A stretch of 64,000 bases of DNA from Artemia franciscana (taxonomy: Eukaryota; Arthropoda; Branchiopoda; Anostraca; Artemiidae): assembly GCF_032884065.1 (NCBI RefSeq), contig NC_088867.1:22946281-23010280 (forward strand). The letters run 5' to 3'. Below are positions 1 through 64,000 of the stretch, one piece after another (positions within the stretch are counted from its first letter, which is position 1; the number at the start of each line of letters is the position of its first letter). The notes under the pieces were generated by a model. It saw only the letters and a list, made by a program, of their open reading frames with translations. It searched no databases and was not told the origin of the DNA. The translations under genes and the position numbers were made by a program.

Positions 1-259
1 CTGTTTCTTTTGATAATACAGAATATCCCACTTTCTCTCCTATTTTCGATCCATCTGTGTAATATTGTTGAAAAGATGGATATTTTTCACTTAATGTATT
101 GAGCAAACAATTTCTTTGAACCTGCAATGAGTCTTCTTTCTTGCAAACTGGATAAGTGTCTATATTGATAATAACATCTTTGAAATTTATTTCTGGAGAT
201 TCTAGTCTTATGTGTTTGAGATCTTCATTAATTCCTAATTTGCTAATAATATTGGCCAC
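1..259 (-). pseudogene. LINE RNase H domain, N-terminal part (cut by window edge)
   Basis: This matches 3868-4126 base for base apart from a few differences. It encodes the first residues of the LINE RNase H segment, up to about the DGSKIGEKVGYSV stretch that carries the first catalytic Asp. The rest lies outside the window. It is separated from the RT reading frame by one in-frame TAA, as in every other copy of the array. Confidence 0.85.
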
Positions 260-280
260 AGCAGGGACCAGTGGTTTAGC

Positions 281-1876
281 TTAATTCCATGGAATAAATT
301 TCCAAGCTTTCGAAGTGTGTAGTTGGATTATTTTTTGGTTAGGGTGGTTAACTTCGTCTGATATTTTCAAAATGTATTTTATTGCAGGTTGTTGAATTCT
401 TCCTTTAAGTGACATTATTCTCGTTTCCATCCTCAAGGCTGGTATTGGTGTTGTTCTCATTCCGCCTGTAATTATTCTTAAGGCTTGGTTTTGTATTTTT
501 TCTAGTTGGTAATAATTATTGTCACACATTTCTGCAATCAATGAAGCCGCATACTCTATTTTTGACCGTATTGCAGCTGTATAAAAAAGTTTCAATATTG
601 ATCTGTCAGCTCCCCAGTTTTTGCCAGCTAAACATTTCAATAGATTAATAATATTGCTAGTTTCCCTTAAAATATTATTGATATGCAGCTTCATGTTGAG
701 TTTCAGATCAATTGACACTCCTAAATTTCTGGTATGGTTCACCAATGGGATATGTAAGCTATCCACATCAATCTCTAGTCGCTGAAGATCATTTCTTTTA
801 TTTGCATTAAAAATCATAGCTACAGTTTTATTTGAAAACACCATTTTATTTAATTTTGCCCAATTAACTGCCTCTATGACGGAAATCTTTATTGTTTTCT
901 GAGCTTCTTCTGGGGTTCTCCCTTTTGCCCATGAGCCAATATCATCGGCAAATATTTGGCCGTCTACATTCTTAAAGGGGAAATCTGCCAATACTAAGTT
1001 AAAAAGAAGAGGACTTAGGACACATCCCTGTGGCACACCTTTTGTGAATTGTATCTTGTCCGAGATTACATTTTTAATTGCAAAATAAGTTTCTTCAATC
1101 TTAGTTAAGCTGATTATTAGGTCGAGCATTTTCCCTTTAATATGCATTGAAAGCTTTTGTGCCACAATTTGTAATGGGACTGAATCGAAAGCTGATGTTA
1201 GGTCGTAAAATATTGCATAAACTGAGTTCTTTTCCTGCATTCCAATTTTTATCTCATTTTCCAGTTTAACTACTGCATCTATTGTACTCCGTTTTTTTCT
1301 AAAACCAACTTGGCGTCTACTAAGTGCTTTATCTATTTTTTCTTCTATTCTGTGCTTTATTAAATGTTCTAGAATTTTCCTGAACACAGTTGTCAAAGAT
1401 ATTGGCCTATAATTGTCGGGAATTAGCGAGTTCCTACCCTGTTTGAGAATTGGCACTATAAGGCTAGTATCCCATGCCCTAGGCAATCTTGCTTTCGCTA
1501 AACACATATTATACAAATGACATAAAAATTCCTTACTCTTTGGCCCCATTTCTTTGATTACATCATTTGTAATTCCGTCTAACCCAGGAGATTTATTCTT
1601 TGGTAGTTTATTAATGACATGATACAGTTCTTCTATATCAAAGTCTTTGTCATAATCTCCCTTTTCTTTGACTGCAACCTCAATTTGTTTCTTCATAGTA
1701 TTGTTTTCTTCCGTAGAGTAACTTGGTAATTGCTCCCTTTTATTGACAAGAACTGCTGCTAGGATATTTGCAATGGTTTTAGGGTCATTTGTGATTTGTC
1801 CAGTATGTGGGTCCTGTATTGGTGTGTTTGCTTTTTCTTTGAATTTCCTGGTTAAGGTATTAAATGTGGCCCACAT
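281..1876 (-). pseudogene. I-clade-like LINE reverse transcriptase, array copy 1
   Basis: This open frame of 531 codons encodes a non-LTR reverse transcriptase, which copies element RNA at a nicked target. Visible landmarks in order are NKSPGLDGITNDVIKEMG, DNYRPISLTTVFRKILEHL, the AFDSVP block with the first catalytic Asp (YDLTSAFDSVP), KGVPQGCVLSPLLFN, and the FADD catalytic box. The frame is intact inside, but it is cut off on both sides by lesions shared by all copies. A run of five C (plus-strand ggggg near 1887) puts the EN-RT linker in another frame, and one in-frame TAA separates RT from RNase H. The LINE is therefore not autonomous. The RNase H behind RT points to the I/LOA/R1 group; I cannot place the clade more finely. 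Confidence 0.9.
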
Positions 1877-1880
1877 CTTC

Positions 1881-2282
1881 TTAATAGGGGGTATCTTTGT
1901 TTAACTTTGATTCACAAAACTTTCTCCACGTGTCCCGTTTTAAGTTGATTATTCTATTTTTTACTTTTGGATCTAGCTCCTTATATTGGATGCATAACTG
2001 AGTGCTAAATTGAAGCTGTAAGTATCTCTTGGCCTTTCTTCTCTCTTGCACCAGTTTCTGAATTTCGTCATTCCACCCGTGTAAATGCACCTTTTTCAAC
2101 TTTCTTTGGCAATTTGCACTTATTTCCTTGATTGCGGATTCCATTATTGACATAAACGATTTAGTATCTGTTTCAATACACTTTAGTTTTTCTGGTAAAT
2201 TTTCTTCTAGTTTTTTACATATATGACTAATTTCGACTTGATTAAATTTCCTCTTTTTAAGACAAACAATAAATATTGACAC
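1881..2282 (-). pseudogene. LINE EN-RT linker remnant, array copy 1
   Basis: An open frame of 133 codons covers the region between endonuclease and RT (KFNQVEISHICKKLEE through KRDTWRKFCESKLNKD). The catalytic endonuclease is absent: LINE identity stops near 2258, and the first roughly 11 codons come from the joined exon B segment. The frame closes at a TAA next to the five-C run, one frame off the RT that follows. This is a truncated piece and not a gene. Confidence 0.8.
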
Positions 2283-2415
2283 CGTCTAGAATTTTCTTTT
2301 TAAATCAGATGCTTCTTTATAGTTTGTTTAGTAAGATTTACAGTCAAAATCTTACACATAAAAACTGAGTGGAAAAACCACCAAATACTCTATTGATTGC
2401 GTGGATGTTACTTAC

Positions 2416-2653
2416 TCATTGCCACGTTCAGATTCCTAAGAACTGCAGGAGTAAAACTACTTAAAGCAGAGTCCTCCCACCATGGCCTTTTCTTCTCATC
2501 TGTTACATCCGCTTTGATTGGTCTCCAAAACTTCATAATAGGAGGGACTATTTGATAAAAAAACACGAACTTAGACAAATTGATCATTTTTTGGCCAAGC
2601 ATAATTATGACCAATTGTTTGGTCAACTCGAACATACAGCCTCCCGGAGCACA
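2416..2653 (-). CDS. Anoctamin (TMEM16) exon B, array copy 1
   Basis: A 238-nt exon bounded by an acceptor (tttcatatttttag, exon starts TGTGCTCCG) and a donor (ATGA followed by GTAAGTAA). It starts in phase 0 and ends in phase 1. It encodes CAPGGCMFELTKQLVIIMLG and continues to NLNVAM. CAPGGC followed by a hydrophobic helix is the conserved start of anoctamin transmembrane segment 6. Anoctamins are membrane chloride channels or lipid scramblases. Aligned from memory with ANO1, the Ca2+-binding Asn/Glu of this helix appear replaced by Leu and Val, so calcium gating may be lost. The neighbouring LINE pieces would be intron. There is no premature stop inside. Whether it is spliced is unknown. 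Confidence 0.8.
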
Positions 2654-2695
2654 CTAAAAATATGAAAAATTAGACTTGAAAATTTCTAACCAAGG

Positions 2696-3012
2696 TTGGA
2701 TAAAACATTATTTTAATAATAAGACTATGTGAATAGTTGATTTAGTTGTCCAACCCTCATTTATATATACTAAATAATTTAAACGAATGAATACAATACT
2801 GTTGGCAATTTTAGATTCCGAAAGGGTTAAAATCTATATATGGTTTCTCAATAATTTTTTTAATCAATTTGGTCTTTTGCTCGATTACAATTTGATCCTC
2901 TTCGGATCTATTAGATCCAAAGAGGATGTTTCTTGTAAAATTTGTACAGTATTAAATTATTATTTAAATATTTGGCATTCTATGTGTGAAATAAAGAAGT
3001 CTTCTTCTTCTT
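2696..3012. repeat. Hairpin-bearing module of the 3.87-kb unit
   Basis: About 317 bp between the exon B segment and the LINE 3' side; it recurs near 6563-6879, 10432-10748 and 14301-14617. It contains a near-perfect inverted repeat at 2894-2928 (GATCCTCTTCGGAT against ATCCAAAGAGGATG). The plus strand ends in AATAAAGAAG followed by TCTTCTTCTTCTTG, which resembles a retroposon 3' end with a poly(A) signal. A 75-codon plus-strand open frame overlaps it, but I see no known domain and do not call a gene. The same bases are needed as LINE 3' flank on the minus strand. Confidence 0.6.
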
Positions 3013-3082
3013 GATTGGTTGTCTGGAGACGCAAGTGCATAATCTCCATGCAATTTCTTTATTTATTCCACTTAAATCCTAA

Positions 3083-4126
3083 CTAAATCCATGCAAGGTT
3101 TGAAGCTGAAAGTACATTTCCTATTTTATTAATAAGAGTGGCATAGTGGCTTGTACTTTGTGGGGGAAATAGTATAGGCACTTCACCATAACTGAAGTTC
3201 AATGAGTCGCATATTTGTTTCACTGCAGACCTTAGGTTTCCTGTGATATGGCACTCTTCCAATAGGTGTCGAATGGACTGTATGTCACTTGCACAATCAC
3301 ACATATTTGTTTCACTTAAATTTAATTTCTTCAAGTGTTCATTTGTCGCGGCGTGTTGGGTTCTCAATCGAAATATAATGTTTGCTGCTTTTCGTGTAAT
3401 TGGTATATACTTTTTATTTGGAGTCTTTCCTTTAAAATATTCTACATATCGATTACTAGATTTTTCAAGGTTCCGATTTATTTCTGATTTCTTTAATAGC
3501 CAGGTAATCCTTCGATATTTTGAATAGAAATTCGTGCACTCTGAACTTATTGAGCCTAGCAAGGTAGCCTCCTTTGCTAGTTTGTCCGCTTTTTCATTTC
3601 CATCTATGTCACAATGGCTTGGACACCATTGTAATCCAACTGTTATAGCTTTTTCTTGACATTTTTTAAATTCGTCGTAGATTCCCATTACAGATTTATG
3701 ACCATTTCCTTTTATTGCTGCAATCGCCGACCTGCTATCTGAAAGAACTACTGCTTTGCTATTTTGTGTGCATTCTCCATGAATCATTCTTAACGCTTTT
3801 TCTATTGCTGTCATTTGTGCATCAAAAACCGACACTCCTTCTTCAAGTCTTCCTGTTATTCTTATGCCTGTTTCTTTTGATAATACAGAATATCCCACTT
3901 TCTCTCCTATTTTCGATCCATCTGTGTAATATTGTTGAAAAGATGGATATTTTTCACTTAATGTATTGAGCAAACAATTTCTTTGAACCTGCAATGAGTC
4001 TTCTTTCTTGCAAACTGGATAAGTGTCTGTATTGATAATAACATCTTTGAAATTTATTTCTGGAGATTCTAGTCTTATGTGTTTGAGATCTTCATTAATT
4101 CCTAATTTGCTAATAATATTGGCCAC
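3083..4126 (-). pseudogene. LINE RNase H domain, array copy 1 (uninterrupted)
   Basis: An open frame of 347 codons. RNase H removes RNA from the RNA-DNA hybrid during LINE replication. The four acidic positions are visible: YYTDGSKIGE, the Glu in FDAQMTAIEKAL, LSDSRSAIAAI and DIDGNEKADKLA. The C-terminal part (CDCASDIQSIRHLLEECH) has the Cys/His spacing usual at the end of such proteins. It is separated from the RT frame by a single TAA (plus-strand tta at 4148-4150), which is present in all copies. The 3' untranslated part runs left toward 3013 and contains AATAAATAAAG on the minus strand. Confidence 0.88.
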
Positions 4127-4147
4127 AGCAGGGACCAGTGGTTTAGC

Positions 4148-5743
4148 TTAATTCCATGGAATAAATTTCCAAGCTTTCGAAGTGTGTAGTTGGATTATTT
4201 TTTGGTTAGGGTGGTTAACTTCGTCTGATATTTTCAAAATGTATTTTATTGCAGGTTGTTGAATTCTTCCTTTAAGTGACATTATTCTCGTTTCCATCCT
4301 CAAGGCTGGTATTGGTGTTGTTCTCATTCCGCCTGTAATTATTCTTAAGGCTTGGTTTTGTATTTTTTCTAGTTGGTAATAATTATTGTCACACATTTCT
4401 GCAATCAATGAAGCCGCATACTCTATTTTTGACCGTATTGCAGCTGTATAAAAAAGTTTCAATATTGATCTGTCAGCTCCCCAGTTTTTGCCAGCTAAAC
4501 ATTTCAATAGATTAATAATATTGCTAGTTTCCCTTAAAATATTATTGATATGCAGCTTCATGTTGAGTTTCAGATCAATTGACACTCCTAAATTTCTGGT
4601 ATGGTTCACCAATGGGATATGTAAGCTATCCACATCAATCTCTAGTCGCTGAAGATCATTTCTTTTATTTGCATTAAAAATCATAGCTACAGTTTTATTT
4701 GAAAACACCATTTTATTTAATTTTGCCCAATTAACTGCCTCTATGACGGAAATCTTTATTGTTTTCTGAGCTTCTTCTGGGGTTCTCCCTTTTGCCCATG
4801 AGCCAATATCATCGGCAAATATTTGGCCGTCTACATTCTTAAAGGGGAAATCTGCCAATACTAAGTTAAAAAGAAGAGGACTTAGGACACATCCCTGTGG
4901 CACACCTTTTGTGAATTGTATCTTGTCCGAGATTACATTTTTAATTACAAAATAAGTTTCTTCAATCTTAGTTAAGCTGATTATTAGGTCGAGTATTTTC
5001 TCTTTAATATGCATTGAAAGCTTTTGTGCCACAATTTGTAATGGGACTGAATCGAAAGCTGATGTTAGGTCGTAAAATATTGCATAAACTGAGTTCTTTT
5101 CCTGCATTCCAATTTTTATCTCATTTTCCAGTTTAACTACTGCATCTATTGTACTCCGTTTTTTTATAAAACCAACTTGGCGTCTACTAAGTGCTTTATC
5201 TATTTTTTCTTCTATTCTGTGCTTTATTAAATGTTCTAGAATTTTCCTGAACACAGTTGTCAAAGATATTGGCCTATAATTGTCGGGAATTAGCGAGTTC
5301 CTACCCTGTTTGAGAATTGGCACTATAAGGCTAGTATCCCATGCCCTAGGCAATCTTGCTTTCGCTAAACACATATTATACAAATGACATAAAAATTCCT
5401 TACTCTTTGGCCCCATTTCTTTGATTACATCATTTGTAATTCCGTCTAACCCAGGAGATTTATTCTTTGGTAGTTTATTAATGACATGATACAGTTCTTC
5501 TATATCAAAGTCTTTGTCATAATCTCCCTTTTCTTTGACTGCAACCTCAATTTGTTTCTTCATAGTATTGTTTTCTTCCGTAGAGTAACTTGGTAATTGC
5601 TCCCTTTTATTGACAAGAACTGCTGCTAGGATATTTGCAATGGTTTTAGGGTCATTTGTGATTTGTCCAGTATGTGGGTCCTGTATTGGTGTGTTTGCTT
5701 TTTCTTTGAATTTCCTGGTTAAGGTATTAAATGTGGCCCACAT
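4148..5743 (-). pseudogene. LINE reverse transcriptase, array copy 2 (open)
   Basis: 531 codons with the same RT landmarks as copy 1, including FADD. It differs at a few residues (QVGFIKK for QVGFRKK, HIKEKILD for HIKGKMLD, YFVIK for YFAIK). It carries the shared frame break at its N-terminal side and the shared TAA before RNase H. It is followed on the left by the RNase H frame at 3083-4126. Confidence 0.9.
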
Positions 5744-5747
5744 CTTC

Positions 5748-6149
5748 TTAATAGGGGGTATCTTTGTTTAACTTTGATTCACAAAACTTTCTCCACGTGT
5801 CCCGTTTTAAGTTGATTATTCTATTTTTTACTTTTGGATCTAGCTCCTTATATTGGATGCATAACTGAGTGCTAAATTGAAGCTGTAAGTATCTCTTGGC
5901 CTTTCTTCTCTCTTGCACCAGTTTCTGAATTTCGTCATTCCACCCGTGTAAATGCACCTTTTTCAACTTTCTTTGGCAATTTGCACTTATTTCCTTGATT
6001 GCGGATTCCATTATTGACATAAACGATTTAGTATCTGTTTCAATACACTTTAGTTTTTCTGGTAAATTTTCTTCTAGTTTTTTACATATATGACTAATTT
6101 CGACTTGATTAAATTTCCTCTTTTTAAGACAAACAATAAATATTGACAC
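5748..6149 (-). pseudogene. LINE EN-RT linker remnant, array copy 2
   Basis: 133 codons, same protein as at 1881-2282. LINE identity ends at about 6125, where it is joined to the exon B segment. No endonuclease catalytic residues are present. Confidence 0.8.
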
Positions 6150-6282
6150 CGTCTAGAATTTTCTTTTTAAATCAGATGCTTCTTTATAGTTTGTTTAGTA
6201 AGATTTACAGTCAAAATCTTACACATAAAAACTGAGTGGAAAAACCACCAAATACTCTATTGATTGCGTGGATGTTACTTAC

Positions 6283-6520
6283 TCATTGCCACGTTCAGAT
6301 TCCTAAGAACTGCAGGAGTAAAACTACTTAAAGCAGAGTCCTCCCACCATGGCCTTTTCTTCTCATCTGTTACATCCGCTTTGATTGGTCTCCAAAACTT
6401 CATAATAGGAGGGACTATTTGATAAAAAAACACGAACTTAGACAAATTGATCATTTTTTGGCCAAGCATAATTATGACCAATTGTTTGGTCAACTCGAAC
6501 ATACAGCCTCCCAGAGCACA
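6283..6520 (-). CDS. Anoctamin (TMEM16) exon B, array copy 2
   Basis: 238 nt, same acceptor and GTAAGT donor as copy 1. The one visible change is a G-to-A on the plus strand at the start of the exon (cccaga for cccgga), which turns CCG GGA into CTG GGA and so Pro of CAPGGC into Leu. The rest of the protein is unchanged. Coding frame open throughout. Confidence 0.78.
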
Positions 6521-6949
6521 CTAAAAATATGAAAAATTAGACTTGAAAATTTCTAACCAAGGTTGGATAAAACATTATTTTAATAATAAGACTATGTGAA
6601 TAGTTGATTTAGTTGTCCAACCCTCATTTATATATACTAAATAATTTAAACGAATGAATACAATACTGTTGGCAATTTTAGATTCCGAAAGGGTTAAAAT
6701 CTATATATGGTTTCTCAATAATTTTTTTAATCAATTTGGTCTTTTGCTCGATTACAATTTGATCCTCTTCGGATCTATTAGATCCAAAGAGGATGTTTCT
6801 TGTAAAATTTGTACAGTATTAAATTATTATTTAAATATTTGGCATTCTATGTGTGAAATAAAGACGTCTTCTTCTTCTTGATTGGTTGTCTGGAGACGCA
6901 AGTGCATAATCTCCATGCAATTTCTTTATTTATTCCACTTAAATCCTAA

Positions 6950-7995
6950 CTAAATCCATGCAAGGTTTGAAGCTGAAAGTACATTTCCTATTTTATTAAT
7001 AAGAGTGGCATAGTGGCTTGTACTTTGTGGGGGAAATAGTATAGGCACTTCACCATAACTGAAGTTCAATGAGTCGCATATTTGTTTCACTGCAGACCTT
7101 AGGTTTCCTGTGATATGGCACTCTTCCAATAGGTGTCGAATGGACTGTATGTCACTTGCACAATCACACATATTTGTTTCACTTAAATTTAATTTCTTCA
7201 AGTGTTCATTTGTCGCGGCGTGTTGGGTTCTCAATCGAAATATAATGTTTGCTGCTTTTCGTGTAATTGGTATATACTTTTTATTTGGAGTCTTTCCTTT
7301 AAAATATTCTACATATCGATTACTAGATTTTTCAAGGTTCCGATTTATTTCTGATTTCTTTAATAGCCAGGTAATCCTTCGATATTTTGAATAGAAATTC
7401 GTGCACTCTGAACTTATTGAGCCTAGCAAGGTAGCCTCCTTTGCTAGTTTGTCCGCTTTTTCATTTCCATCTATGTCACAATGGCTTGGACACCATTGTA
7501 ATCCAACTGTTATAGCTTTTTCTTGACATTTTTTAAATTCGTCGTAGATTCCCATTACAGATTTATGACCCTTTTCCTTTTTATTGCTGCAATCGCCGAC
7601 CTGCTATCTGAAAGAACTACTGCTTTGCTATTTTGTGTGCATTCTCCATGAATCATTCTTAACGCTTTTTCTATTGCTGTCATTTGTGCATCAAAAACCG
7701 ACACTCCTTCTTCAAGTCTTCCTGTTATTGTTATGCCTGTTTCTTTTGATAATACAGAATATCCCACTTTCTCTCCTATTTTCGATCCATCTGTGTAATA
7801 TTGTTGAAAAGATGGATATTTTTCACTTAATGTATTGAGCAAACAATTTCTTTGAACCTGCAATGAGTCTTCTTTCTTGCAAACTGGATAAGTGTCTATA
7901 TTGATAATAACATCTTTGAAATTTATTTCTGGAGATTCTAGTCTTATGTGTTTGAGATCTTCATTAATTCCTAATTTGCTAATAATATTGGCCAC
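6950..7995 (-). pseudogene. LINE RNase H domain, array copy 2 (frameshifted)
   Basis: Same domain as 3083-4126 but 2 bp longer. Around 7568-7590 the plus strand reads gacccttttcctttttattg where other copies read gaccatttccttttattg. The frame therefore splits into 146 codons (7555-7995) and 201 codons (6950-7555), between the third catalytic Asp (SDSRSAIAAI) and the last (DIDGNEKAD). Confidence 0.88.
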
Positions 7996-8016
7996 AGCAG
8001 GGACCAGTGGTTTAGC

Positions 8017-9612
8017 TTAATTCCATGGAATAAATTTCCAAGCTTTCGAAGTGTGTAGTTGGATTATTTTTTGGTTAGGGTGGTTAACTTCGTCTGATAT
8101 TTTCAAAATGTATTTTATTGCAGGTTGTTGAATTCTTCCTTTAAGTGACATTATTCTCGTTTCCATCCTCAAGGCTGGTATTGGTGTTGTTCTCATTCCA
8201 CCTGTAATTATTCTTAAGGCTTGGTTTTGTATTTTTTCTAGTTGGTAATAATTATTGTCACACATTTCTGCAATCAATGAAGCCGCATACTCTATTTTTG
8301 ACCGTATTGCAGCTGTATAAAAAAGTTTCAATATTGATCTTTCAGCTCCCCAGTTTTTGCCAGCTAAACATTTCAATAGATTAATAATATTGCTAGTTTC
8401 CCTTAAAATATTATTGATATGCAGCTTCATGTTGAGTTTCAGATCAATTGACACTCCTAAATTTCTGGTATGGTTCACCAATGGGATATGTAAGCTATCC
8501 ACATCAATCTCTAGTCGCTGAAGATCATTTCTTTTATTTGCATTAAAAATCATAGCTACAGTTTTATTTGAAAACACCATTTTATTTAATTTTGCCCAAT
8601 TAACTGCCTCTATGACGGAAATCTTTATTGTTTTCTGAGCTTCTTCTGGGGTTCTCCCTTTTGCCCATGAGCCAATATCATCGGCAAATATTTGGCCGTC
8701 TACATTCTTAAAGGGGAAATCTGCCAATACTAAGTTAAAAAGAAGAGGACTTAGGACACATCCCTGTGGCACACCTTTTGTGAATTGTATCTTGTCCGAG
8801 ATTACATTTTTAATTGCAAAATAAGTTTCTTCAATCTTAGTTAAGCTGATTATTAGGTCGAGCATTTTCCCTTTAATATGCATTGAAAGCTTTTGTGCCA
8901 CAATTTGTAATGGGACTGAATCGAAAGCTGATGTTAGGTCGTAAAATATTGCATAAACTGAGTTCTTTTCCTGCATTCCAATTTTTATCTCATTTTCCAG
9001 TTTAACTACTGCATCAATTGTACTCCGTTTTTATATAAAACCAACTTGGCGTCTACTAAGTGCTTTATCTATTTTTTCTTCTATTCTGTGCTTTATTAAA
9101 TGTTCTAGAATTTTCCTGAACACAGTTGTCAAAGATATTGGCCTATAATTGTCGGGAATTAGCGAGTTCCTACCCTGTTTGAGAATTGGCACTATAAGGC
9201 TAGTATCCCATGCCCTAGGCAATCTTGCTTTCGCTAAACACATATTATACAAATGACATAAAAATTCCTTACTCTTTGGCCCCATTTCTTTGATTACATC
9301 ATTTGTAATTCCGTCTAACCCAGGAGATTTATTCTTTGGTAGTTTATTAATGACAGGATACAGTTCTTCTATATCAAAGTCTTTGTCATAATCTCCCTTT
9401 TCTTTGACTGCAACCTCAATTTGTTTCTTCATATTATTGTTTTCTTCCGTAGAGTAACTTGGTAATTGCTCCCTTTTATTGACAAGAACTGCTGCTAGGA
9501 TATTTGCAATGGTTTTAGGGTCATTTGTGATTTGTCCAGTATGTGGGTCCTGTATTGGTGTGTTTGCTTTTTCTTTGAATTTCCTGGTTAAGGTATTAAA
9601 TGTGGCCCACAT
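8017..9612 (-). pseudogene. LINE reverse transcriptase, array copy 3 (nonsense mutation)
   Basis: Same length (1596 bp) as the open copies. A TAA after RRQVGFI (plus-strand ttatataaaacc near 9031) replaces a Lys codon and splits the frame into 193 and about 319 codons. FADD and the PQG box lie in the downstream part. Other changes are isolated substitutions. Confidence 0.9.
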
Positions 9613-9616
9613 CTTC

Positions 9617-10018
9617 TTAATAGGGGGTATCTTTGTTTAACTTTGATTCACAAAACTTTCTCCACGTGTCCCGTTTTAAGTTGATTATTCTATTTTTTAC
9701 TTTTGGATCTAGCTCCTTATATTGGATGCATAACTGAGTGCTAAATTGAAGCTGTAAGTATATCTTGGCCTTTCTTCTCTCTTGCACCAGTTTCTGAATT
9801 TCGTCATTCCACCCGTGTAAATGCACCTTTTTCAACTTTCTTTGGAAATTTGCACTTATTTCCTTGATTGCGGATTCCATTATTGACATAAACGATTTAG
9901 TATCTGTTTCAATACACTTTAGTTTTTCTGGTAAATTTTCTTCTAGTTTTTTACATATATGACTAATTTCGACTTGATTAAATTTCCTCTTTTTAAGACA
10001 AACAATAAATATTGACAC
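9617..10018 (-). pseudogene. LINE EN-RT linker remnant, array copy 3
   Basis: 133 codons, same as the other linker copies, with ANFQRK for ANCQRK and AKIYLQ for AKRYLQ. The ANFQRK variant is shared with the linker at 13486-13887, so copies 3 and 4 are likely closest relatives. Confidence 0.8.
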
Positions 10019-10151
10019 CGTCTAGAATTTTCTTTTTAAATCAGATGCTTCTTTATAGTTTGTTTAGTAAGATTTACAGTCAAAATCTTACACATAAAAA
10101 CTGAGTGGAAAAACCACCAAATACTCTATTGATTGCGTGGATGTTACTTAC

Positions 10152-10389
10152 TCATTGCCACGTTCAGATTCCTAAGAACTGCAGGAGTAAAACTACTTAA
10201 AGCAGAGTCCTCCCACCATGGCCTTTTCTTCTCATCTGTTACATCCGCTTTGATTTGTCTCCAAAACTTCATAATAGGAGGGACTATTTGATAAAAAAAC
10301 ACGAACTTAGACAAATTGATCATTTTTTGGCCAAGTATAATTATGACCAATTGTTTGGTCAACTCGAACATACAGCCTCCCGGAGCACA
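10152..10389 (-). CDS. Anoctamin (TMEM16) exon B, array copy 3
   Basis: 238 nt with intact acceptor and GTAAGT donor. It differs from copy 1 by VIIILG for VIIMLG and FWRQIK for FWRPIK. Open in the family frame. Confidence 0.78.
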
Positions 10390-10818
10390 CTAAAAATATG
10401 AAAAATTAGACTTGAAAATTTCTAACCAAGGTTGGATAAAACATTATTTTAATAATAAGACTATGTGAATAGTTGATTTAGTTGTCCAACCCTCATTTAT
10501 ATATACTAAATAATTTAAACGAATGAATACAATACTGTTGGCAATTTTAGATTCCGAAAGGGTTAAAATCTATATATGGTTTCTCAATAATTTTTTTAAT
10601 CAATTTGGTCTTTTGCTCGATTACAATTTGATCCTCTTCGGATCTATTAGATCCAAAGAGGATGTTTCTTGTAAAATTTGTACAGTATTAAATTATTATT
10701 TAAATATTTGGCATTCTATGTGTGAAATAAAGAAGTCTTCTTCTTCTTGATTGGTTGTCTGGAGACGCAAGTGCATATTCTCCATGCAATTTCTTTATTT
10801 ATTCCACTTAAATCCTAA

Positions 10819-11863
10819 CTAAATCCATGCAAGGTTTGAAGCTGAAAGTACATTTCCTATTTTATTAATAAGAGTGGCATAGTGGCTTGTACTTTGTGGG
10901 GGAAATAGTATAGGCACTTCACCATAACTGAAGTTCAATGAGTCGCATATTTGTTTCACTGCAGACCTTAGGTTTCCTGTGATATGGCACTCTTCCAATA
11001 GGTGTCGAATGGACTGTATGTCACTTGCACAATCACACATATTTGTTTCACTTAAATTTAATTTCTTCAAGTGTTCATTTGTCGCGGCGTGTTGGGTTCT
11101 CAATCGAAATATAATGTTTGCTGCTTTTCGTGTAATTGGTATATACTTTTTATTTGGAGTCTTTCCTTTAGAATATTCTACATATCGATTACTAGATTTT
11201 TCAAGGTTCCGATTTATTTCTGATTTCTTTAATAGCCAGGTAATCCTTCGATATTTTGAATAGAAATTCGTGCACTCTGAACTTATTGAGCCTAGCAAGG
11301 TAGCCTCCTTTGCTAGTTTGTCCGCTTTTTCATTTCCATCTATGTCACAATGGCTTGGACACCATTGTAATCCAACTGTTATAGCTTTTTCTTGACATTT
11401 TTTTTAATTCGTCGTAGATTCCCATTACAGATTTATGACCATTTCCTTTTATTGCTGCAATCGCCGACCTGCTATCTGAAAGAACTACTGCTTTGCTATT
11501 TTGTGTGCATTCTCCATGAATCATTCTTAACGCTTTTTCTATTGCTGTCATTTGCGCATCAAAAACCGACACTCCTTCTTCAAGTCTTCCTGTTATTGTT
11601 ATGCCTGTTTCTTTTGATAATACAGAATATCCCACTTTCTCTCCTATTTTCGATCCATCTGTGTAATATTGTTGAAAAGATGGATATTTTTCACTTAATG
11701 TATTGAGCAAACAATTTCTTTGAACCTGCAATGAGTCTTCTTTCTTGCAAACTGGATAAGTGTCTATATTGATAATAACATCTTTGAAATTTATTTCTGG
11801 AGATTCTAGTCTTATGTGTTTGAGATCTTCATTAATTCCTAATTTGCTAATAATATTGGCCAC
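10819..11863 (-). pseudogene. LINE RNase H domain, array copy 3 (frameshifted)
   Basis: 1 bp longer than the intact copies: a T-run near 11397-11405 reads ttttttttaattcg instead of ttttttaaattcg. The first part (11345-11863) leaves the RNase H frame after GIYDE, and the second (10819-11298) resumes it after the block with the last catalytic Asp. Confidence 0.87.
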
Positions 11864-11884
11864 ATCAGGGACCAGTGGTTTAGC

Positions 11885-13481
11885 TTAATTCCATGGAATA
11901 AATTTCCAAGCTTTCGAAGTGTGTAGTTGGATTATTTTTTGGTTAGGGTGGTTAACTTCGTCTAATATTTTCAAAATGTATTTTATTGCAGGTTGTTGAA
12001 TTCTTCCTTTAAGTGACATTATTCTCGTTTCCATCCTCAAGGCTGGTATTGGTGTTGTTCTCATTCCGCCTGTAATTATTCTTAAGGCTTGGTTTTGTAT
12101 TTTTTCTAGTTGGTAATAATTATTGTCACACATTTCTGCAATCAATGAAGCCGCATACTCTATTTTTGACCGTATTGCAGCTGTATAAAAAAGTTTCAAT
12201 ATTGATCTGTCAGCTCCCCAGTTTTTGCCAGCTAAACATTTCAATAGATTAATAATATTGCTAGTTTCCCTTAAAATATTATTGATATGCAGCTTCATGT
12301 TGAGTTTCAGATCAATTGACACTCCTAAATTTCTGGTATGGTTTCACCAATGGGATATGTAAGCTATCCACATCAATCTCTAGTCGCTGAAGATCATTTC
12401 TTTTATTTGCATTACAAATCATAGCTACAGTTTTATTTGAAAACACCATTTTATTTAATTTTGCCCAATTAACTGCCTCTATGACGGAAATCTTTATTGT
12501 TTTCTGAGCTTCTTCTGTGGTTCTCCCTTTTGCCCATGAGCCAATATCATCGGCAAATATTTGGCCGTCTACATTCTTAAAGGGGAAATCTGCCAATACT
12601 AAGTTAAAAAGAAGAGGACTTAGGACACATCCCTGTGGCACACCTTTTGTGAATTGTATCTTGTCCGAGATTACATTTTTAATTGCAAAATAAGTTTCTT
12701 CAATCTTAGTTAAGCTGATTATTAGGTCGAGCATTTTCCCTTTAATATGCATTGAAAGCTTTTGTGCCACAATTTGTAATGGGACTGAATCGAAAGCTGA
12801 TGTTAGGTCGTAAAATATTGCATAAACTGAGTTCTTTTCCTGCATTCCAATTTTTATCTCATTTTCCAGTTTAACTACTGCATCTATTGTACTCCGTTTT
12901 TTTCTAAAGCCAACTTGGCGTCTACTAAGTGCTTTATCTATTTTTTCTTCTATTCTGTGCTTTATTAAATGTTCTAGAATTTTCCTGAACACAGTTGTCA
13001 AAGATATTGGCCTATAATTGTCGGGAATTAGCGAGTTCCTACACTGTTTGAGAATTGGCACTATAAGGCTAGTATCCCATGCCCTAGGCAATCTTGCTTT
13101 CGCTAAACACATATTATACAAATGACATAAAAATTCGTTACTCTTTGGCCCCATTTCTTTGATTACATCATTTGTAATTCCGTCTAACCCAGGAGATTTA
13201 TTCTTTGGTAGTTTATTAATGACATGATAAAGTTCTTCTATATCAAAGTCTTTGTCATAATCTCCCTTTTCTTTGACTGCAACCTCAATTTGTTTCTTCA
13301 TAGTATTGTTTTCTTCCGTAGAGTAACTTGGTAATCGCTCCCTTTTATTGACAAGAACTGCTGCTAGGATATTTGCAATGGTTTTAGGGTCATTTGTGAT
13401 TTGTCCAGTATGTGGGTCCTGTATTGGTGTGTTTGCTTTTTCTTTGAATTTCCTGGTTAAGGTATTAAATGTGGCCCACAT
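11885..13481 (-). pseudogene. LINE reverse transcriptase, array copy 4 (frameshifted)
   Basis: 1597 bp, one base longer than open copies: plus-strand ggtttcaccaatggg near 12341 where others read ggttcaccaatggg. The N-terminal 389 codons hold all catalytic RT boxes including FADD. The C-terminal thumb region (145 codons, 11885-12322) is in another frame. Confidence 0.9.
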
Positions 13482-13485
13482 CTTC

Positions 13486-13887
13486 TTAATAGGGGGTATC
13501 TTTGTTTAACTTTGATTCACAAAACTTTCTCCACGTGTCCCGTTTTAAGTTGATTATTCTATTTTTTACTTTTGGATCTAGCTCCTTATATTGGATGCAT
13601 AACTGAGTGCTAAATTGAAGCTGTAAGTATCTCTTGGCCTTTCTTCTCTCTTGCACCAGTTTCTGAATTTCGTCATTCCACCCGTGTAAATGCACCTTTT
13701 TCAACTTTCTTTGGAAATTTGCACTTATTTCCTTGATTGCGGATTCCATTATTGACATAAACGATTTAGTATCTGTTTCAATACACTTTAGTTTTTCTAG
13801 TAAATTTTCTTCTAGTTTTTTACATATATGACTAATTTCGACTTGATTAAATTTCCTCTTTTTAAGACAAACAATAAATATTGACAC
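13486..13887 (-). pseudogene. LINE EN-RT linker remnant, array copy 4
   Basis: 133 codons with ENLLEKL for ENLPEKL and ANFQRK. Junction to the exon B segment near 13863, as in other units. Confidence 0.8.
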
Positions 13888-14020
13888 CGTCTAGAATTTT
13901 CTTTTTAAATCAGATGCTTCTTTATAGTTTGTTTAGTAAGATTTACAGTCAAAATCTTACACATAAAAACTGAGTGGAAAAACCACCAAATACTCTATTG
14001 ATTGCGTGGATGTTTCTTAC

Positions 14021-14258
14021 TCATTGCCACGTTCTTATTCCTAAGAACTGCAGGAGTAAAACTACTTAAAGCAGAGTCCTCCCACCATGGCCTTTTCTTC
14101 TCATCTGTTACATCCGCTTTGATTGGTCTCCAAAACTTCATAATAGGAGGGACTATTTGATAAAAAAACACGAACTTAGACAAATTGATCATTTTTTGGC
14201 CAAGCATAATTATGACCAATTGTTTGGTCAACTCGAACATACAGCCTCCCGGAGCACA
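14021..14258 (-). CDS. Anoctamin (TMEM16) exon B, array copy 4 (weakened donor)
   Basis: 238 nt. The acceptor is unchanged. The donor reads GTAAGAAA instead of GTAAGTAA, still compatible with splicing but weaker. RNKNVAM replaces RNLNVAM just before the donor. On the minus strand this is the most upstream of the four array copies and lies directly downstream of the longest LINE copy. Confidence 0.76.
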
Positions 14259-14687
14259 CTAAAAATATGAAAAATTAGACTTGAAAATTTCTAACCAAGG
14301 TTGGATAAAACATTATTTTAATAATAAGACTATGTGAATAGTTGATTTAGTTGTCCAACCCTCATTTATATATACTAAATAATTTAAACGAATGAATACA
14401 ATACTGTTCGCAATTTTAGATTCCGAAAGGGTTAAAATCTATATATGGTTTCTCAATAATTTTTTTAAGCAATTTGGTCTTTTGCTCGATTACAATTTGA
14501 TCCTCTTCGGATCTATTAGATCCAAAGAGGATGTTTCTTGTAAAATTTGTACAGTATTAAATTATTATTTAAATATTTGGCATTCTATGTGTGAAATAAA
14601 GAAGTCTTCTTCTTCTTGATTGGTTGTCTGGAGACGCAAGTGCATAATCTCCATGCAATTTCTTTATTTATTCCACTTAAATCCTAA

Positions 14688-15731
14688 CTAAATCCATGCA
14701 AGGTTTGAAGCTGAAAGTACATTTCCTATTTTATTAATAAGAGTGGCATAGTGGCTTGTACTTTGTGGGGGAAATAGTATAGGCACTTCACCATAACTGA
14801 AATTCAATGAGTCGCATATTTGTTTCACTGCAGACCTTAGGTTTCCTGTGATATGGCACTCTTCCAATAGGTGTCGAATGGACTGTATGACACTTGCACA
14901 ATCACACATATTTGTTTCACTTAAATTTAATTTCTTCAAGTGTTCATTTGTCGCAGCGTGTTGGGTTCTCAATCGAAATATAATGTTTGCTGCTTTTTGT
15001 GTAATTGGTATATACTTTTTATTTGGAGTCTTTCCTTTAAAATATTCTACATATCGATTACTAGATTTTTCAAGGTTCCGATTTATTTCTGATTTCTTTA
15101 ATAGCCAGGTAATCCTTCGATATTTTGAATAGAAATTCGTGCACTCTGAACTTATTGAGCCTAGCAAGGTAGCCTCCTTTGCTAGTTTGTCCGCTTTTTC
15201 ATTTCCATCTATGTCACAATGGCTTGGACACCATTGTAATCCAACTGTTATAGCTTTTTCTTGACATTTTTTAAATTCGTCGTAGATTCCCGTTACAGAT
15301 TTATGACCATTTCCTTTTATTGCTGAAATCGCCGACCTGCTATCTGAAAGAACTACTGCTTTGCTATTTTGTGTGCATTCTCCATGAATCATTCTTAACG
15401 CTTTTTCTATTGCTGTCATTTGTGCATCAAAAACCGACACTCCTTCTTCAAGTCTTCCTGTTATTGTTATGCCTGTTTCTTTTGATAATACAGAATATCC
15501 CACTTTCTCTCCTATTTTCGATCCATCTGTGTAATATTGTTGAAAAGATGGATATTTTTCACTTAATGTATTGAGCAAACAATTTCTTTGAACCTGCAAT
15601 GAGTCTTCTTTCTTGCAAACTGGATAAGTGTCTATATTGATAATAACATCTTTGAAATTTATTTCTGGAGATTCTAGTCTTATGTGTTTGAGATCTTCAT
15701 TAATTCCTAATTTGCTAATAATATTGGCCAC
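14688..15731 (-). pseudogene. LINE RNase H domain, longest LINE copy (open)
   Basis: 347 codons, uninterrupted, with substitutions such as SAISAIK for SAIAAIK, PITQKAAN and CASVIQSI. The catalytic acidic residues remain. It belongs to the LINE copy that continues into endonuclease and gag on the right. Confidence 0.88.
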
Positions 15732-15752
15732 AGCAGGGACCAGTGGTTTAGC

Positions 15753-17348
15753 TTAATTCCATGGAATAAATTTCTAAGCTTTCGAAGTGTGTAGTTGGAT
15801 TATTTTTTGGTTAGGGTGGTTAACTTCGTCTGATATTTTCAAAATGTATTTTATTGCAGGTTGTTGAATTCTTCCTTTAAGTGACATTATTCTCGTTTCC
15901 ATCCTCAAGGCTGGTATTGGTGTTGTTCTCATTCCGCCTGTAATTATTCTTAAGGCTTGGTTTTGTATTTTTTCTAGTTGGTAATAATTATTGTCACACA
16001 TTTCTGCAATCAATGAAGCCGCATACTCTATTTTTGACCGTATTGCAGCTGTATAAAAAAGTTTCAATATTGATCTGTCAGCTCCCCAGTTTTTGCCAGC
16101 TAAACATTTCAATAGATTAATAATATTGCTAGTTTCCCTTAAAATATTATTGATATGCAGCTTCATGTTGAGTTTCAGATCAATTGACACTCCTAAATTT
16201 CTGGTATGGTTCACCAATGGGATATGTAAGCTATCCACATCAATCTCTAGTCGCTGAAGATCATTTCTTTTATTTGCATTAAAAATCATAGCTACAGTTT
16301 TATTTGAAAACACCATTTTATTTAATTTTGCCCAGTTAACTGCCTCTATGACGGAAATCTTTATTGTTTTCTGAGCTTCTTCTGGGGTTCTCACGTTTGC
16401 CCATGAGCCAATATCATCGGCAAATATTTGGCCGTTTACATTCTTAAAGGGGAAATCTGCCAATACTAAGTTAAAAAGAAGAGGACTTAGGACACATCCC
16501 TGTGGCACACCTATTGTGAATTGTATCTTGTCCGAGATTACATTTTTAATTGCAAAATAAGTTTCTTCAATCTTAGTTAAGCTGATTATTAGGTCGAGCA
16601 TTTTCCCTTTAATATGCATTGAAAGCTTTTGTGCCACAATTTGTAATGGGACTGAATCGAAAGCTGATGTTAGGTCGTAAATTATTGCATAAACTGAGTT
16701 CTTTTCCTGCATTCCAATTTTTATCTCATTTTCCAGTTTAACTACTGCATCTATTGTACTCCGTTTTTTTCTAAAACCAACTTGGCGTCTACTAAGTGCT
16801 TTATCTATTTTTTCTTCTATTCTGTGCTTTATTAAATGTTCTAGAATTTTCCTGAACACAGTTGTCAAAGATATTGGCCTATAATTGTCGGGAATTAGCG
16901 AGTTCCTACCCTGTTTGAGAATTGGCACTATAAGGCTAGTATCCCATGCCCTAGGCAATCTTGCTTTCGCTAAACACATATTATACAAATGACATAAAAA
17001 TTCCTTACTCTTTGGCCCTATTTCTTTGATTACATCATTTGTAATTCCGTCTAACCCAGGAGATTTATTCTTTGGTAGTTTATTAATGACATGATACAGT
17101 TCTTCTATATCAAAGTCTTTGTCATAATCTCCCTTTTCTTTGACTGCAACCTCAATTTGTTTCTTCATAGTATTGTTTTCTTCCGTAGAGTAGCTTGGTA
17201 ATTACTCCCTTTTATTGACAAGAACTGCTGCTAGGATATTTGCAATGGTTTTAGGGTCATTTGTGATTTGTCCAGTATGTGGGTTCTGTATTGGTGTGTT
17301 TGCTTTTTCTTTGAATTTCCTGGTTAAGGTATTAAATGTGGCCCACAT
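15753..17348 (-). pseudogene. LINE reverse transcriptase, longest LINE copy (two nonsense mutations)
   Basis: Same 1596-bp length as the open copies but with two extra stops. A Gln codon near 17203 has become TAA (plus-strand aattactccc), and a Trp codon near 15775 has become TAG (tttctaagc). A 464-codon frame remains between them (15774-17168), with the RT boxes including FADD. It also has the shared frame break next to 17353 and the shared TAA before RNase H. Confidence 0.9.
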
Positions 17349-17352
17349 CTTC

Positions 17353-18318
17353 TTAATAGGGGGTATCTTTGTTTAACTTTGATTCACAAAACTTTCTCAC
17401 TCTTATTTCCTTGATTGCGGATTCCATTATTGACATAAACGATTTAGTATCTGTTTCAATACACTTTAGTTTTTCTGGTAAATTTTCTTCTAGTTTTTTA
17501 CATATATGACTAATTTCGACTTGATTAAATTTACTCTTTTTATAGTACTGCATTTTCTTTTCCGGTAGTAGGTCAAAGCTTATTTGTATTAATGAATGCG
17601 GACTACCTATATCAAGATCTACCCTTGTTTTATATTCCGCTACTTGCATGATTTGGCAGGATGCAAATGTTAGGTCAATGGTGCTTGAGTAATTAGTTTG
17701 AATATTCATATATGTTACTGTATCCGCTGGAGTTATCAATGCCAAATCAGATACATCATAGGCAAAATTTGTAATATCCTGTCCTGACCTATTTTGTCTA
17801 CCATTAGATTCCCAAAAAAAAGAGTGGCCGTTTAAATCTCCACATAGGATCTTGGTTCCCTCCATTTTCTGGTAAATGAAGTCAAGATCATTTTTTATAG
17901 TGTTTTGGCCATTACTATTATAAATGTTTGCCACGGTATAAACCGCACCATCTGTTCTTACACATTTTACTATAACAACTTCTAGATTTATCATATCATC
18001 ACTCACATCTAATATTTCTGTTATTTGGAAATGATTTTCATTTATTAAGATAGCTACTCCTCCACCTTTTGATTGTTGGCTTCCTGTGTTTTCTCGGTCT
18101 ATTCTGGCTATTTCATACCCCTTAAAATTAGTAATAATTTGACTGTGCCACCATGTCTCTTGCAAGCAAACTATTGTAGGGTTCTCATCCATTAATATCT
18201 TCTTAAATTCTACCAATTTCGATTTATTTAAGCTGTTGCAGTTTAATTGCCAAAACTTCATTTTACTATTTCTGGTTAATCTACTATCTTGGATACTTTT
18301 ACTAGGCCCTGGAATCAT
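17353..18318 (-). pseudogene. LINE APE-type endonuclease and linker (in-frame deletion in linker)
   Basis: 321 codons. The apurinic-like endonuclease nicks the target DNA for LINE insertion. Visible motifs are MKFWQLNCNSL with the first Asn, CLQETWW with the catalytic Glu, GDLNGHSFFW, SSTIDLTFAS, and GSPHSLI in place of the usual SDH. The linker lost about 200 bp relative to the array copies: after ESAIKEI it jumps to RKFCESKLNK (plus-strand junction near 17396), keeping frame. This is the only LINE copy here with its endonuclease, so it shows what the array units lack. Its first codons overlap the gag frame (18302-18318). Confidence 0.88.
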
Positions 18319-18822
18319 GTTCAGTTACTGCTAAAAATCTTTCTTCTATTTCAGGTTCGTCAGAATTAATAATTCCGGGGAATATTGTCTTTACTTTTGG
18401 TTTCGATACTATTTTTATGGTCTCTATAAGTAGCTTCAATACTTTCTGAATTTGCGTAGGTTCAATTGTTTCTACGTGAGCTCTTTCCGAAAACGAATTA
18501 TTGGTTTGGTTGGTGCTGTCGATAGGCATTTGTCTTTCAAGTCCTGTTTTTGTTTTTTCGGCATAAGTCATTTTTGCTTCTTTCCAAGTAACTTTGTTCT
18601 TTGATACAATTTTACTGATTTCCAGGATTTCCTTGTACTTTTGGCAATTTTTGTCCCCACTAATGTGATCTGAGCTTTTACAATTTCTGCACTTAATCTG
18701 ACTTTCAGTACAATTTTCCGCAGAATGACCTCTGCAGGCACATTTTCCGTAAGTTTGCGTGTTGGTACGGCATACATCTTTTATATGGCCAAACAATTGA
18801 CAGTTGGTACACCTTCTAGGTT
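18302..18822 (-). pseudogene. LINE gag (ORF1), zinc-knuckle part
   Basis: This is the C-terminal part of the LINE RNA-binding ORF1 protein. Three Cys/His knuckles are visible: CTNCQLFGHIKDVC (CX2CX4HX4C), CACRGHSAENC and CRNCKSSDHISGDKNC, the triple arrangement usual in I and Jockey type ORF1. Upstream the frame is interrupted by a SINE at 18849-19162. Removing the SINE and one target copy would rejoin it to the PVRPWTP block, so the SINE landed in a coding region. A second frame inside it is only a shadow. Confidence 0.85.
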
Positions 18823-18848
18823 TGGGTGTCCATAAGGTAAGAGGAAAA
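18822..18848. repeat. Target-site duplication, left copy, of the SINE
   Basis: ttgggtgtccat then aaggtaagaggaaaa. It pairs with 19163-19189 (ttgggtgtccat then ggcctaacaggaaaa). 22 of 27 positions match, so the insertion is not very recent. Confidence 0.75.
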
Positions 18849-19162
18849 GGTAAAGGATACGGCATTAGACTTTACAGTCCGTACCGGCGGTGCTGATCTC
18901 CGTTTCTTGGCCCTTCAGCCAGGAAGTGCAATGGGGAGTTGGGGGCCAGCCATCCTGTGCTTTCGCACACCCTTCCTGTTTACCTTCCCCAGATTTCTCC
19001 AGGTACCCATTTAGAGCTGGGTCGACTCTGGCTAAGCTTACAGAGACACGCCACTGACCCCCGTCCCAAACTGAAGAATTGGGTACACTGGGACTCGAAC
19101 CCTCGTCCTCTCAGACAAGGGATCCCGAATCCAGCGCACCAACCCGCTCGGCCAGGACTGGC
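18849..19162 (-). mobile_element. tRNA-derived SINE inserted in LINE gag
   Basis: On the minus strand the element begins with a tRNA-like head: CTGGCCGAGCGGGTTGGTG (box A, plus positions about 19139-19156) and GGGTTCGAGTCCCAG (box B, about 19088-19102). The long spacing between them, with a variable-arm-like stretch, suggests a class II tRNA (Ser or Leu type). A roughly 230-bp body follows and ends near GACTGTAAAGTCTAATGCC. Length is 314 bp between 27-bp target duplications. RNA polymerase III would transcribe it. The locally higher GC stands out from the AT-rich surroundings. I do not recognise the named SINE family. Confidence 0.83.
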
Positions 19163-19189
19163 TTGGGTGTCCATGGCCTAACAGGAAAA
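19163..19189. repeat. Target-site duplication, right copy, of the SINE
   Basis: Partner of 18822-18848. The right copy is the one that fits the gag frame (minus strand reads SFPVRPWTP), so it is probably closer to the original target. Confidence 0.75.
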
Positions 19190-19919
<730 letters not shown>

Positions 19920-20307
19920 AGTCTATAATTAGACTTGAGAATTTCTAACCAAGGGAGCTACAGAGACGAAGGGAACAAAGGGAGCCAAGGGCTATGAAAA
20001 CTCTTCAAGCTTTTAATAATTTTCACTAAATTTACGTTTTCTATGTAAAATATGTAAAATATCCGCTACCCAAACATAAAACTGCCTAAAAGTCCCTAGA
20101 TTTTTCTGATGTACCCAAGACAATCTAAATACATTACATAATTTACTGTTTATTACTGCATTTATTCTAATTCACCCTCTTCTCCAAACTAATTAAATAA
20201 AAAAACAAGTTTTCAAACTGAAAGTAAGGAGCAACATTTAAATTTAACCCCCTAGTCAATACCTCGCTCTTTAACTCTTTAGCTCTTTATCTTGCGCTTT
20301 AAATAGG

Positions 20308-20905
20308 TCCAGCAAATTATCGACAAATTTTAATTTATCAGTGTTTAATAAAATCTTCGAAAAGGCCATCTTTTCTCGTCTCCTTACTTTTCTAAAATCT
20401 AGAAACTTTCTTAATGATTTTCAATTTGGTTTCCGAACGAGGCACTCCACTGAACATACCTGCATAACCCTTTTGAATTTTATACATTCTGCATTAGATT
20501 CGGGATTAATTCTGGCTGTTTTATTCGTAAGGTATTTGATTGCTTAACCACTGAAATTCTTCTATCGAAGATGTCTCATTTTGGCATTAGGGATAATGTA
20601 TTTTTTTGGTTTGTCTTATTTTATTTGAATGATGGGTTATTTTCTTTCGATCCACTTTTCTGTTCACCCTCACAAGTGAATTTTGGTGTCCCTCAAGGAT
20701 CAGTTTTAGGGCCCGTGTTGTTTTTGATCTATGTAAATAATCTTTTGTATGTAGTAAAAAAGCACAGACTTATTAATTGCTGTATGTTTTGTCATCATAA
20801 GCCATCCTTTGCCCATAGTGCCAACAATAGTTAACTATCTTCTGAGGTCATCGTTTGTTGTGCTGATGACAGCACAGTTGGCACTTCAAAAAATAATGAA
20901 TAAGA
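20308..20905 (+). pseudogene. Second LINE (Jockey/CR1-like) RT fragment, copy alpha
   Basis: Broken reading frames with clear non-LTR RT blocks: [66 protein letters not shown], and an ADDSTVGTS catalytic box near 20860-20890 in another frame. At least two frame changes occur. No endonuclease or 3' end is present. It is a different family from the LINE of the 3.87-kb array. Confidence 0.82.
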
Positions 20906-21500
20906 GATTCGATAAAATTTGTAAATTTTCCAAATCACAAATACTCATCGTAAACTATAAATCCACCAAAAAATAATACCAAAACAAACCAAAAATATAT
21001 CTTTCTCATACATGTATTTCACTTACTCGACTTATACCACTTAAGCTTTACTTTTTCTTCTTTATCAATTAAGCATAATGCTTAATTGACAATTCCTGTT
21101 GTTGGTTTCTTTCTTGTGATAAAGGATACAAATCAAATGCTACCCCACTGTCTACTTTTATTAGAATTGGTTTAAAAAAATCAATTTTCTTTAAAGGCAT
21201 ATCAGTCCGATCCTCATGAATTTTATATATTTTGCTGTATATGTATACTATTGATTCCTAAAGATACACAGACAAATTCCAAATTCAAGTCTAATTCTAA
21301 GCGAATTACTAGCTTAAACATGATTAAAACTTTCCACTAAAGAAAGACAAACAATAAATATTGACACCGTCTAGAATTTTCTTTTTGAATCAGATGCTTC
21401 TTTATAGTTTGTTTAGTAGGATTTACAGTCAAAATCTTACACATAAAAACTGCGTGGGAAAACCACCAAAAACTTTATTGATGGCGTGGATGTTACTTAC

Positions 21501-21695
21501 TCGTTGCCACGTTCAAATTCGTAATAATTTCAGGAGGAAAACTACCTAAAGTATAGCCCTTCCACCATGACTTTTTCTTCCAATCCGTTTCATTTGGTAC
21601 ATCCGTTTCAATTGGTCTCCACCATTTCATTATCAGAGGCACTATTTTATAAAAAATCACAAACTTGAACAAAGTGATGATTTTTCGTCGAAACA
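21501..21695 (-). pseudogene. Anoctamin exon B, partial copy (3' part with donor)
   Basis: About 195 nt encoding KFVIFYKIVPLIMKWWRPIE through NLNVA, followed by a GTAAGTAA donor. The first roughly 17 codons, including CAPGGC and the acceptor, are replaced by another sequence (aattgtgatgtagtaacag). It contains the longer NETDWKK version seen in the intact exon at 63549-63795, so it derives from the older exon type and not from the 3.87-kb array. Confidence 0.75.
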
Positions 21696-21710
21696 TAATT
21701 GTGATGTAGT

Positions 21711-22455
21711 AACAGCAGAGATAATTGTAACAGATAATTGTGTATATAGTACAAAAGCAGAGACTTATTAATTGTTGTATATTTTGTCATCCTAAGCCAC
21801 CCTTTGCCTATTGTGCCAACTATAGTTCACTATCTTCTGATGTAATTGTTTGTTTTGCTGAAGACCGCACACTTGGCACTTGAAAAAATTATCCCCATCG
21901 TCAATACCTCGCTCTTTAACGTAAATTTAGCATAAAGAGCGAGGTATTAACGAGGGGGTGAACCCTTGTCAACACCTCGCTCTTTACGTTATTTTTTTTA
22001 GTACTTTCAAAAGACCTATTTATTGTAATTTAATGGCCTTTGGGATTCAGGGGTCACTCTTCTAGAATTGGAATAAAATTTTAACTTTATTGCATAGAGC
22101 TAGGTCTTGACCAGGGGACGAACCCCCCCCCCCCCATACAAGTTATAAGTTCTGTTGGTTTTAGTTTTAATATTGCTCCTTACTTCCAGTCGAAAAAACT
22201 TTTTTTTTAATTTTCTGATTGTTTTTTAAATTGGTCTCCACCACTTCATTATCAGAGGCATTATTTTATAAAAAATCACAAACTTGAACAAAGTAAAGAT
22301 TTTTTGTCGAAACATAATTGTGATGTAGTACAAGCAGATATAATTGTAACAGATAATTGTGTATGTAGTACAAAAGCAGAAACTTATTAATTGTTGTATA
22401 TTTTGTCATCCTAAGCCATTCTTTGCCCAAAGTGCCAACTATGGCACTATGCAAA
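21711..22455. repeat. Mixed short repeat fragments with stem-loop and C-run
   Basis: Contains scraps of the second LINE catalytic region (21755-21890 and 22370-22450), a 16-bp stem inverted repeat at about 21905-21950 (AATACCTCGCTCTTTA against TAAAGAGCGAGGTATT), a run of C near 22123-22135, and a piece of exon B (22226-22310, minus strand). No intact gene. Confidence 0.65.
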
Positions 22456-22463
22456 AATGAATA

Positions 22464-22541
22464 ATTTGATTATTTTTTGTCCAAACATAATTGTGACCAA
22501 TTGTTTCGTCAGTTCGAGCATGCAGCCTCCCGAAGCACACT
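22464..22541 (-). pseudogene. Anoctamin exon B, 5' fragment with acceptor
   Basis: The minus strand shows tttcatctttttag then TGTGCTTCGGGAGGCTGC, the acceptor and CxxGGC start of exon B, and continues through the TKQL/VTIMFGQK-type helix start before identity stops. It is the 5' complement of the fragments at 22226-22310 and 21501-21695. No complete exon can be made from this piece. Confidence 0.65.
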
Positions 22542-22933
22542 AAAAAGATGAAAAATTAGACTTGAGAATTTCTAACCAAGGGAGCTACAGGGACGAAGGG
22601 AACAAAGGGAGCCAAGGGCTATGAAAACTCTTTAAGCTTTTAATAATTTTCACTAAATTTACGTTTCTATGTAAAATATGTAAAATATCCGCTACCCAAA
22701 CTTAAAACTGCCTAAAAGTCCCTAGATTTTTCTGATGTACCCAAGACAATCTAAATACATTACATAATTCACTGTTTATTACTGCATTTATTCTAATTCA
22801 CCCTCTTCTCCGAACTAACTAAATACAAAAACAAGTTTTTTTTTAGCTGAAAGTAAGGAGCAACATTAAAACTTAACCGCCTAGTCAATACCTCGCTCTT
22901 TAACTCTTTAGCTCTTTAACTCGCTCTTTAAAT

Positions 22934-23505
22934 AGGTCCAGCAAATTATCGACAAATTTTAATTTTATCAGTGTTTAATTAAATCTTCGATTAGGCTATC
23001 CTTTCTCGTCTCCTTACTTTTCTAAAATCTAGAAACTTTCTTCATGATTTTTAATTTGGTTTCTGAACGAGGCATGCCACTGAACATGCCTGCATAACCC
23101 TTTTGAATTTTATACATTCTGCATTATATTCGGGATTAATTCTGGCTGCCTTATTCGTAAGGTATTTGATGGCTTAACCACTGAAATTCTTCTATCGAAG
23201 ATGTCTCATTTTGGCATTAGGGATAATGTATTTTTTTGGTTTGTCTTATTTGAATGATGGGCTATATTCTGTCGATCCAATTTTCTGTTCATCCTCACAA
23301 GTGAATTTTGGTGTCCCTCAAGCATCAGTTTTAAGGCCAGTGTTATTTTTGATCTTTGTAAATAATCTATTTATAAATTAATTGTTGTATAATTTGTCAT
23401 CCTAAGCCATCCTTTTCCCATAGTGCGAACTATAGTTCACTATCTTCTGAGGTCATCGTTTGTTGTGCTGATGACAGCACACTTGGCACTTCAAAAAATT
23501 ATGAA
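22934..23505 (+). pseudogene. Second LINE RT fragment, copy beta
   Basis: Same blocks as 20308-20905 with more damage (a shortened LFYLNDG stretch, extra indels) and the ADDSTLGTS-like catalytic box near 23466-23490. It is not functional. Confidence 0.75.
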
Positions 23506-24097
23506 TCAGAGCTTCGATCAAATTTGGAAACTTTCCAAATCACAAATACTCATCATAAACTATAAATCCACCAAAAAATACTAAAGGATTATTTCTGTCT
23601 ATTCTATCTTTATATCTATTTCTCATGCATGTATTTCACTTATTGGACTTTATACCACTGAAGCTTTACTTTTTCTTCATTATCAATTAAGCATAATGCT
23701 TAATTGACAATTCCTGTTGTTGGTTTCTTTCTTGTGATAAAGGATACAAATCAAATGCTACCCCACTGTCTACTTTTATTAGAATTGGTTTAAAAAAATC
23801 AATTTTCTTTAAAGGCATATCAGTCTGATCCTCATGAATTTTAAATATTTTGCTGTATACGTGTAATATTGATTCCTAAAGATACACAGACAAATGCCAA
23901 ATTCAAGTCTAATTCTAAGCGAATTACTAGCTTAAACATGATTAAAACTTTCCACTAAAGAAAGACAACAATAAATATTGACACCGTCTAGAATTTTCTT
24001 TTTGAATGAGATGCTTCTTTATAGTTTGTTTAGTAGGATTTACTATCAAAATCTTACACATAAAAACTGAGTGGGAAAACAACTAAAAACTTTTGAT

Positions 24098-24248
24098 TGG
24101 AGGTAATTTATTTATGTTGTATGTCGTTATGCTGCTATGTTATTTATGTTGTTATGTTTTTTGTCTTGTTTTTTCTTTTTTTGTGTGTTTACTCCACAGT
24201 TTAATGTACTTTGTGGGTTATAAATAAATTATTATTATTATTATTTAT
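24098..24248 (+). mobile_element. Truncated LINE 3' end with (ATT)n tail
   Basis: This insertion is present in copy beta but absent from alpha. It ends TTTGTGGGTTATAAATAAAT and then (ATT)n, the form of a 5'-truncated Jockey/CR1-like 3' end in plus orientation with AATAAA. The body is T-rich and non-coding. Confidence 0.6.
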
Positions 24249-24270
24249 TGATGGCGTGGATGTTACTTAC

Positions 24271-24404
24271 TTGTTGCCACGTTCAAATTCATAATAATTT
24301 CAGGAGGAAAACTACCTAAAGTATAGCCCTCCCACCATGACTTTTTCTTCCAATCCGTTTCATTTGGTACATCCGTTTCAATTGGTCTCCACCATTTCAT
24401 TATC
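24271..24404 (-). pseudogene. Anoctamin exon B, partial copy (3' part)
   Basis: Minus strand codes MKWWRPIET through NLNVATS-type residues with a GTAAGTAA donor. It stops at plus-strand cattatca before an unrelated ggttaggtcact sequence. About 134 nt of the exon remain and the acceptor is missing. Confidence 0.7.
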
Positions 24405-24973
24405 AGGTTAGGTCACTAAGTCACTAGTCACTAAATTTACGTTTTCTATGTAAAATATGTAAAATATCCGCTACCCAAACTTAAAACTGCCTAAAAGTAC
24501 GATTAAATTCCATCTCGGTTAATTTATGGGAAAGCCTTTTCCACTTATTATAGCAATGTAATTAAAATAAAATTTTACGTATTCAATTTTATTTATTATA
24601 AAATTTTTACTATTTCAATTTTATTTATTTAAATAGAACAAAACCTTTAGCCTCCATATAGTATATTAAACGCTAAATGGTTATTAAATGCGTTCAATAC
24701 GTTGTGGCAATTAAATGTTTCTCCTTGTACTATAAAATATTACATTCAGATGCCTACTGGTAGAGAATTTAGACCACTATGCCACTGCAGGTGTGGGTGG
24801 TTCTTACTTGATAACGTCGAACAAGCTGAACTTGTTCGACGAAATCAGGTTCCACCCAAGTTTTTAACCTGTTGCTAAATGGGTTCTGACTATAACTGAT
24901 ATGAATAGAATTGAATAATCATTACATAAAAATAAACACAAAAGCGAAAATTTATCAGAATCCAGGCACTAAC

Positions 24974-25173
24974 CTCTTCTTGGCGATATCCAAAAATAGT
25001 GTTATATTTTCCTGGCCTGCCAATAAATTTCCCTTTGAAGAATGCAACATAAAAAACTGACGCATATCTGTTGACAAATTCCAGCAAAATCAGTTTCACG
25101 GTGTAACTGTATTCGAATCGGTATTGGTACGATTATATTCCATCTCGGTTAATTTACGGGAAAGTCTTTTCCA
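24974..25173 (-). pseudogene. Anoctamin exon A, copy 1 (1-nt deletion)
   Basis: 200 nt. The donor side is intact (CAAGAAGAG then GTTAGTGCC) and the sequence KLILLEFVNRYASVFYVAFF is open. One A is missing where intact copies read gaaatcgg, so the first third is out of frame. Confidence 0.82.
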
Positions 25174-25618
25174 CTTATTATAGCAATGTAATTAAAATAA
25201 AATTTCACTGTTCAAATTTTACGTATTCAATTTTATTTATTATAAAAGTTTTTACTATTTCAATTTTATTTATTTAAATAGAACAAAACCTTTAGCCTCC
25301 ATATAGTATATTAAACGCTAAATGGTTATTAAATGAGTTCAATACGTTGTGTCAGTTAAATGTTTCTCCTTGTACTATAAAATATTACATTCAGATGCCT
25401 ACTGGTAGAGAATTTAGACCACTATGCCACTGCAGGTGTGGTTGGTTCTTACTTGATAAAGTCGAACAAACTGAACTTGTTCGACGAAATCAGGTTCCAC
25501 CCAAGTTTTTAACCTGTTGCTAAATGCGTTCAGACTATAACTGATATGAATAGAACTGAATAATCATTACATAAAAATAAACACAAAAGCGAAAATTTAT
25601 CAGAATCCAGGCACTAAC

Positions 25619-25817
25619 CTCTTCTTGGCGATATCAAAAATAGTGTTATATTTTCCTGGCCTGCCAATAAATTTCCCTTTGAAGAATGCAACATAAAAAA
25701 CTGACGCATATCTGTTGACAAATTCCAGCAAAATCAGTTTCACGGTGTAACTGTATTCGAATCGGTATTGGTACGATTATATTCCATCTCGGTTAATTTA
25801 CGGGAAAGTCTTTTCCA
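25619..25817 (-). pseudogene. Anoctamin exon A, copy 2 (two 1-nt deletions)
   Basis: 199 nt. One base is missing in gatatc-aaaaatag and one in cgaatcgg, which breaks the frame twice. Donor GTTAGT present. The adjacent hairpin also has one arm mismatch (gaacaaactg). Confidence 0.82.
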
Positions 25818-26262
25818 CTTATTATAGCAATGTAATTAAAATATAATTTCATTGTTCAAATTTTACGTACTCAATTTTACTTAATATAAAAGTTTTTACT
25901 ATTTCAATTTTATTTATTTAAATAGAACAAAACCTTTAGCCTCCATATAGTATATTAAACGCTAAATGGTTATTAAATGCGTTCAATACGTTGTGGCAAT
26001 TAAATGTTTCTCCTTGTACTATAAAATATTAAATTCAGATGCCTACTGGTAGAGAATTTAGACCACTATGCCACTGCAGGTGTGGGTGGTTCTTACTTGA
26101 TAACGTCGAACAAGCTGAACTTGTTCGACGAAATCAGGTTCCACCCAAGTTTTTAACCTGTTGCTAAATGGGTTCTGACTATAACTGATATGAATAGAAT
26201 TGAATAATCATTACATAAAAATAAACACAAAAGCGAAAATTTATCAGAATCCAGGCACTAAC

Positions 26263-26463
26263 CTGTTCTTGGCGATATCCAAAAATAGTGTTATATTTTC
26301 CTGGCCAGCCAATAAATTTCCCTTTGAATAATGCAACATAAGAAACTGACGCATATCTGTTGACAAATTCCAGCAAAATCAGTTTCACGGTGTAACTGTA
26401 TTCGAAATCGGTATTGGTACGATTATATTCCATCTCGGTTAATTTACGGGAAAGTCTTTTCCA
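26263..26463 (-). CDS. Anoctamin (TMEM16) exon A, copy 3 (open)
   Basis: 201 nt, 67 codons, phase 0 at both ends, with candidate acceptor gctataataag and donor GTTAGT. It starts WKRLSRKLTEMEYNRTNTDF and includes RYASVSYVALFKGKFIGWPG. The YxAFFKGxFxGxPG signature is the start of anoctamin helix 5. Changes from the commonest version are VSY for VFY, ALF for AFF, GWPG for GRPG and a final EQ for EE. The Phe-to-Leu and Arg-to-Trp changes fall in the conserved motif, so this copy may be drifting. Confidence 0.8.
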
Positions 26464-26907
26464 CTTATTATAGCAATGTAATTAAAATAAAATTTCACTG
26501 TTCAAATTTTACGTATTATATTTTATTTATTATAAAAGTTTTTACTATTTCAATTTTATTTAATTAAATAGAAGAAAACCTTTAGCCTCCATATATTATA
26601 TTAAACGCTAAATGGTTATTAAATACGTTCAATACGTTGTGGCAATTAAATGTTTCTCCTTGTACTATAAAATATTACATTCAGATGCCTACTGGTAGAG
26701 AATTTAGACAACTATGCCACTGCGGGTGTGGGTGGTTCTTACTTGATAACGTCGAACAAGCTGAACTTGTTCGACGGAATTAGGTTCCACCCAAGTTTTA
26801 ACCTGCTGCTAAATGGGTTCTGACTATAACTGATATGAATAGAATTGAATAATCATTACATAAAAATAAACACAAAAGCGAAAATTTATCAGAATCCAGG
26901 CACTAAC

Positions 26908-27108
26908 CTCTTCTTGGCGATATCCAAAAATAGTGTTATATTTTCCTGGCCTGGCAATCAATTTCCCTTTGAAGAATGCAACATAAAAAACTGACGCATA
27001 TCTGTTGACAAATTCCAGCAAAATCAGTTTCACGGTGTAACTGTATTCGAAATCGGTATTGGTACGATTATATTCCATCTCGGTTAATTTACGGGAAAGT
27101 CTTTTCCA
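26908..27108 (-). CDS. Anoctamin (TMEM16) exon A, copy 4 (open)
   Basis: 67 codons, phase 0-0, donor GTTAGT, with FYVAFFKGKLIARPGKYNTI. It differs from copy 11 at KLIA for KFIG. Its nearest relative is copy 7, 1901 bp away, within the three-monomer block duplication. Confidence 0.82.
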
Positions 27109-27547
27109 CTTATTATAGCAATGTAATTAAAATAAAATTTCACTTTTCAAATTTTACGTATTCAATTTTATTTATTATAAAAGTTTTTACTATTTCAATT
27201 TTATTTGTTTAAATAGAACAAAACCTTTAGCCTCCGTATAGTATATTAAACGCTAAATGGTTATTAAATGCGTTCAATACGTTGTGGCTATTAAATGTTT
27301 CTCCTTGTACTATAAAATATTACATTCAGATGCCTACTGGTAGAGAATTTAGACCACTATGCCACTGCGGGTGTGGGTGGTTCTTACTTGATAACGTCGA
27401 ACAAGCTGAACTTGTTCGACTAAATCAGGTTCCACCCAAGTTTTTAACCTGTTGCTAAATGGGTTCTGACTATAACTGATATGAAAAGAATTGAATAATC
27501 ATTACATAAAAATAAACACAAAAGCGAAAATTTATTAGAATCCAGGC

Positions 27548-27732
27548 ACAAAAATAGTGTTATATTTTCCTGACCTGCCAATAAATTTCCCTTTGAAGAA
27601 TGCAACATAAAAAACTGACGCATATCTGTTGAAAAATTCCCGCAAAATCAGTTTCACGGTATAACTGTATTCGAAATCGGTATTGGTACGATTATATTCC
27701 ATCTCGGTTAATTTACGGGAAAGTCTTTTCCA
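27548..27732 (-). pseudogene. Anoctamin exon A, copy 5 (donor deleted)
   Basis: A 22-bp deletion (ccaggcac joined to aaaaatag) removes the last codons, YRQEE, and the whole GTTAGT donor. This exon cannot be spliced at its normal 3' border. The same deletion is in copy 8, so it predates the block duplication. Confidence 0.83.
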
Positions 27733-28163
27733 CTTATTATAGCAATGTAATTAAAATAAAATTTTACGTATTCAATTTTATTTATTATAAAAGATTTTAC
27801 TATTTCAATTTTATTTATTTAAATAGGACAAAACCTTTAGCCTCCATATAGTATATTAAACGCTAAATGGTTATTAAATGCGTTCAATACGTTGTGGCAA
27901 TTAAATGTTTCTCCTTGTACTATAAAATATTACATTCAGATGCTTACTGGTAGAGAATTTAGACCACTATGCCACTGCAGGTGTGGGTGGTTCTTACTTG
28001 ATAAAGTCGAACAAGCAGAACTTGTTCGACGAAATCAGGTTCCACCCAAGTTTTTAACCCGTTGCTAAATGGGTTCTGACTATAACTGAAATGAATAGAA
28101 TTGAATAATCATTACATAAAAATAAACACAAAAGCGAAAATTTATCAGAATCCAGGCACTAAC

Positions 28164-28364
28164 CTCTTCTTGGCGATATCCAAAAATAGTGTTATATTTT
28201 CCTGGCCTGCCAATCAATTTCCCTTTGAAGAATGCAACATAAGAAACTGACGCATATCTGTTGACAAATTCCCGCAAAATCAGTTTCACGGTGTAACTGT
28301 ATTCGAAATTGGTATTGGTACGATTATATTCCATCTCGGTTAATTTACGGGAAAGTCTTTTCCA
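28164..28364 (-). CDS. Anoctamin (TMEM16) exon A, copy 6 (open)
   Basis: 67 codons with NTNFEYS for NTDFEYS, LILREFVN for LILLEFVN, VSYVAFF and KLIGRPG. Donor GTTAGT and candidate acceptor are intact. Nearly identical to copy 9. Confidence 0.82.
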
Positions 28365-28808
28365 CTTATTATAGCAATGTAATTAAAATAAAATTTCACT
28401 GTTCAAATTTTACGTATTCAATTTTATTTATTATAAAAACTTTTACTATTTCAATTTTATTTATTTAAATCGAACAAAACCTTTAGCCTCCATATAGTAT
28501 ATTAAACGCTAAATGGTTATTAAATGCGTTCAATACGTTGTGGCAATTAAATGTTTCTCCTTGTACTATAAAATATTACATTCAGATCCCTACTGGTAGA
28601 GAATTTAGACCACTATGCCACTGCGGGTGTGGGTGGCTCTTACTTGATAACGTCGAACAAGCTGAACTTGTTCGACGGAATTAGGTTCCACCCAAGTTTT
28701 AACCTGCTGCTAAATGGGTTCTGACTATAACTGATATGAATAGAATTGAATAATCATTACATAAAAATAAACACAAAAGCGAAAATTTATCAGAATCCAG
28801 GCACTAAC

Positions 28809-29009
28809 CTCTTCTTGGCGATATCCAAAAATAGTGTTATATTTTCCTGGCCTGGCAATCAATTTCCCTTTGAAGAATGCAGCATAAAAAACTGACGCAT
28901 ATCTGTTGACAAATTCCAGCAAAATCAGTTTCACGGTGTAACTGTATTCGAAATCGGTATTGGTACGATTATATTCCATCTCGGTTAATTTACGGGAAAG
29001 TCTTTTCCA
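28809..29009 (-). CDS. Anoctamin (TMEM16) exon A, copy 7 (open)
   Basis: 67 codons, as copy 4 except FYAAFF for FYVAFF. Splice borders intact. Confidence 0.82.
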
Positions 29010-29450
29010 CTTATTATAGCAATGTAATTAAAATAAAATTTCACTTTTCAAATTTTACGTATTCAATTTTATTTATTATAAAAGTTTTTACTATTTCAAT
29101 TTTATTTGTTTAAATAGAACAAAACCTTTAGCCTCCGTATAGTATATTAAACGCTAAATGGTTATTAAATGCGTTCAATACGTTGTGGCTATTAAATGTT
29201 TCTCCTTGTTCTATAAAATATTACATTCAGATGCCTACTGGTAGAGAATTTAGACCACTATGCCACTGCTGGTGTGGGTGGTTCTTACTTGATAACGTCG
29301 AACAAGCTGAACTTGTTCGACTAAATCAGGTTCCACCCAAGTTTTTAACCTGTTGCTAAATGGGTTCTGACTATAACTGATATGAAAAGAATTGAATAAT
29401 CATTACATAAAAATAAACACAAAAGCGAAAATTTATTAGAATCCAGGCAC

Positions 29451-29633
29451 AAAAATAGTGTTATATTTTCCTGACCTGCCAATAAATTTCCCTTTGAAGA
29501 ATGCAACATAAAAAACTGACGCATATCTGTTGACAAATTCCCGCAAAATCAGTTTCACGGTATAACTGTATTCGAAATCGGTATTGGTACGATTATATTC
29601 CATCTCGGTTAATTTACGGGAAAGTCTTTTCCA
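29451..29633 (-). pseudogene. Anoctamin exon A, copy 8 (donor deleted)
   Basis: Carries the same 22-bp deletion over YRQEE and the donor as copy 5. Otherwise close to it. Confidence 0.83.
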
Positions 29634-30064
29634 CTTATTATAGCAATGTAATTAAAATAAAATTTTACGTATTCAATTTTATTTATTATAAAAGTTTTTA
29701 CTATTTCAATTTTATTTATTTAAATAGGACAAAACCTTTAGCCTCCATATAGTATATTAAACGCTAAATGGTTATTAAATGCATTCAATACGTTGTGGCA
29801 ATTAAATGTTTCTCCTTGTACTATAAAATATTACATTCAGATGCTTACTGGTAGAGAATTTAGACCACTATGCCACTGCAGGTGTGGGTGGTTCTTACTT
29901 GATAAAGTCGAACAAGCAGAACTTGTTCGACGAAATCAGGTTCCACCCAAGTTTTTAACCCGTTGCTAAATGGGTTCTGACTATAACTGAAATGAATAGA
30001 ATTGAATAATCATTACATAAAAATAAACACAAAAGCGAAAATTTATCAGAATCCAGGCACTAAC

Positions 30065-30265
30065 CTCTTCTTGGCGATATCCAAAAATAGTGTTATATTT
30101 TCCTGGCCTGCCAATCAATTTCCCTTTGAAGAATGCAACATAAGAAACTGACGCATATCTGTTGACAAATTCCCGCAAAATCAGTTTCACGGTGTAACTG
30201 TATTCGAAATTGGTATTGGTACGATTACATTCCATCTCGGTTAATTTACGGGAAAGTCTTTTCCA
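30065..30265 (-). CDS. Anoctamin (TMEM16) exon A, copy 9 (open)
   Basis: 67 codons, as copy 6 with MECNRT for MEYNRT. Splice borders intact. Confidence 0.82.
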
Positions 30266-30710
30266 CTTATTATAGCAATGTAATTAAAATAAAATTTCAC
30301 TGTTCAAATTTTACGTATTCAATTTTATTTATTATAAAAACTTTTACTATTTCAATTTTATTTATTTAAATCGAACAAAACCTTTAGCCTCCATATAGTA
30401 TATTAAACGCTAAATGGTTATTAAATGCGTTCAATACGTTGTGGCAATTAAATGTTTCTCCTTGTACTATAAAATATTACATTCAGATCCCTACTGGTAG
30501 AGAATTTAGACCACTATGCCACTGCGGGTGTGGGTGGCTCTTACTTGATAACGTCGAACAAGCTGAACTTGTTCGACGAAATCAGGTTCCACCCAAGTTT
30601 TTAACCTGTTGCTAAATGGGTTCTGACTATAACTGATATGAATAGAATTGAATAATCACTACATAAAAATAAACACAAAAGCGAAAATTTATCAGAATCC
30701 ATGCACTAAC

Positions 30711-30908
30711 CTCTTCTTGGCGATCCAAAAATAGTGTTATATTTTCCTGGCCTGGCAATCAATTTCCCTTTGAAGAATGCAACATAAAAAACTTACGCAT
30801 ATCTGTTGACAAATTCCAGCAAAATCAGTTTCACGGTTTAACTATATTCGAATCGGTATTGGTACGATTATATTCAATCTCGGTTAATTTACGGGAAAGT
30901 CTTTTCCA
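30711..30908 (-). pseudogene. Anoctamin exon A, copy 10 (3 nt lost in two places)
   Basis: 198 nt: ggcgatccaaa lacks two bases and gaatcgg lacks one. The losses add up to a multiple of three, but most of the exon between them is out of frame, including the AFFKG motif. Confidence 0.82.
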
Positions 30909-31353
30909 CTTATTATAGCAATGTAATTAAAATAAAATTTCACTGTTCAAATTTTACGTATTCAATTTTATTTATTATAAAAGTTTTTACTATTTAAATT
31001 TTATTTATTTAAATAGAACAAAACCTTTAGCCTCCATATAGTATATTAAACGCTAAATGGTTATTAAATGCGTTCAATACGTTGTGGCAATTAAATGTTT
31101 CTCCTTGTACTATAAAATATTACATTCAGATGCCTACTGGTAGAGAATTTAGACCACTATGCCACTGCAGGTGTGGGTGGTTCTTACTTGATAAAGTCGA
31201 ACAAGCTGAACTTGTTCGACGAAATCAGGTTCCACCCAAGTTTTTAACCCGTTGCTAAATGGGTTCTGACTATAACTGATATGAATAGAATTGAATAATC
31301 ATTACATAAAAATAAACACAAAAGCGAAAATTTATCAGAATCCAGGCACTAAC

Positions 31354-31554
31354 CTCTTCTTGGCGATATCCAAAAATAGTGTTATATTTTCCTGGCCTGC
31401 CAATAAATTTCCCTTTGAAGAATGCAACATAAAAAACTGACGTATATCTGTTGACAAATTCCCGCAAAATCAGTTTCACGGTGTAACTGTATTCGAAATC
31501 GGTATTGGTACGATTATATTCCATCTCGGTTAATTTATGGGAAAGTCTTTTCCA
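31354..31554 (-). CDS. Anoctamin (TMEM16) exon A, copy 11 (open)
   Basis: 67 codons with LILREFVNRYTSVFYVAFFK and KFIGRPGKYNT. Donor GTTAGT. It combines features of the L and R types, as expected if monomers exchange sequence. Confidence 0.82.
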
Positions 31555-31999
31555 CTTATTATAGCAATGTAATTAAAATAAAATTTCACTGTTCAAATTT
31601 TACGTATTCAATTTTATTTATTATAAAATTTTTTACTGTTTCAATTTTATTTATTTAAATTGAACAAAACCTTTAGCCTCCATATAGTATATTAAACGCT
31701 AAATGGTTATTAAATGCGTTCAATACGTTGTGGCAATTAAATGTTTCTCCTTGTACTATAAAATATTACATTCAGATGCCTGCTGGTAGAGAATTTAGAC
31801 CACTATGCCACTGCGGGTGTGGGTGGTTCTTACTTGATAACGTCGAACAAGCTGAACTTGTTCGACGAAATCAGGTTCCACCCAAGTTTTTAATCCGTTG
31901 CTAAATGGGTTCTGACTATAACTGATATGAATAGAATTGAATAATCATTACATAAAAATAAACACAAAAGCGAAAATTTATCAGAATCCAGGCACTAAC

Positions 32000-32126
32000 C
32001 TCTTCTTGGCGATATCCAAAAATAGTGTTATATTTTCCTGGCCTGCCAATAAATTTCCCTTTGAAGAATGCAACATAAAAAACTGACGCATATCTGTTGA
32101 CTAATTCCCGCAAAATCAGTTTCACG
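32000..32126 (-). pseudogene. Anoctamin exon A, copy 12, 3' part (split by hAT insertion)
   Basis: 127 nt up to the hAT target duplication. The remaining 74 nt of this exon lie at 40108-40181. Together they make exactly 201 nt, so apart from the hAT this copy is the right length. It reads LRELVNRYASVFYVAFFKGK. Confidence 0.85.
32119..32126. repeat. 8-bp target-site duplication, left (hAT)
   Basis: GTTTCACG directly before the left TIR; the identical octamer is at 40100-40107. Eight bases is the hAT hallmark. Confidence 0.93.
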
Positions 32127-32141
32127 CTGGGTTGCCACCTG
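32127..32141. repeat. hAT left terminal inverted repeat
   Basis: CTGGGTTGCCACCTG, a perfect match to the reverse complement of the other end over 15 bp; the next base differs. Confidence 0.92.
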
Positions 32142-33474
32142 CTCCTGTCCAAAGTGTGCTATATTTCTCGAGAACAGGGTGCTACATAAGTGCTACGCAA
32201 ATTTTTTGCTAAATAAGCAATTTTCGCGTAATCCTGCTTGGTGTTGATCAATTAAAACTTTTAGTCGCGTTTTCAATCACACGAAGATTACAGCATTTCT
32301 ACGAATGCCTTTGTTATTTTAACTAAAGCATTGTACGCACATGCGTAATAAGCTGTGTGGCGCTTTTAGTTGCCAGCGATAGAAAAATTGTACTCTTTTT
32401 AGTACATTTTTTTCAAAGTAGTGAGTTGGTAGTATATTTGAAAAAAGTAGTACTTTTGCGGTACATTTTAAGAAAAGCAGTGCTTTTTGAAAACAAATGT
32501 ACTCTTTCTTCCAAAGGTGATCTAGCTGTATTTTGTCATAAATATGTTAACAGATTACCAATGAAGACAGCTATTCAATGAAGACAGCTATACAAAATTA
32601 AGAAACATCTAAATGTCTAAAAACATTTGTTTTTGATATGTTATTCAAAACTTCCAAAAATTATTTCAAGGTGTTTCAAGCGGGATCACACGAGGTTATA
32701 ATAAATTATTGTTAGTAAGAATCAATTACAATTCGATAGTAGTTTACGCTAGTTTTGAAAAGTCTTTATCTTTCAGTGAACTGAACCTGTGGTATTGAAC
32801 TGAGGTAGTTTTTAGAGGCAAAGATTTCCGAGGCTAAAGGTTTTTCTAGCGGAAAACCAAGAGAAAAATACACTCGGATTTAAGCAATGCGTGAAGCATG
32901 TGGTCGAAAGCAGGACTATTATTCGACTCATCTAGCAGAACTACGCAGTAAAGAGGCTTTAAAGGCACAGTAAACTTGACTAGGCAACTTTCGGTCATCA
33001 AACCGGCCTTGGGGGCTTAGATAAATGTACAGGGACTTATTGTCGACAGGACCCCCCTTCTTTGTCATCTCGAAACTCCTCCTTATTGTTCCCAGAGCAA
33101 GCTGGCAGGCCCTTGCCCCTTATGCACTGTAATTGTGCACTTATGTATTGTAAAAGTTCGCCTTTTTACGTGTAGACCATAGTCAAACGTCACACCGGTA
33201 AAACGGCGTGGGTTCGATTCCTAGTTGCGGCACACAAATTTTTTGCTTTTTTTTCTACTAAACCAAAAATCGAATTTTCGGAAACTGCAATGGTCGTAAC
33301 TAGAATGTTTCTTACTCTCAATATCGACTCAGGGCATATTCTTGATATGTCAGCTAGCTCCCCGAGTCAACTTTGAGTCAAGTTTACTGTTCCTTTACGG
33401 ATGCTCAGCTTTTTTTTTCCAAATCACTGGTTTATTAAAGATCATTTTCGAAAAAAATAAGAATGACTCTTGAA
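32142..33474. other. hAT left non-coding end
   Basis: Two direct GTGCTAC heptamers lie at about 32180-32200. The stretch near 33160-33235 has a box-B-like GGGTTCGATTCC followed by a tRNA-like 3' end and a T-run, but no convincing box A. Otherwise I see no gene. It contains the 3' side of the transposase transcript (minus strand). Confidence 0.5.
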
Positions 33475-35853
33475 TCAGTCGCAAAAATCTATTTCCTCTT
33501 CCTCATTTTGATCGACGCCAGTTGCGTTGCTAAAAATGAGATTTACTTTCGTGGATCTCGATGCTCCCTTCCACTTCTGGAATGAAAGACGAAGACTGTC
33601 ATCTATTTTCCAGGAGTTGCTGCTTCCAGCATCGGCGGAGCGTCTGATCACATATTGCTTTGCAAACATAAGTGCAGTCACAGTTTCAGTTTGGAGATTA
33701 TTTCTAATTTTCGTTTTCAAATTGTTCAAAATAGAAAATTGCCTTTCTGCGCTTGCGCTGGAATGAGGAAGAGCACACAATGTCAACATGAACTTGGAAA
33801 TTTCCAAATATACTGGCCTAGATATGCAGTCCTTGACGTCACTCAGCTGCTTCCAAAAGATTCCAGGATCATCGCTGGGTTCAAATTTCGGGAGATCCTC
33901 TTTACTGTCGGCCAGCTTAGTCCACTGAACTTCCAGCTTATCTCGTAGAGTGTCACTTTCACCTTCGCTGTCGCCAAGCAGGTTCGGGAAACGGATCATG
34001 AGTGGAACAATAGTATCCACTTGTCCAGAAACGGCCACGGTAGGATCTATACAACGAAGGTTCACCAATGTTTCATCTTTGTAATCAATTCTTGTTGATA
34101 CCTGCAAGCACATTTCGACGAGAAAGCTCAAACAGTTTGTATGGATTGTTTGCACTTGCTGCCTATTCAGCTGACCTGCGCTAGACGATGTAGCGATATA
34201 GTTCAGGGTGTTCGGCCCAAGCTTGAGCTCCTCCAGTTTTAGGAAATTTGGTGGAATTAGTTTGACCCTGAATAGATCTCCTGCGATTGCTATTGCTTCT
34301 TTTGTCACAAAGCATCTCAAAAAAGCAAGATAAGTCACTCTAAAACTCTGCAAGAGCCTATGAATGCGAGTTTTACTGCTCTGGAACTCTATATTCAGTT
34401 CGTTTACCTTTTCAAGGACAAAGGCAATAAAGTACAGGTAACCTTTAATCTTTGGGTCCTTCATACAAGCCAAAATCCGACTTGCCTTTTCTTTCGAAGA
34501 TTTATCTCCTGCTGCATCACCTTCTCCGTGGCTTGCGAAGAACCGCATCAGTGCACTCCACTGTTCTAGGATTCTCTTGACAGAGGCTTCCAATGATAGC
34601 CATCTTGTGTTTGCCACTTGAAGTAGGCGGTGGCTCTCTACACGTGCAAATTCTTGACACTTTTTCAACTCGTCCTGGCGCTTTGGGCTGCTTGCAATAT
34701 AGTTTACAATGTCGTGAATGAATAATTCCAAACCCTCTGGTAGCTTTTTGGCGGCGTATGTTGCACATAACGCGAGCGAGTGACTTGTACAACCAAGAAT
34801 GAACAAATTTGGTACTTCAACTTTAAGCAACACCCCTAGTCCTTTCACAGACCCAGTATTCACACTAGCATTATCGAAGCCTATACCCATTAAATTTTGT
34901 ATAGGTATACCAAGGTCCGAAAGACATTTCATAATCAGGTTCTTCTGACCGGCACTTGACGCGTCGTGCACGTCAACAAGACCCAAAAAATCTTCACGAA
35001 CATTGTAATTAGCATCCACATACTTTGCAATGATGACCAAAACTTTGGCCCATGACTTGTCCGTAGATTCATCTACAATAATGGCGAACTTGTTATTCCT
35101 TAACCAATTTGCAAGCTGCACTTTTTCCTCTGTGGCAAGAACATTCTTGATTATTCCAGTTGTCTTGGTTCTCGACGAGGCTAATGCTTGGCAAACAGCA
35201 TCATTTGGGAAACATGATTTCATGACTTGTAGCAATGAGTCAGTTTTTCTTATAGAAATATCCTCTTTTGCAACCCAACCTGCCAGGCGTAACTCAGCAT
35301 CTTTAACTGAATCGTCAAAAAGCTGCTTCTTCTGCACTTCCGGTGTTTGCACAAACTGGTCAACAGGCACTGTGCATGTCATAGCCTGCACGTTTTGCTT
35401 GTGAAATGTAGACTTGACATGTCTTTTGACATTGTAGATACTTCCTCGAATATCTTTCTTGCATAAATTACAATGAGCATGCTGACAGTTCATATCAGAT
35501 TTACTAAAAAACCCACCTAGTTCAGGATCCATTTTCCACTTATCACAGAATTTATTTCGATTTTTGATTTTTCTGGGCTTGTTGGATATTTTCAGCTTCT
35601 TCTGGTTAGTATTCTGTTTGTTTTGCTTCAGACTACTCTTGCGTTTTCTCGCTTCTTGATTATCAGTTGAGCTAGATTCAGCTGTTTCTTCATCATCAGA
35701 TGATTCAGAAGAGGAAGGGGAACTGTCGAGTTTTACAACTGATTCAAAATCAGAAGACGAATCGGATTTATTCTTGTTCTTCTTGGCTAGGAACTGAGTC
35801 AATGTACTTTGTTTCATGGCTGCAAAAATAGAAAAAGACATTTGAACAACCAT
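33475..35853 (-). CDS. hAT transposase (792 aa, uninterrupted)
   Basis: Cuts and pastes the surrounding element in the nucleus. In order: a Ser-rich acidic and basic N-terminus (residues about 1-110); a BED/TTF-like zinc finger (about 105-155, HCNLCKKDIRG with later RHVKSTFH); an RNase H-like catalytic domain beginning FAIIVDESTDKSW (first Asp) and GIGFDNASVN (second Asp), then the CTSHSLAL Cys/His motif; an alpha-helical insertion; and the C-terminal hAT dimerisation region LPHSSASAERQFSILNNL with the catalytic Glu. Family proteins are commonly 600-800 aa. The start at 35853 could instead be the Met at 35817 (MKQSTLTQFLAKK). No stop or frame break, so it may be active. Confidence 0.93.
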   Translation of the reverse strand: MVVQMSFSIFAAMKQSTLTQFLAKKNKNKSDSSSDFESVVKLDSSPSSSESSDDEETAESSSTDNQEARKRKSSLKQNKQNTNQKKLKISNKPRKIKNRNKFCDKWKMDPELGGFFSKSDMNCQHAHCNLCKKDIRGSIYNVKRHVKSTFHKQNVQAMTCTVPVDQFVQTPEVQKKQLFDDSVKDAELRLAGWVAKEDISIRKTDSLLQVMKSCFPNDAVCQALASSRTKTTGIIKNVLATEEKVQLANWLRNNKFAIIVDESTDKSWAKVLVIIAKYVDANYNVREDFLGLVDVHDASSAGQKNLIMKCLSDLGIPIQNLMGIGFDNASVNTGSVKGLGVLLKVEVPNLFILGCTSHSLALCATYAAKKLPEGLELFIHDIVNYIASSPKRQDELKKCQEFARVESHRLLQVANTRWLSLEASVKRILEQWSALMRFFASHGEGDAAGDKSSKEKASRILACMKDPKIKGYLYFIAFVLEKVNELNIEFQSSKTRIHRLLQSFRVTYLAFLRCFVTKEAIAIAGDLFRVKLIPPNFLKLEELKLGPNTLNYIATSSSAGQLNRQQVQTIHTNCLSFLVEMCLQVSTRIDYKDETLVNLRCIDPTVAVSGQVDTIVPLMIRFPNLLGDSEGESDTLRDKLEVQWTKLADSKEDLPKFEPSDDPGIFWKQLSDVKDCISRPVYLEISKFMLTLCALPHSSASAERQFSILNNLKTKIRNNLQTETVTALMFAKQYVIRRSADAGSSNSWKIDDSLRLSFQKWKGASRSTKVNLIFSNATGVDQNEEEEIDFCD

Positions 35854-36943
35854 TTGTCAATGGCTGAAAATTAATGGGATCAAAATTAAAAGAACAGCTT
35901 TTTGTTATTGAGATTGAGATTGATAGACAGGGTCTCCAGGTTTGTAGGCCTACCACAACATATGCAGCATTTGTTTGTTAAATATTAATATACTGGGATT
36001 TTTAGTTTGAAACAAAACCTTAAAACCATGTAAAAATTACAGATGTAATTTTTTAGAATTAGTTTAGGCTAATTTATAATTTAATGTAATTTCAAAAAAT
36101 ATAATCTTGTAATTTATTGTGATGTTTTCAGAATTTTATAGTGTTTCCTTATGGGGACTTGAACAACTAAATATTTATCCACACCAGTCCCAAATATTTA
36201 GATTTATTCTACCTTATTCTTCTGTCATTTAAGCATTATCTTCCAGTTCTTTGTATATTTGGAATGTTTGATAAATTTGCCATCTTTTTCAAATTCTAGA
36301 ATTGTATATTATCAGTTATTGTCTATCAACAGCCAGTCCACAAATTTGCAGTGCCAAGCACATTGAATATTCATTTTTTCAGCTGATAAATTAAAACAAA
36401 TAAAGAAGATATTTTTTAAAGAAAAACACAGAGCCATATTTATACCTAAGATAAGTAGAAATAACATCTTAATGGTCAAACTAGATCACCAGAAGTTACT
36501 ACAAATGAAGAGATAAAACCTAAAAGATTCTGAAATTAATATAAGTGATAACAACCCACAATGATATAGAAGTATACCATTATGAATTAATTATAAAAAA
36601 GTAAAAGCTAAAATAAATAATTGAGTCAAACTTAACATAAACAGAAATTACTACAATCAGCACTATGGCTATTGCATAACTCAAAGTATTTTAAAAGCTG
36701 TTGGGTCAGTTGTGTTTTATTGAAAGTTGTATGTATTTTGAACACTAGTTTAATTTGTAAAAAATACATAACAAACGAGAAGATGAAATAAAATCACCAT
36801 AGCAATTAAGATGAGTGAAAAAAAATAATAAAAATAAACTAATTATTTGATATAGATTTGTATTGGTTTGTCAAAATCTTGGCGATTCAAAATAGGCTAC
36901 AAGATTTTATTTAACAACAATTTTTGAATTGTAAGTGTTATAA

Positions 36944-37078
36944 GTCCTGTGGTGGCGCAGTGAGTTTGACCTTAGCTTGGTAATACGGGACCCAAAGATC
37001 GAATCATGCAGAAGGAATGCACTGCAGGGCCGACGCACGGACCTTAGTATTCAAAAAGCGTCGTTAATCCGATACAAT
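36944..37078 (+). mobile_element. Short tRNA-derived SINE inside the hAT
   Basis: 135 bp flanked by identical 12-bp direct repeats TAAGTGTTATAA (36932-36943 and 37079-37090). The head reads GTGGTGGCGCAGTGAGTTTG, a good box A, and then a degraded box B, AGATCGAATCAT. It is unlike the SINE at 18849-19162 in sequence and length. Confidence 0.75.
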
Positions 37079-37679
37079 TAAGTGTTATAACTTTAAAAGA
37101 AAATGTTTAAATTTAGTTTGGTTTCCTGTGAAGCACACTCATGCAATGGCCTTCTGAAGGCTCAGGGGTGGTTCAGTAGCCCTTTTTCTGTCTGTTTAAT
37201 AGTTTCCACTTGTTTTAGATATATTTTTTCTTTTGTTTTTCATTGGTGTCAGCATCTGTTATCTTTGACTATTTGTTTCAATTTCTCTTTGATTTTGTAC
37301 TGCTGCCTTTGAAAAGAGGCTACTTCGATAGCATCAATTTTTTTTCAAAACTTGGATGTATACATTCTGTTTTGATTTTCATATAAAAAAAAAAATTAGA
37401 GGTATCAGCAACACCTTGGTGAGGAAAGTTCCTCATGACCTTTACATCAAGGATAAGGGTACAATTTTTGGGAAAAGAAGATTTTGAAAGATATCGTTTA
37501 ATTATTTTAATAAAACAGCAACAATTGTCTACCTTGTTTTTTTTCAAAAAACCTTTTTCTTGCTATTTCCACCAAAAAACTGGGAAAATAATGAAATGGC
37601 CCTCCCAGACCTTGAAAAAATATACCCTGTGCCCCTTGAGTTTTCATGAATTGTTGCTTTTGCTGCAAATTTGTATTGC

Positions 37680-38470
37680 AACGAGTTTGTTTTGACTGCT
37701 CAGATCCATGAAAAATTCAGTTTCATTCCCTTAGCCACTCTTATGATCTTTTACATTAGGCCCTTTTGACAAATTGGATGTACATGATGCCCTAGTTCAA
37801 CATCCCTCTCAGCATTTCCTAAGTTTCAACTTCTCATCCTTAGCTAGTTCTCCAATAGTGCAGATGCAAACAACTGGATGCATATACTGATTTCATTTGG
37901 ATATTGCAGATATCCACATTTCATGAAAATCTCAACTTAATATCCTTTGCTATTCCTGAGACATTGCAACTGCAACTTTATTACGAGCTTGATGTATTTT
38001 TTGTCTTTTGATTTTCTTCAAAATCCATGTCAATATTCCCTGAAAGTTCTATAGTGACTTAATATTCCAAGAAAATTTAAACTTAATGCTCATGGCTGTT
38101 TCTGAGAATTTAAACCTCTTAGCTGTTCCTGAGATATTGCAGATATGATAATTTTATAATCCAGATGCGTATAGTGTCTTTTGGCTCCTTCAACATTTTT
38201 TGAAATTTCAACTCATTCCCTGTGCTTTTTCTCAAATATTGCCCTTATGCTGTATTGACAACAAGAATGTGCATAGTGTATTTTGATTTTGTTCATTGTA
38301 TCTCTTAACATTCTCCAAAAGTTTCAACTTCAAACCCTTACCTGCTCTTAAGATATTACTGAGTACTCTTTTTACAACTTAGTGCAAATACTGGCTGATT
38401 TTCCCTGAAAATTTTAACTTAATGTCCTTAGTTGTTCCTGAAATGCCACACAAGCTCCCAATTTCCATTT
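37680..38470. repeat. Decayed tandem repeat of ~110-130 bp units
   Basis: Successive stretches repeat a theme: cttttgatttt, then a CCCTGAAAATTTCAACTTAA-like line, then CCTTAGCTGTTCCTGAGATATTGCAGAT. I count five to seven diverged units. No coding content. Its age contrasts with the intact transposase. Confidence 0.55.
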
Positions 38471-39964
38471 TAAGCCATATGTTCAGGCTAATGCTGATTT
38501 TTATTATTTATGGTTCCTTCCCCATGGACTGTGGGGCTCAAATTGTCTTTGTAGGCATATGTACTGAAACTAATGCCTATTTTAAATAAAATGGCTATCT
38601 TAAAATTGTGATTGGATGTCTTTGAAGGTTATGTGGTATCAATTCGCGTAAAAGGCAAGGGAGGGGGATTGGTTGTACTTCATTTTCTTTTAACTAGAAA
38701 AAAGATGCTAGAACTTTCAGCTTCCAATCAAATGAGGCCCCTATGAAATTTCTGCACTCACCTGTTTCTTTGACTCTAGGAATAAACTTTAAATAATACA
38801 TTGAAGGTATAACGATCTTTACCATGGCAATGCTAGAGCATTGCCTCTAATTTCAAAATAAGTTGATACAGTTGCTGCATTTATGGACCAAGAGCAAGAT
38901 TTTAGCAGATTGATTTTCAGTGCATGTGATTTTTGCATTTTCATTTCCTCTCTCAGTAATTTAATTTTCTCGTTAATCTTCCAGTTCCAAAATTTGTATA
39001 CATTTTTTCTTATTATTGCCATTTTTGGGATTTAAATAAGCTGGTAAACTCACAGGACAGAGTTGCAAGGTTATCTATATTTTTAATTAATTCAGAAATT
39101 GAGCAGGTGAAATGGCTGTACTGAATGACAAACAAATTTTAAGCATTTTGAAGTTTCTGTAGTTTTTATGTAGTTTATTCTCATTGTCTTTCAACTTATC
39201 TTTTATTAATTGTATTCTTATCATTTATTTACCTGAAATAATGAGCTGTTAAAACTAAAGTACTTTGATTGTAATAATAGTGATACTTTATCTAATGTGT
39301 CTGAAGTTACTCCTTCCCCTCCATATCATTTCTATTCTTCAGGTTTTTTTTAATAAAAAAAAGGAGTTTGTAAAGAAATTAGGTTGAATAGACCTTTTCT
39401 ACTTGAAGAAAAAATTTAATATAGATGGTGTCCCACTCCAAGTGGTATCTTAACAAGTTATGAGAAGTGTCAATGAGCAAGGGGTATGGAACTTCCCCCT
39501 CCAAGATTTGGAAAACTCTTTTAGGGGGGGGGGAATTATACTGAAAAATTTTGTCTCCATGGTTTTCTATAAAAAAACAAATAAAATTATCTCTTAGATT
39601 TTTATAGATACATTGTGTCCCATCCCCCTATTTTATGTGAAGTTATTCTAATGCGCTAGAGGCATTGTGAGGGTCTAAATCCTTTCATACTGCATAAATT
39701 AGAACCAACAAAACTTAAATTATTGCAGTAAGCTGTCAGTAAGTCTCACCTGTTTACCTCCATTAAAATCCACACCTCAAACACAATTTGAAATTGGCGC
39801 CAAGCGAGTTTCCTTTACCTGAGGAAAAATCAAGTTGCTTCAACAGAAGTTGAAATTCCCACTTAAGAGAACTTATCAAACTAGAAAGCTCAGCAGAAGA
39901 TCCTCCTCCAGTCTTTTAAATCCCCTCACTTGCTGACACTGGTCCTAATATTTTTTTTCCCGAA

Positions 39965-40084
39965 AATTGTAGCACTAAGGTGCTACATTTTTCCAGACTT
40001 TCCGAAATAGTGCTACATTTTACCCTGATCGTGCTACGGTGCTACATAGGCAAAAATAGTGCTACAATTAGCACTATAGTGCTA
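39965..40084. promoter_or_regulatory. hAT right subterminal GTGCTAC cluster
   Basis: Six direct GTGCTAC and one inverted GTAGCAC lie within 120 bp of the right TIR, against two direct copies at the left end. hAT transposases bind short subterminal repeats, so these are likely binding sites. Confidence 0.65.
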
Positions 40085-40099
40085 CAGGTGGCAACCCAG
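40085..40099. repeat. hAT right terminal inverted repeat
   Basis: CAGGTGGCAACCCAG, exact reverse complement of 32127-32141. Confidence 0.92.
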
Positions 40100-40107
40100 G
40101 TTTCACG
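40100..40107. repeat. 8-bp target-site duplication, right (hAT)
   Basis: GTTTCACG, identical to 32119-32126. Confidence 0.93.
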
Positions 40108-40181
40108 GTGTAACTGTATTCGAAATCGGTATTGGTACGATTATATTCCATCTCGGTTAATTTACGGGAAAGTCTTTTCCA
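40108..40181 (-). pseudogene. Anoctamin exon A, copy 12, 5' part
   Basis: 74 nt from the candidate acceptor side to the hAT target site. Its partner is 32000-32126. Confidence 0.85.
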
Positions 40182-40626
40182 CTTATTATAGCAATGTAAT
40201 TAAAATAAAATTTCACTGTTCAAATTTTACGTATTCAATTTTATTTATTATAAAAGTTTTTACTATTTCAATTTTATTTATTTAAATAGAACAAAACCTT
40301 TAGCCTCCATATAGTATATTAAACGCTAAATGGTTATTAAATGCGTTCAATACGTTGTGGCAATTAAATGTTTCTCCTTGTACTATAAAATATTACATTC
40401 AGATGCCTACTGGTAGAGAATTTAGACCACTATGCCACTGCAGGTGTGGGTGGTTCTTACTTGATAACGTCGAACAAGCTGAACTTGTTCGACGAAATCA
40501 GGTTCCACCCAAGTTTTTAACCTGTTGCTAAATGGGTTCTGACTATAACTGATATGAATAGAATTGAATAATCATTACATAAAAATAAACACAAAAGCGA
40601 AAATTTATCAGAATCCAGGCACTAAC

Positions 40627-40822
40627 CTCTTCTTGGCGATATCCAAAAATAGTGTTATATTTTCCTGGCCTGCCAATAAATTTCCCTTTGAAGAATGCAA
40701 CATAAAAAACTGACGCATATCTGTTGACAAATTCCAGCAAAATCAGTTTCACGGTGTAACTGTATTCGAAATCGGTATTGGTACGATTATATTCCATCTC
40801 GGTTAATTTACGGGAAAGTCTT
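40627..40822 (-). pseudogene. Anoctamin exon A, copy 13 (5' end cut at array edge)
   Basis: 196 of 201 nt, open from LSRKLTEMEYNRT to YRQEE with donor GTTAGT. The array stops at 40822, so the first codons and the acceptor are missing. Being the first copy on the minus strand, it could not be entered by normal splicing. Confidence 0.8.
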
Positions 40823-40929
40823 GCATATAACTAAAAGATAGGATTGTTAGATCATGTAAATCTATACTTTCTATAATCAATGGCCCAGTAAATGCAGACA
40901 CTACCTCACAATCTGATGACACTACCTTG

Positions 40930-41750
40930 CTCGTTCTCTAAATGGGCAGAGCTAGTACCTTGAACTAAACATCAAAAAGTGCAGAACTATGTAATTTGAG
41001 AAAGCTATCCCTGGTCATGTATACAATATAGGTTCAAGTAATGCACAAATTCAACTTATTTCAGCCGCAACTGAAGATAGAGATCTTGGACTTATTATAG
41101 ATAGTAAGTTGAAATTTATATACCTTACTAGAATTATGACGAAATTCATCAGTTAGTAAATGAAAATGAAATTTTTTGTAAAAAAATTGATTTTGTCACA
41201 ATCTTTATTTTTTATTACAAAAGGCACTAGATGCGGCAATTACCTTTAAAATCAAGCATTAAGAAGCTCTATACGATTTTCCAGTACCCAGCTATCTCGA
41301 GAGAAAGATAAGGAAAAGGAAAAAACCTGTCATCGATACAAAATATCTGGAAATGAGCAAATTCCTTGTTTTTTAAGGCAATGGACTTTCTTTGTTAGTC
41401 AAGACAAGAGATTGTAAATCTAATAGGGGTTTTAAACAAGACAGTTCAAACGATGGAATTGGTAGTTCAATCTGACACTATGTTTAGAAGTATGGGCAGT
41501 TTTATTTCGTAACATAGGCTGTGATCGTCTCTTACTAGATTTCCACTACCGCTGCCTGCAACCACGATGATTGTTGGTAAAGCATCACAAAAGACTAGGG
41601 TTAACACAAAGGCCAATCTCCTCCAAAGTTCCAAAGACCATTCTAAAGTTATATTAAGTCCTAGTTCAGCCTGTCTTAGAATATGGAATGACAGTTTCTT
41701 CCCCAATCAAAAAGGATAATGTAATTGCCCTCGAGTCCAATAAACAAAAG
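40930..41750 (+). pseudogene. Decayed LINE RT C-terminal fragment
   Basis: At 41040-41110 the plus strand reads ISAATEDRDLGLIIDSKLKF, the block after the catalytic site in Jockey/RTE-type RT. Later RQLPLKSSIKKLY and PAISRERKIRKRKKP resemble the usual C-terminal tail, with several stops. The rest is noise. Confidence 0.6.
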
Positions 41751-42510
41751 GCTACAAAATGTAAGAAGGGTGATAAGATGTGGATTATACTACAAGATTG
41801 AGAAAACTTAAGCTATCTTCAGTATTTCACAGAAAAGGGGAGAGATGAATAACAAAAAAGACAATATTCTCCATAATAGGGGGGGGGGGGGGGTCGGCAC
41901 CGTCTCTGTGTTTTTTTTTCGCCGTTCTCTGTCCTGTTCTGTTTCTTTTTAAGAAAACAAAAAATGGAAGTAGCCATCTTTTTATTGATGTTTTTTTCTG
42001 TTCTATTTTTGCCGTGTCTGTTTCTCTTAAACCTGTTTTTCTTTATTTTCCGTGTTTTGTTTACGAATAGCATCATGAAAATATAAGTGGTCCTGTCTTC
42101 CAATGTGAAAATTAATCAGACATTAAAGTCAGTTTTTCCAGTTGTATTTATTTAGCAAGGACAATGCTTACATTAGTTCTATTCTAATCACAAATTTTAG
42201 ATCTAGTTACTTTCTACTTGACTTTTTAATTGTATTCTGTATTTTTTTGAGCTGCATCCTCTTTCCCAAAGCAAACTTTCTGCAAATCCCTTGTAAACTC
42301 TTAGTAAGTTTGTATTCTTTCGTCTATAAATCTGTGGCGTTCTACAAAAAGGGCCTAAGAAAACTTTTTCTAGTTTTACAGGAGAGCAAAAGGAACAAAA
42401 ACCTTTCTCACAATCAGAATTTAAGAAACATGAAACTGTAAACTACTGAACCCCTGAAGCATTTGTAGTTATTGTTTCACAAGTGCTTGGCACAATCAAT
42501 TGTGCCATAT
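41751..42510. other. No gene seen; G-run at 41879-41894
   Basis: AT-rich sequence with a run of about 16 G and a purine/pyrimidine-biased stretch (41900-42060). Open frames of 94-99 codons show no domain. Confidence 0.5.
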
Positions 42511-42514
42511 CTTC

Positions 42515-43250
42515 CATCGTTAAGAGGGGTAAGGACCACAGTGCTTGCTCTAATTACCGTCTTATCATTGTGTCTTGTTTTGTTAGTTAGCCATTCGAAT
42601 ATGTGCTGCTACCAGCCATTAACTTCAAGTGCAATTTTACACCCTACAAGCTTGGTTTTAGAAAAGATATGGAATGCGTTCAACCTCACCATATTAAGGC
42701 TCGGCTAATGAAATAAGTTGTTGCTCAAAAAAGTCCCCTGGATTATTTGACTGTTGATATATCTAGTGCTTTTGACAATGTAAATAATTCAAATGCCTTT
42801 TATCTAGCCGTGTCTGGTGTTCCTTTCTTTGTAACCTTTTTTTCTGTTGTACCCTTTCTGTTGTTTCCGTACTTAAGTATTGGTATGCTGAATCTTCGGT
42901 TAGGGTGAAGTGGAATGGTACTGTAGGGGAGCATATCCCTGTTAAAAAATGCGTTAGGGAAGGTGTCGTGTTGTCTACCAAGTCTTCAACTGTCAGTTTT
43001 TTACAACGATAGTTAAGGCATTAGTCACGTTGCTTATGCTGATGATGTTCTGCTTCTAAGCCGGACAAAACAAAGTCTAATTGCTAACATTGGCCAAATT
43101 TCTGCCGCACTGGCCGCAGTAGGGCTTTAAGTTAGTGCTGCCAAATGCGAGTTTTTGTGTTTTGGGAGTCCTCCGCCAGCAGCGCCTCTTTGCTTGAGTT
43201 CTTCAATTATACTGTGCTCAGCAAATATTAAATGATTAGGTCTGTCTTTT
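42515..43250 (+). pseudogene. Decayed LINE RT fragment (YADD type)
   Basis: RT blocks in shifting frames: KRGKDHSACSNYR, LGFRKDMECVQPHHI, a DISSAFDNV-like first catalytic block near 42760, AYADDVLLLSRTK near 43035-43070, and SAAKCEFLCFGSP. Many frame changes. Its right end abuts anoctamin exon C, so it may have replaced that exon's normal 3' border. Confidence 0.7.
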
Positions 43251-43260
43251 TCCACATCAC

Positions 43261-43425
43261 TTTTGTGATTTCCAATGCCCTCCACAGTTTGATAGACTGG
43301 CCTCTGATAGCGTGTCAACAATCTCTTCGCCTCCAATCTAATGTCAATGACATTGGAGATGAAGAAAATTAATGGAGCCAATGGAACGGCTGTCACAAAA
43401 ATGGTGCAAAACGAAAACTGTAAAA
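43261..43425 (-). CDS. Anoctamin (TMEM16) exon C
   Basis: The minus strand shows the acceptor gtttcttttag, then TT and codons for LQFSFCTIFVTAVPLAPLIF, FISNVIDIRLEAKRL and RYQRPVYQTVEGIG. This is the anoctamin helix 7 region, whose family form is FVAAFPLAPL...NNxxExRxDA. The two leading bases complete the codon left open by exon B (A|TT = Ile), so B and C are consecutive exons. The 3' border is uncertain: GTGATG after 43261 is a weak donor, and a LINE fragment abuts it. An exon B copy lies 1.7 kb upstream (45115-45353). Confidence 0.78.
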
Positions 43426-43639
43426 CTAAAAGAAACAGAAAACTGAAGACTTTCGTTTATTATGCACAAAAAACACAAGTGTCAAAGCATTTTCTTACAA
43501 GACTAGTCTGACAGAAAGTATTTTACGATGCTGATCGCTTTAATGTTGCCAGAAAAAATTCCGAGTTTAGGAAGAAGAAAAAAAGAATAATAATATAAAA
43601 ATACTCGATTGATAGATTTCCCTTCTTTTTTTTTTTAAG

Positions 43640-43845
43640 AAGCCATAGTGTAATGGTTCTCAACCGATTTTGTGAATGTGACGTTATTTTCAACATAAAT
43701 GTTTTTTTTCAAAATTAAGGCTCTAGAGTATAGTGAGCCAAAGGGTACATGTCCTGCACAAGACCCACCAAGATTCTCAAGCCCTCCCCCCTCCCAGTGA
43801 GGCATGGACCCCATGTTGGGAATCGCGGTTGCAAACTAAAAGAAA
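43640..43845. mobile_element. Probable hAT-type MITE, degraded
   Basis: The left end reads TAATGGTTCTCAACCGATTTTG, and the right end, reverse-complemented, is similar (GCAACCGCGATTCCCAACATG). The form xxGGTTCTCAACC with inverted ends is typical of short non-autonomous hAT elements in animals. Ends are diverged and I cannot see a target duplication. Confidence 0.4.
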
Positions 43846-44689
43846 CAGTGATCTACCAATTCTTGACATGTATGATTTTCCCCCTCCCTTTTCTTGGCAT
43901 CCATTGGGGTAGTAAGATTACGCATAGCCCAAAAGACTGCAAGCAGACGATTATTATGGTATTATTACGTTTCAAATGATACAGATGAGCGAGAGTTTTT
44001 TTCCATTCTGACGTGTTCAGTTGGGTTCCTCCCGCTATCAAGAGAGGTGGCGGATAGAAAATAAGGACAGGTGATGTTTTGAGAAAGATGGTACACTGTT
44101 AAATAAGAGGAAACAATCGAAAAAAGGTATCAGGTTTTAATTCTGCTAATTTCAGCTTATATTGAATTTTGTCTTTTATTTTCGGTTTTTCTTTTGTTTT
44201 ATTTTAGTTTTTAATTTTTTTTCAAATTGACTCTCCGCGTTGTTATTAAAATGAAAACCCTTTATCAAAAGAAAATATCAAAATGTAGGATGATTGAAGG
44301 GCTCCCATTTTAATGCCCTTCTATTAAACTGGTCGGATAAAATATATTTTCCAAAACATTGGGGGAGGGGTATTTTTTTCAATGTCCTAAATGAAATACC
44401 AAAAAGGTATTTTCAAATGTAGGGGGATGCGGACCGATGATTCTGCACCCATTGATTTGTCCTAAAATGCATATTAGTTTAAATATACAATTCCATTACT
44501 CAATCAATCTCATTGGCTAAAAGCTGCAAATTGGGCTATGTACGCTGGCTCTATAATCAGCCAATCACGATACAGGGTAGGTGTATTGAATCCATACCAA
44601 TTTTTGGCTGCGGTTTATTCTAATATTTTGTAAATTATTTGATGATCTCATCGCTATCTGTAAATATCCCGCACATAGAAGCACTTTTA
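43846..44689. other. No gene recognised
   Basis: AT-rich, T-runs, and short G-rich stretches (gggggaggggt near 44360). Open frames of 62-76 codons without recognisable features. Confidence 0.5.
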
Positions 44690-45800
44690 TCTTTTTGAGT
44701 TTTTAAGAATTCTTGCTGTTGGTTTCTTTCTGACGAAGGATACAAGTGATAAATGATACAAATCAAATGCTACCCCACTGTCTACTTTTATTAGAATTGG
44801 TTTAAAAAATCAATTTTCTTTAAAGGCCTATCAGTCTGATCCTCATGAATTTTAAATATTTTGTTGTATATGTATACAAATGATTCCTAAAGATACACAG
44901 ACAAATTCCAAATTCAAGTCTAATTCTAAGCGAATTACTAGCTTAAACATGATTAAAACTTTCCACTAAAGAAAGACAAACAATAAATATTGACACCGTC
45001 TTGAATTTTCTTTTTAAATCAGATGCTTCGTAAGATTTACAGTCAAAATCTTACACATAAGAACTGAGTGGAAAAACCACCAAATACTCTATTGATTGCG
45101 TGGATGTTACTTACTCATTGCCACGTTCAGATTCCTAAGAACTGCAGGAGTAAAACTACTTAAAGCATAGTCCTCCCACCATGGCCTTTTCTTCTCATCT
45201 GTTACATCCGCTTCGATTGGTCTCTAAATCTTCATAATAGGAGGCACTATTTTATAAAAAAAACACGAACTTGGACAAATTGATCATTTTTTGGCCAAGC
45301 ATAATTATGGCCAATTGTTTGGTCAACTCGAGCATACAGCCTCCCAGAGCACACTAAAAATATGAAAAATTAGACTTGAAAATTTCTAACCAAGGGAGCT
45401 ACAGGGACCAAGGGAACAAAGGGAGCCAAGGGCTATGAAAACTCTTTAAGCTTCATTTTCTTGTTTTTAACTCATCTAATGGATACCTTATATACCGTGC
45501 TGCTTACAGAGCCTGAATTTACAGGCATTGACTTTACAGTCAAAGGATAGAACCAAAAATCTCGAACCCCTTATTTTGAGCTATAAATTTTTAATAATTT
45601 TCACTAAATTTACGTTTTCTATGTAAAATATCCGCTACCCACACTGAAAACTGCCTAAAAGTCCCTAGATTTTTCTGAAGTACCCAAGACAATCTAAATA
45701 CATTAAATAATTCACTGTTTACTACTGCATTTATTCTAATTCACCCTCTTCTCTGAACTAATTAAATACAAAAACAAGTTTTTTCCCGAGAATTATTTCG
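44690..45800. repeat. Composite repeat, copy gamma (exon B with both introns)
   Basis: Left part matches 21090-21500 and 23700-24080 (downstream intron of exon B); right part matches 19925-20220, 22551-22840 and the window end (upstream intron). Unlike the 3.87-kb array units, it keeps the full upstream intron stretch with gaaaactctttaagcttcatt. It is therefore nearer the ancestral arrangement. Confidence 0.75.
45115..45353 (-). pseudogene. Anoctamin exon B copy (frameshift and stop)
   Basis: 239 nt, with acceptor tttcatatttttag and donor GTAAGTAA intact. A T-run has one extra base, and MKFWR has become MKI-stop (plus-strand ctctaaatc). The acceptor side reads CALGGCMLELTKQLAIIMLG. Dead unless skipped. 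On the minus strand it is the exon B immediately upstream of exon C. Confidence 0.8.
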
Positions 45801-46260
45801 TATATTACGAAATAATATTAATTATATCAATAATTGCTCTTAATATTAAAGAGCAATACCTCGCTCTTTAACGTAAATTCAGCATAAAGAACAAGGTATT
45901 AAGGAAGGGGTGAACCCCCTTGTCAACACCTCGCTCTTTACGCTATTTTTTTAGTACTTTCAAAAGACCTATTTATTCTAATTTAATGGCCTTGGGGATT
46001 CAGGGGTCATTCTTCAAGAATTGTAATAAAATTTTAACTTTATTGCATAGAGCTAGGTATTGACCAGGGGACGAACCCCCCCCCCCATATAGGTAATAAG
46101 TTCTGTTCGTTTTACTTTTAATGTTGCTCCTTACTTCCAGTTGAAAAAACTTATTTTTTATTTTAATTTTTTGATTGTTTTTTTTTAATAATGATTACAA
46201 ATTCGGCACCCCTTCCATGGAAAATTCACTTCCCCCACAATAAATTCCTCCTACGTAGCC
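45801..46260. repeat. Stem-loop repeat, copy 2, with C-run
   Basis: Matches 21895-22240: AATACCTCGCTCTTTA with a weaker partner arm (TAAAGAACAAGGTATT), then gacgaacccc with a C-run at 46076-46086. No gene. Confidence 0.6.
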
Positions 46261-46269
46261 CTCTCCCTG

Positions 46270-46790
46270 AAAATGTCTGAAAACTTCCCAATAACCAACA
46301 CTATATGTAAACAATGGGCAAAGTACAGAACTTGCAGCCCTTTCCTCGGAGACTGTGGGGGATTAAGTCATATTACCAAAATTGTTAATGGCTTAAAAAA
46401 TTCGTCCTCATCTGAGCCAGATTCTATTCCTACTAAGGTAGTTAAATCTATTCTTCCTTCAATAGCTGTGTCTCAAATTTGCTAATCATTCATTTAAATG
46501 TGGTGTTTTCCGGATGCTGTCATAACATGCTTGAATTATTGTTCTATATAAAGGTGGACCAAAAACAGATCCAGCAAAATATCGACAAATTTTAATTTTA
46601 TCAGTGTTTAATAAAATCTTCGAAAAGGCTAACCACTGAAATTCTTCTATGGAAGATGTCTCATTTTGGAATTTGGGGTAATGTATTTTATTGGTTTCAG
46701 TTTTATTTGAATGATAGGTTATTTTCTCTAGATCCACTTTTCCGTTCCCCCTCGCAAGTGAATTTTGGCGTCCCTCTGGACGCCAGGGGG
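46270..46790 (+). pseudogene. Second LINE RT fragment, copy gamma
   Basis: ITKIVNGLKNSSSSEPDSIP and TKVVKSILPSIA give the N-terminal RT block, then a scrambled stretch, then MSHFGIWGNVFYWFQFYLND and [10 protein letters not shown]. Part of the fingers domain is deleted between the FNKIFEK-type block and MSHFG. Several frame changes. Confidence 0.75.
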
Positions 46791-46794
46791 ATCC

Positions 46795-47090
46795 AAGCAC
46801 TAATTCCCTTTGCTCCAAATTCCAAAATGAGACATCTTTCATAGAAGAATTTTAGTGGTTAAGCAGTTGAATGCCTTACGAATATAGCAGCCAGAATTAA
46901 TCCCAAATCTAATGCAGAATCGATAAAATTCAAAAGGGTTATGCAGGCATGTTCAGTGAAGTGCCTTGTTCGGAAACCAAATTGAAAATCATGAAGAAAG
47001 TTTCTAGATTTTAGAAAAGTAAGGAGACGAGAAAGGATAGCCTTTTCGAAGATTTTATTAAACACTGATAAAATTAAAATTTGTCGATAA
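46795..47090 (-). pseudogene. Second LINE RT fragment, inverted copy
   Basis: Minus strand: MFNKIFEKAILSRLLTFLKS, FQFGFRTRHFTEHACIT and then the start of MSHFG. It is the mirror of 46573-46720 but keeps the part that the plus arm lost, so the two arms form an inverted repeat around about 46790. Confidence 0.75.
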
Positions 47091-47640
47091 TTACTTATCC
47101 GTACTTATCCATAAACAGATAGAAACTTATCTGTTTATCCTAGCTTCAGGGTCTCGTCAATTTCAAAGATTTTTTTCTCAATTCAATTTAAATTCAATTT
47201 AATGAAGATCTGACAGAAACCGGTTTCCCTTCCTGGATTGGGTAAGTACACTTTTAATAAAAATTTAATATATAGATATGGTTAGTTTAGGTGTTTAATA
47301 TAATGCGTTCTTTGGGGCCAGGTTTCTACAACACTTTACTGTAGTTTCCATAATTTTGTTTCTAAAGTATTATATTATCATCATATTTTGGTATATTTCA
47401 TTAGGATAAACCTAACTTCACTTATTGGGTGTGTTCAATTTAATAGACAACTACCGAATTATGCAGCGCATTGAAAACCTTAGGATGTGATTAATTAAAT
47501 TGCACTAATAAGCTATTTAATTTTGCTGATTATATCTTTGCTTATTAGCAATCCAAGTTTAGCAAAAATTTTCTTTGTTAATGTTTTGCATTAGCATGTT
47601 AATTGGGAGTCAGTATAGTTCTTACCGTATGCTATGCCTC
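47091..47640. other. No gene recognised
   Basis: AT-rich unique-looking sequence between the inverted LINE fragments and a possible exon. Nothing further seen. Confidence 0.5.
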
Positions 47641-47796
47641 CATAGGTTGTTGCAGATAGAAAGCTTTCAACCAGAGATGAGGCATATCGTGCTAAGACGA
47701 CAACGGCCAAAACAGCAACTTGATTTCGTCCACCCGAAGGTGACCGACTGAGCTGATCAGAAGACGCAGGCTGACCTGAAGCTTGCAGAATGTTCA
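47624..47796 (-). CDS. Possible exon of an unidentified gene
   Basis: Minus strand: a pyrimidine-rich acceptor (ttatttttccttag near 47825), then a Met-started frame containing GGRNQVAVLAVVVLARYASS and ATTYGGIAYG, ending at a strong donor, ACG then GTAAGAACT (last exon base about 47624). GC is higher than in the flanks. I do not recognise the protein. The in-frame TGA before the Met means it is either a first coding exon or uses a later acceptor such as gaagcag. Confidence 0.45.
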
Positions 47797-48494
47797 TTTC
47801 TGCTTCTCATGCATTATCGTTCTAAGGAAAAATAAGGCTTAAAAGACTAAAGACACAATCAGGCTAATTGACATAGAATCAAGATCGAATTGTCTGCTGT
47901 AACAATCGCCTAAAAGATTCCAATTGAAACGAGAAAAAAGTTTTCCTTGGCATTGTATAACTGAATGAACTACCAGATGGTCTAGTGCCTAAAAATATCC
48001 TTTTTGGATGTTATAGCAGACACCTTTCCCCCAAGAAACGGGCCCGACTTTCGGTGGGCTTTATTTATTAGTTTTGAGTCAGAGCTGGATAAAATACTGG
48101 CTATAAGTAATTCACTGTGTTTCAGTCAATCAATTAAAATTTTAATCTCTAGAATTGCTCTTTGTATCGTGAATGTAAACAAATATTCAAGATGGCCCCA
48201 ATTCAATTTTCGACAAAAGAAATGGATGCAACAAAAAAGACAATACAAATAAACTGCTTTTAACTCACACCAACATGAAAACGAAATAATTCTCGGGCAA
48301 AAACAGTTTCTTAATCCCCATCCTCTTTCCTGGGAAACGACAAATAGGAGAGTAGAATTGTATTTTTGGATACTGACATGGATTTTCAAACCATCTGAAT
48401 TTGTCAGTCAAAATGTCAATGTGATTGTCATTATTTAATGTTGTAGCATTCAAAGTTCCAATTTTTATATTCTTTAAATCTTTGAAATTATTTT

Positions 48495-48827
48495 GACCTT
48501 AGTGAAAGCAATGATCCCAGATACCAATGCAGGGGTGGGAACAACATAACTTCTCAAGTCTACATCAAAGTGAATAAGCTGGCTTAGAACCAGACAGCAA
48601 GAAGTCCCTGGGTCCTCTAGTAAGTTGAAGGCTTTGTGCAATCCTGGGCCCATCTTGGTCACAACATAGTTTTCAGTACTTGGTGATGCTCTGTCAACAA
48701 GAGTTGAAATCCTGCACAGACAGTCCCAAGCCAATTGGATCCAATCTTGCAGCCATCGTGTGCCAGTAAAATTCCGTGAGTTTATACTTTTGATCAGCCC
48801 AATGTGCACTACGAGAGTCAAAATATC
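48495..48827 (-). CDS. Possible exon of an unidentified gene
   Basis: Minus strand: acceptor gtatctgttccag, then an open frame of about 110 codons: ILTLVVHIGLIKS, RWLQDWIQLAWDCLCRISTL, GPGLHKAFNLLEDPG, CCLVLSQLIHFDVDLRSYVV, with a possible donor AAG then GTCAAA. Helical, Trp/Cys/Leu-rich composition and codon usage look like a real protein, perhaps alpha-helical repeats. I could not place the family. It lies upstream of, and on the same strand as, the exon at 47624-47796, so they may belong together. Confidence 0.5.
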
Positions 48828-48902
48828 TGGAACAGATACAATATGAAATTTAATTTTTCTTCTTTGGAAGTCATCAAATGAATATAGAATTATTTTAAAC
48901 AT

Positions 48903-51483
48903 ACTGATTAGCCAATCAGAGACTGGAGACCCAATGAGCAGAACTAGAAGGTTGCAGGTACTGTTTGGTATAACCTCCAGGCCTTTTTAAGAGGGTTCCT
49001 TTCCGCCTTTATCGAACATGAGCATAAGGCTATTAAACAGATCCTCATCTTTTGTATGTAATATCTGTATTCAAAATATTACACTCTACTGAGTAAACAA
49101 TTTTGCAAAATATCTTTAGAGGGTAACAGATCAAATAATTATGTTTTAAAACCGATTGACTTCTATTTGAAGTGTTTGTCCGATTCTTGACACCGCAAAC
49201 ATACCTTCTGATTACAGACCACTGTAATGTGCTTGGTCATTTACTATACGAGGCAATGAAACTAACCTAAACTAATTGGTGCTAAGCTTGCTGCGTGAGC
49301 AGCTCTGTTGGCTTCAGGTGGCTTGGTGTTCCAGTGAGCTGTTGGTAATAGTTGGAACGTTCTCCTGCTAGGATATACACTTTTAGCTAAGATCAAGGTA
49401 ACAATTATCATCTTATATCGGTGCAATCAGTGTTACAATGTTGCTGCAAAACTATGTTTCTCTTAAAGTACCTTAGAAGCCTTTCCTAAAAGTTATTATT
49501 AGCGGGGCAAAAGCAGATGTTTAAGCACTCACAGAGAATTCTGGGCTTTTATAGTCCAAGGAATCCACCAAGTTCCACCAATAATCATGGATGAGACGAT
49601 AATTGGGCAGCTCGAAAGTAGGGATGTGACAGTTTATACGTTATTTCTTTTTAAAATCAATTTGGAAAAGTTATCTCTTTGAGATTGCAAAAAAAAAACT
49701 ATCGAAAGTCATATTCAAAATGTAGTAGAGATACATATAAGTTAAAACAGTAGGCAAACCAAAGGTCCCATTCTTTACGCTTAAGTTCTACTTACACTTT
49801 TTGAGAGTACCCAGTATCTATAAGATATTGAATCTTTATGGTTAAAAATGAGCTCTCAGGGAGCTATATGATATTATCTGTTCAGTTAAGTTTTAATGTC
49901 CCTCTTAACTTCTACTTAAAAAGAACCTGCTTCTCTTATCTAATTTACACCCAAATTCAAATTTCTTGTTTGGTAGCATGCTTGCTCAAACCCCACAGCA
50001 TGAAAAACACCCAATCTTCCTTATAAGACGCTGCTACCATAGGACTAGTTGACCTGTATCGTTTTTCTTGCGACAGTGATTTCGTCTAGAGGCCTTTTCT
50101 AAAGTGTGGAAGCCACCCCTGTTGTCAATGCCTTTAAACCAGGAATCCAAAGAAGCTATAGGAGTTTCTTAAAAATTGTCAAAATTTGTTGTTGTTTCTG
50201 CTGGGAAATTTATACAGAATTAATTAATTCAACTTATTTTTGTCATTCGATAGTTTTTCAATCATATTTGCACCCATTGTTTAGTGTTCTAGCAAAGACG
50301 AAATTTTTATGTTTTCCAAATATAACTATAGCTAAAAACTTTTTTTTTTGGTTTAGGCATAAGTGGGAGACAGTAACAACGGCAATGAAAGGGGTAGAAT
50401 TAACCTTGACTTGATGCCCATTTAATTGGACAATCTGTCTTGGCTTTTTCTATAATTGGCCATGACTTGACTTTTACCACAACTATTCCCCTTTTTAGTT
50501 CAAAAGTAGAATTTTTAATATTTTTAATTAGTGTTTTCTTTTTTTTCATACAAAAATAGGCATTTCGAGATTAATGTTTTTTGAATGTATATTATTGATC
50601 AGACCAAAAATAAACGCAAGGAAAGGGGGAGGTACAATTAAAGAAAGGCCAAAAAAAGAGAATGCAAGAGAAGAGAGGGGATGAAGAGAGAGTTGGAAGT
50701 AGAGGAGAAACGATAACTGCAACATTCGAAACCCGGTTTTTCCGGTTTCCTAAAAGTTATTAACTATGTCAAAAGTTTTAGTTTTCGAGGGTAATAGCTA
50801 TGTCCGTGGAAAAAATGAAGATATTAGACTATTTTATGATTGCACATGGTAAAGAATGTGATTAAAGGCTCTTTTCCTATTTCAAAAGTTTTAGTTTTCG
50901 AGGGTAATAGCTTTTTGGCTATAGCAATTGGGAAATCGGACAGACACACCCTATGAACTTCGGACAAAATTCGTAGGCAGTGTCAGCACCGACCATTGGC
51001 TCACGGGGAATTTGGATTACAATTTCATTCATTTGTTCACTTTATCACTGGTTGTAACAATGAAGAAGTAGCTTCAAGGAGTCCTCCCAAGTAGTGTGTG
51101 GAAAGGCGAGCTGAAATACGCCTAGCCTTTTTACCACAACCCGTAAGGGCGTCCGTTATCTTTATTCCAGGTTGCGTGTATAGTAAACTGCTTGTAATCT
51201 CGATTGCAATTTAGTTTCTAAACCTAAATCTTCTGTCTGGTATGCGTAAGCTATTGCAATATTAATAAGCTCTCCAATTAACGTTTTTTTCCAGTTGAGT
51301 TATACTTGTGGTAAGATATGTTAACAAAGCGACGGGTTATATTATTGGAGAAATTAAAATTTAAGAATTAGGAAGAGTCTCGTTTACTTATCTGGCGAAA
51401 CGTTTAGTCGACGGGGCAGTTCTAATTTTAGGCGCAAACATTTAGAATTTTATATCACAAGCATAAGGGGTTTTTATTTTACC

Positions 51484-51486
<3 letters not shown>
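48903..51486. other. No gene recognised; short internal duplication
   Basis: About 2.6 kb of AT-rich sequence. A direct repeat CAAAAGTTTTAGTTTTCGAG / GGTAATAGCT occurs at about 50769-50800 and again at 50882-50912. Open frames of 62-102 codons lack domains. Confidence 0.5.

Positions 51487-51566
<80 letters not shown>
51487..51566. repeat. (TA)n microsatellite, ~80 bp
   Basis: Pure TA run beside the 3' side of the Ty3/Gypsy element. It ends in tatgtataaatatatagg. Confidence 0.95.
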
Positions 51567-51569
<3 letters not shown>

Positions 51570-51928
51570 AAATATATAGGATATTTATCGGATCAGTTTG
51601 CAATAGGGAAATAGCAATAATGAGCGCTTTTTGATAAAGCAGGCCAATTTTTCAATTTTTGATTAGGCAGACTACCTGAAAGTTGTTTCTTTAGGGACTA
51701 TTTATTACAGGATGGTTTCTTAGCGAAACCAATTAACAATTAGCAAAAAAAAATGACCATTTTTTTTTATTTTACCCAAGGCTGATAGATTTTTTATTAA
51801 AAATCTAATTTTTCTGGTTTTTTGACAACCCGGCCGGATCTTGTTATCTGTTCTTCTTTAGGCTCAGTTTTTTTCTTTGGTTTTCCTAGTGATATTAAGT
51901 CAAATTTTTTATACTGTTTTTTCAGAAA

Positions 51929-52255
51929 TTAATGACCCTTCAGTTGTGCTTTTTTTGCCTGGGCCGCTGCACTGGGTGGTCTTATTTCTTTCGATTCCTT
52001 GAACTTATCTGCGTCTGATTCACTGTCCGTATCTGAGGAACTAGTACTTGTAGACTTAGTATCTGGTTCTCTTGAAGTAGAAGCTTGAGATTTAGGCGTC
52101 GTTTGTGCTTCGTAAATTTCTTCTCCTCGCGAAGTAGAGGGCTTACTAATTGATTCGTCCTGTTGATTTCTGGGCTCGGGAGAATTGAAGGATTCTTGGG
52201 AGCTTTGGGAGGATTCAAATGTCTTCTTGGGGTGCCTCCATTGCTTGAAAGCCAT
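51929..52255 (-). pseudogene. Ser-rich frame 3' of integrase in the Ty3/Gypsy element
   Basis: 108 codons: SSQSSQESFNSPEPRNQQDE, STSRGEEIYEAQ, STSSSDTDSESDADKFKE. Low-complexity, acidic and disordered. No membrane segment or signal peptide, so it is not an obvious envelope. It may be an accessory frame or a detached integrase tail. Confidence 0.5.
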
Positions 52256-52438
52256 ATCTTCCGGGGGGTGGGGAATTGTTTACATTAAGGTTTCCTTCCA
52301 AGATACCCAGTCCTTTGGTTTTGCCTTTGAGACGGTTATATCGTGATATTGTTGTTCATCAGTAGCTGGATTTATATAAAATATACTCTGTCTAGTCTTA
52401 ATTGGGTAATTAATTATATCCATTGCTTCTCTTAATGT

Positions 52439-53387
52439 TTATTTTTGGGGCTGTTTGTCCCTTTGTGACTCTATGTCCCCAGGAGTCTGTATAGCCTTAT
52501 TTAATTCATCGTGTAACGATAAAGGTCTGTCTATTGGTGAAATAGGGTTCAACAAATTGTCGGGGAAACGTTTTGGGGGGTAAGGGGTTGAAATTTTATC
52601 TGGAAAAAATTGTGACTTTGGAGAAATCGTATAGTCCAATCCTTCTGACTCCTCACTGGAAGATGAATCACTATTCCTCCGTCTCCTCGTAACGGGGGTA
52701 CTTTTTTGGGGGGTAACCATATTTGTCATGGTTAGAAATTCATTAAATTTTTCTTCGTCACTACTGTTTTCAAAATATCCTTGTTTAAAATTAAAAGGTT
52801 TAAGCTCACTTAGTCTAGAGCGAGGTGGTTCATTTTCGTCCTCTGAGGTATTTGATGTTGAAGGTTGGGGGGTCCATGTTTCTGTGAATTTTCCCCTTTT
52901 TATACGACTACCATGCGTTTTGTAGGTTTTTCCTGTTTTTGGTTTTAATAGTTTAAATGTAACATTATTATCATATCTTTTAATTATTCTTAACGGTCCT
53001 AGGTATCGGTCCGAAAGCTTCTTGCCGTCCGATTTGTTTTCATTTTTTAAGTAAACGCAATCTCCTACTTGGAAATCGAGTTTACCTTTGACGTTAGGAA
53101 TACTTTTTGCCTCTTGCTTCCTTTTTGATTTTTCTATCTCTTGTTTTACAAGTTTATAAGTATTCCCCATTCTATTGATAAATTCCTGTTTATAATCTTG
53201 AGAATCATTATAATATTGTCGTGAATCTATAATTTCATTATAGGGGATTCTAAAGTCTCGTCCGAATAATATATAAAATGGGTTATCCCGAATGACATGG
53301 GAATAAGCTGTATTAATTACATTTGTTAAATAAGGTAAGGTTTCGTGCCAATCCCTGCAATTTTCTTTCGTATAAATGCTTAAAATA
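52439..53387 (-). pseudogene. Integrase C-terminal region with GPY/F-like module
   Basis: In the minus-strand sequence, the end of the integrase core domain can be read at about 53387-53180 (DWHETLPYLTNVINTAYSHV, then NPFYILFGRDFRIP). The Met-started frame at 53170-52439 then has FQVGDCVYLKNENKSDGKKL and SDRYLGPLRIIKRY, the GPY/F module that guides integration in Ty3/Gypsy. A long Pro/Ser-rich tail follows. Confidence 0.78.
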
Positions 53388-53687
53388 TTAGAGAATAGTT
53401 TGTGTCTGTTTTCGATTTTCCCACTGGGATAACACTAGTACAATGGAAGTTTGATTTCTTTTATCGCTATCGGTCATTATTTTACATAGTATTTTTTCAT
53501 CTAAATCGTAACAATAATTATCAATTTCTTTTTTAAAAGATTTCATTTCATCGGGTAGCTCTTTATCATATAAGAAATATTCTATTAGAGCAGCACAAAT
53601 ATTGTCTTTGTTTTGATATATTTTTATATTATTTAAAGATAGTGGGCTGTCTTTATGTTTTTCTTCCATCAAATTATTGGTCTGCAT
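53388..53687 (-). pseudogene. Frame between RNase H and integrase, broken
   Basis: 99 codons (LSLNNIKIYQNKDNICAALI, YFLYDKELPDEMKSFKKEID, DEKILCKIMTDSDKRNQTSI, VLVLSQWENRKQTQTIL). It fits the stretch before the integrase zinc-binding HHCC region, but neither HHCC nor the D,D35E triad is present: the frame jumps to the end of the core near 53400. This places a large deletion here. Confidence 0.65.
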
Positions 53688-53735
53688 TTTTAAATTTTTA
53701 TTTTTTGGAGCATGTCTTCCTTTTATCGTGTTAAT

Positions 53736-55484
53736 TTACTCATTTTCATTTTCTAAGGGGGCATTATCTGGAAATCTATTAAGGTAGTCGCATGGGGCGT
53801 TTTGTTTTCCTTTGAGATGTTCAAATTCATAATCTAAATCCTGGATTTTCAGAATCCATCTTGCGAGTATTCCCGTTGGCTTTTTGAAAGTCTGTAGGTA
53901 TTGAAGACTTTTATGATCGGAACGTAGTTTAAATTTTCTTCCTACCAAGTAATGTTTAAAATTTTCTAAATGGTGGATAATCGATAATAATTCAAGTTTT
54001 GTCGCAGAATAATTACTTTCTCCAAGTGTAAGAGTACGCGAAGCATATGCTATAACTTTTCTTCCCCGTTTATTATTTGGGAGAGAATCGCCCCAATCCC
54101 CTTGGTTGAGGCATCCGTTGTAACAACGAATTGTCCTGTTTGGAAGTCGGGTAAAGATAAGTTCTGAAGTCAAAGCCTTTTTCAAATGATCTAATGAATT
54201 TTGAGCTATTTTAGACCACGTAATTTTTTGGGGGTTCCTCCAGTGAGGTCCGTGAGAGGTTTTGCTACTTGTGCGTAATTTCTTATAAATTTTCAAAAGT
54301 AGCTCATTAATCCTAAGATTCCTCGTAATTGTTTGAGGGGGTTTTATATTTTTAACAGATTCTATCTTTTCAGGGTCTGGGGAAATTTGTCCTTGTGTTA
54401 CAACTACTCCTAAAAATTTTAGTTTGGTTTGAAAAAGATTTACTTTTTCTGGTCTACATTTTAAATTGCCTTCTCTAAATTTCTCAAACACTTTTGCTAG
54501 GGTTACTAAATGGTCTTCCGTATCTTTGTCCATAGCTATGACGTCATCAACAAAATGAATTATGTTATTTAGGCCTCTTAGTAAATGAAGGAGGGGTCTA
54601 CACAATGCACTTGAACTGGTTTTTAGTCCAAACGGTACTCTTAAGTATTCATAAGAACCACATTCTGATGTTGAAAAAGCTGTTTTAAAAATATCAGCCT
54701 CTGCTATTTTTACTTGATGATAGCCTTGTGTTAAGTCTAGGGAAGTAAATATTTTATTTTTATTTGATATGGAGTCTAGAATTTCGTCTATTTTAGGTAG
54801 GGGAAATTTGTCACTAACTACCTGTTTATTTAGGGCTCTATAATCTACCACAAGTCTAAGGTCATTATTTTTTTTCGGGACTAAAATAACGGGGGCAGAG
54901 TATGGGCTTATGCTCGGTTTTATGATTCGATTTTTTTCGAGTTCATGTATTTTGTTTATTAGCCATTCCTTATGTTTGTAAGGAATCCGGTGTGGTTGTT
55001 TTGCAACTGGCGGCCCTGTAGTTTGTATTGCATGTTCATAAAATGGGATAAGTCCTATGTCGTCTTCAGATGTCGAAAAGACATCTCTATATTCCCATAA
55101 TAAGTCGCATAATTTTTGTTTTAATGAAACATCGGTTATGTGACTTAGTTCGAATTTTTCAAGAAATTGAGATCTCGTCAGTGGATATTCTTTGTCAACT
55201 TGAACATTGATATTATTCACTAAGTTTTTTTCCGAATTTTTCCAAATATTAATATCGGATTCCGATACAATTTGTATCTCTACTAAACATGTACCTTTGC
55301 TTAGGGTAATTAGGTCTTTTTCGTGGGTGTTCGTTACCCAAATATAACCTTCACCCTTTTCGTAATTTATAATTTGTTCTTCGCAAACTACATTTTTCGG
55401 GATATCTTCCGACGGCGATGCTACCCAAATTTCATTTTTATCATTAACTGGTTCTAACATTTGTGATATTTGGACCCTCTGCAT
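53736..55484 (-). pseudogene. Ty3/Gypsy reverse transcriptase-RNase H
   Basis: 582 codons. RT blocks: RIIKPSISPYSAPVILVPKK, DLRLVVDYRALNKQ, FTSLDLTQGYHQVKI (first catalytic Asp), YEYLRVPFGLK and the FVDDVIAM box. RNase H: KLELLSIIHHLENFKHYLVG and LRSDHKSLQYL. The region around 54060-54300 between RT and RNase H is in the wrong frame over two short stretches, which takes the first RNase H Asp block out of the reading frame. The open frame is kept by compensating indels, so the protein would be defective. Confidence 0.88.
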
Positions 55485-55636
55485 TGATTTAGGGGGAATT
55501 TTAGTTTTTTCACTACAAATCCATAATATTTTTAGGATATTATGAGTTTAGGATATTATTTTCTGGTTTTTTTCTGAGAGTTTCTATATTCGCTAGTTTT
55601 TTCCATAAATATGAAATTTCTTGAATTTGTTTCTCT

Positions 55637-56062
55637 CTATACTCCTATGTATAGAGTGTTGCCTATGTTTTCCTTTACCTTGTTTGCTCGTATGTTATTT
55701 ATCTCTGATTTGGTTTTTGTCGGATATATAAACTTTGAATTTGCTACATCTAATAATATTTTATTGGCTTTTAAAAAGTTAGCGCCTATTATCGCCTCGT
55801 ATGGAAAATTTTTACAAACTATAAATCGAGTATAGAAATTTCTGTTGTCTTTGCGCAAGGTTAGGTACACAGTGACTTTTACATCCAGGTCATGTCCGGT
55901 CACGCTTGATAAATTGGGACAGATATTGCTCATTCGCCGTTTAATATAATTTGATAATTTGTTAAATACGGATGTATTTATCACATTTACGGTTACCCCT
56001 GAATCTATAAGGTCTGAGAAATAAATATTTCCTGCATTAAAATTTTCAAATAATGGTAACAT
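55637..56062 (-). pseudogene. Ty3/Gypsy aspartic protease
   Basis: 141 codons. The catalytic loop reads LIDSGVTVNVI in place of the usual DTGA or DSGA, and the flap-distal AIIGANFLKA matches the conserved ILG-D-L region. It would cut gag and pol. It is separated from RT by a frame break at about 55490-55630. Confidence 0.75.
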
Positions 56063-56139
56063 ATTATTATTATTTGCACTTAAAAATGGAATTATGACTG
56101 GAGGGGACCTATAAATTATCTTGCCACCAAATTTTGGTT

Positions 56140-56583
56140 CTACGAATTTTGGGGGCTTATATCGTTTCCCTGAGGTTCCCAGATGTCAGGTGTAGAACTT
56201 TCATTTGTTCTATTTTGGGTTCCTTGATTATTATTTGAGTTGGAGCTATTATATGGCTGTCGTCGGCTGATATAACTTCCTCTTGTATTTCTGTTCCAAC
56301 TATTACTGGGTTGATTTGTCCTTTCACGATACCCTCCGCGATATTGATACGTATTGCGTTGAAAATTCTGATTTTGAGTGGGGTAATTATTTCTTGTTAC
56401 AAAGGTGTTCCCTCGATTACCTCTAGGGGCGTACCCACTATAGTTTGTCCCCCTGGACAAACGATTACCCGTTCCCCTAATATTTGGGTGAAAACTATTG
56501 TTTTCGAAACAATTACTTGCGATATGTCCTAACCGGTTACAGGTGTAGCACCTTAGTGGTCCATTATTGGCTTGTGCCCCCAT
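56140..56583 (-). pseudogene. Ty3/Gypsy nucleocapsid part of gag
   Basis: 147 codons with one knuckle, CYTCNRLGHIASNC (CX2CX4HX4C), and a long Asn/Arg/Gly/Tyr-rich RNA-binding tail. It is in a different frame from the gag N-terminal part; the break lies in the T-run near 56677-56685. Confidence 0.8.
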
Positions 56584-56587
56584 TTGA

Positions 56588-57322
56588 TTATTGGGGGCAA
56601 AGCGTACTTGTCTTGGAGGTGTGGTGGTTCGAACTTGATTTCGAAATGGTTTTGGCGATGATTCTCTGGAAAAAAAATTGCGGAGAGGGATCTCTTGATT
56701 TTATAGTTGTTTTACTTTCTACCGCATCTATAGACAGTTTTTGATGCTGCAGGACTATGGAATCGATTTCCACGGCTGTCTCTATCTCCTGAACTGCCAG
56801 TTCTAAGTCGTCGATATTTTTGGAAATTAAGAGACGATATAGTTTTGGGTTGAGTCCCTGTTTAAATGCGTTTAGTATTATTTTTTTGTACAATTCTCCT
56901 TCACCTGGACCGTATCGCGCTTCTGTTGCGATTCTAATTTTATTTAAATATTCTCTTACGTTTTGGGTCTGTTTGAATGTTACTAACCCATGTTTTAGTT
57001 TGTTCAATGAACTAGTATCGATGAATCTCTTTTGAAAAGCCTGTTGCAATAACTTTATTGAGTTAATTGTCGAGGTGGCTTTTGTTCCTACGGTATTTTC
57101 AATTTGTTTTAAAAATGTCAAAGCCTGTCCTTTTAGTCTTAAGAGTAGCATGTTTTTTAATGTTTTTAAGTCAATTTTTGTCATTTCCACAAATTGTCCT
57201 AAATGGATGTTAAATTGATCGACATCCGTATCCCCTTCGTAATCAGGTAATGATTTGGCAATTTCTACCGAAGTTGCAATAATTTGTTGCGCTTTCAATA
57301 ATTCATCTTGTTCCTGAGCCAT
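56588..57322 (-). pseudogene. Ty3/Gypsy gag, capsid part
   Basis: 244 codons, Met at 57322. DYEGDTDVDQFNIHLGQFVE, LRLKGQALTFLKQIE, FQKRFIDTSSLNKLKHGLV, QTQNVREYLNKIRI and NAFKQGLNPKLYRLLI have the retrotransposon gag capsid pattern. The last roughly 30 codons are frameshifted relative to the nucleocapsid. Confidence 0.8.
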
Positions 57323-57330
57323 ATTTGTTA

Positions 57331-58640
57331 TTTTAGTTCAGTTTTTCTTTAAAGAATTGTTGAAGGTATTTAGTATATAAAAACTTGGTTTTATAAATAC
57401 TGTTGGTATTGCATTTTAACTACTAAGGATAATAATTATTTTTGGATCAGGTACACACAAAAAATACATAAGTAGAAATAAGATTATACTGCACTTAAAT
57501 AATGTAAAATTAAATGCACTTAAAATCAAAAAATAATTTGTGAATAATCATATTTGTCTAGGGTAGCAGGTAGTCATGTTGTCAGGCATATACAGTTCCT
57601 TTAGTGTCTTTATTGACGACCGCGCAAATGTTCCGGAGGGGTTTCTCATAAAGTTGTTGGATTGTAGTGTTTCTTATAAATTTAAGTTGGATTGTGACAT
57701 GGGAGCCTTATAGTTAAGGGATATAGATTGGGAGGGTTCTATTGACCAGTCTCTATAACCTTGGAAACGAAATCATTATCATGATGTTTAGGTCTGCCGA
57801 GATGGGCAGATTCCCTTGGGAACGATCCAGTAGACAATGGGAACTATACCTGGTACCTTGACTCAAAGACAAACACAATTATTGACAATAATTTTATTTT
57901 CTTACTTCATATACAACTTCAGGTAAAATGCCTCCAATGAAAGATAGCAGTATAATGTGCATCAAAGAGTGACTACAAAAAAACTGAATTGCACTCCTAA
58001 CTTTTGGTTCACCTTATATATCCCGAATCAACCCGGATTTCTAAATTAAGCACTGGGTAGACTGACCTCAGAAATGTTGCGACACAACGCTTTTTTTGAT
58101 TATACAACATATGGCCTAAACTCCTCGCAAAGATTAATATAACGAGGGTTTTCACCTTCAGTTTGTTGACCAGACCAGAAATAGAAATCTGGTTTCTAAT
58201 TGGCTTTATTCAAAAGTTTGAATCTAATTTTGGTAGGCAAAAAAGTATCATTTTTTGCTTGCAGTAAGATTTGTACCAAAGGTAAAAAGTATCATTTTTT
58301 GCTTGCTATAAAACTTGTGCCAAAAAAGCACAAATCCTATGAGATAATGAATTTACACTTTAAAATCTTTATATGTATAAGGGATTCTTATCTGGAAACC
58401 TTCTAAAGTGAACGAATGAGATATTTCGTTTTGAGTTCTGTGAGGGGGGGGGGGCTGCTGGTCCATATATCACAATCTTACATTGTAGAATATTTTTATA
58501 TTTTCTCAAAACACACCCAACTATGCTAACAAATATGCTTACTAATTTTAGAGAAATATGCCCTTTATACTGATTAATGATGGTATATTGTACAAACATT
58601 TGGCCTATTTAGCAAAACATAATTAAACAGGATTAACTCC
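57331..58640. other. No gene recognised (5' flank of the retrotransposon)
   Basis: Should hold the 5' LTR and primer site if they survive. I see no TG...CA pair matching the 51.6-51.9 kb side. A 10-base G-run lies at 58444-58453, and a repeated AAAAGTATCATTTTTTGCTT occurs at 58241-58262 and 58287-58308. Confidence 0.5.
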
Positions 58641-58653
58641 TATTCTTTTTAGG

Positions 58654-59631
58654 TACTTGGGTGAAGGTCATAGTTTGTGTTCCTTATCTACTGCTTTCCG
58701 GGTTGGAAAGTCTTCAGCATCAAGCATAATAAAAGACACTTTGTGTGCAATTGTTGAAGTCCTGGAAGCAAAATACCTGAAATTCCCGACCAAAGAAGAT
58801 TTTATCAAGATTAGTGAAGGTTTTTGGACTAGATGGAATTTTCCAAACTGTGTTGGATCAATTGATGGCAAACATATAGAGATCCAGGCACCATACAAAA
58901 GTGGATCAGAGTTCTATAATTATAAAAACTATTTCTTAGTGGTACTCTTCGCAGTATATCATGCACACTACCGTTTTATCTATGTTGACATTGGAAGCTA
59001 TGGAAGTTAGGGTGATGCTGGCATATATGCCTCTTCAACATTTGGAAAAGCACTGAATGAGAATAAGTTGGACTTACCTGAACCACAGCTCCTTCCTAAT
59101 ATGAACCCACAATCATTTAAGTTTCCATACATGTTGATAGGAGACGAAGCTTTTCCCCTAAATCTAAACATGGCACGTCCTTTTGGAGGTAAGAACCTGT
59201 CAGCTATGGAACAAACATACAACTATCGTTTGTCTAGAGCAAGGAGAGTAATAGAGGATGCTTTTGGAATTCTGAGTTCCAAGTGGAGAGTTTTTAGAGC
59301 CCCTATACTTTTGAAACCAACCACAGTAAGTACCTTGATCAAAGCTGCATGTTGCTTGCATAACTACCTCATAACAGATGACATTACAACCGGTGTCAGA
59401 TCATATGCCACAGCAACAGATGTGGACTCTAATGACCTAGAAAACGGATCTTGGAGGGAGGAACGGCCGTTGAGAAATATGAGGGACATTACTAACCGTA
59501 TCACTTCGAATAGAGCTAGTGAATTAGCTATTAAACAGCGTGAATATCTGGGGAAATACTTCTCTTCTGAGAAAGGACGTGTGCTCTGGCAAGAAGAGCA
59601 TATAAATAAGGGGTATTTTGATAGTGCTTGA
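58654..59631 (+). pseudogene. PIF/Harbinger (HARBI1-like) transposase, one in-frame stop
   Basis: Begins behind an acceptor, tattctttttag at 58653, then GEGHSLCSLSTAFRVGKSSA. The DDE_Tnp_4 nuclease is clear: CVGSIDGKHIEIQAP (first Asp), MLIGDEAFPL (second Asp) and RRVIEDAFGIL (third acidic residue). A single TAG at 59008-59010, after DIGSYGS, breaks an otherwise continuous frame that resumes with GDAGIYASS. The C-terminal part (REYLGKYFSSEKGRVLWQEE) is typical of the family. A 5' exon must lie upstream; I did not find it. No TIR or 3-bp target duplication seen. Confidence 0.85.
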
Positions 59632-62485
59632 CTGATTTTGCTTGTAGCAATACTGCATAATTTTACCCCATTGTGATGAATATTATCCAAAGATTAATGA
59701 TGATAACAGTGAAAAATATTGACAATGATCACAATTGGCATGAGTTATTAAAGTTACTACCACTTAGCAAACAGTTAACAAAGAAATCTCTTGAGTTTGT
59801 GTTTTTGTATTCTGTTTATTTTTATTTCTTTGTTATTTTAAATATGACAAGAAGCTCACAAAGTAGAAATAAAAATTAAACATCTGGAAAATGTTCCATT
59901 TCATGTTCATAAAAAATATCATTTTTTTTTTCAATTTCCACTTGTTTTCTCAATGGAAGCGCTCTTAATTTTGCAGAATTCCTAGCTAGAATTTCCTCTT
60001 TCCTGCAGAAAATTCTCCCATCATACATGTTTTTTCCTCAGAAATGCATTGATAAGCATCTTATCATTTTGATTATGGATGCAGTTGTTGGCTTGTTGCA
60101 AAATCACAAATTTCTGATGATGTAAACATTAACTCGCTTTTCTGAATTTACAACAAATTAGTGCAAACATAAATGCTGAATTTGGTGGTGTCCATTGTAA
60201 TCCTGAGTAACTTGCAATGTCAAAGATAGTAACATCTTTGTTTTGCTATACTTGACATCTAAAGTTTGTGTTTCCAAGATTTGTCAGGGGTAGTAGCTAC
60301 AGTAAATTCTTAAATGATTCATAAATGAGGATAGCTTCCCCCTCCTTAATAACTCATTTTTCACCCTGAAGATTTTTTAATATTTTATAAAATTTTCTTA
60401 GGGGCTGTTTTCACAAGGATTCAAGTTCAAATAAAATCCTTGTGAAACTAACAAAAGATGGATAAAATTCAGCTTTTGTTCAACTTAGAGATGGGCTTCA
60501 TAATGCAGCTAAACATGTGGCAAAAAACATAATCCATCTCAGTGATACCTTAACTCATATAGCAAATTTCAAGCAGAACTAACTTAGCCTACTATCAGTA
60601 CTAGCCTACTAAATTGCTGCCTTTCTGCATAAAAAATGTGCATTTTTATGTATAATGTATTGCTTTTAAAGTCATTAATTCCTGAGAAACCCCTTCCCCA
60701 GTTATGCCAGCTTTATGGGCAGTAAAGCCTTTATAAAATAATTCTTTGGGGGTCCTTACCAGTGGCTTTCCTTTCTACTGCAATTACCAATGGGTAAAAT
60801 ATATTGCAGTCATTAAAAATATTTTACCATTGAATTTGCCACAAAAGAAATTTCTAGCTTCAAGAAATTCAATCATGCCCCTGGAACAAGGGATCCTAAG
60901 GTAGGTCAAAGTCTTGAAAATGTGCTTCTAGTATAAGTAATTTGTATCTTTCTAAAAATGAAACAAAAACATTTGTGCAGAAAAGAAACAAGACAGATTA
61001 ATAAACGAAGAAATACCATTGATGCCCATGAAGTGTAAGATAGAAATGAACAAAACTTCAGTTATGCATCTGTTTTCTTTAAACAGACAGGAGGAATAAA
61101 CCTCCAAGCTTTGACAAATTCAATCTCACTTTTGGAACCAGGTATAAGACTAATTTCCAGGGAATGAAAACAGTAAATCTCTGGCTTTTCTATTGACACA
61201 GGCAGTGAAGGGAATAAAAACACATTTATTGTTCTTCCTATTTGTTGAACTTCTCTGTCTGGTCTACAAATTCTGTATTATATTTATTTGATAAAGAAAA
61301 AGGCGAAATGTCATAATCTAATTATAAAAATGGGCTACATATTTGCACATTAGGGGCAAATAATTATAATAATAACTATATTGATGCATAGCTTAGTTTT
61401 TAGATATGCATTGATGTATACAGTTTTTCTCAATTCCTATTTGGTAGCAATACATGAGGCTTTGAGTTTTACATAATTTTGCTCAATTGCATACTGGTAT
61501 TGACCCTACTTTCTAATATAGCAAGAAGTTCCTCCCCTAGAACTTAATTGTTTCATTTGATTACTTAAAAAAACAACTTTTTTGCATACTGACCAATGGT
61601 CAGCATTGCAAAGCAAGCGATTGCCTGATTTAATGCCTTCAACTAGGAGTGCAATATATGGCTGGAGCTTAATCATTTGATGCTTCCTAAGTTGTTCCTC
61701 TAAATTTCTCTAGATAGACTACCCATCATAGCTAAGTGTACTCTGGTTGAGCTTACAGTCATACCATTGATGCTTGTCCCAACCAAACTAAAAAGCAATG
61801 TGAGTGCAGTAATAAGATTCCTGCCTTTTATCTGCCTACTTGGTGAAATTTTCACTGAAAAATTTGTCATCATAAATTCAAAACTGGTTCTCTGTTTTGA
61901 CAAGCAATTGAAAAAGAGAAAAAAAAATGGTGAATAGATGTGATCTATAGAATAAATATCAAATAATAAAAGTTGCATTGTATGAATCAGAAGACAAACA
62001 ACTTTTGGTTAATATGTGAATAAAACCAAAATACTGAAAGAATATATAGGTTACACAAAAATACAATAAATGGCATTTTCAAAAATGGGTCCTTCTAGGT
62101 AGGTCAATAAACTAAAAGTTCACTATATACTTGTATATATTCACTGTATGCTTGTGTATTATTCAGAACACATTCAATAAGTTAAGTTAGGTACTTTAGT
62201 GAAACAAACTATGATGCAAAAATCCAGTTTCAAAGCCAAAAAAGAACTAAATTTAGTTTGCAATTCATAGTGATAGAAAATAGTGTCTGAACATGTATAT
62301 CCTGCCATCATTTAGAATCATACTTAGTAGAGTATATGTGGTGGGTGGCAGTAAAGGCAGAAGGAAGACCTCTTTTTAACACAATTCTTAACAACATTTC
62401 TGCATTCTGGGTACATAATTCTAAGTTGTAATTTTACAATTTTCCTAATAAAGTATTATATTTGCATCATATTTATCTGTTCCAG
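59632..62485. other. No gene recognised
   Basis: About 2.85 kb of AT-rich sequence. Open frames of 68-92 codons show no domain. It could be an intron between the HARBI1-like exon and the exon at 62486, but nothing proves this. Confidence 0.5.
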
Positions 62486-63450
62486 AAAGAAGAGCCTCTC
62501 ATCTGAACTCAGATATCAAAAGACTAGTTGTGACGCTTTGTGGACGGATCTTTACTCCATATTTCATGACCGAGATTGAAAATTTCTCACCGGAAATGTT
62601 GAACCTTGCTGGAAAATTTGCAGAAAAGCCCATAGTTTCAGAAAATGTGGAACGAGCTTTCCGTGAAAAAGCAACACTGAAATACAATGCCATTTTCTAT
62701 GTCAATGTGCGAAAACATTTTATTACGGGCATTCGCCATATTTCAAACAAATGTCCTCTGGAAAAGGATGGTTTTCTAGAGGCTTTACGCTTTTTGAGTC
62801 CGATCAACATAAAGGATTCAAGAAGCATTGCAGACATAGCGGCTGTGGCACGCAAAATTGCGATTGGAGCAAGCTCAGACGTCGCCCAGGCTGAGTGGCT
62901 GCTTTTGCGAACGGAAAATGGACCCCGTGAGGACATTACTCGGATCGATCATTTTTGGAGCCATTACTTTGGACTGGTGAATGAGCGTGAGGACAGCAAG
63001 TACCCGGAACTTACCAAGCTTATCAAAGCATTGCTGACGTTATCGCCTGGCAGCGCAGATGTTAGAGTATGGGTTCTCGCGTTCTGGTAGGATTATCGGT
63101 GAAGACCAGGCATTAATGTCTGAACGCGTTCTGGATGCGAGACTCATGGTATATGACATGTTGAGACTTTATGGAGGAAAACCAGAACGGTTTGTTATTA
63201 CAAAAGAACTGTTGAATCTTGCACGTTCTGCACGGTCTCGGTATCAACAATATCTGCATGAAAAGAAAAAAGAAGAGCTATCCGAGAAGGAGAAAGGAGC
63301 TTTTGAAGAGGACAACAAGTGAAAGTTGCAGGAGGTCCACGACAAAAAGAAAGAAATAGAAGACTTGGAAAGCGAAAAGAAAAACCTAGAGCATCAGAGA
63401 AAAGAGAACAGTAGCAGATACTCTACTTCTAGAAGTGACCGATAGAATGA
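62486..63450 (+). pseudogene. hAT-like transposase C-terminal region, one frameshift
   Basis: Behind an acceptor (atttatctgttccag, exon from 62486) a frame runs through SDIKRLVVTLCGRIFTPYFM and RKHFITGIRHISNKCPLEKD to LLTLSPGSADV. One extra T at about 63060-63065 (agatgttagag) shifts it. The next frame continues with EYGFSRSGRIIGEDQALMSE and LLNLARSARSRYQQYLHEKK and a Lys/Glu-rich tail. SxGSADVEYGFS is the hAT C-terminal dimerisation type with its catalytic Glu. The protein is not the same as the 33475-35853 transposase. GC is higher than in the neighbours, and the end at 63321 reads into a decayed Lys-rich tail. Confidence 0.72.
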
Positions 63451-63548
63451 AGAAGGCTGCCGGGTCCAAAAGTTCCATAGCCATTGCCCTAGCTGTTTTT
63501 TTGAACAAACGGTCCAAATACTTTTTTGATTACGTGGATATTACTTAC

Positions 63549-63795
63549 TCATTGCCACGTTCAAATTCCTTATAACTTCTGGAGGAAAACTACTTAAAGT
63601 ATAGTCCTCCCACAATGGCTTTTTCATCCCATCCGTTTCATTCGGTACATCCGTTTCAATTGGTCTCCACCACTTCATTATCAGAGGCACTATTTTATGA
63701 AAAATCGCAAACTTGAACAAATTGATTATTTTTTGTCCAAACATAATTGTGACCAATTGTTTCGTCAATTCGAATATGCAGCCTCCCGGAGCACA
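63549..63795 (-). CDS. Anoctamin (TMEM16) exon B, intact long version
   Basis: 247 nt, acceptor tttcatctttttag, donor GTAAGTAA, phase 0 to 1. It reads CAPGGCIFELTKQLVTIMFG, KIINLFKFAIFHKIVPLIMK, RPIETDVPNETDGMKKPLWE and DYTLSSFPPEVIRNLNVAM. It is 9 nt longer than the array copies and keeps the WExDYxL pattern found in other anoctamins, so it is probably the least changed version here. The calcium-binding Asn and Glu of helix 6, and the acidic pair before QF in helix 7, again appear absent by my alignment from memory. Confidence 0.83.
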
Positions 63796-64000
63796 CTAAA
63801 AAGATGAAAAATTAGACTTGAGAATTTCTAACCAATGGAGCAACAGGGACGAAGGGAACAAAGAGAGCCAAGGGCTTTGAAAACTCTTCAAGCTTCATTT
63901 TCTTGTTTTTAACTCATCTAATGGATAACTTATATACGGTGCTGATTGTAGAACCTGAATTTACAGGCATTGACTTTACAGTCAAAGGATAGAACCAAAA
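63796..64000. repeat. Exon B upstream intron, copy delta (cut by window end)
   Basis: Matches 45354-45560 closely (TTAGACTTGAGAATTTCTAA, GGGAACAAAGAGAGCC, GCTTCATTTTCTTG, GACTTTACAGTCAAAGGATA). The match runs to the window end, so the duplicated intron is longer than 200 bp. Confidence 0.8.

Follow-up and report, generated by a model that had tools for sequence, protein, structure and literature searches.

Organization of the locus

The window, i.e., the whole 64,000-nucleotide stretch of the Artemia franciscana genome analyzed here (on scaffold C5), carries anoctamin (TMEM16) gene fragments, two tandem exon arrays and a transposon:

1..17398, minus strand: second exon array, made of exon B and part of a LINE, period ~3,867 bp, extending 2.8 kb left of the window
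22441..22539, minus strand: exon B start, broken (in-frame stop), lying downstream of the exon A array
24497..32126, minus strand: bulk of the exon A array, copies 1-12, tandem monomers of ~645 bp (copy 12 cut by a hAT transposon)
26504..30306, minus strand: higher-order duplication, a 1,901-bp three-monomer block repeated (limits approximate), identity at lag 3 up to 99.5%
27550..27732, minus strand: copy 5, with deletion of the exon end and donor; identical deletion in copy 8 (29451-29633)
30711..30908, minus strand: copy 10, frameshifted, with stops
31354..31554, minus strand: copy 11, given to illustrate the internal copies, which is open and has donor GTTAGT; its AG and initial codons belong to the interspersed element, with the AAGA junction at ~31549
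32127..40099, no strand assigned: hAT transposon of 7,973 bp in copy 12, with 15-bp inverted ends
33478..35856, minus strand: hAT transposase frame (DUF4371, hAT dimerisation domain)
40100..40822, minus strand: remainder of the array past the hAT, comprising copy 13, which is the first monomer, and the 5′ portion of copy 12
40176..40552, minus strand: interspersed ~430-bp element, part of which is carried by each monomer (first monomer given); relatives with 79-84% identity on many contigs
40627..40830, minus strand: copy 13, open, 204 nt, donor GTTAGT, native start, acceptor CTATCTTTTAG/TTATATG
43267..43271, minus strand: head-to-tail junction at which C12-like exon C sequence (to C12:9412614) gives way to the C12-like sequence that precedes exon A (from C12:9383684)
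43271..43456, minus strand: truncated anoctamin exon C (PF04547, 60.5 bits vs a cut-off of 28)
43272..46634, minus strand: B-C segment collinear with C12:9409138-9412614, in pieces of 94.5% and 88% identity; exon B interrupted
63577..63795, minus strand: further exon B copy, open

A first-pass annotation of the window had described thirteen copies of an anoctamin exon (exon A) on one strand, with a period of ~645 bp. Our analysis confirmed both the copies, which lie on the minus strand, make up 13 of the 40 matches scored in the genome and are spaced by 645, 644, 646, 645, 610, 646, 645, 610, 646, 643, 646 and 8627 bp, and their identity, since copy 13 matches PF04547 (E = 1.3e-19, 70.9 bits vs a curated cut-off of 28). 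However, the array does not run unbroken from 24500 to 40822 as proposed: copy 12 is split by the 7,973-bp hAT, which displays an 8-bp target duplication (GTTTCACG at 32119-32126 and 40100-40107) together with the terminal inverted repeats and dimerisation domain of this superfamily. The head-to-tail copies of one unit share a common junction and form multi-monomer blocks of the unequal-exchange type (at lag 3 for C5 and at lags 2 and 9 for scaffold C13), as in a genuine tandem array.

Exons A and C of the window match PF04547, and its exon B matches that of the anoctamin gene located on C2 but, unlike anoctamin genes, the window contains no more than pieces of A, B and C, and their order is shuffled. 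A complete anoctamin gene on C5 was rejected on account of this order and of the upstream exons E1-E4 of the C2 gene, which have 14 matches in the genome and none on C5. Exon C at 43 kb does not make an ordered gene either, as it lies at the head-to-tail junction of two C12-like segments. Furthermore, no long frame containing exon C was found in the four loci read around exon C matches (L043-L046), and the C5 protein QYM36_013390 includes two exon C copies but none of the array exons. In the exon B array, the 5′ part of the LINE is kept within the window only by the outermost unit, and clear microhomology was not seen at the junction.

Splice sites and reading frames

The length of 201 nt initially attributed to exon A has to be corrected: the true exon is 204 nt long and, like its counterpart in the C2 gene, begins at CTATCTTTTAG/TTATATG. 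Only copy 13, among the 13 window copies, has both the native acceptor and the native exon start. The "201-nt exon" of internal copies begins at an AG within the interspersed element, and the candidate acceptor formerly assigned to the monomers is element sequence in all window copies except copy 13. The GTTAGT donor is present in 11 of the 13 copies (10 of the 12 near-complete ones, plus the truncated copy 12). Seven of the 12 near-complete window copies are full-length and open with GTTAGT: copies 3, 4, 6, 7, 9 and 11, as originally listed, and copy 13, which had been wrongly counted as damaged. Frameshifts also affect copies 1 and 2.

Related monomers and the founding junction

At least 40 scored places were found among 46 candidates in the 1.27-Gb genome, such counts being lower bounds; this is not the high genome abundance of a satellite. 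The monomers comprise 13 on C5, 24 on C13, one on C12 and three on C16 (two scored and one rearranged). The C12 monomer is a single copy within a partial anoctamin gene that holds exons E4, A, B, C and D in order, and displays the state that preceded amplification. The C12 sequence aligns with window positions 42678-40173 over 2,530 bp (95% identity), and copy 13 is 99% identical to the C12 exon over 253 bp. The status of the C12 gene as an intact parent is weakened by its annotated model, which begins at an E3-like exon, leaves out E4 and A and terminates in an exon common to a cobalamin-binding protein. The C2 gene has an A-B-C peptide with matches to solved anoctamin-6 and anoctamin-1. For the C12-C2 gene pair, dN/dS is 0.20 with dS near saturation (pS = 0.66), which indicates an earlier constraint on the protein, before the drift of the arrays.

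The repeat unit begins near nucleotide 9 of exon A and extends into the interspersed element. The near-complete internal copies have a single common junction with a 4-bp microhomology, AAGA: the sequence GTGGAA-AAGA-CTTTCC combines the 5′ side (ATGC-AAGA-CTTTCC) and the 3′ side (GTGGAA-AAGA-GAATATT) found separately in C12. Alignment through this junction was obtained for 35 of the 37 near-complete monomers, the exceptions being the C12 copy and the 5′-most C5 copy.

The C13 and C16 arrays share 241 bp of 3′ flank (99.6% identity), and the C13 blocks reach identities of 99.7% (lag 2) and 98.9% (lag 9). Monomer identity is 95.3% within C5, 96.5% within C13 and 95.6% between arrays. In the monomer tree, label changes number six for C5 and seven for C13 (two and one, respectively, being forced by well-supported branches) compared to 10.4 and 11.5 for shuffled labels; none of 500 shuffles clustered the array labels as strongly, suggesting that the arrays are not fully mixed. 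A one-base deletion is common to three C5 and three C13 copies; since it is located in a run of three A, it could be recurrent and was not taken as proof.

Selection on exon A

The first-pass annotation had listed equal rates of synonymous, non-synonymous and intron change as one of two grounds for refuting its reading, and the comparison did give equal rates. Among the 37 near-complete monomers, the dN/dS-like ratio is 1.02, coding and non-coding changes accumulating alike: 15 synonymous, 40 non-synonymous and two stop changes were observed in the exon compared to 17.7, 45.0 and 3.4 expected. As previously noted, intron parts are as similar as exons (0.333 distinct changes per non-coding site vs 0.297 per exon site). 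Exon indels are not depleted (five in 192 positions vs 10 in 454). For the window array alone, the ratio is 2.70 (p = 0.28), a weak test because it includes only 19 exon substitutions.

A full-length open frame with donor is kept by 25 of the 37 near-complete monomers, a proportion that could also agree with weak or recent use. The retention of open frames had been taken to keep the reading of interchangeable exons alive, but it does not require selection because ~3.4 exon changes per copy give an expected nonsense chance of 16%. Neutrality at the protein level is compatible with a role at the RNA level.

Alternative explanations

Tandem repeats derived from genes are sources of small RNAs in other animals. 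By analogy with this precedent, the array could act as a small-RNA or antisense source aimed at anoctamin-like genes, as the closeness of its exons to the C12 exon would allow. Sense or antisense transcripts over many exon A copies would then feed small RNAs regulating the C12 anoctamin gene; a gene's own exon, made tandem, would have been turned into a regulator of that gene. However, nothing in the sequence calls for such an action and the monomers diverge freely, so that we consider both the general proposal and this specific form highly unlikely.

Dscam is a mutually exclusive exon cluster, and the array resembles such clusters by its many similar exons in series, in the same phase and on the same strand. 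Exon A copies could likewise be interchangeable, a locus-wide transcript picking one of them and joining it to exon B. The seven open window copies with GTTAGT, the in-frame AG/TGG that stands before the internal copies and the predicted C12 model (anoctamin-2-like isoform X2), which omits exon A and suggests that this exon may be optional in the C12 gene, would agree with this proposal. However, each member of a mutually exclusive cluster should have its native acceptor and donor, whereas these are found in one and 11 of the 13 copies, respectively, the internal acceptors being element sequence. Constitutive exons should also be present on both sides, whereas E1-E4 gave no match on C5 and the first exon B downstream has a broken start. 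Neither a host transcript unit nor exon selection was detected, the C5 protein QYM36_013390 uses no array exon, and a donor-less copy was block-duplicated just as open copies were. Finally, exons conserved above introns and selected at the protein level are not what the ratio of 1.02 indicates. Taken together, these data make interchangeable exons extremely unlikely.

The multiplication of a single exon by an assembly artefact has a very low likelihood: although the published A. franciscana assembly (PMC11492255) draws on several technologies and has ~19% of unanchored sequence, the copies differ by distinct variants, one copy contains a hAT with its target duplication, C13 and C16 copies share the junction and the block structure is consistent.

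A probable origin from an anoctamin gene fragment

We propose, with a probability of roughly 0.9, that a young tandem repeat arose here from an anoctamin gene fragment by one founding duplication, spread with segmental rearrangements and then decayed neutrally. Of the two readings initially left standing, the satellite with a captured exon is supported, given its one microhomology junction and its presence on four scaffolds, whereas that of interchangeable exons is not, given the acceptors, the lack of E1-E4 matches on C5 and the lack of detected protein selection. Most likely, the array has no function at the protein level. The copies drift like non-functional DNA, which makes the locus look like the well-preserved origin of a repeat, not like a set of alternative exons.

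The process would have started from an interspersed ~430-bp element in the intron following exon A of a C12-like partial anoctamin gene, an arrangement still visible in the assembly. A single tandem duplication from exon A nucleotides 9-12 to the element interior, via the AAGA observed at the junction, would have created the ~645-bp unit, possibly by end joining or template switching. Unequal exchange may then have enlarged the array and produced the multi-monomer block duplications that we observed. The shared flanks and segment order suggest that arrays reached other scaffolds as part of larger, rearranged stretches of this gene. Finally, the hAT split the C5 array, and the copies decay, sequence statistics giving no detectable selection on the encoded peptide.

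Comparison with known systems and significance

A literature search jointly combining satellite DNA, exon, tandem array, gene fragment and pseudogene gave no match; we do not claim novelty. Satellite DNAs that grew from transposable elements or other sequences, as described in PMC5615363, similarly have head-to-tail monomers, one founding junction, higher-order blocks, arrays on several scaffolds and part of an interspersed element in their unit. Unlike them, the exon A unit contains a recognisable coding exon, has a low copy number (at least 40 scored places) and still coexists with the unamplified C12 copy. On Drosophila Y chromosomes, exon-subset duplications and new satellites have been linked to microhomology-mediated repair, which, as proposed in PMC8794474, may create tandem duplications that seed new repeats; the Artemia unit differs from those described there in consisting of one exon and an interspersed element.

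The founding event of new tandem repeats is usually inferred after its erasure. Here, a single assembly still contains the unamplified copy, the junction to the nucleotide, the multi-monomer expansions, the copies that lie on further scaffolds and the transposon that inserted later, and the exon inside the repeat provides a gauge of when selection ceased. It should also be emphasized, for genome annotation, that open frames with canonical donors can multiply without being used exons. Since this window also has an array of similar build, in which exon B was amplified along with a LINE, units made of an exon and a mobile element seem prone to amplification. In A. franciscana, the amplified sequence is part of an ion-channel-type gene, one exon and its neighbouring interspersed repeat, now found on several large scaffolds.

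Exon A array and its distribution in the genome

The first-pass annotation had reported 13 exon A copies, and all of them are present, on the minus strand, in the window (C5:22946281-23010280). They are spaced by 643-646 bp, apart from two intervals of 610 bp and one of 8,627 bp, the latter resulting from the insertion of a transposon within exon A of copy 12:

32127-40099: hAT transposon with 15-bp inverted repeats at both ends, flanked by the target duplication GTTTCACG and encoding a hAT-type transposase

The whole genome (1.27 Gb, 6,468 contigs) was searched for related sequences, scores being obtained for the best candidates alone. A 253-bp query (exon plus intron) revealed, among the best 40 of 46 candidates, 13 monomers on C5, 24 on scaffold C13, two on C16 and one on C12; a third C16 copy, partly deleted, and a 5′-truncated C13 copy were also found. 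C13 was absent among the best 39 of 332 candidates from a first search using the whole monomer, probably because only these 39 were scored. The PF04547 family search gave 89 matches in A. franciscana and none in any of the 14 control genomes.

Acceptors and founding junction

The closest ordered anoctamin gene among those examined (exon A of the C3 and C18 genes being outside the comparison) is located on scaffold C2 (C2:12906094-12949209) and carries successively exons E1, E2, E3, E4, A, B, C and D. It is also the top match of exon B beyond the relic family (43%), and its joined A-B-C exons match the solved structures of anoctamin-6 (E = 1.8e-62) and anoctamin-1 (E = 4.7e-62). Its exon A starts with TTATATG, directly after CTATCTTTTAG. 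The same acceptor and exon start are found in copy 13, the 5′-most of the window, and in the C12 copy. The internal copies (1-12) have neither: their exon A sequence begins at about its ninth nucleotide (AAGA being nucleotides 9-12), directly after ATAATAAGTGGAA. The candidate acceptor previously attributed to every copy is native in copy 13, while the AG of the internal copies belongs to an interspersed element.

The monomer is present as a single copy on C12 (9385878-9386549), where the upstream sequence is shared with the window (2,530-bp alignment, 95%) and the interspersed element extends downstream beyond the end point of the tandem unit. When these two C12 edges are fused at AAGA, the result is the junction seen in the internal copies. 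This junction is aligned through in 35 of the 37 near-complete monomers, the exceptions being the C12 and 5′-most C5 copies; the eight bases ahead of it are AATAAGTG in 35 monomers and AATACGTG in two. Such junctions suggest end joining or template switching as the mechanism. Related interspersed elements found elsewhere in the genome show 79-84% identity; 10 of the 11 aligned extend to the acceptor point, and at the position of the G in the monomer's AG all 10 carry a C. Judging from these alignments, the "acceptor" of the internal copies is a substitution that arose by chance within an interspersed repeat.

Selection on exon A

The array had been viewed either as a satellite carrying a captured exon or as a set of interchangeable exons, equal substitution rates counting against the latter. 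Of 45 matches, eight partial ones were dropped, and the 37 monomers that span unit positions 12-560 or more were kept. Their distinct exon changes are 15 synonymous, 40 non-synonymous and two stops, compared to 17.7, 45.0 and 3.4 expected from the non-coding changes (ratio 1.02, p = 1). The ratio is 2.70 for C5 (2 synonymous, 15 non-synonymous, 2 stops; p = 0.28) and 0.83 for C13 (13, 27 and 1; p = 0.60). Indel events amount to five per 192 positions in the exon and 10 per 454 in the rest of the unit. Full-length open exons with a donor are found in 25 of the 37 monomers (the scripted count of 27 includes two whose exon end and donor are deleted). Since copies carry on average 3.4 exon changes, with an expected chance of a nonsense change of 0.16, many open frames are expected in a young array.

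The comparison of the C12 and C2 genes over exons A-D gives a dN/dS of 0.20 (A 0.20, B 0.35, C 0.18; not computable for D, whose dS is saturated), which suggests that the lineage was under constraint before amplification, the high dS of this comparison calling for caution.

Expansion and spread of the arrays

On C5, monomers that are three apart reach 99.5% identity (two pairs), which corresponds to the repeated 1,901-bp block of three monomers, and C13 shows the same block pattern at lags 2 and 9. These patterns suggest unequal exchange. Mean monomer identity is 95.3% within C5, 96.5% within C13 and 95.6% between them. The same two bases segregate at 16 sites in both arrays, the two most frequent of these variants changing KFIG to KLIA; since a further 53 sites vary on C5 and a further 117 on C13, part of the 16 is expected by chance. 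In the tree, where many forks are weak, the two arrays are intermixed but not freely, requiring six (C5) and seven (C13) label changes compared to 10.4 and 11.5 with shuffled labels. The C12 copy groups with the 5′-most C5 copy (support 100/94). C13 and C16 have a common 3′ flank (241 bp, 99.6%) and similar 5′ flanks in opposite orientation.

Window positions 46634-43272 match C12:9409138-9412614 (B-C) and, directly next, 43266-40173 match C12:9383684-9386549 (A), generating a head-to-tail junction. Judged by this collinearity, the window and the C12 gene are related, the order of the parts being reshuffled in the window.

Gene models and other frames

The predicted C12 protein P0001 (anoctamin-2-like isoform X2) passes from an E3-like exon and a linker directly to B, skipping E4 and A. 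Its final exon is common to a cobalamin-binding protein (LOC136033646; C12:9410412-9415547 and beyond), which suggests that the model is chimeric or that two genes have fused. The predicted C5 protein P0007 (QYM36_013390) includes two exon C copies. Upstream anoctamin exon matches (E1 at 59%) are located on another scaffold than the C12 gene, at C13:37127287-37154100 (minus strand), and may represent the front half of a paralog that has become separated, or else result from an assembly break. Other frames of the window are:

52442-57337, minus strand: LTR-retrotransposon-like frames, that at 53739-55547 having RT and RNase H (Pfam)
59011-59628, plus strand: DDE_Tnp_4 transposase frame (Pfam), preceded by another frame at 58627-59007
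62452-63319, plus strand: a 212-aa frame, without match in the Pfam scan, overlapped by one of 94 aa

Exon B array and dispersed exons

Exon B forms its own array:

17398 to 1, continuing 2.8 kb beyond the left end of the window: units of exon B and a LINE portion (EN, RT, RNase H) that recur about every 3,867 bp

Its copies are 99.1-99.4% alike and, of the units lying in the window, the outermost alone retains the 5′ part of the LINE. The intron after exon B is joined to the inside of the LINE, and this junction showed no clear microhomology. A TA repeat (19621-19917, 297 bp, 97% matches) adjoins the end of the array. Many dispersed exon B and C copies of the same anoctamin lineage occur on C519, C149, C11, C15, C793, C5 (23.01-23.11 Mb) and C13 (39.8 Mb); in some cases, copies on the same contig point in opposite directions. 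Five exon B copies spaced as in the window array, known from exon B positions alone, are present at C12:9294192-9309892, and the genome-wide search with exon B gave 74 matches. Taken together, the exon B/LINE array and these 74 matches indicate that the tendency to amplify is not peculiar to exon A.
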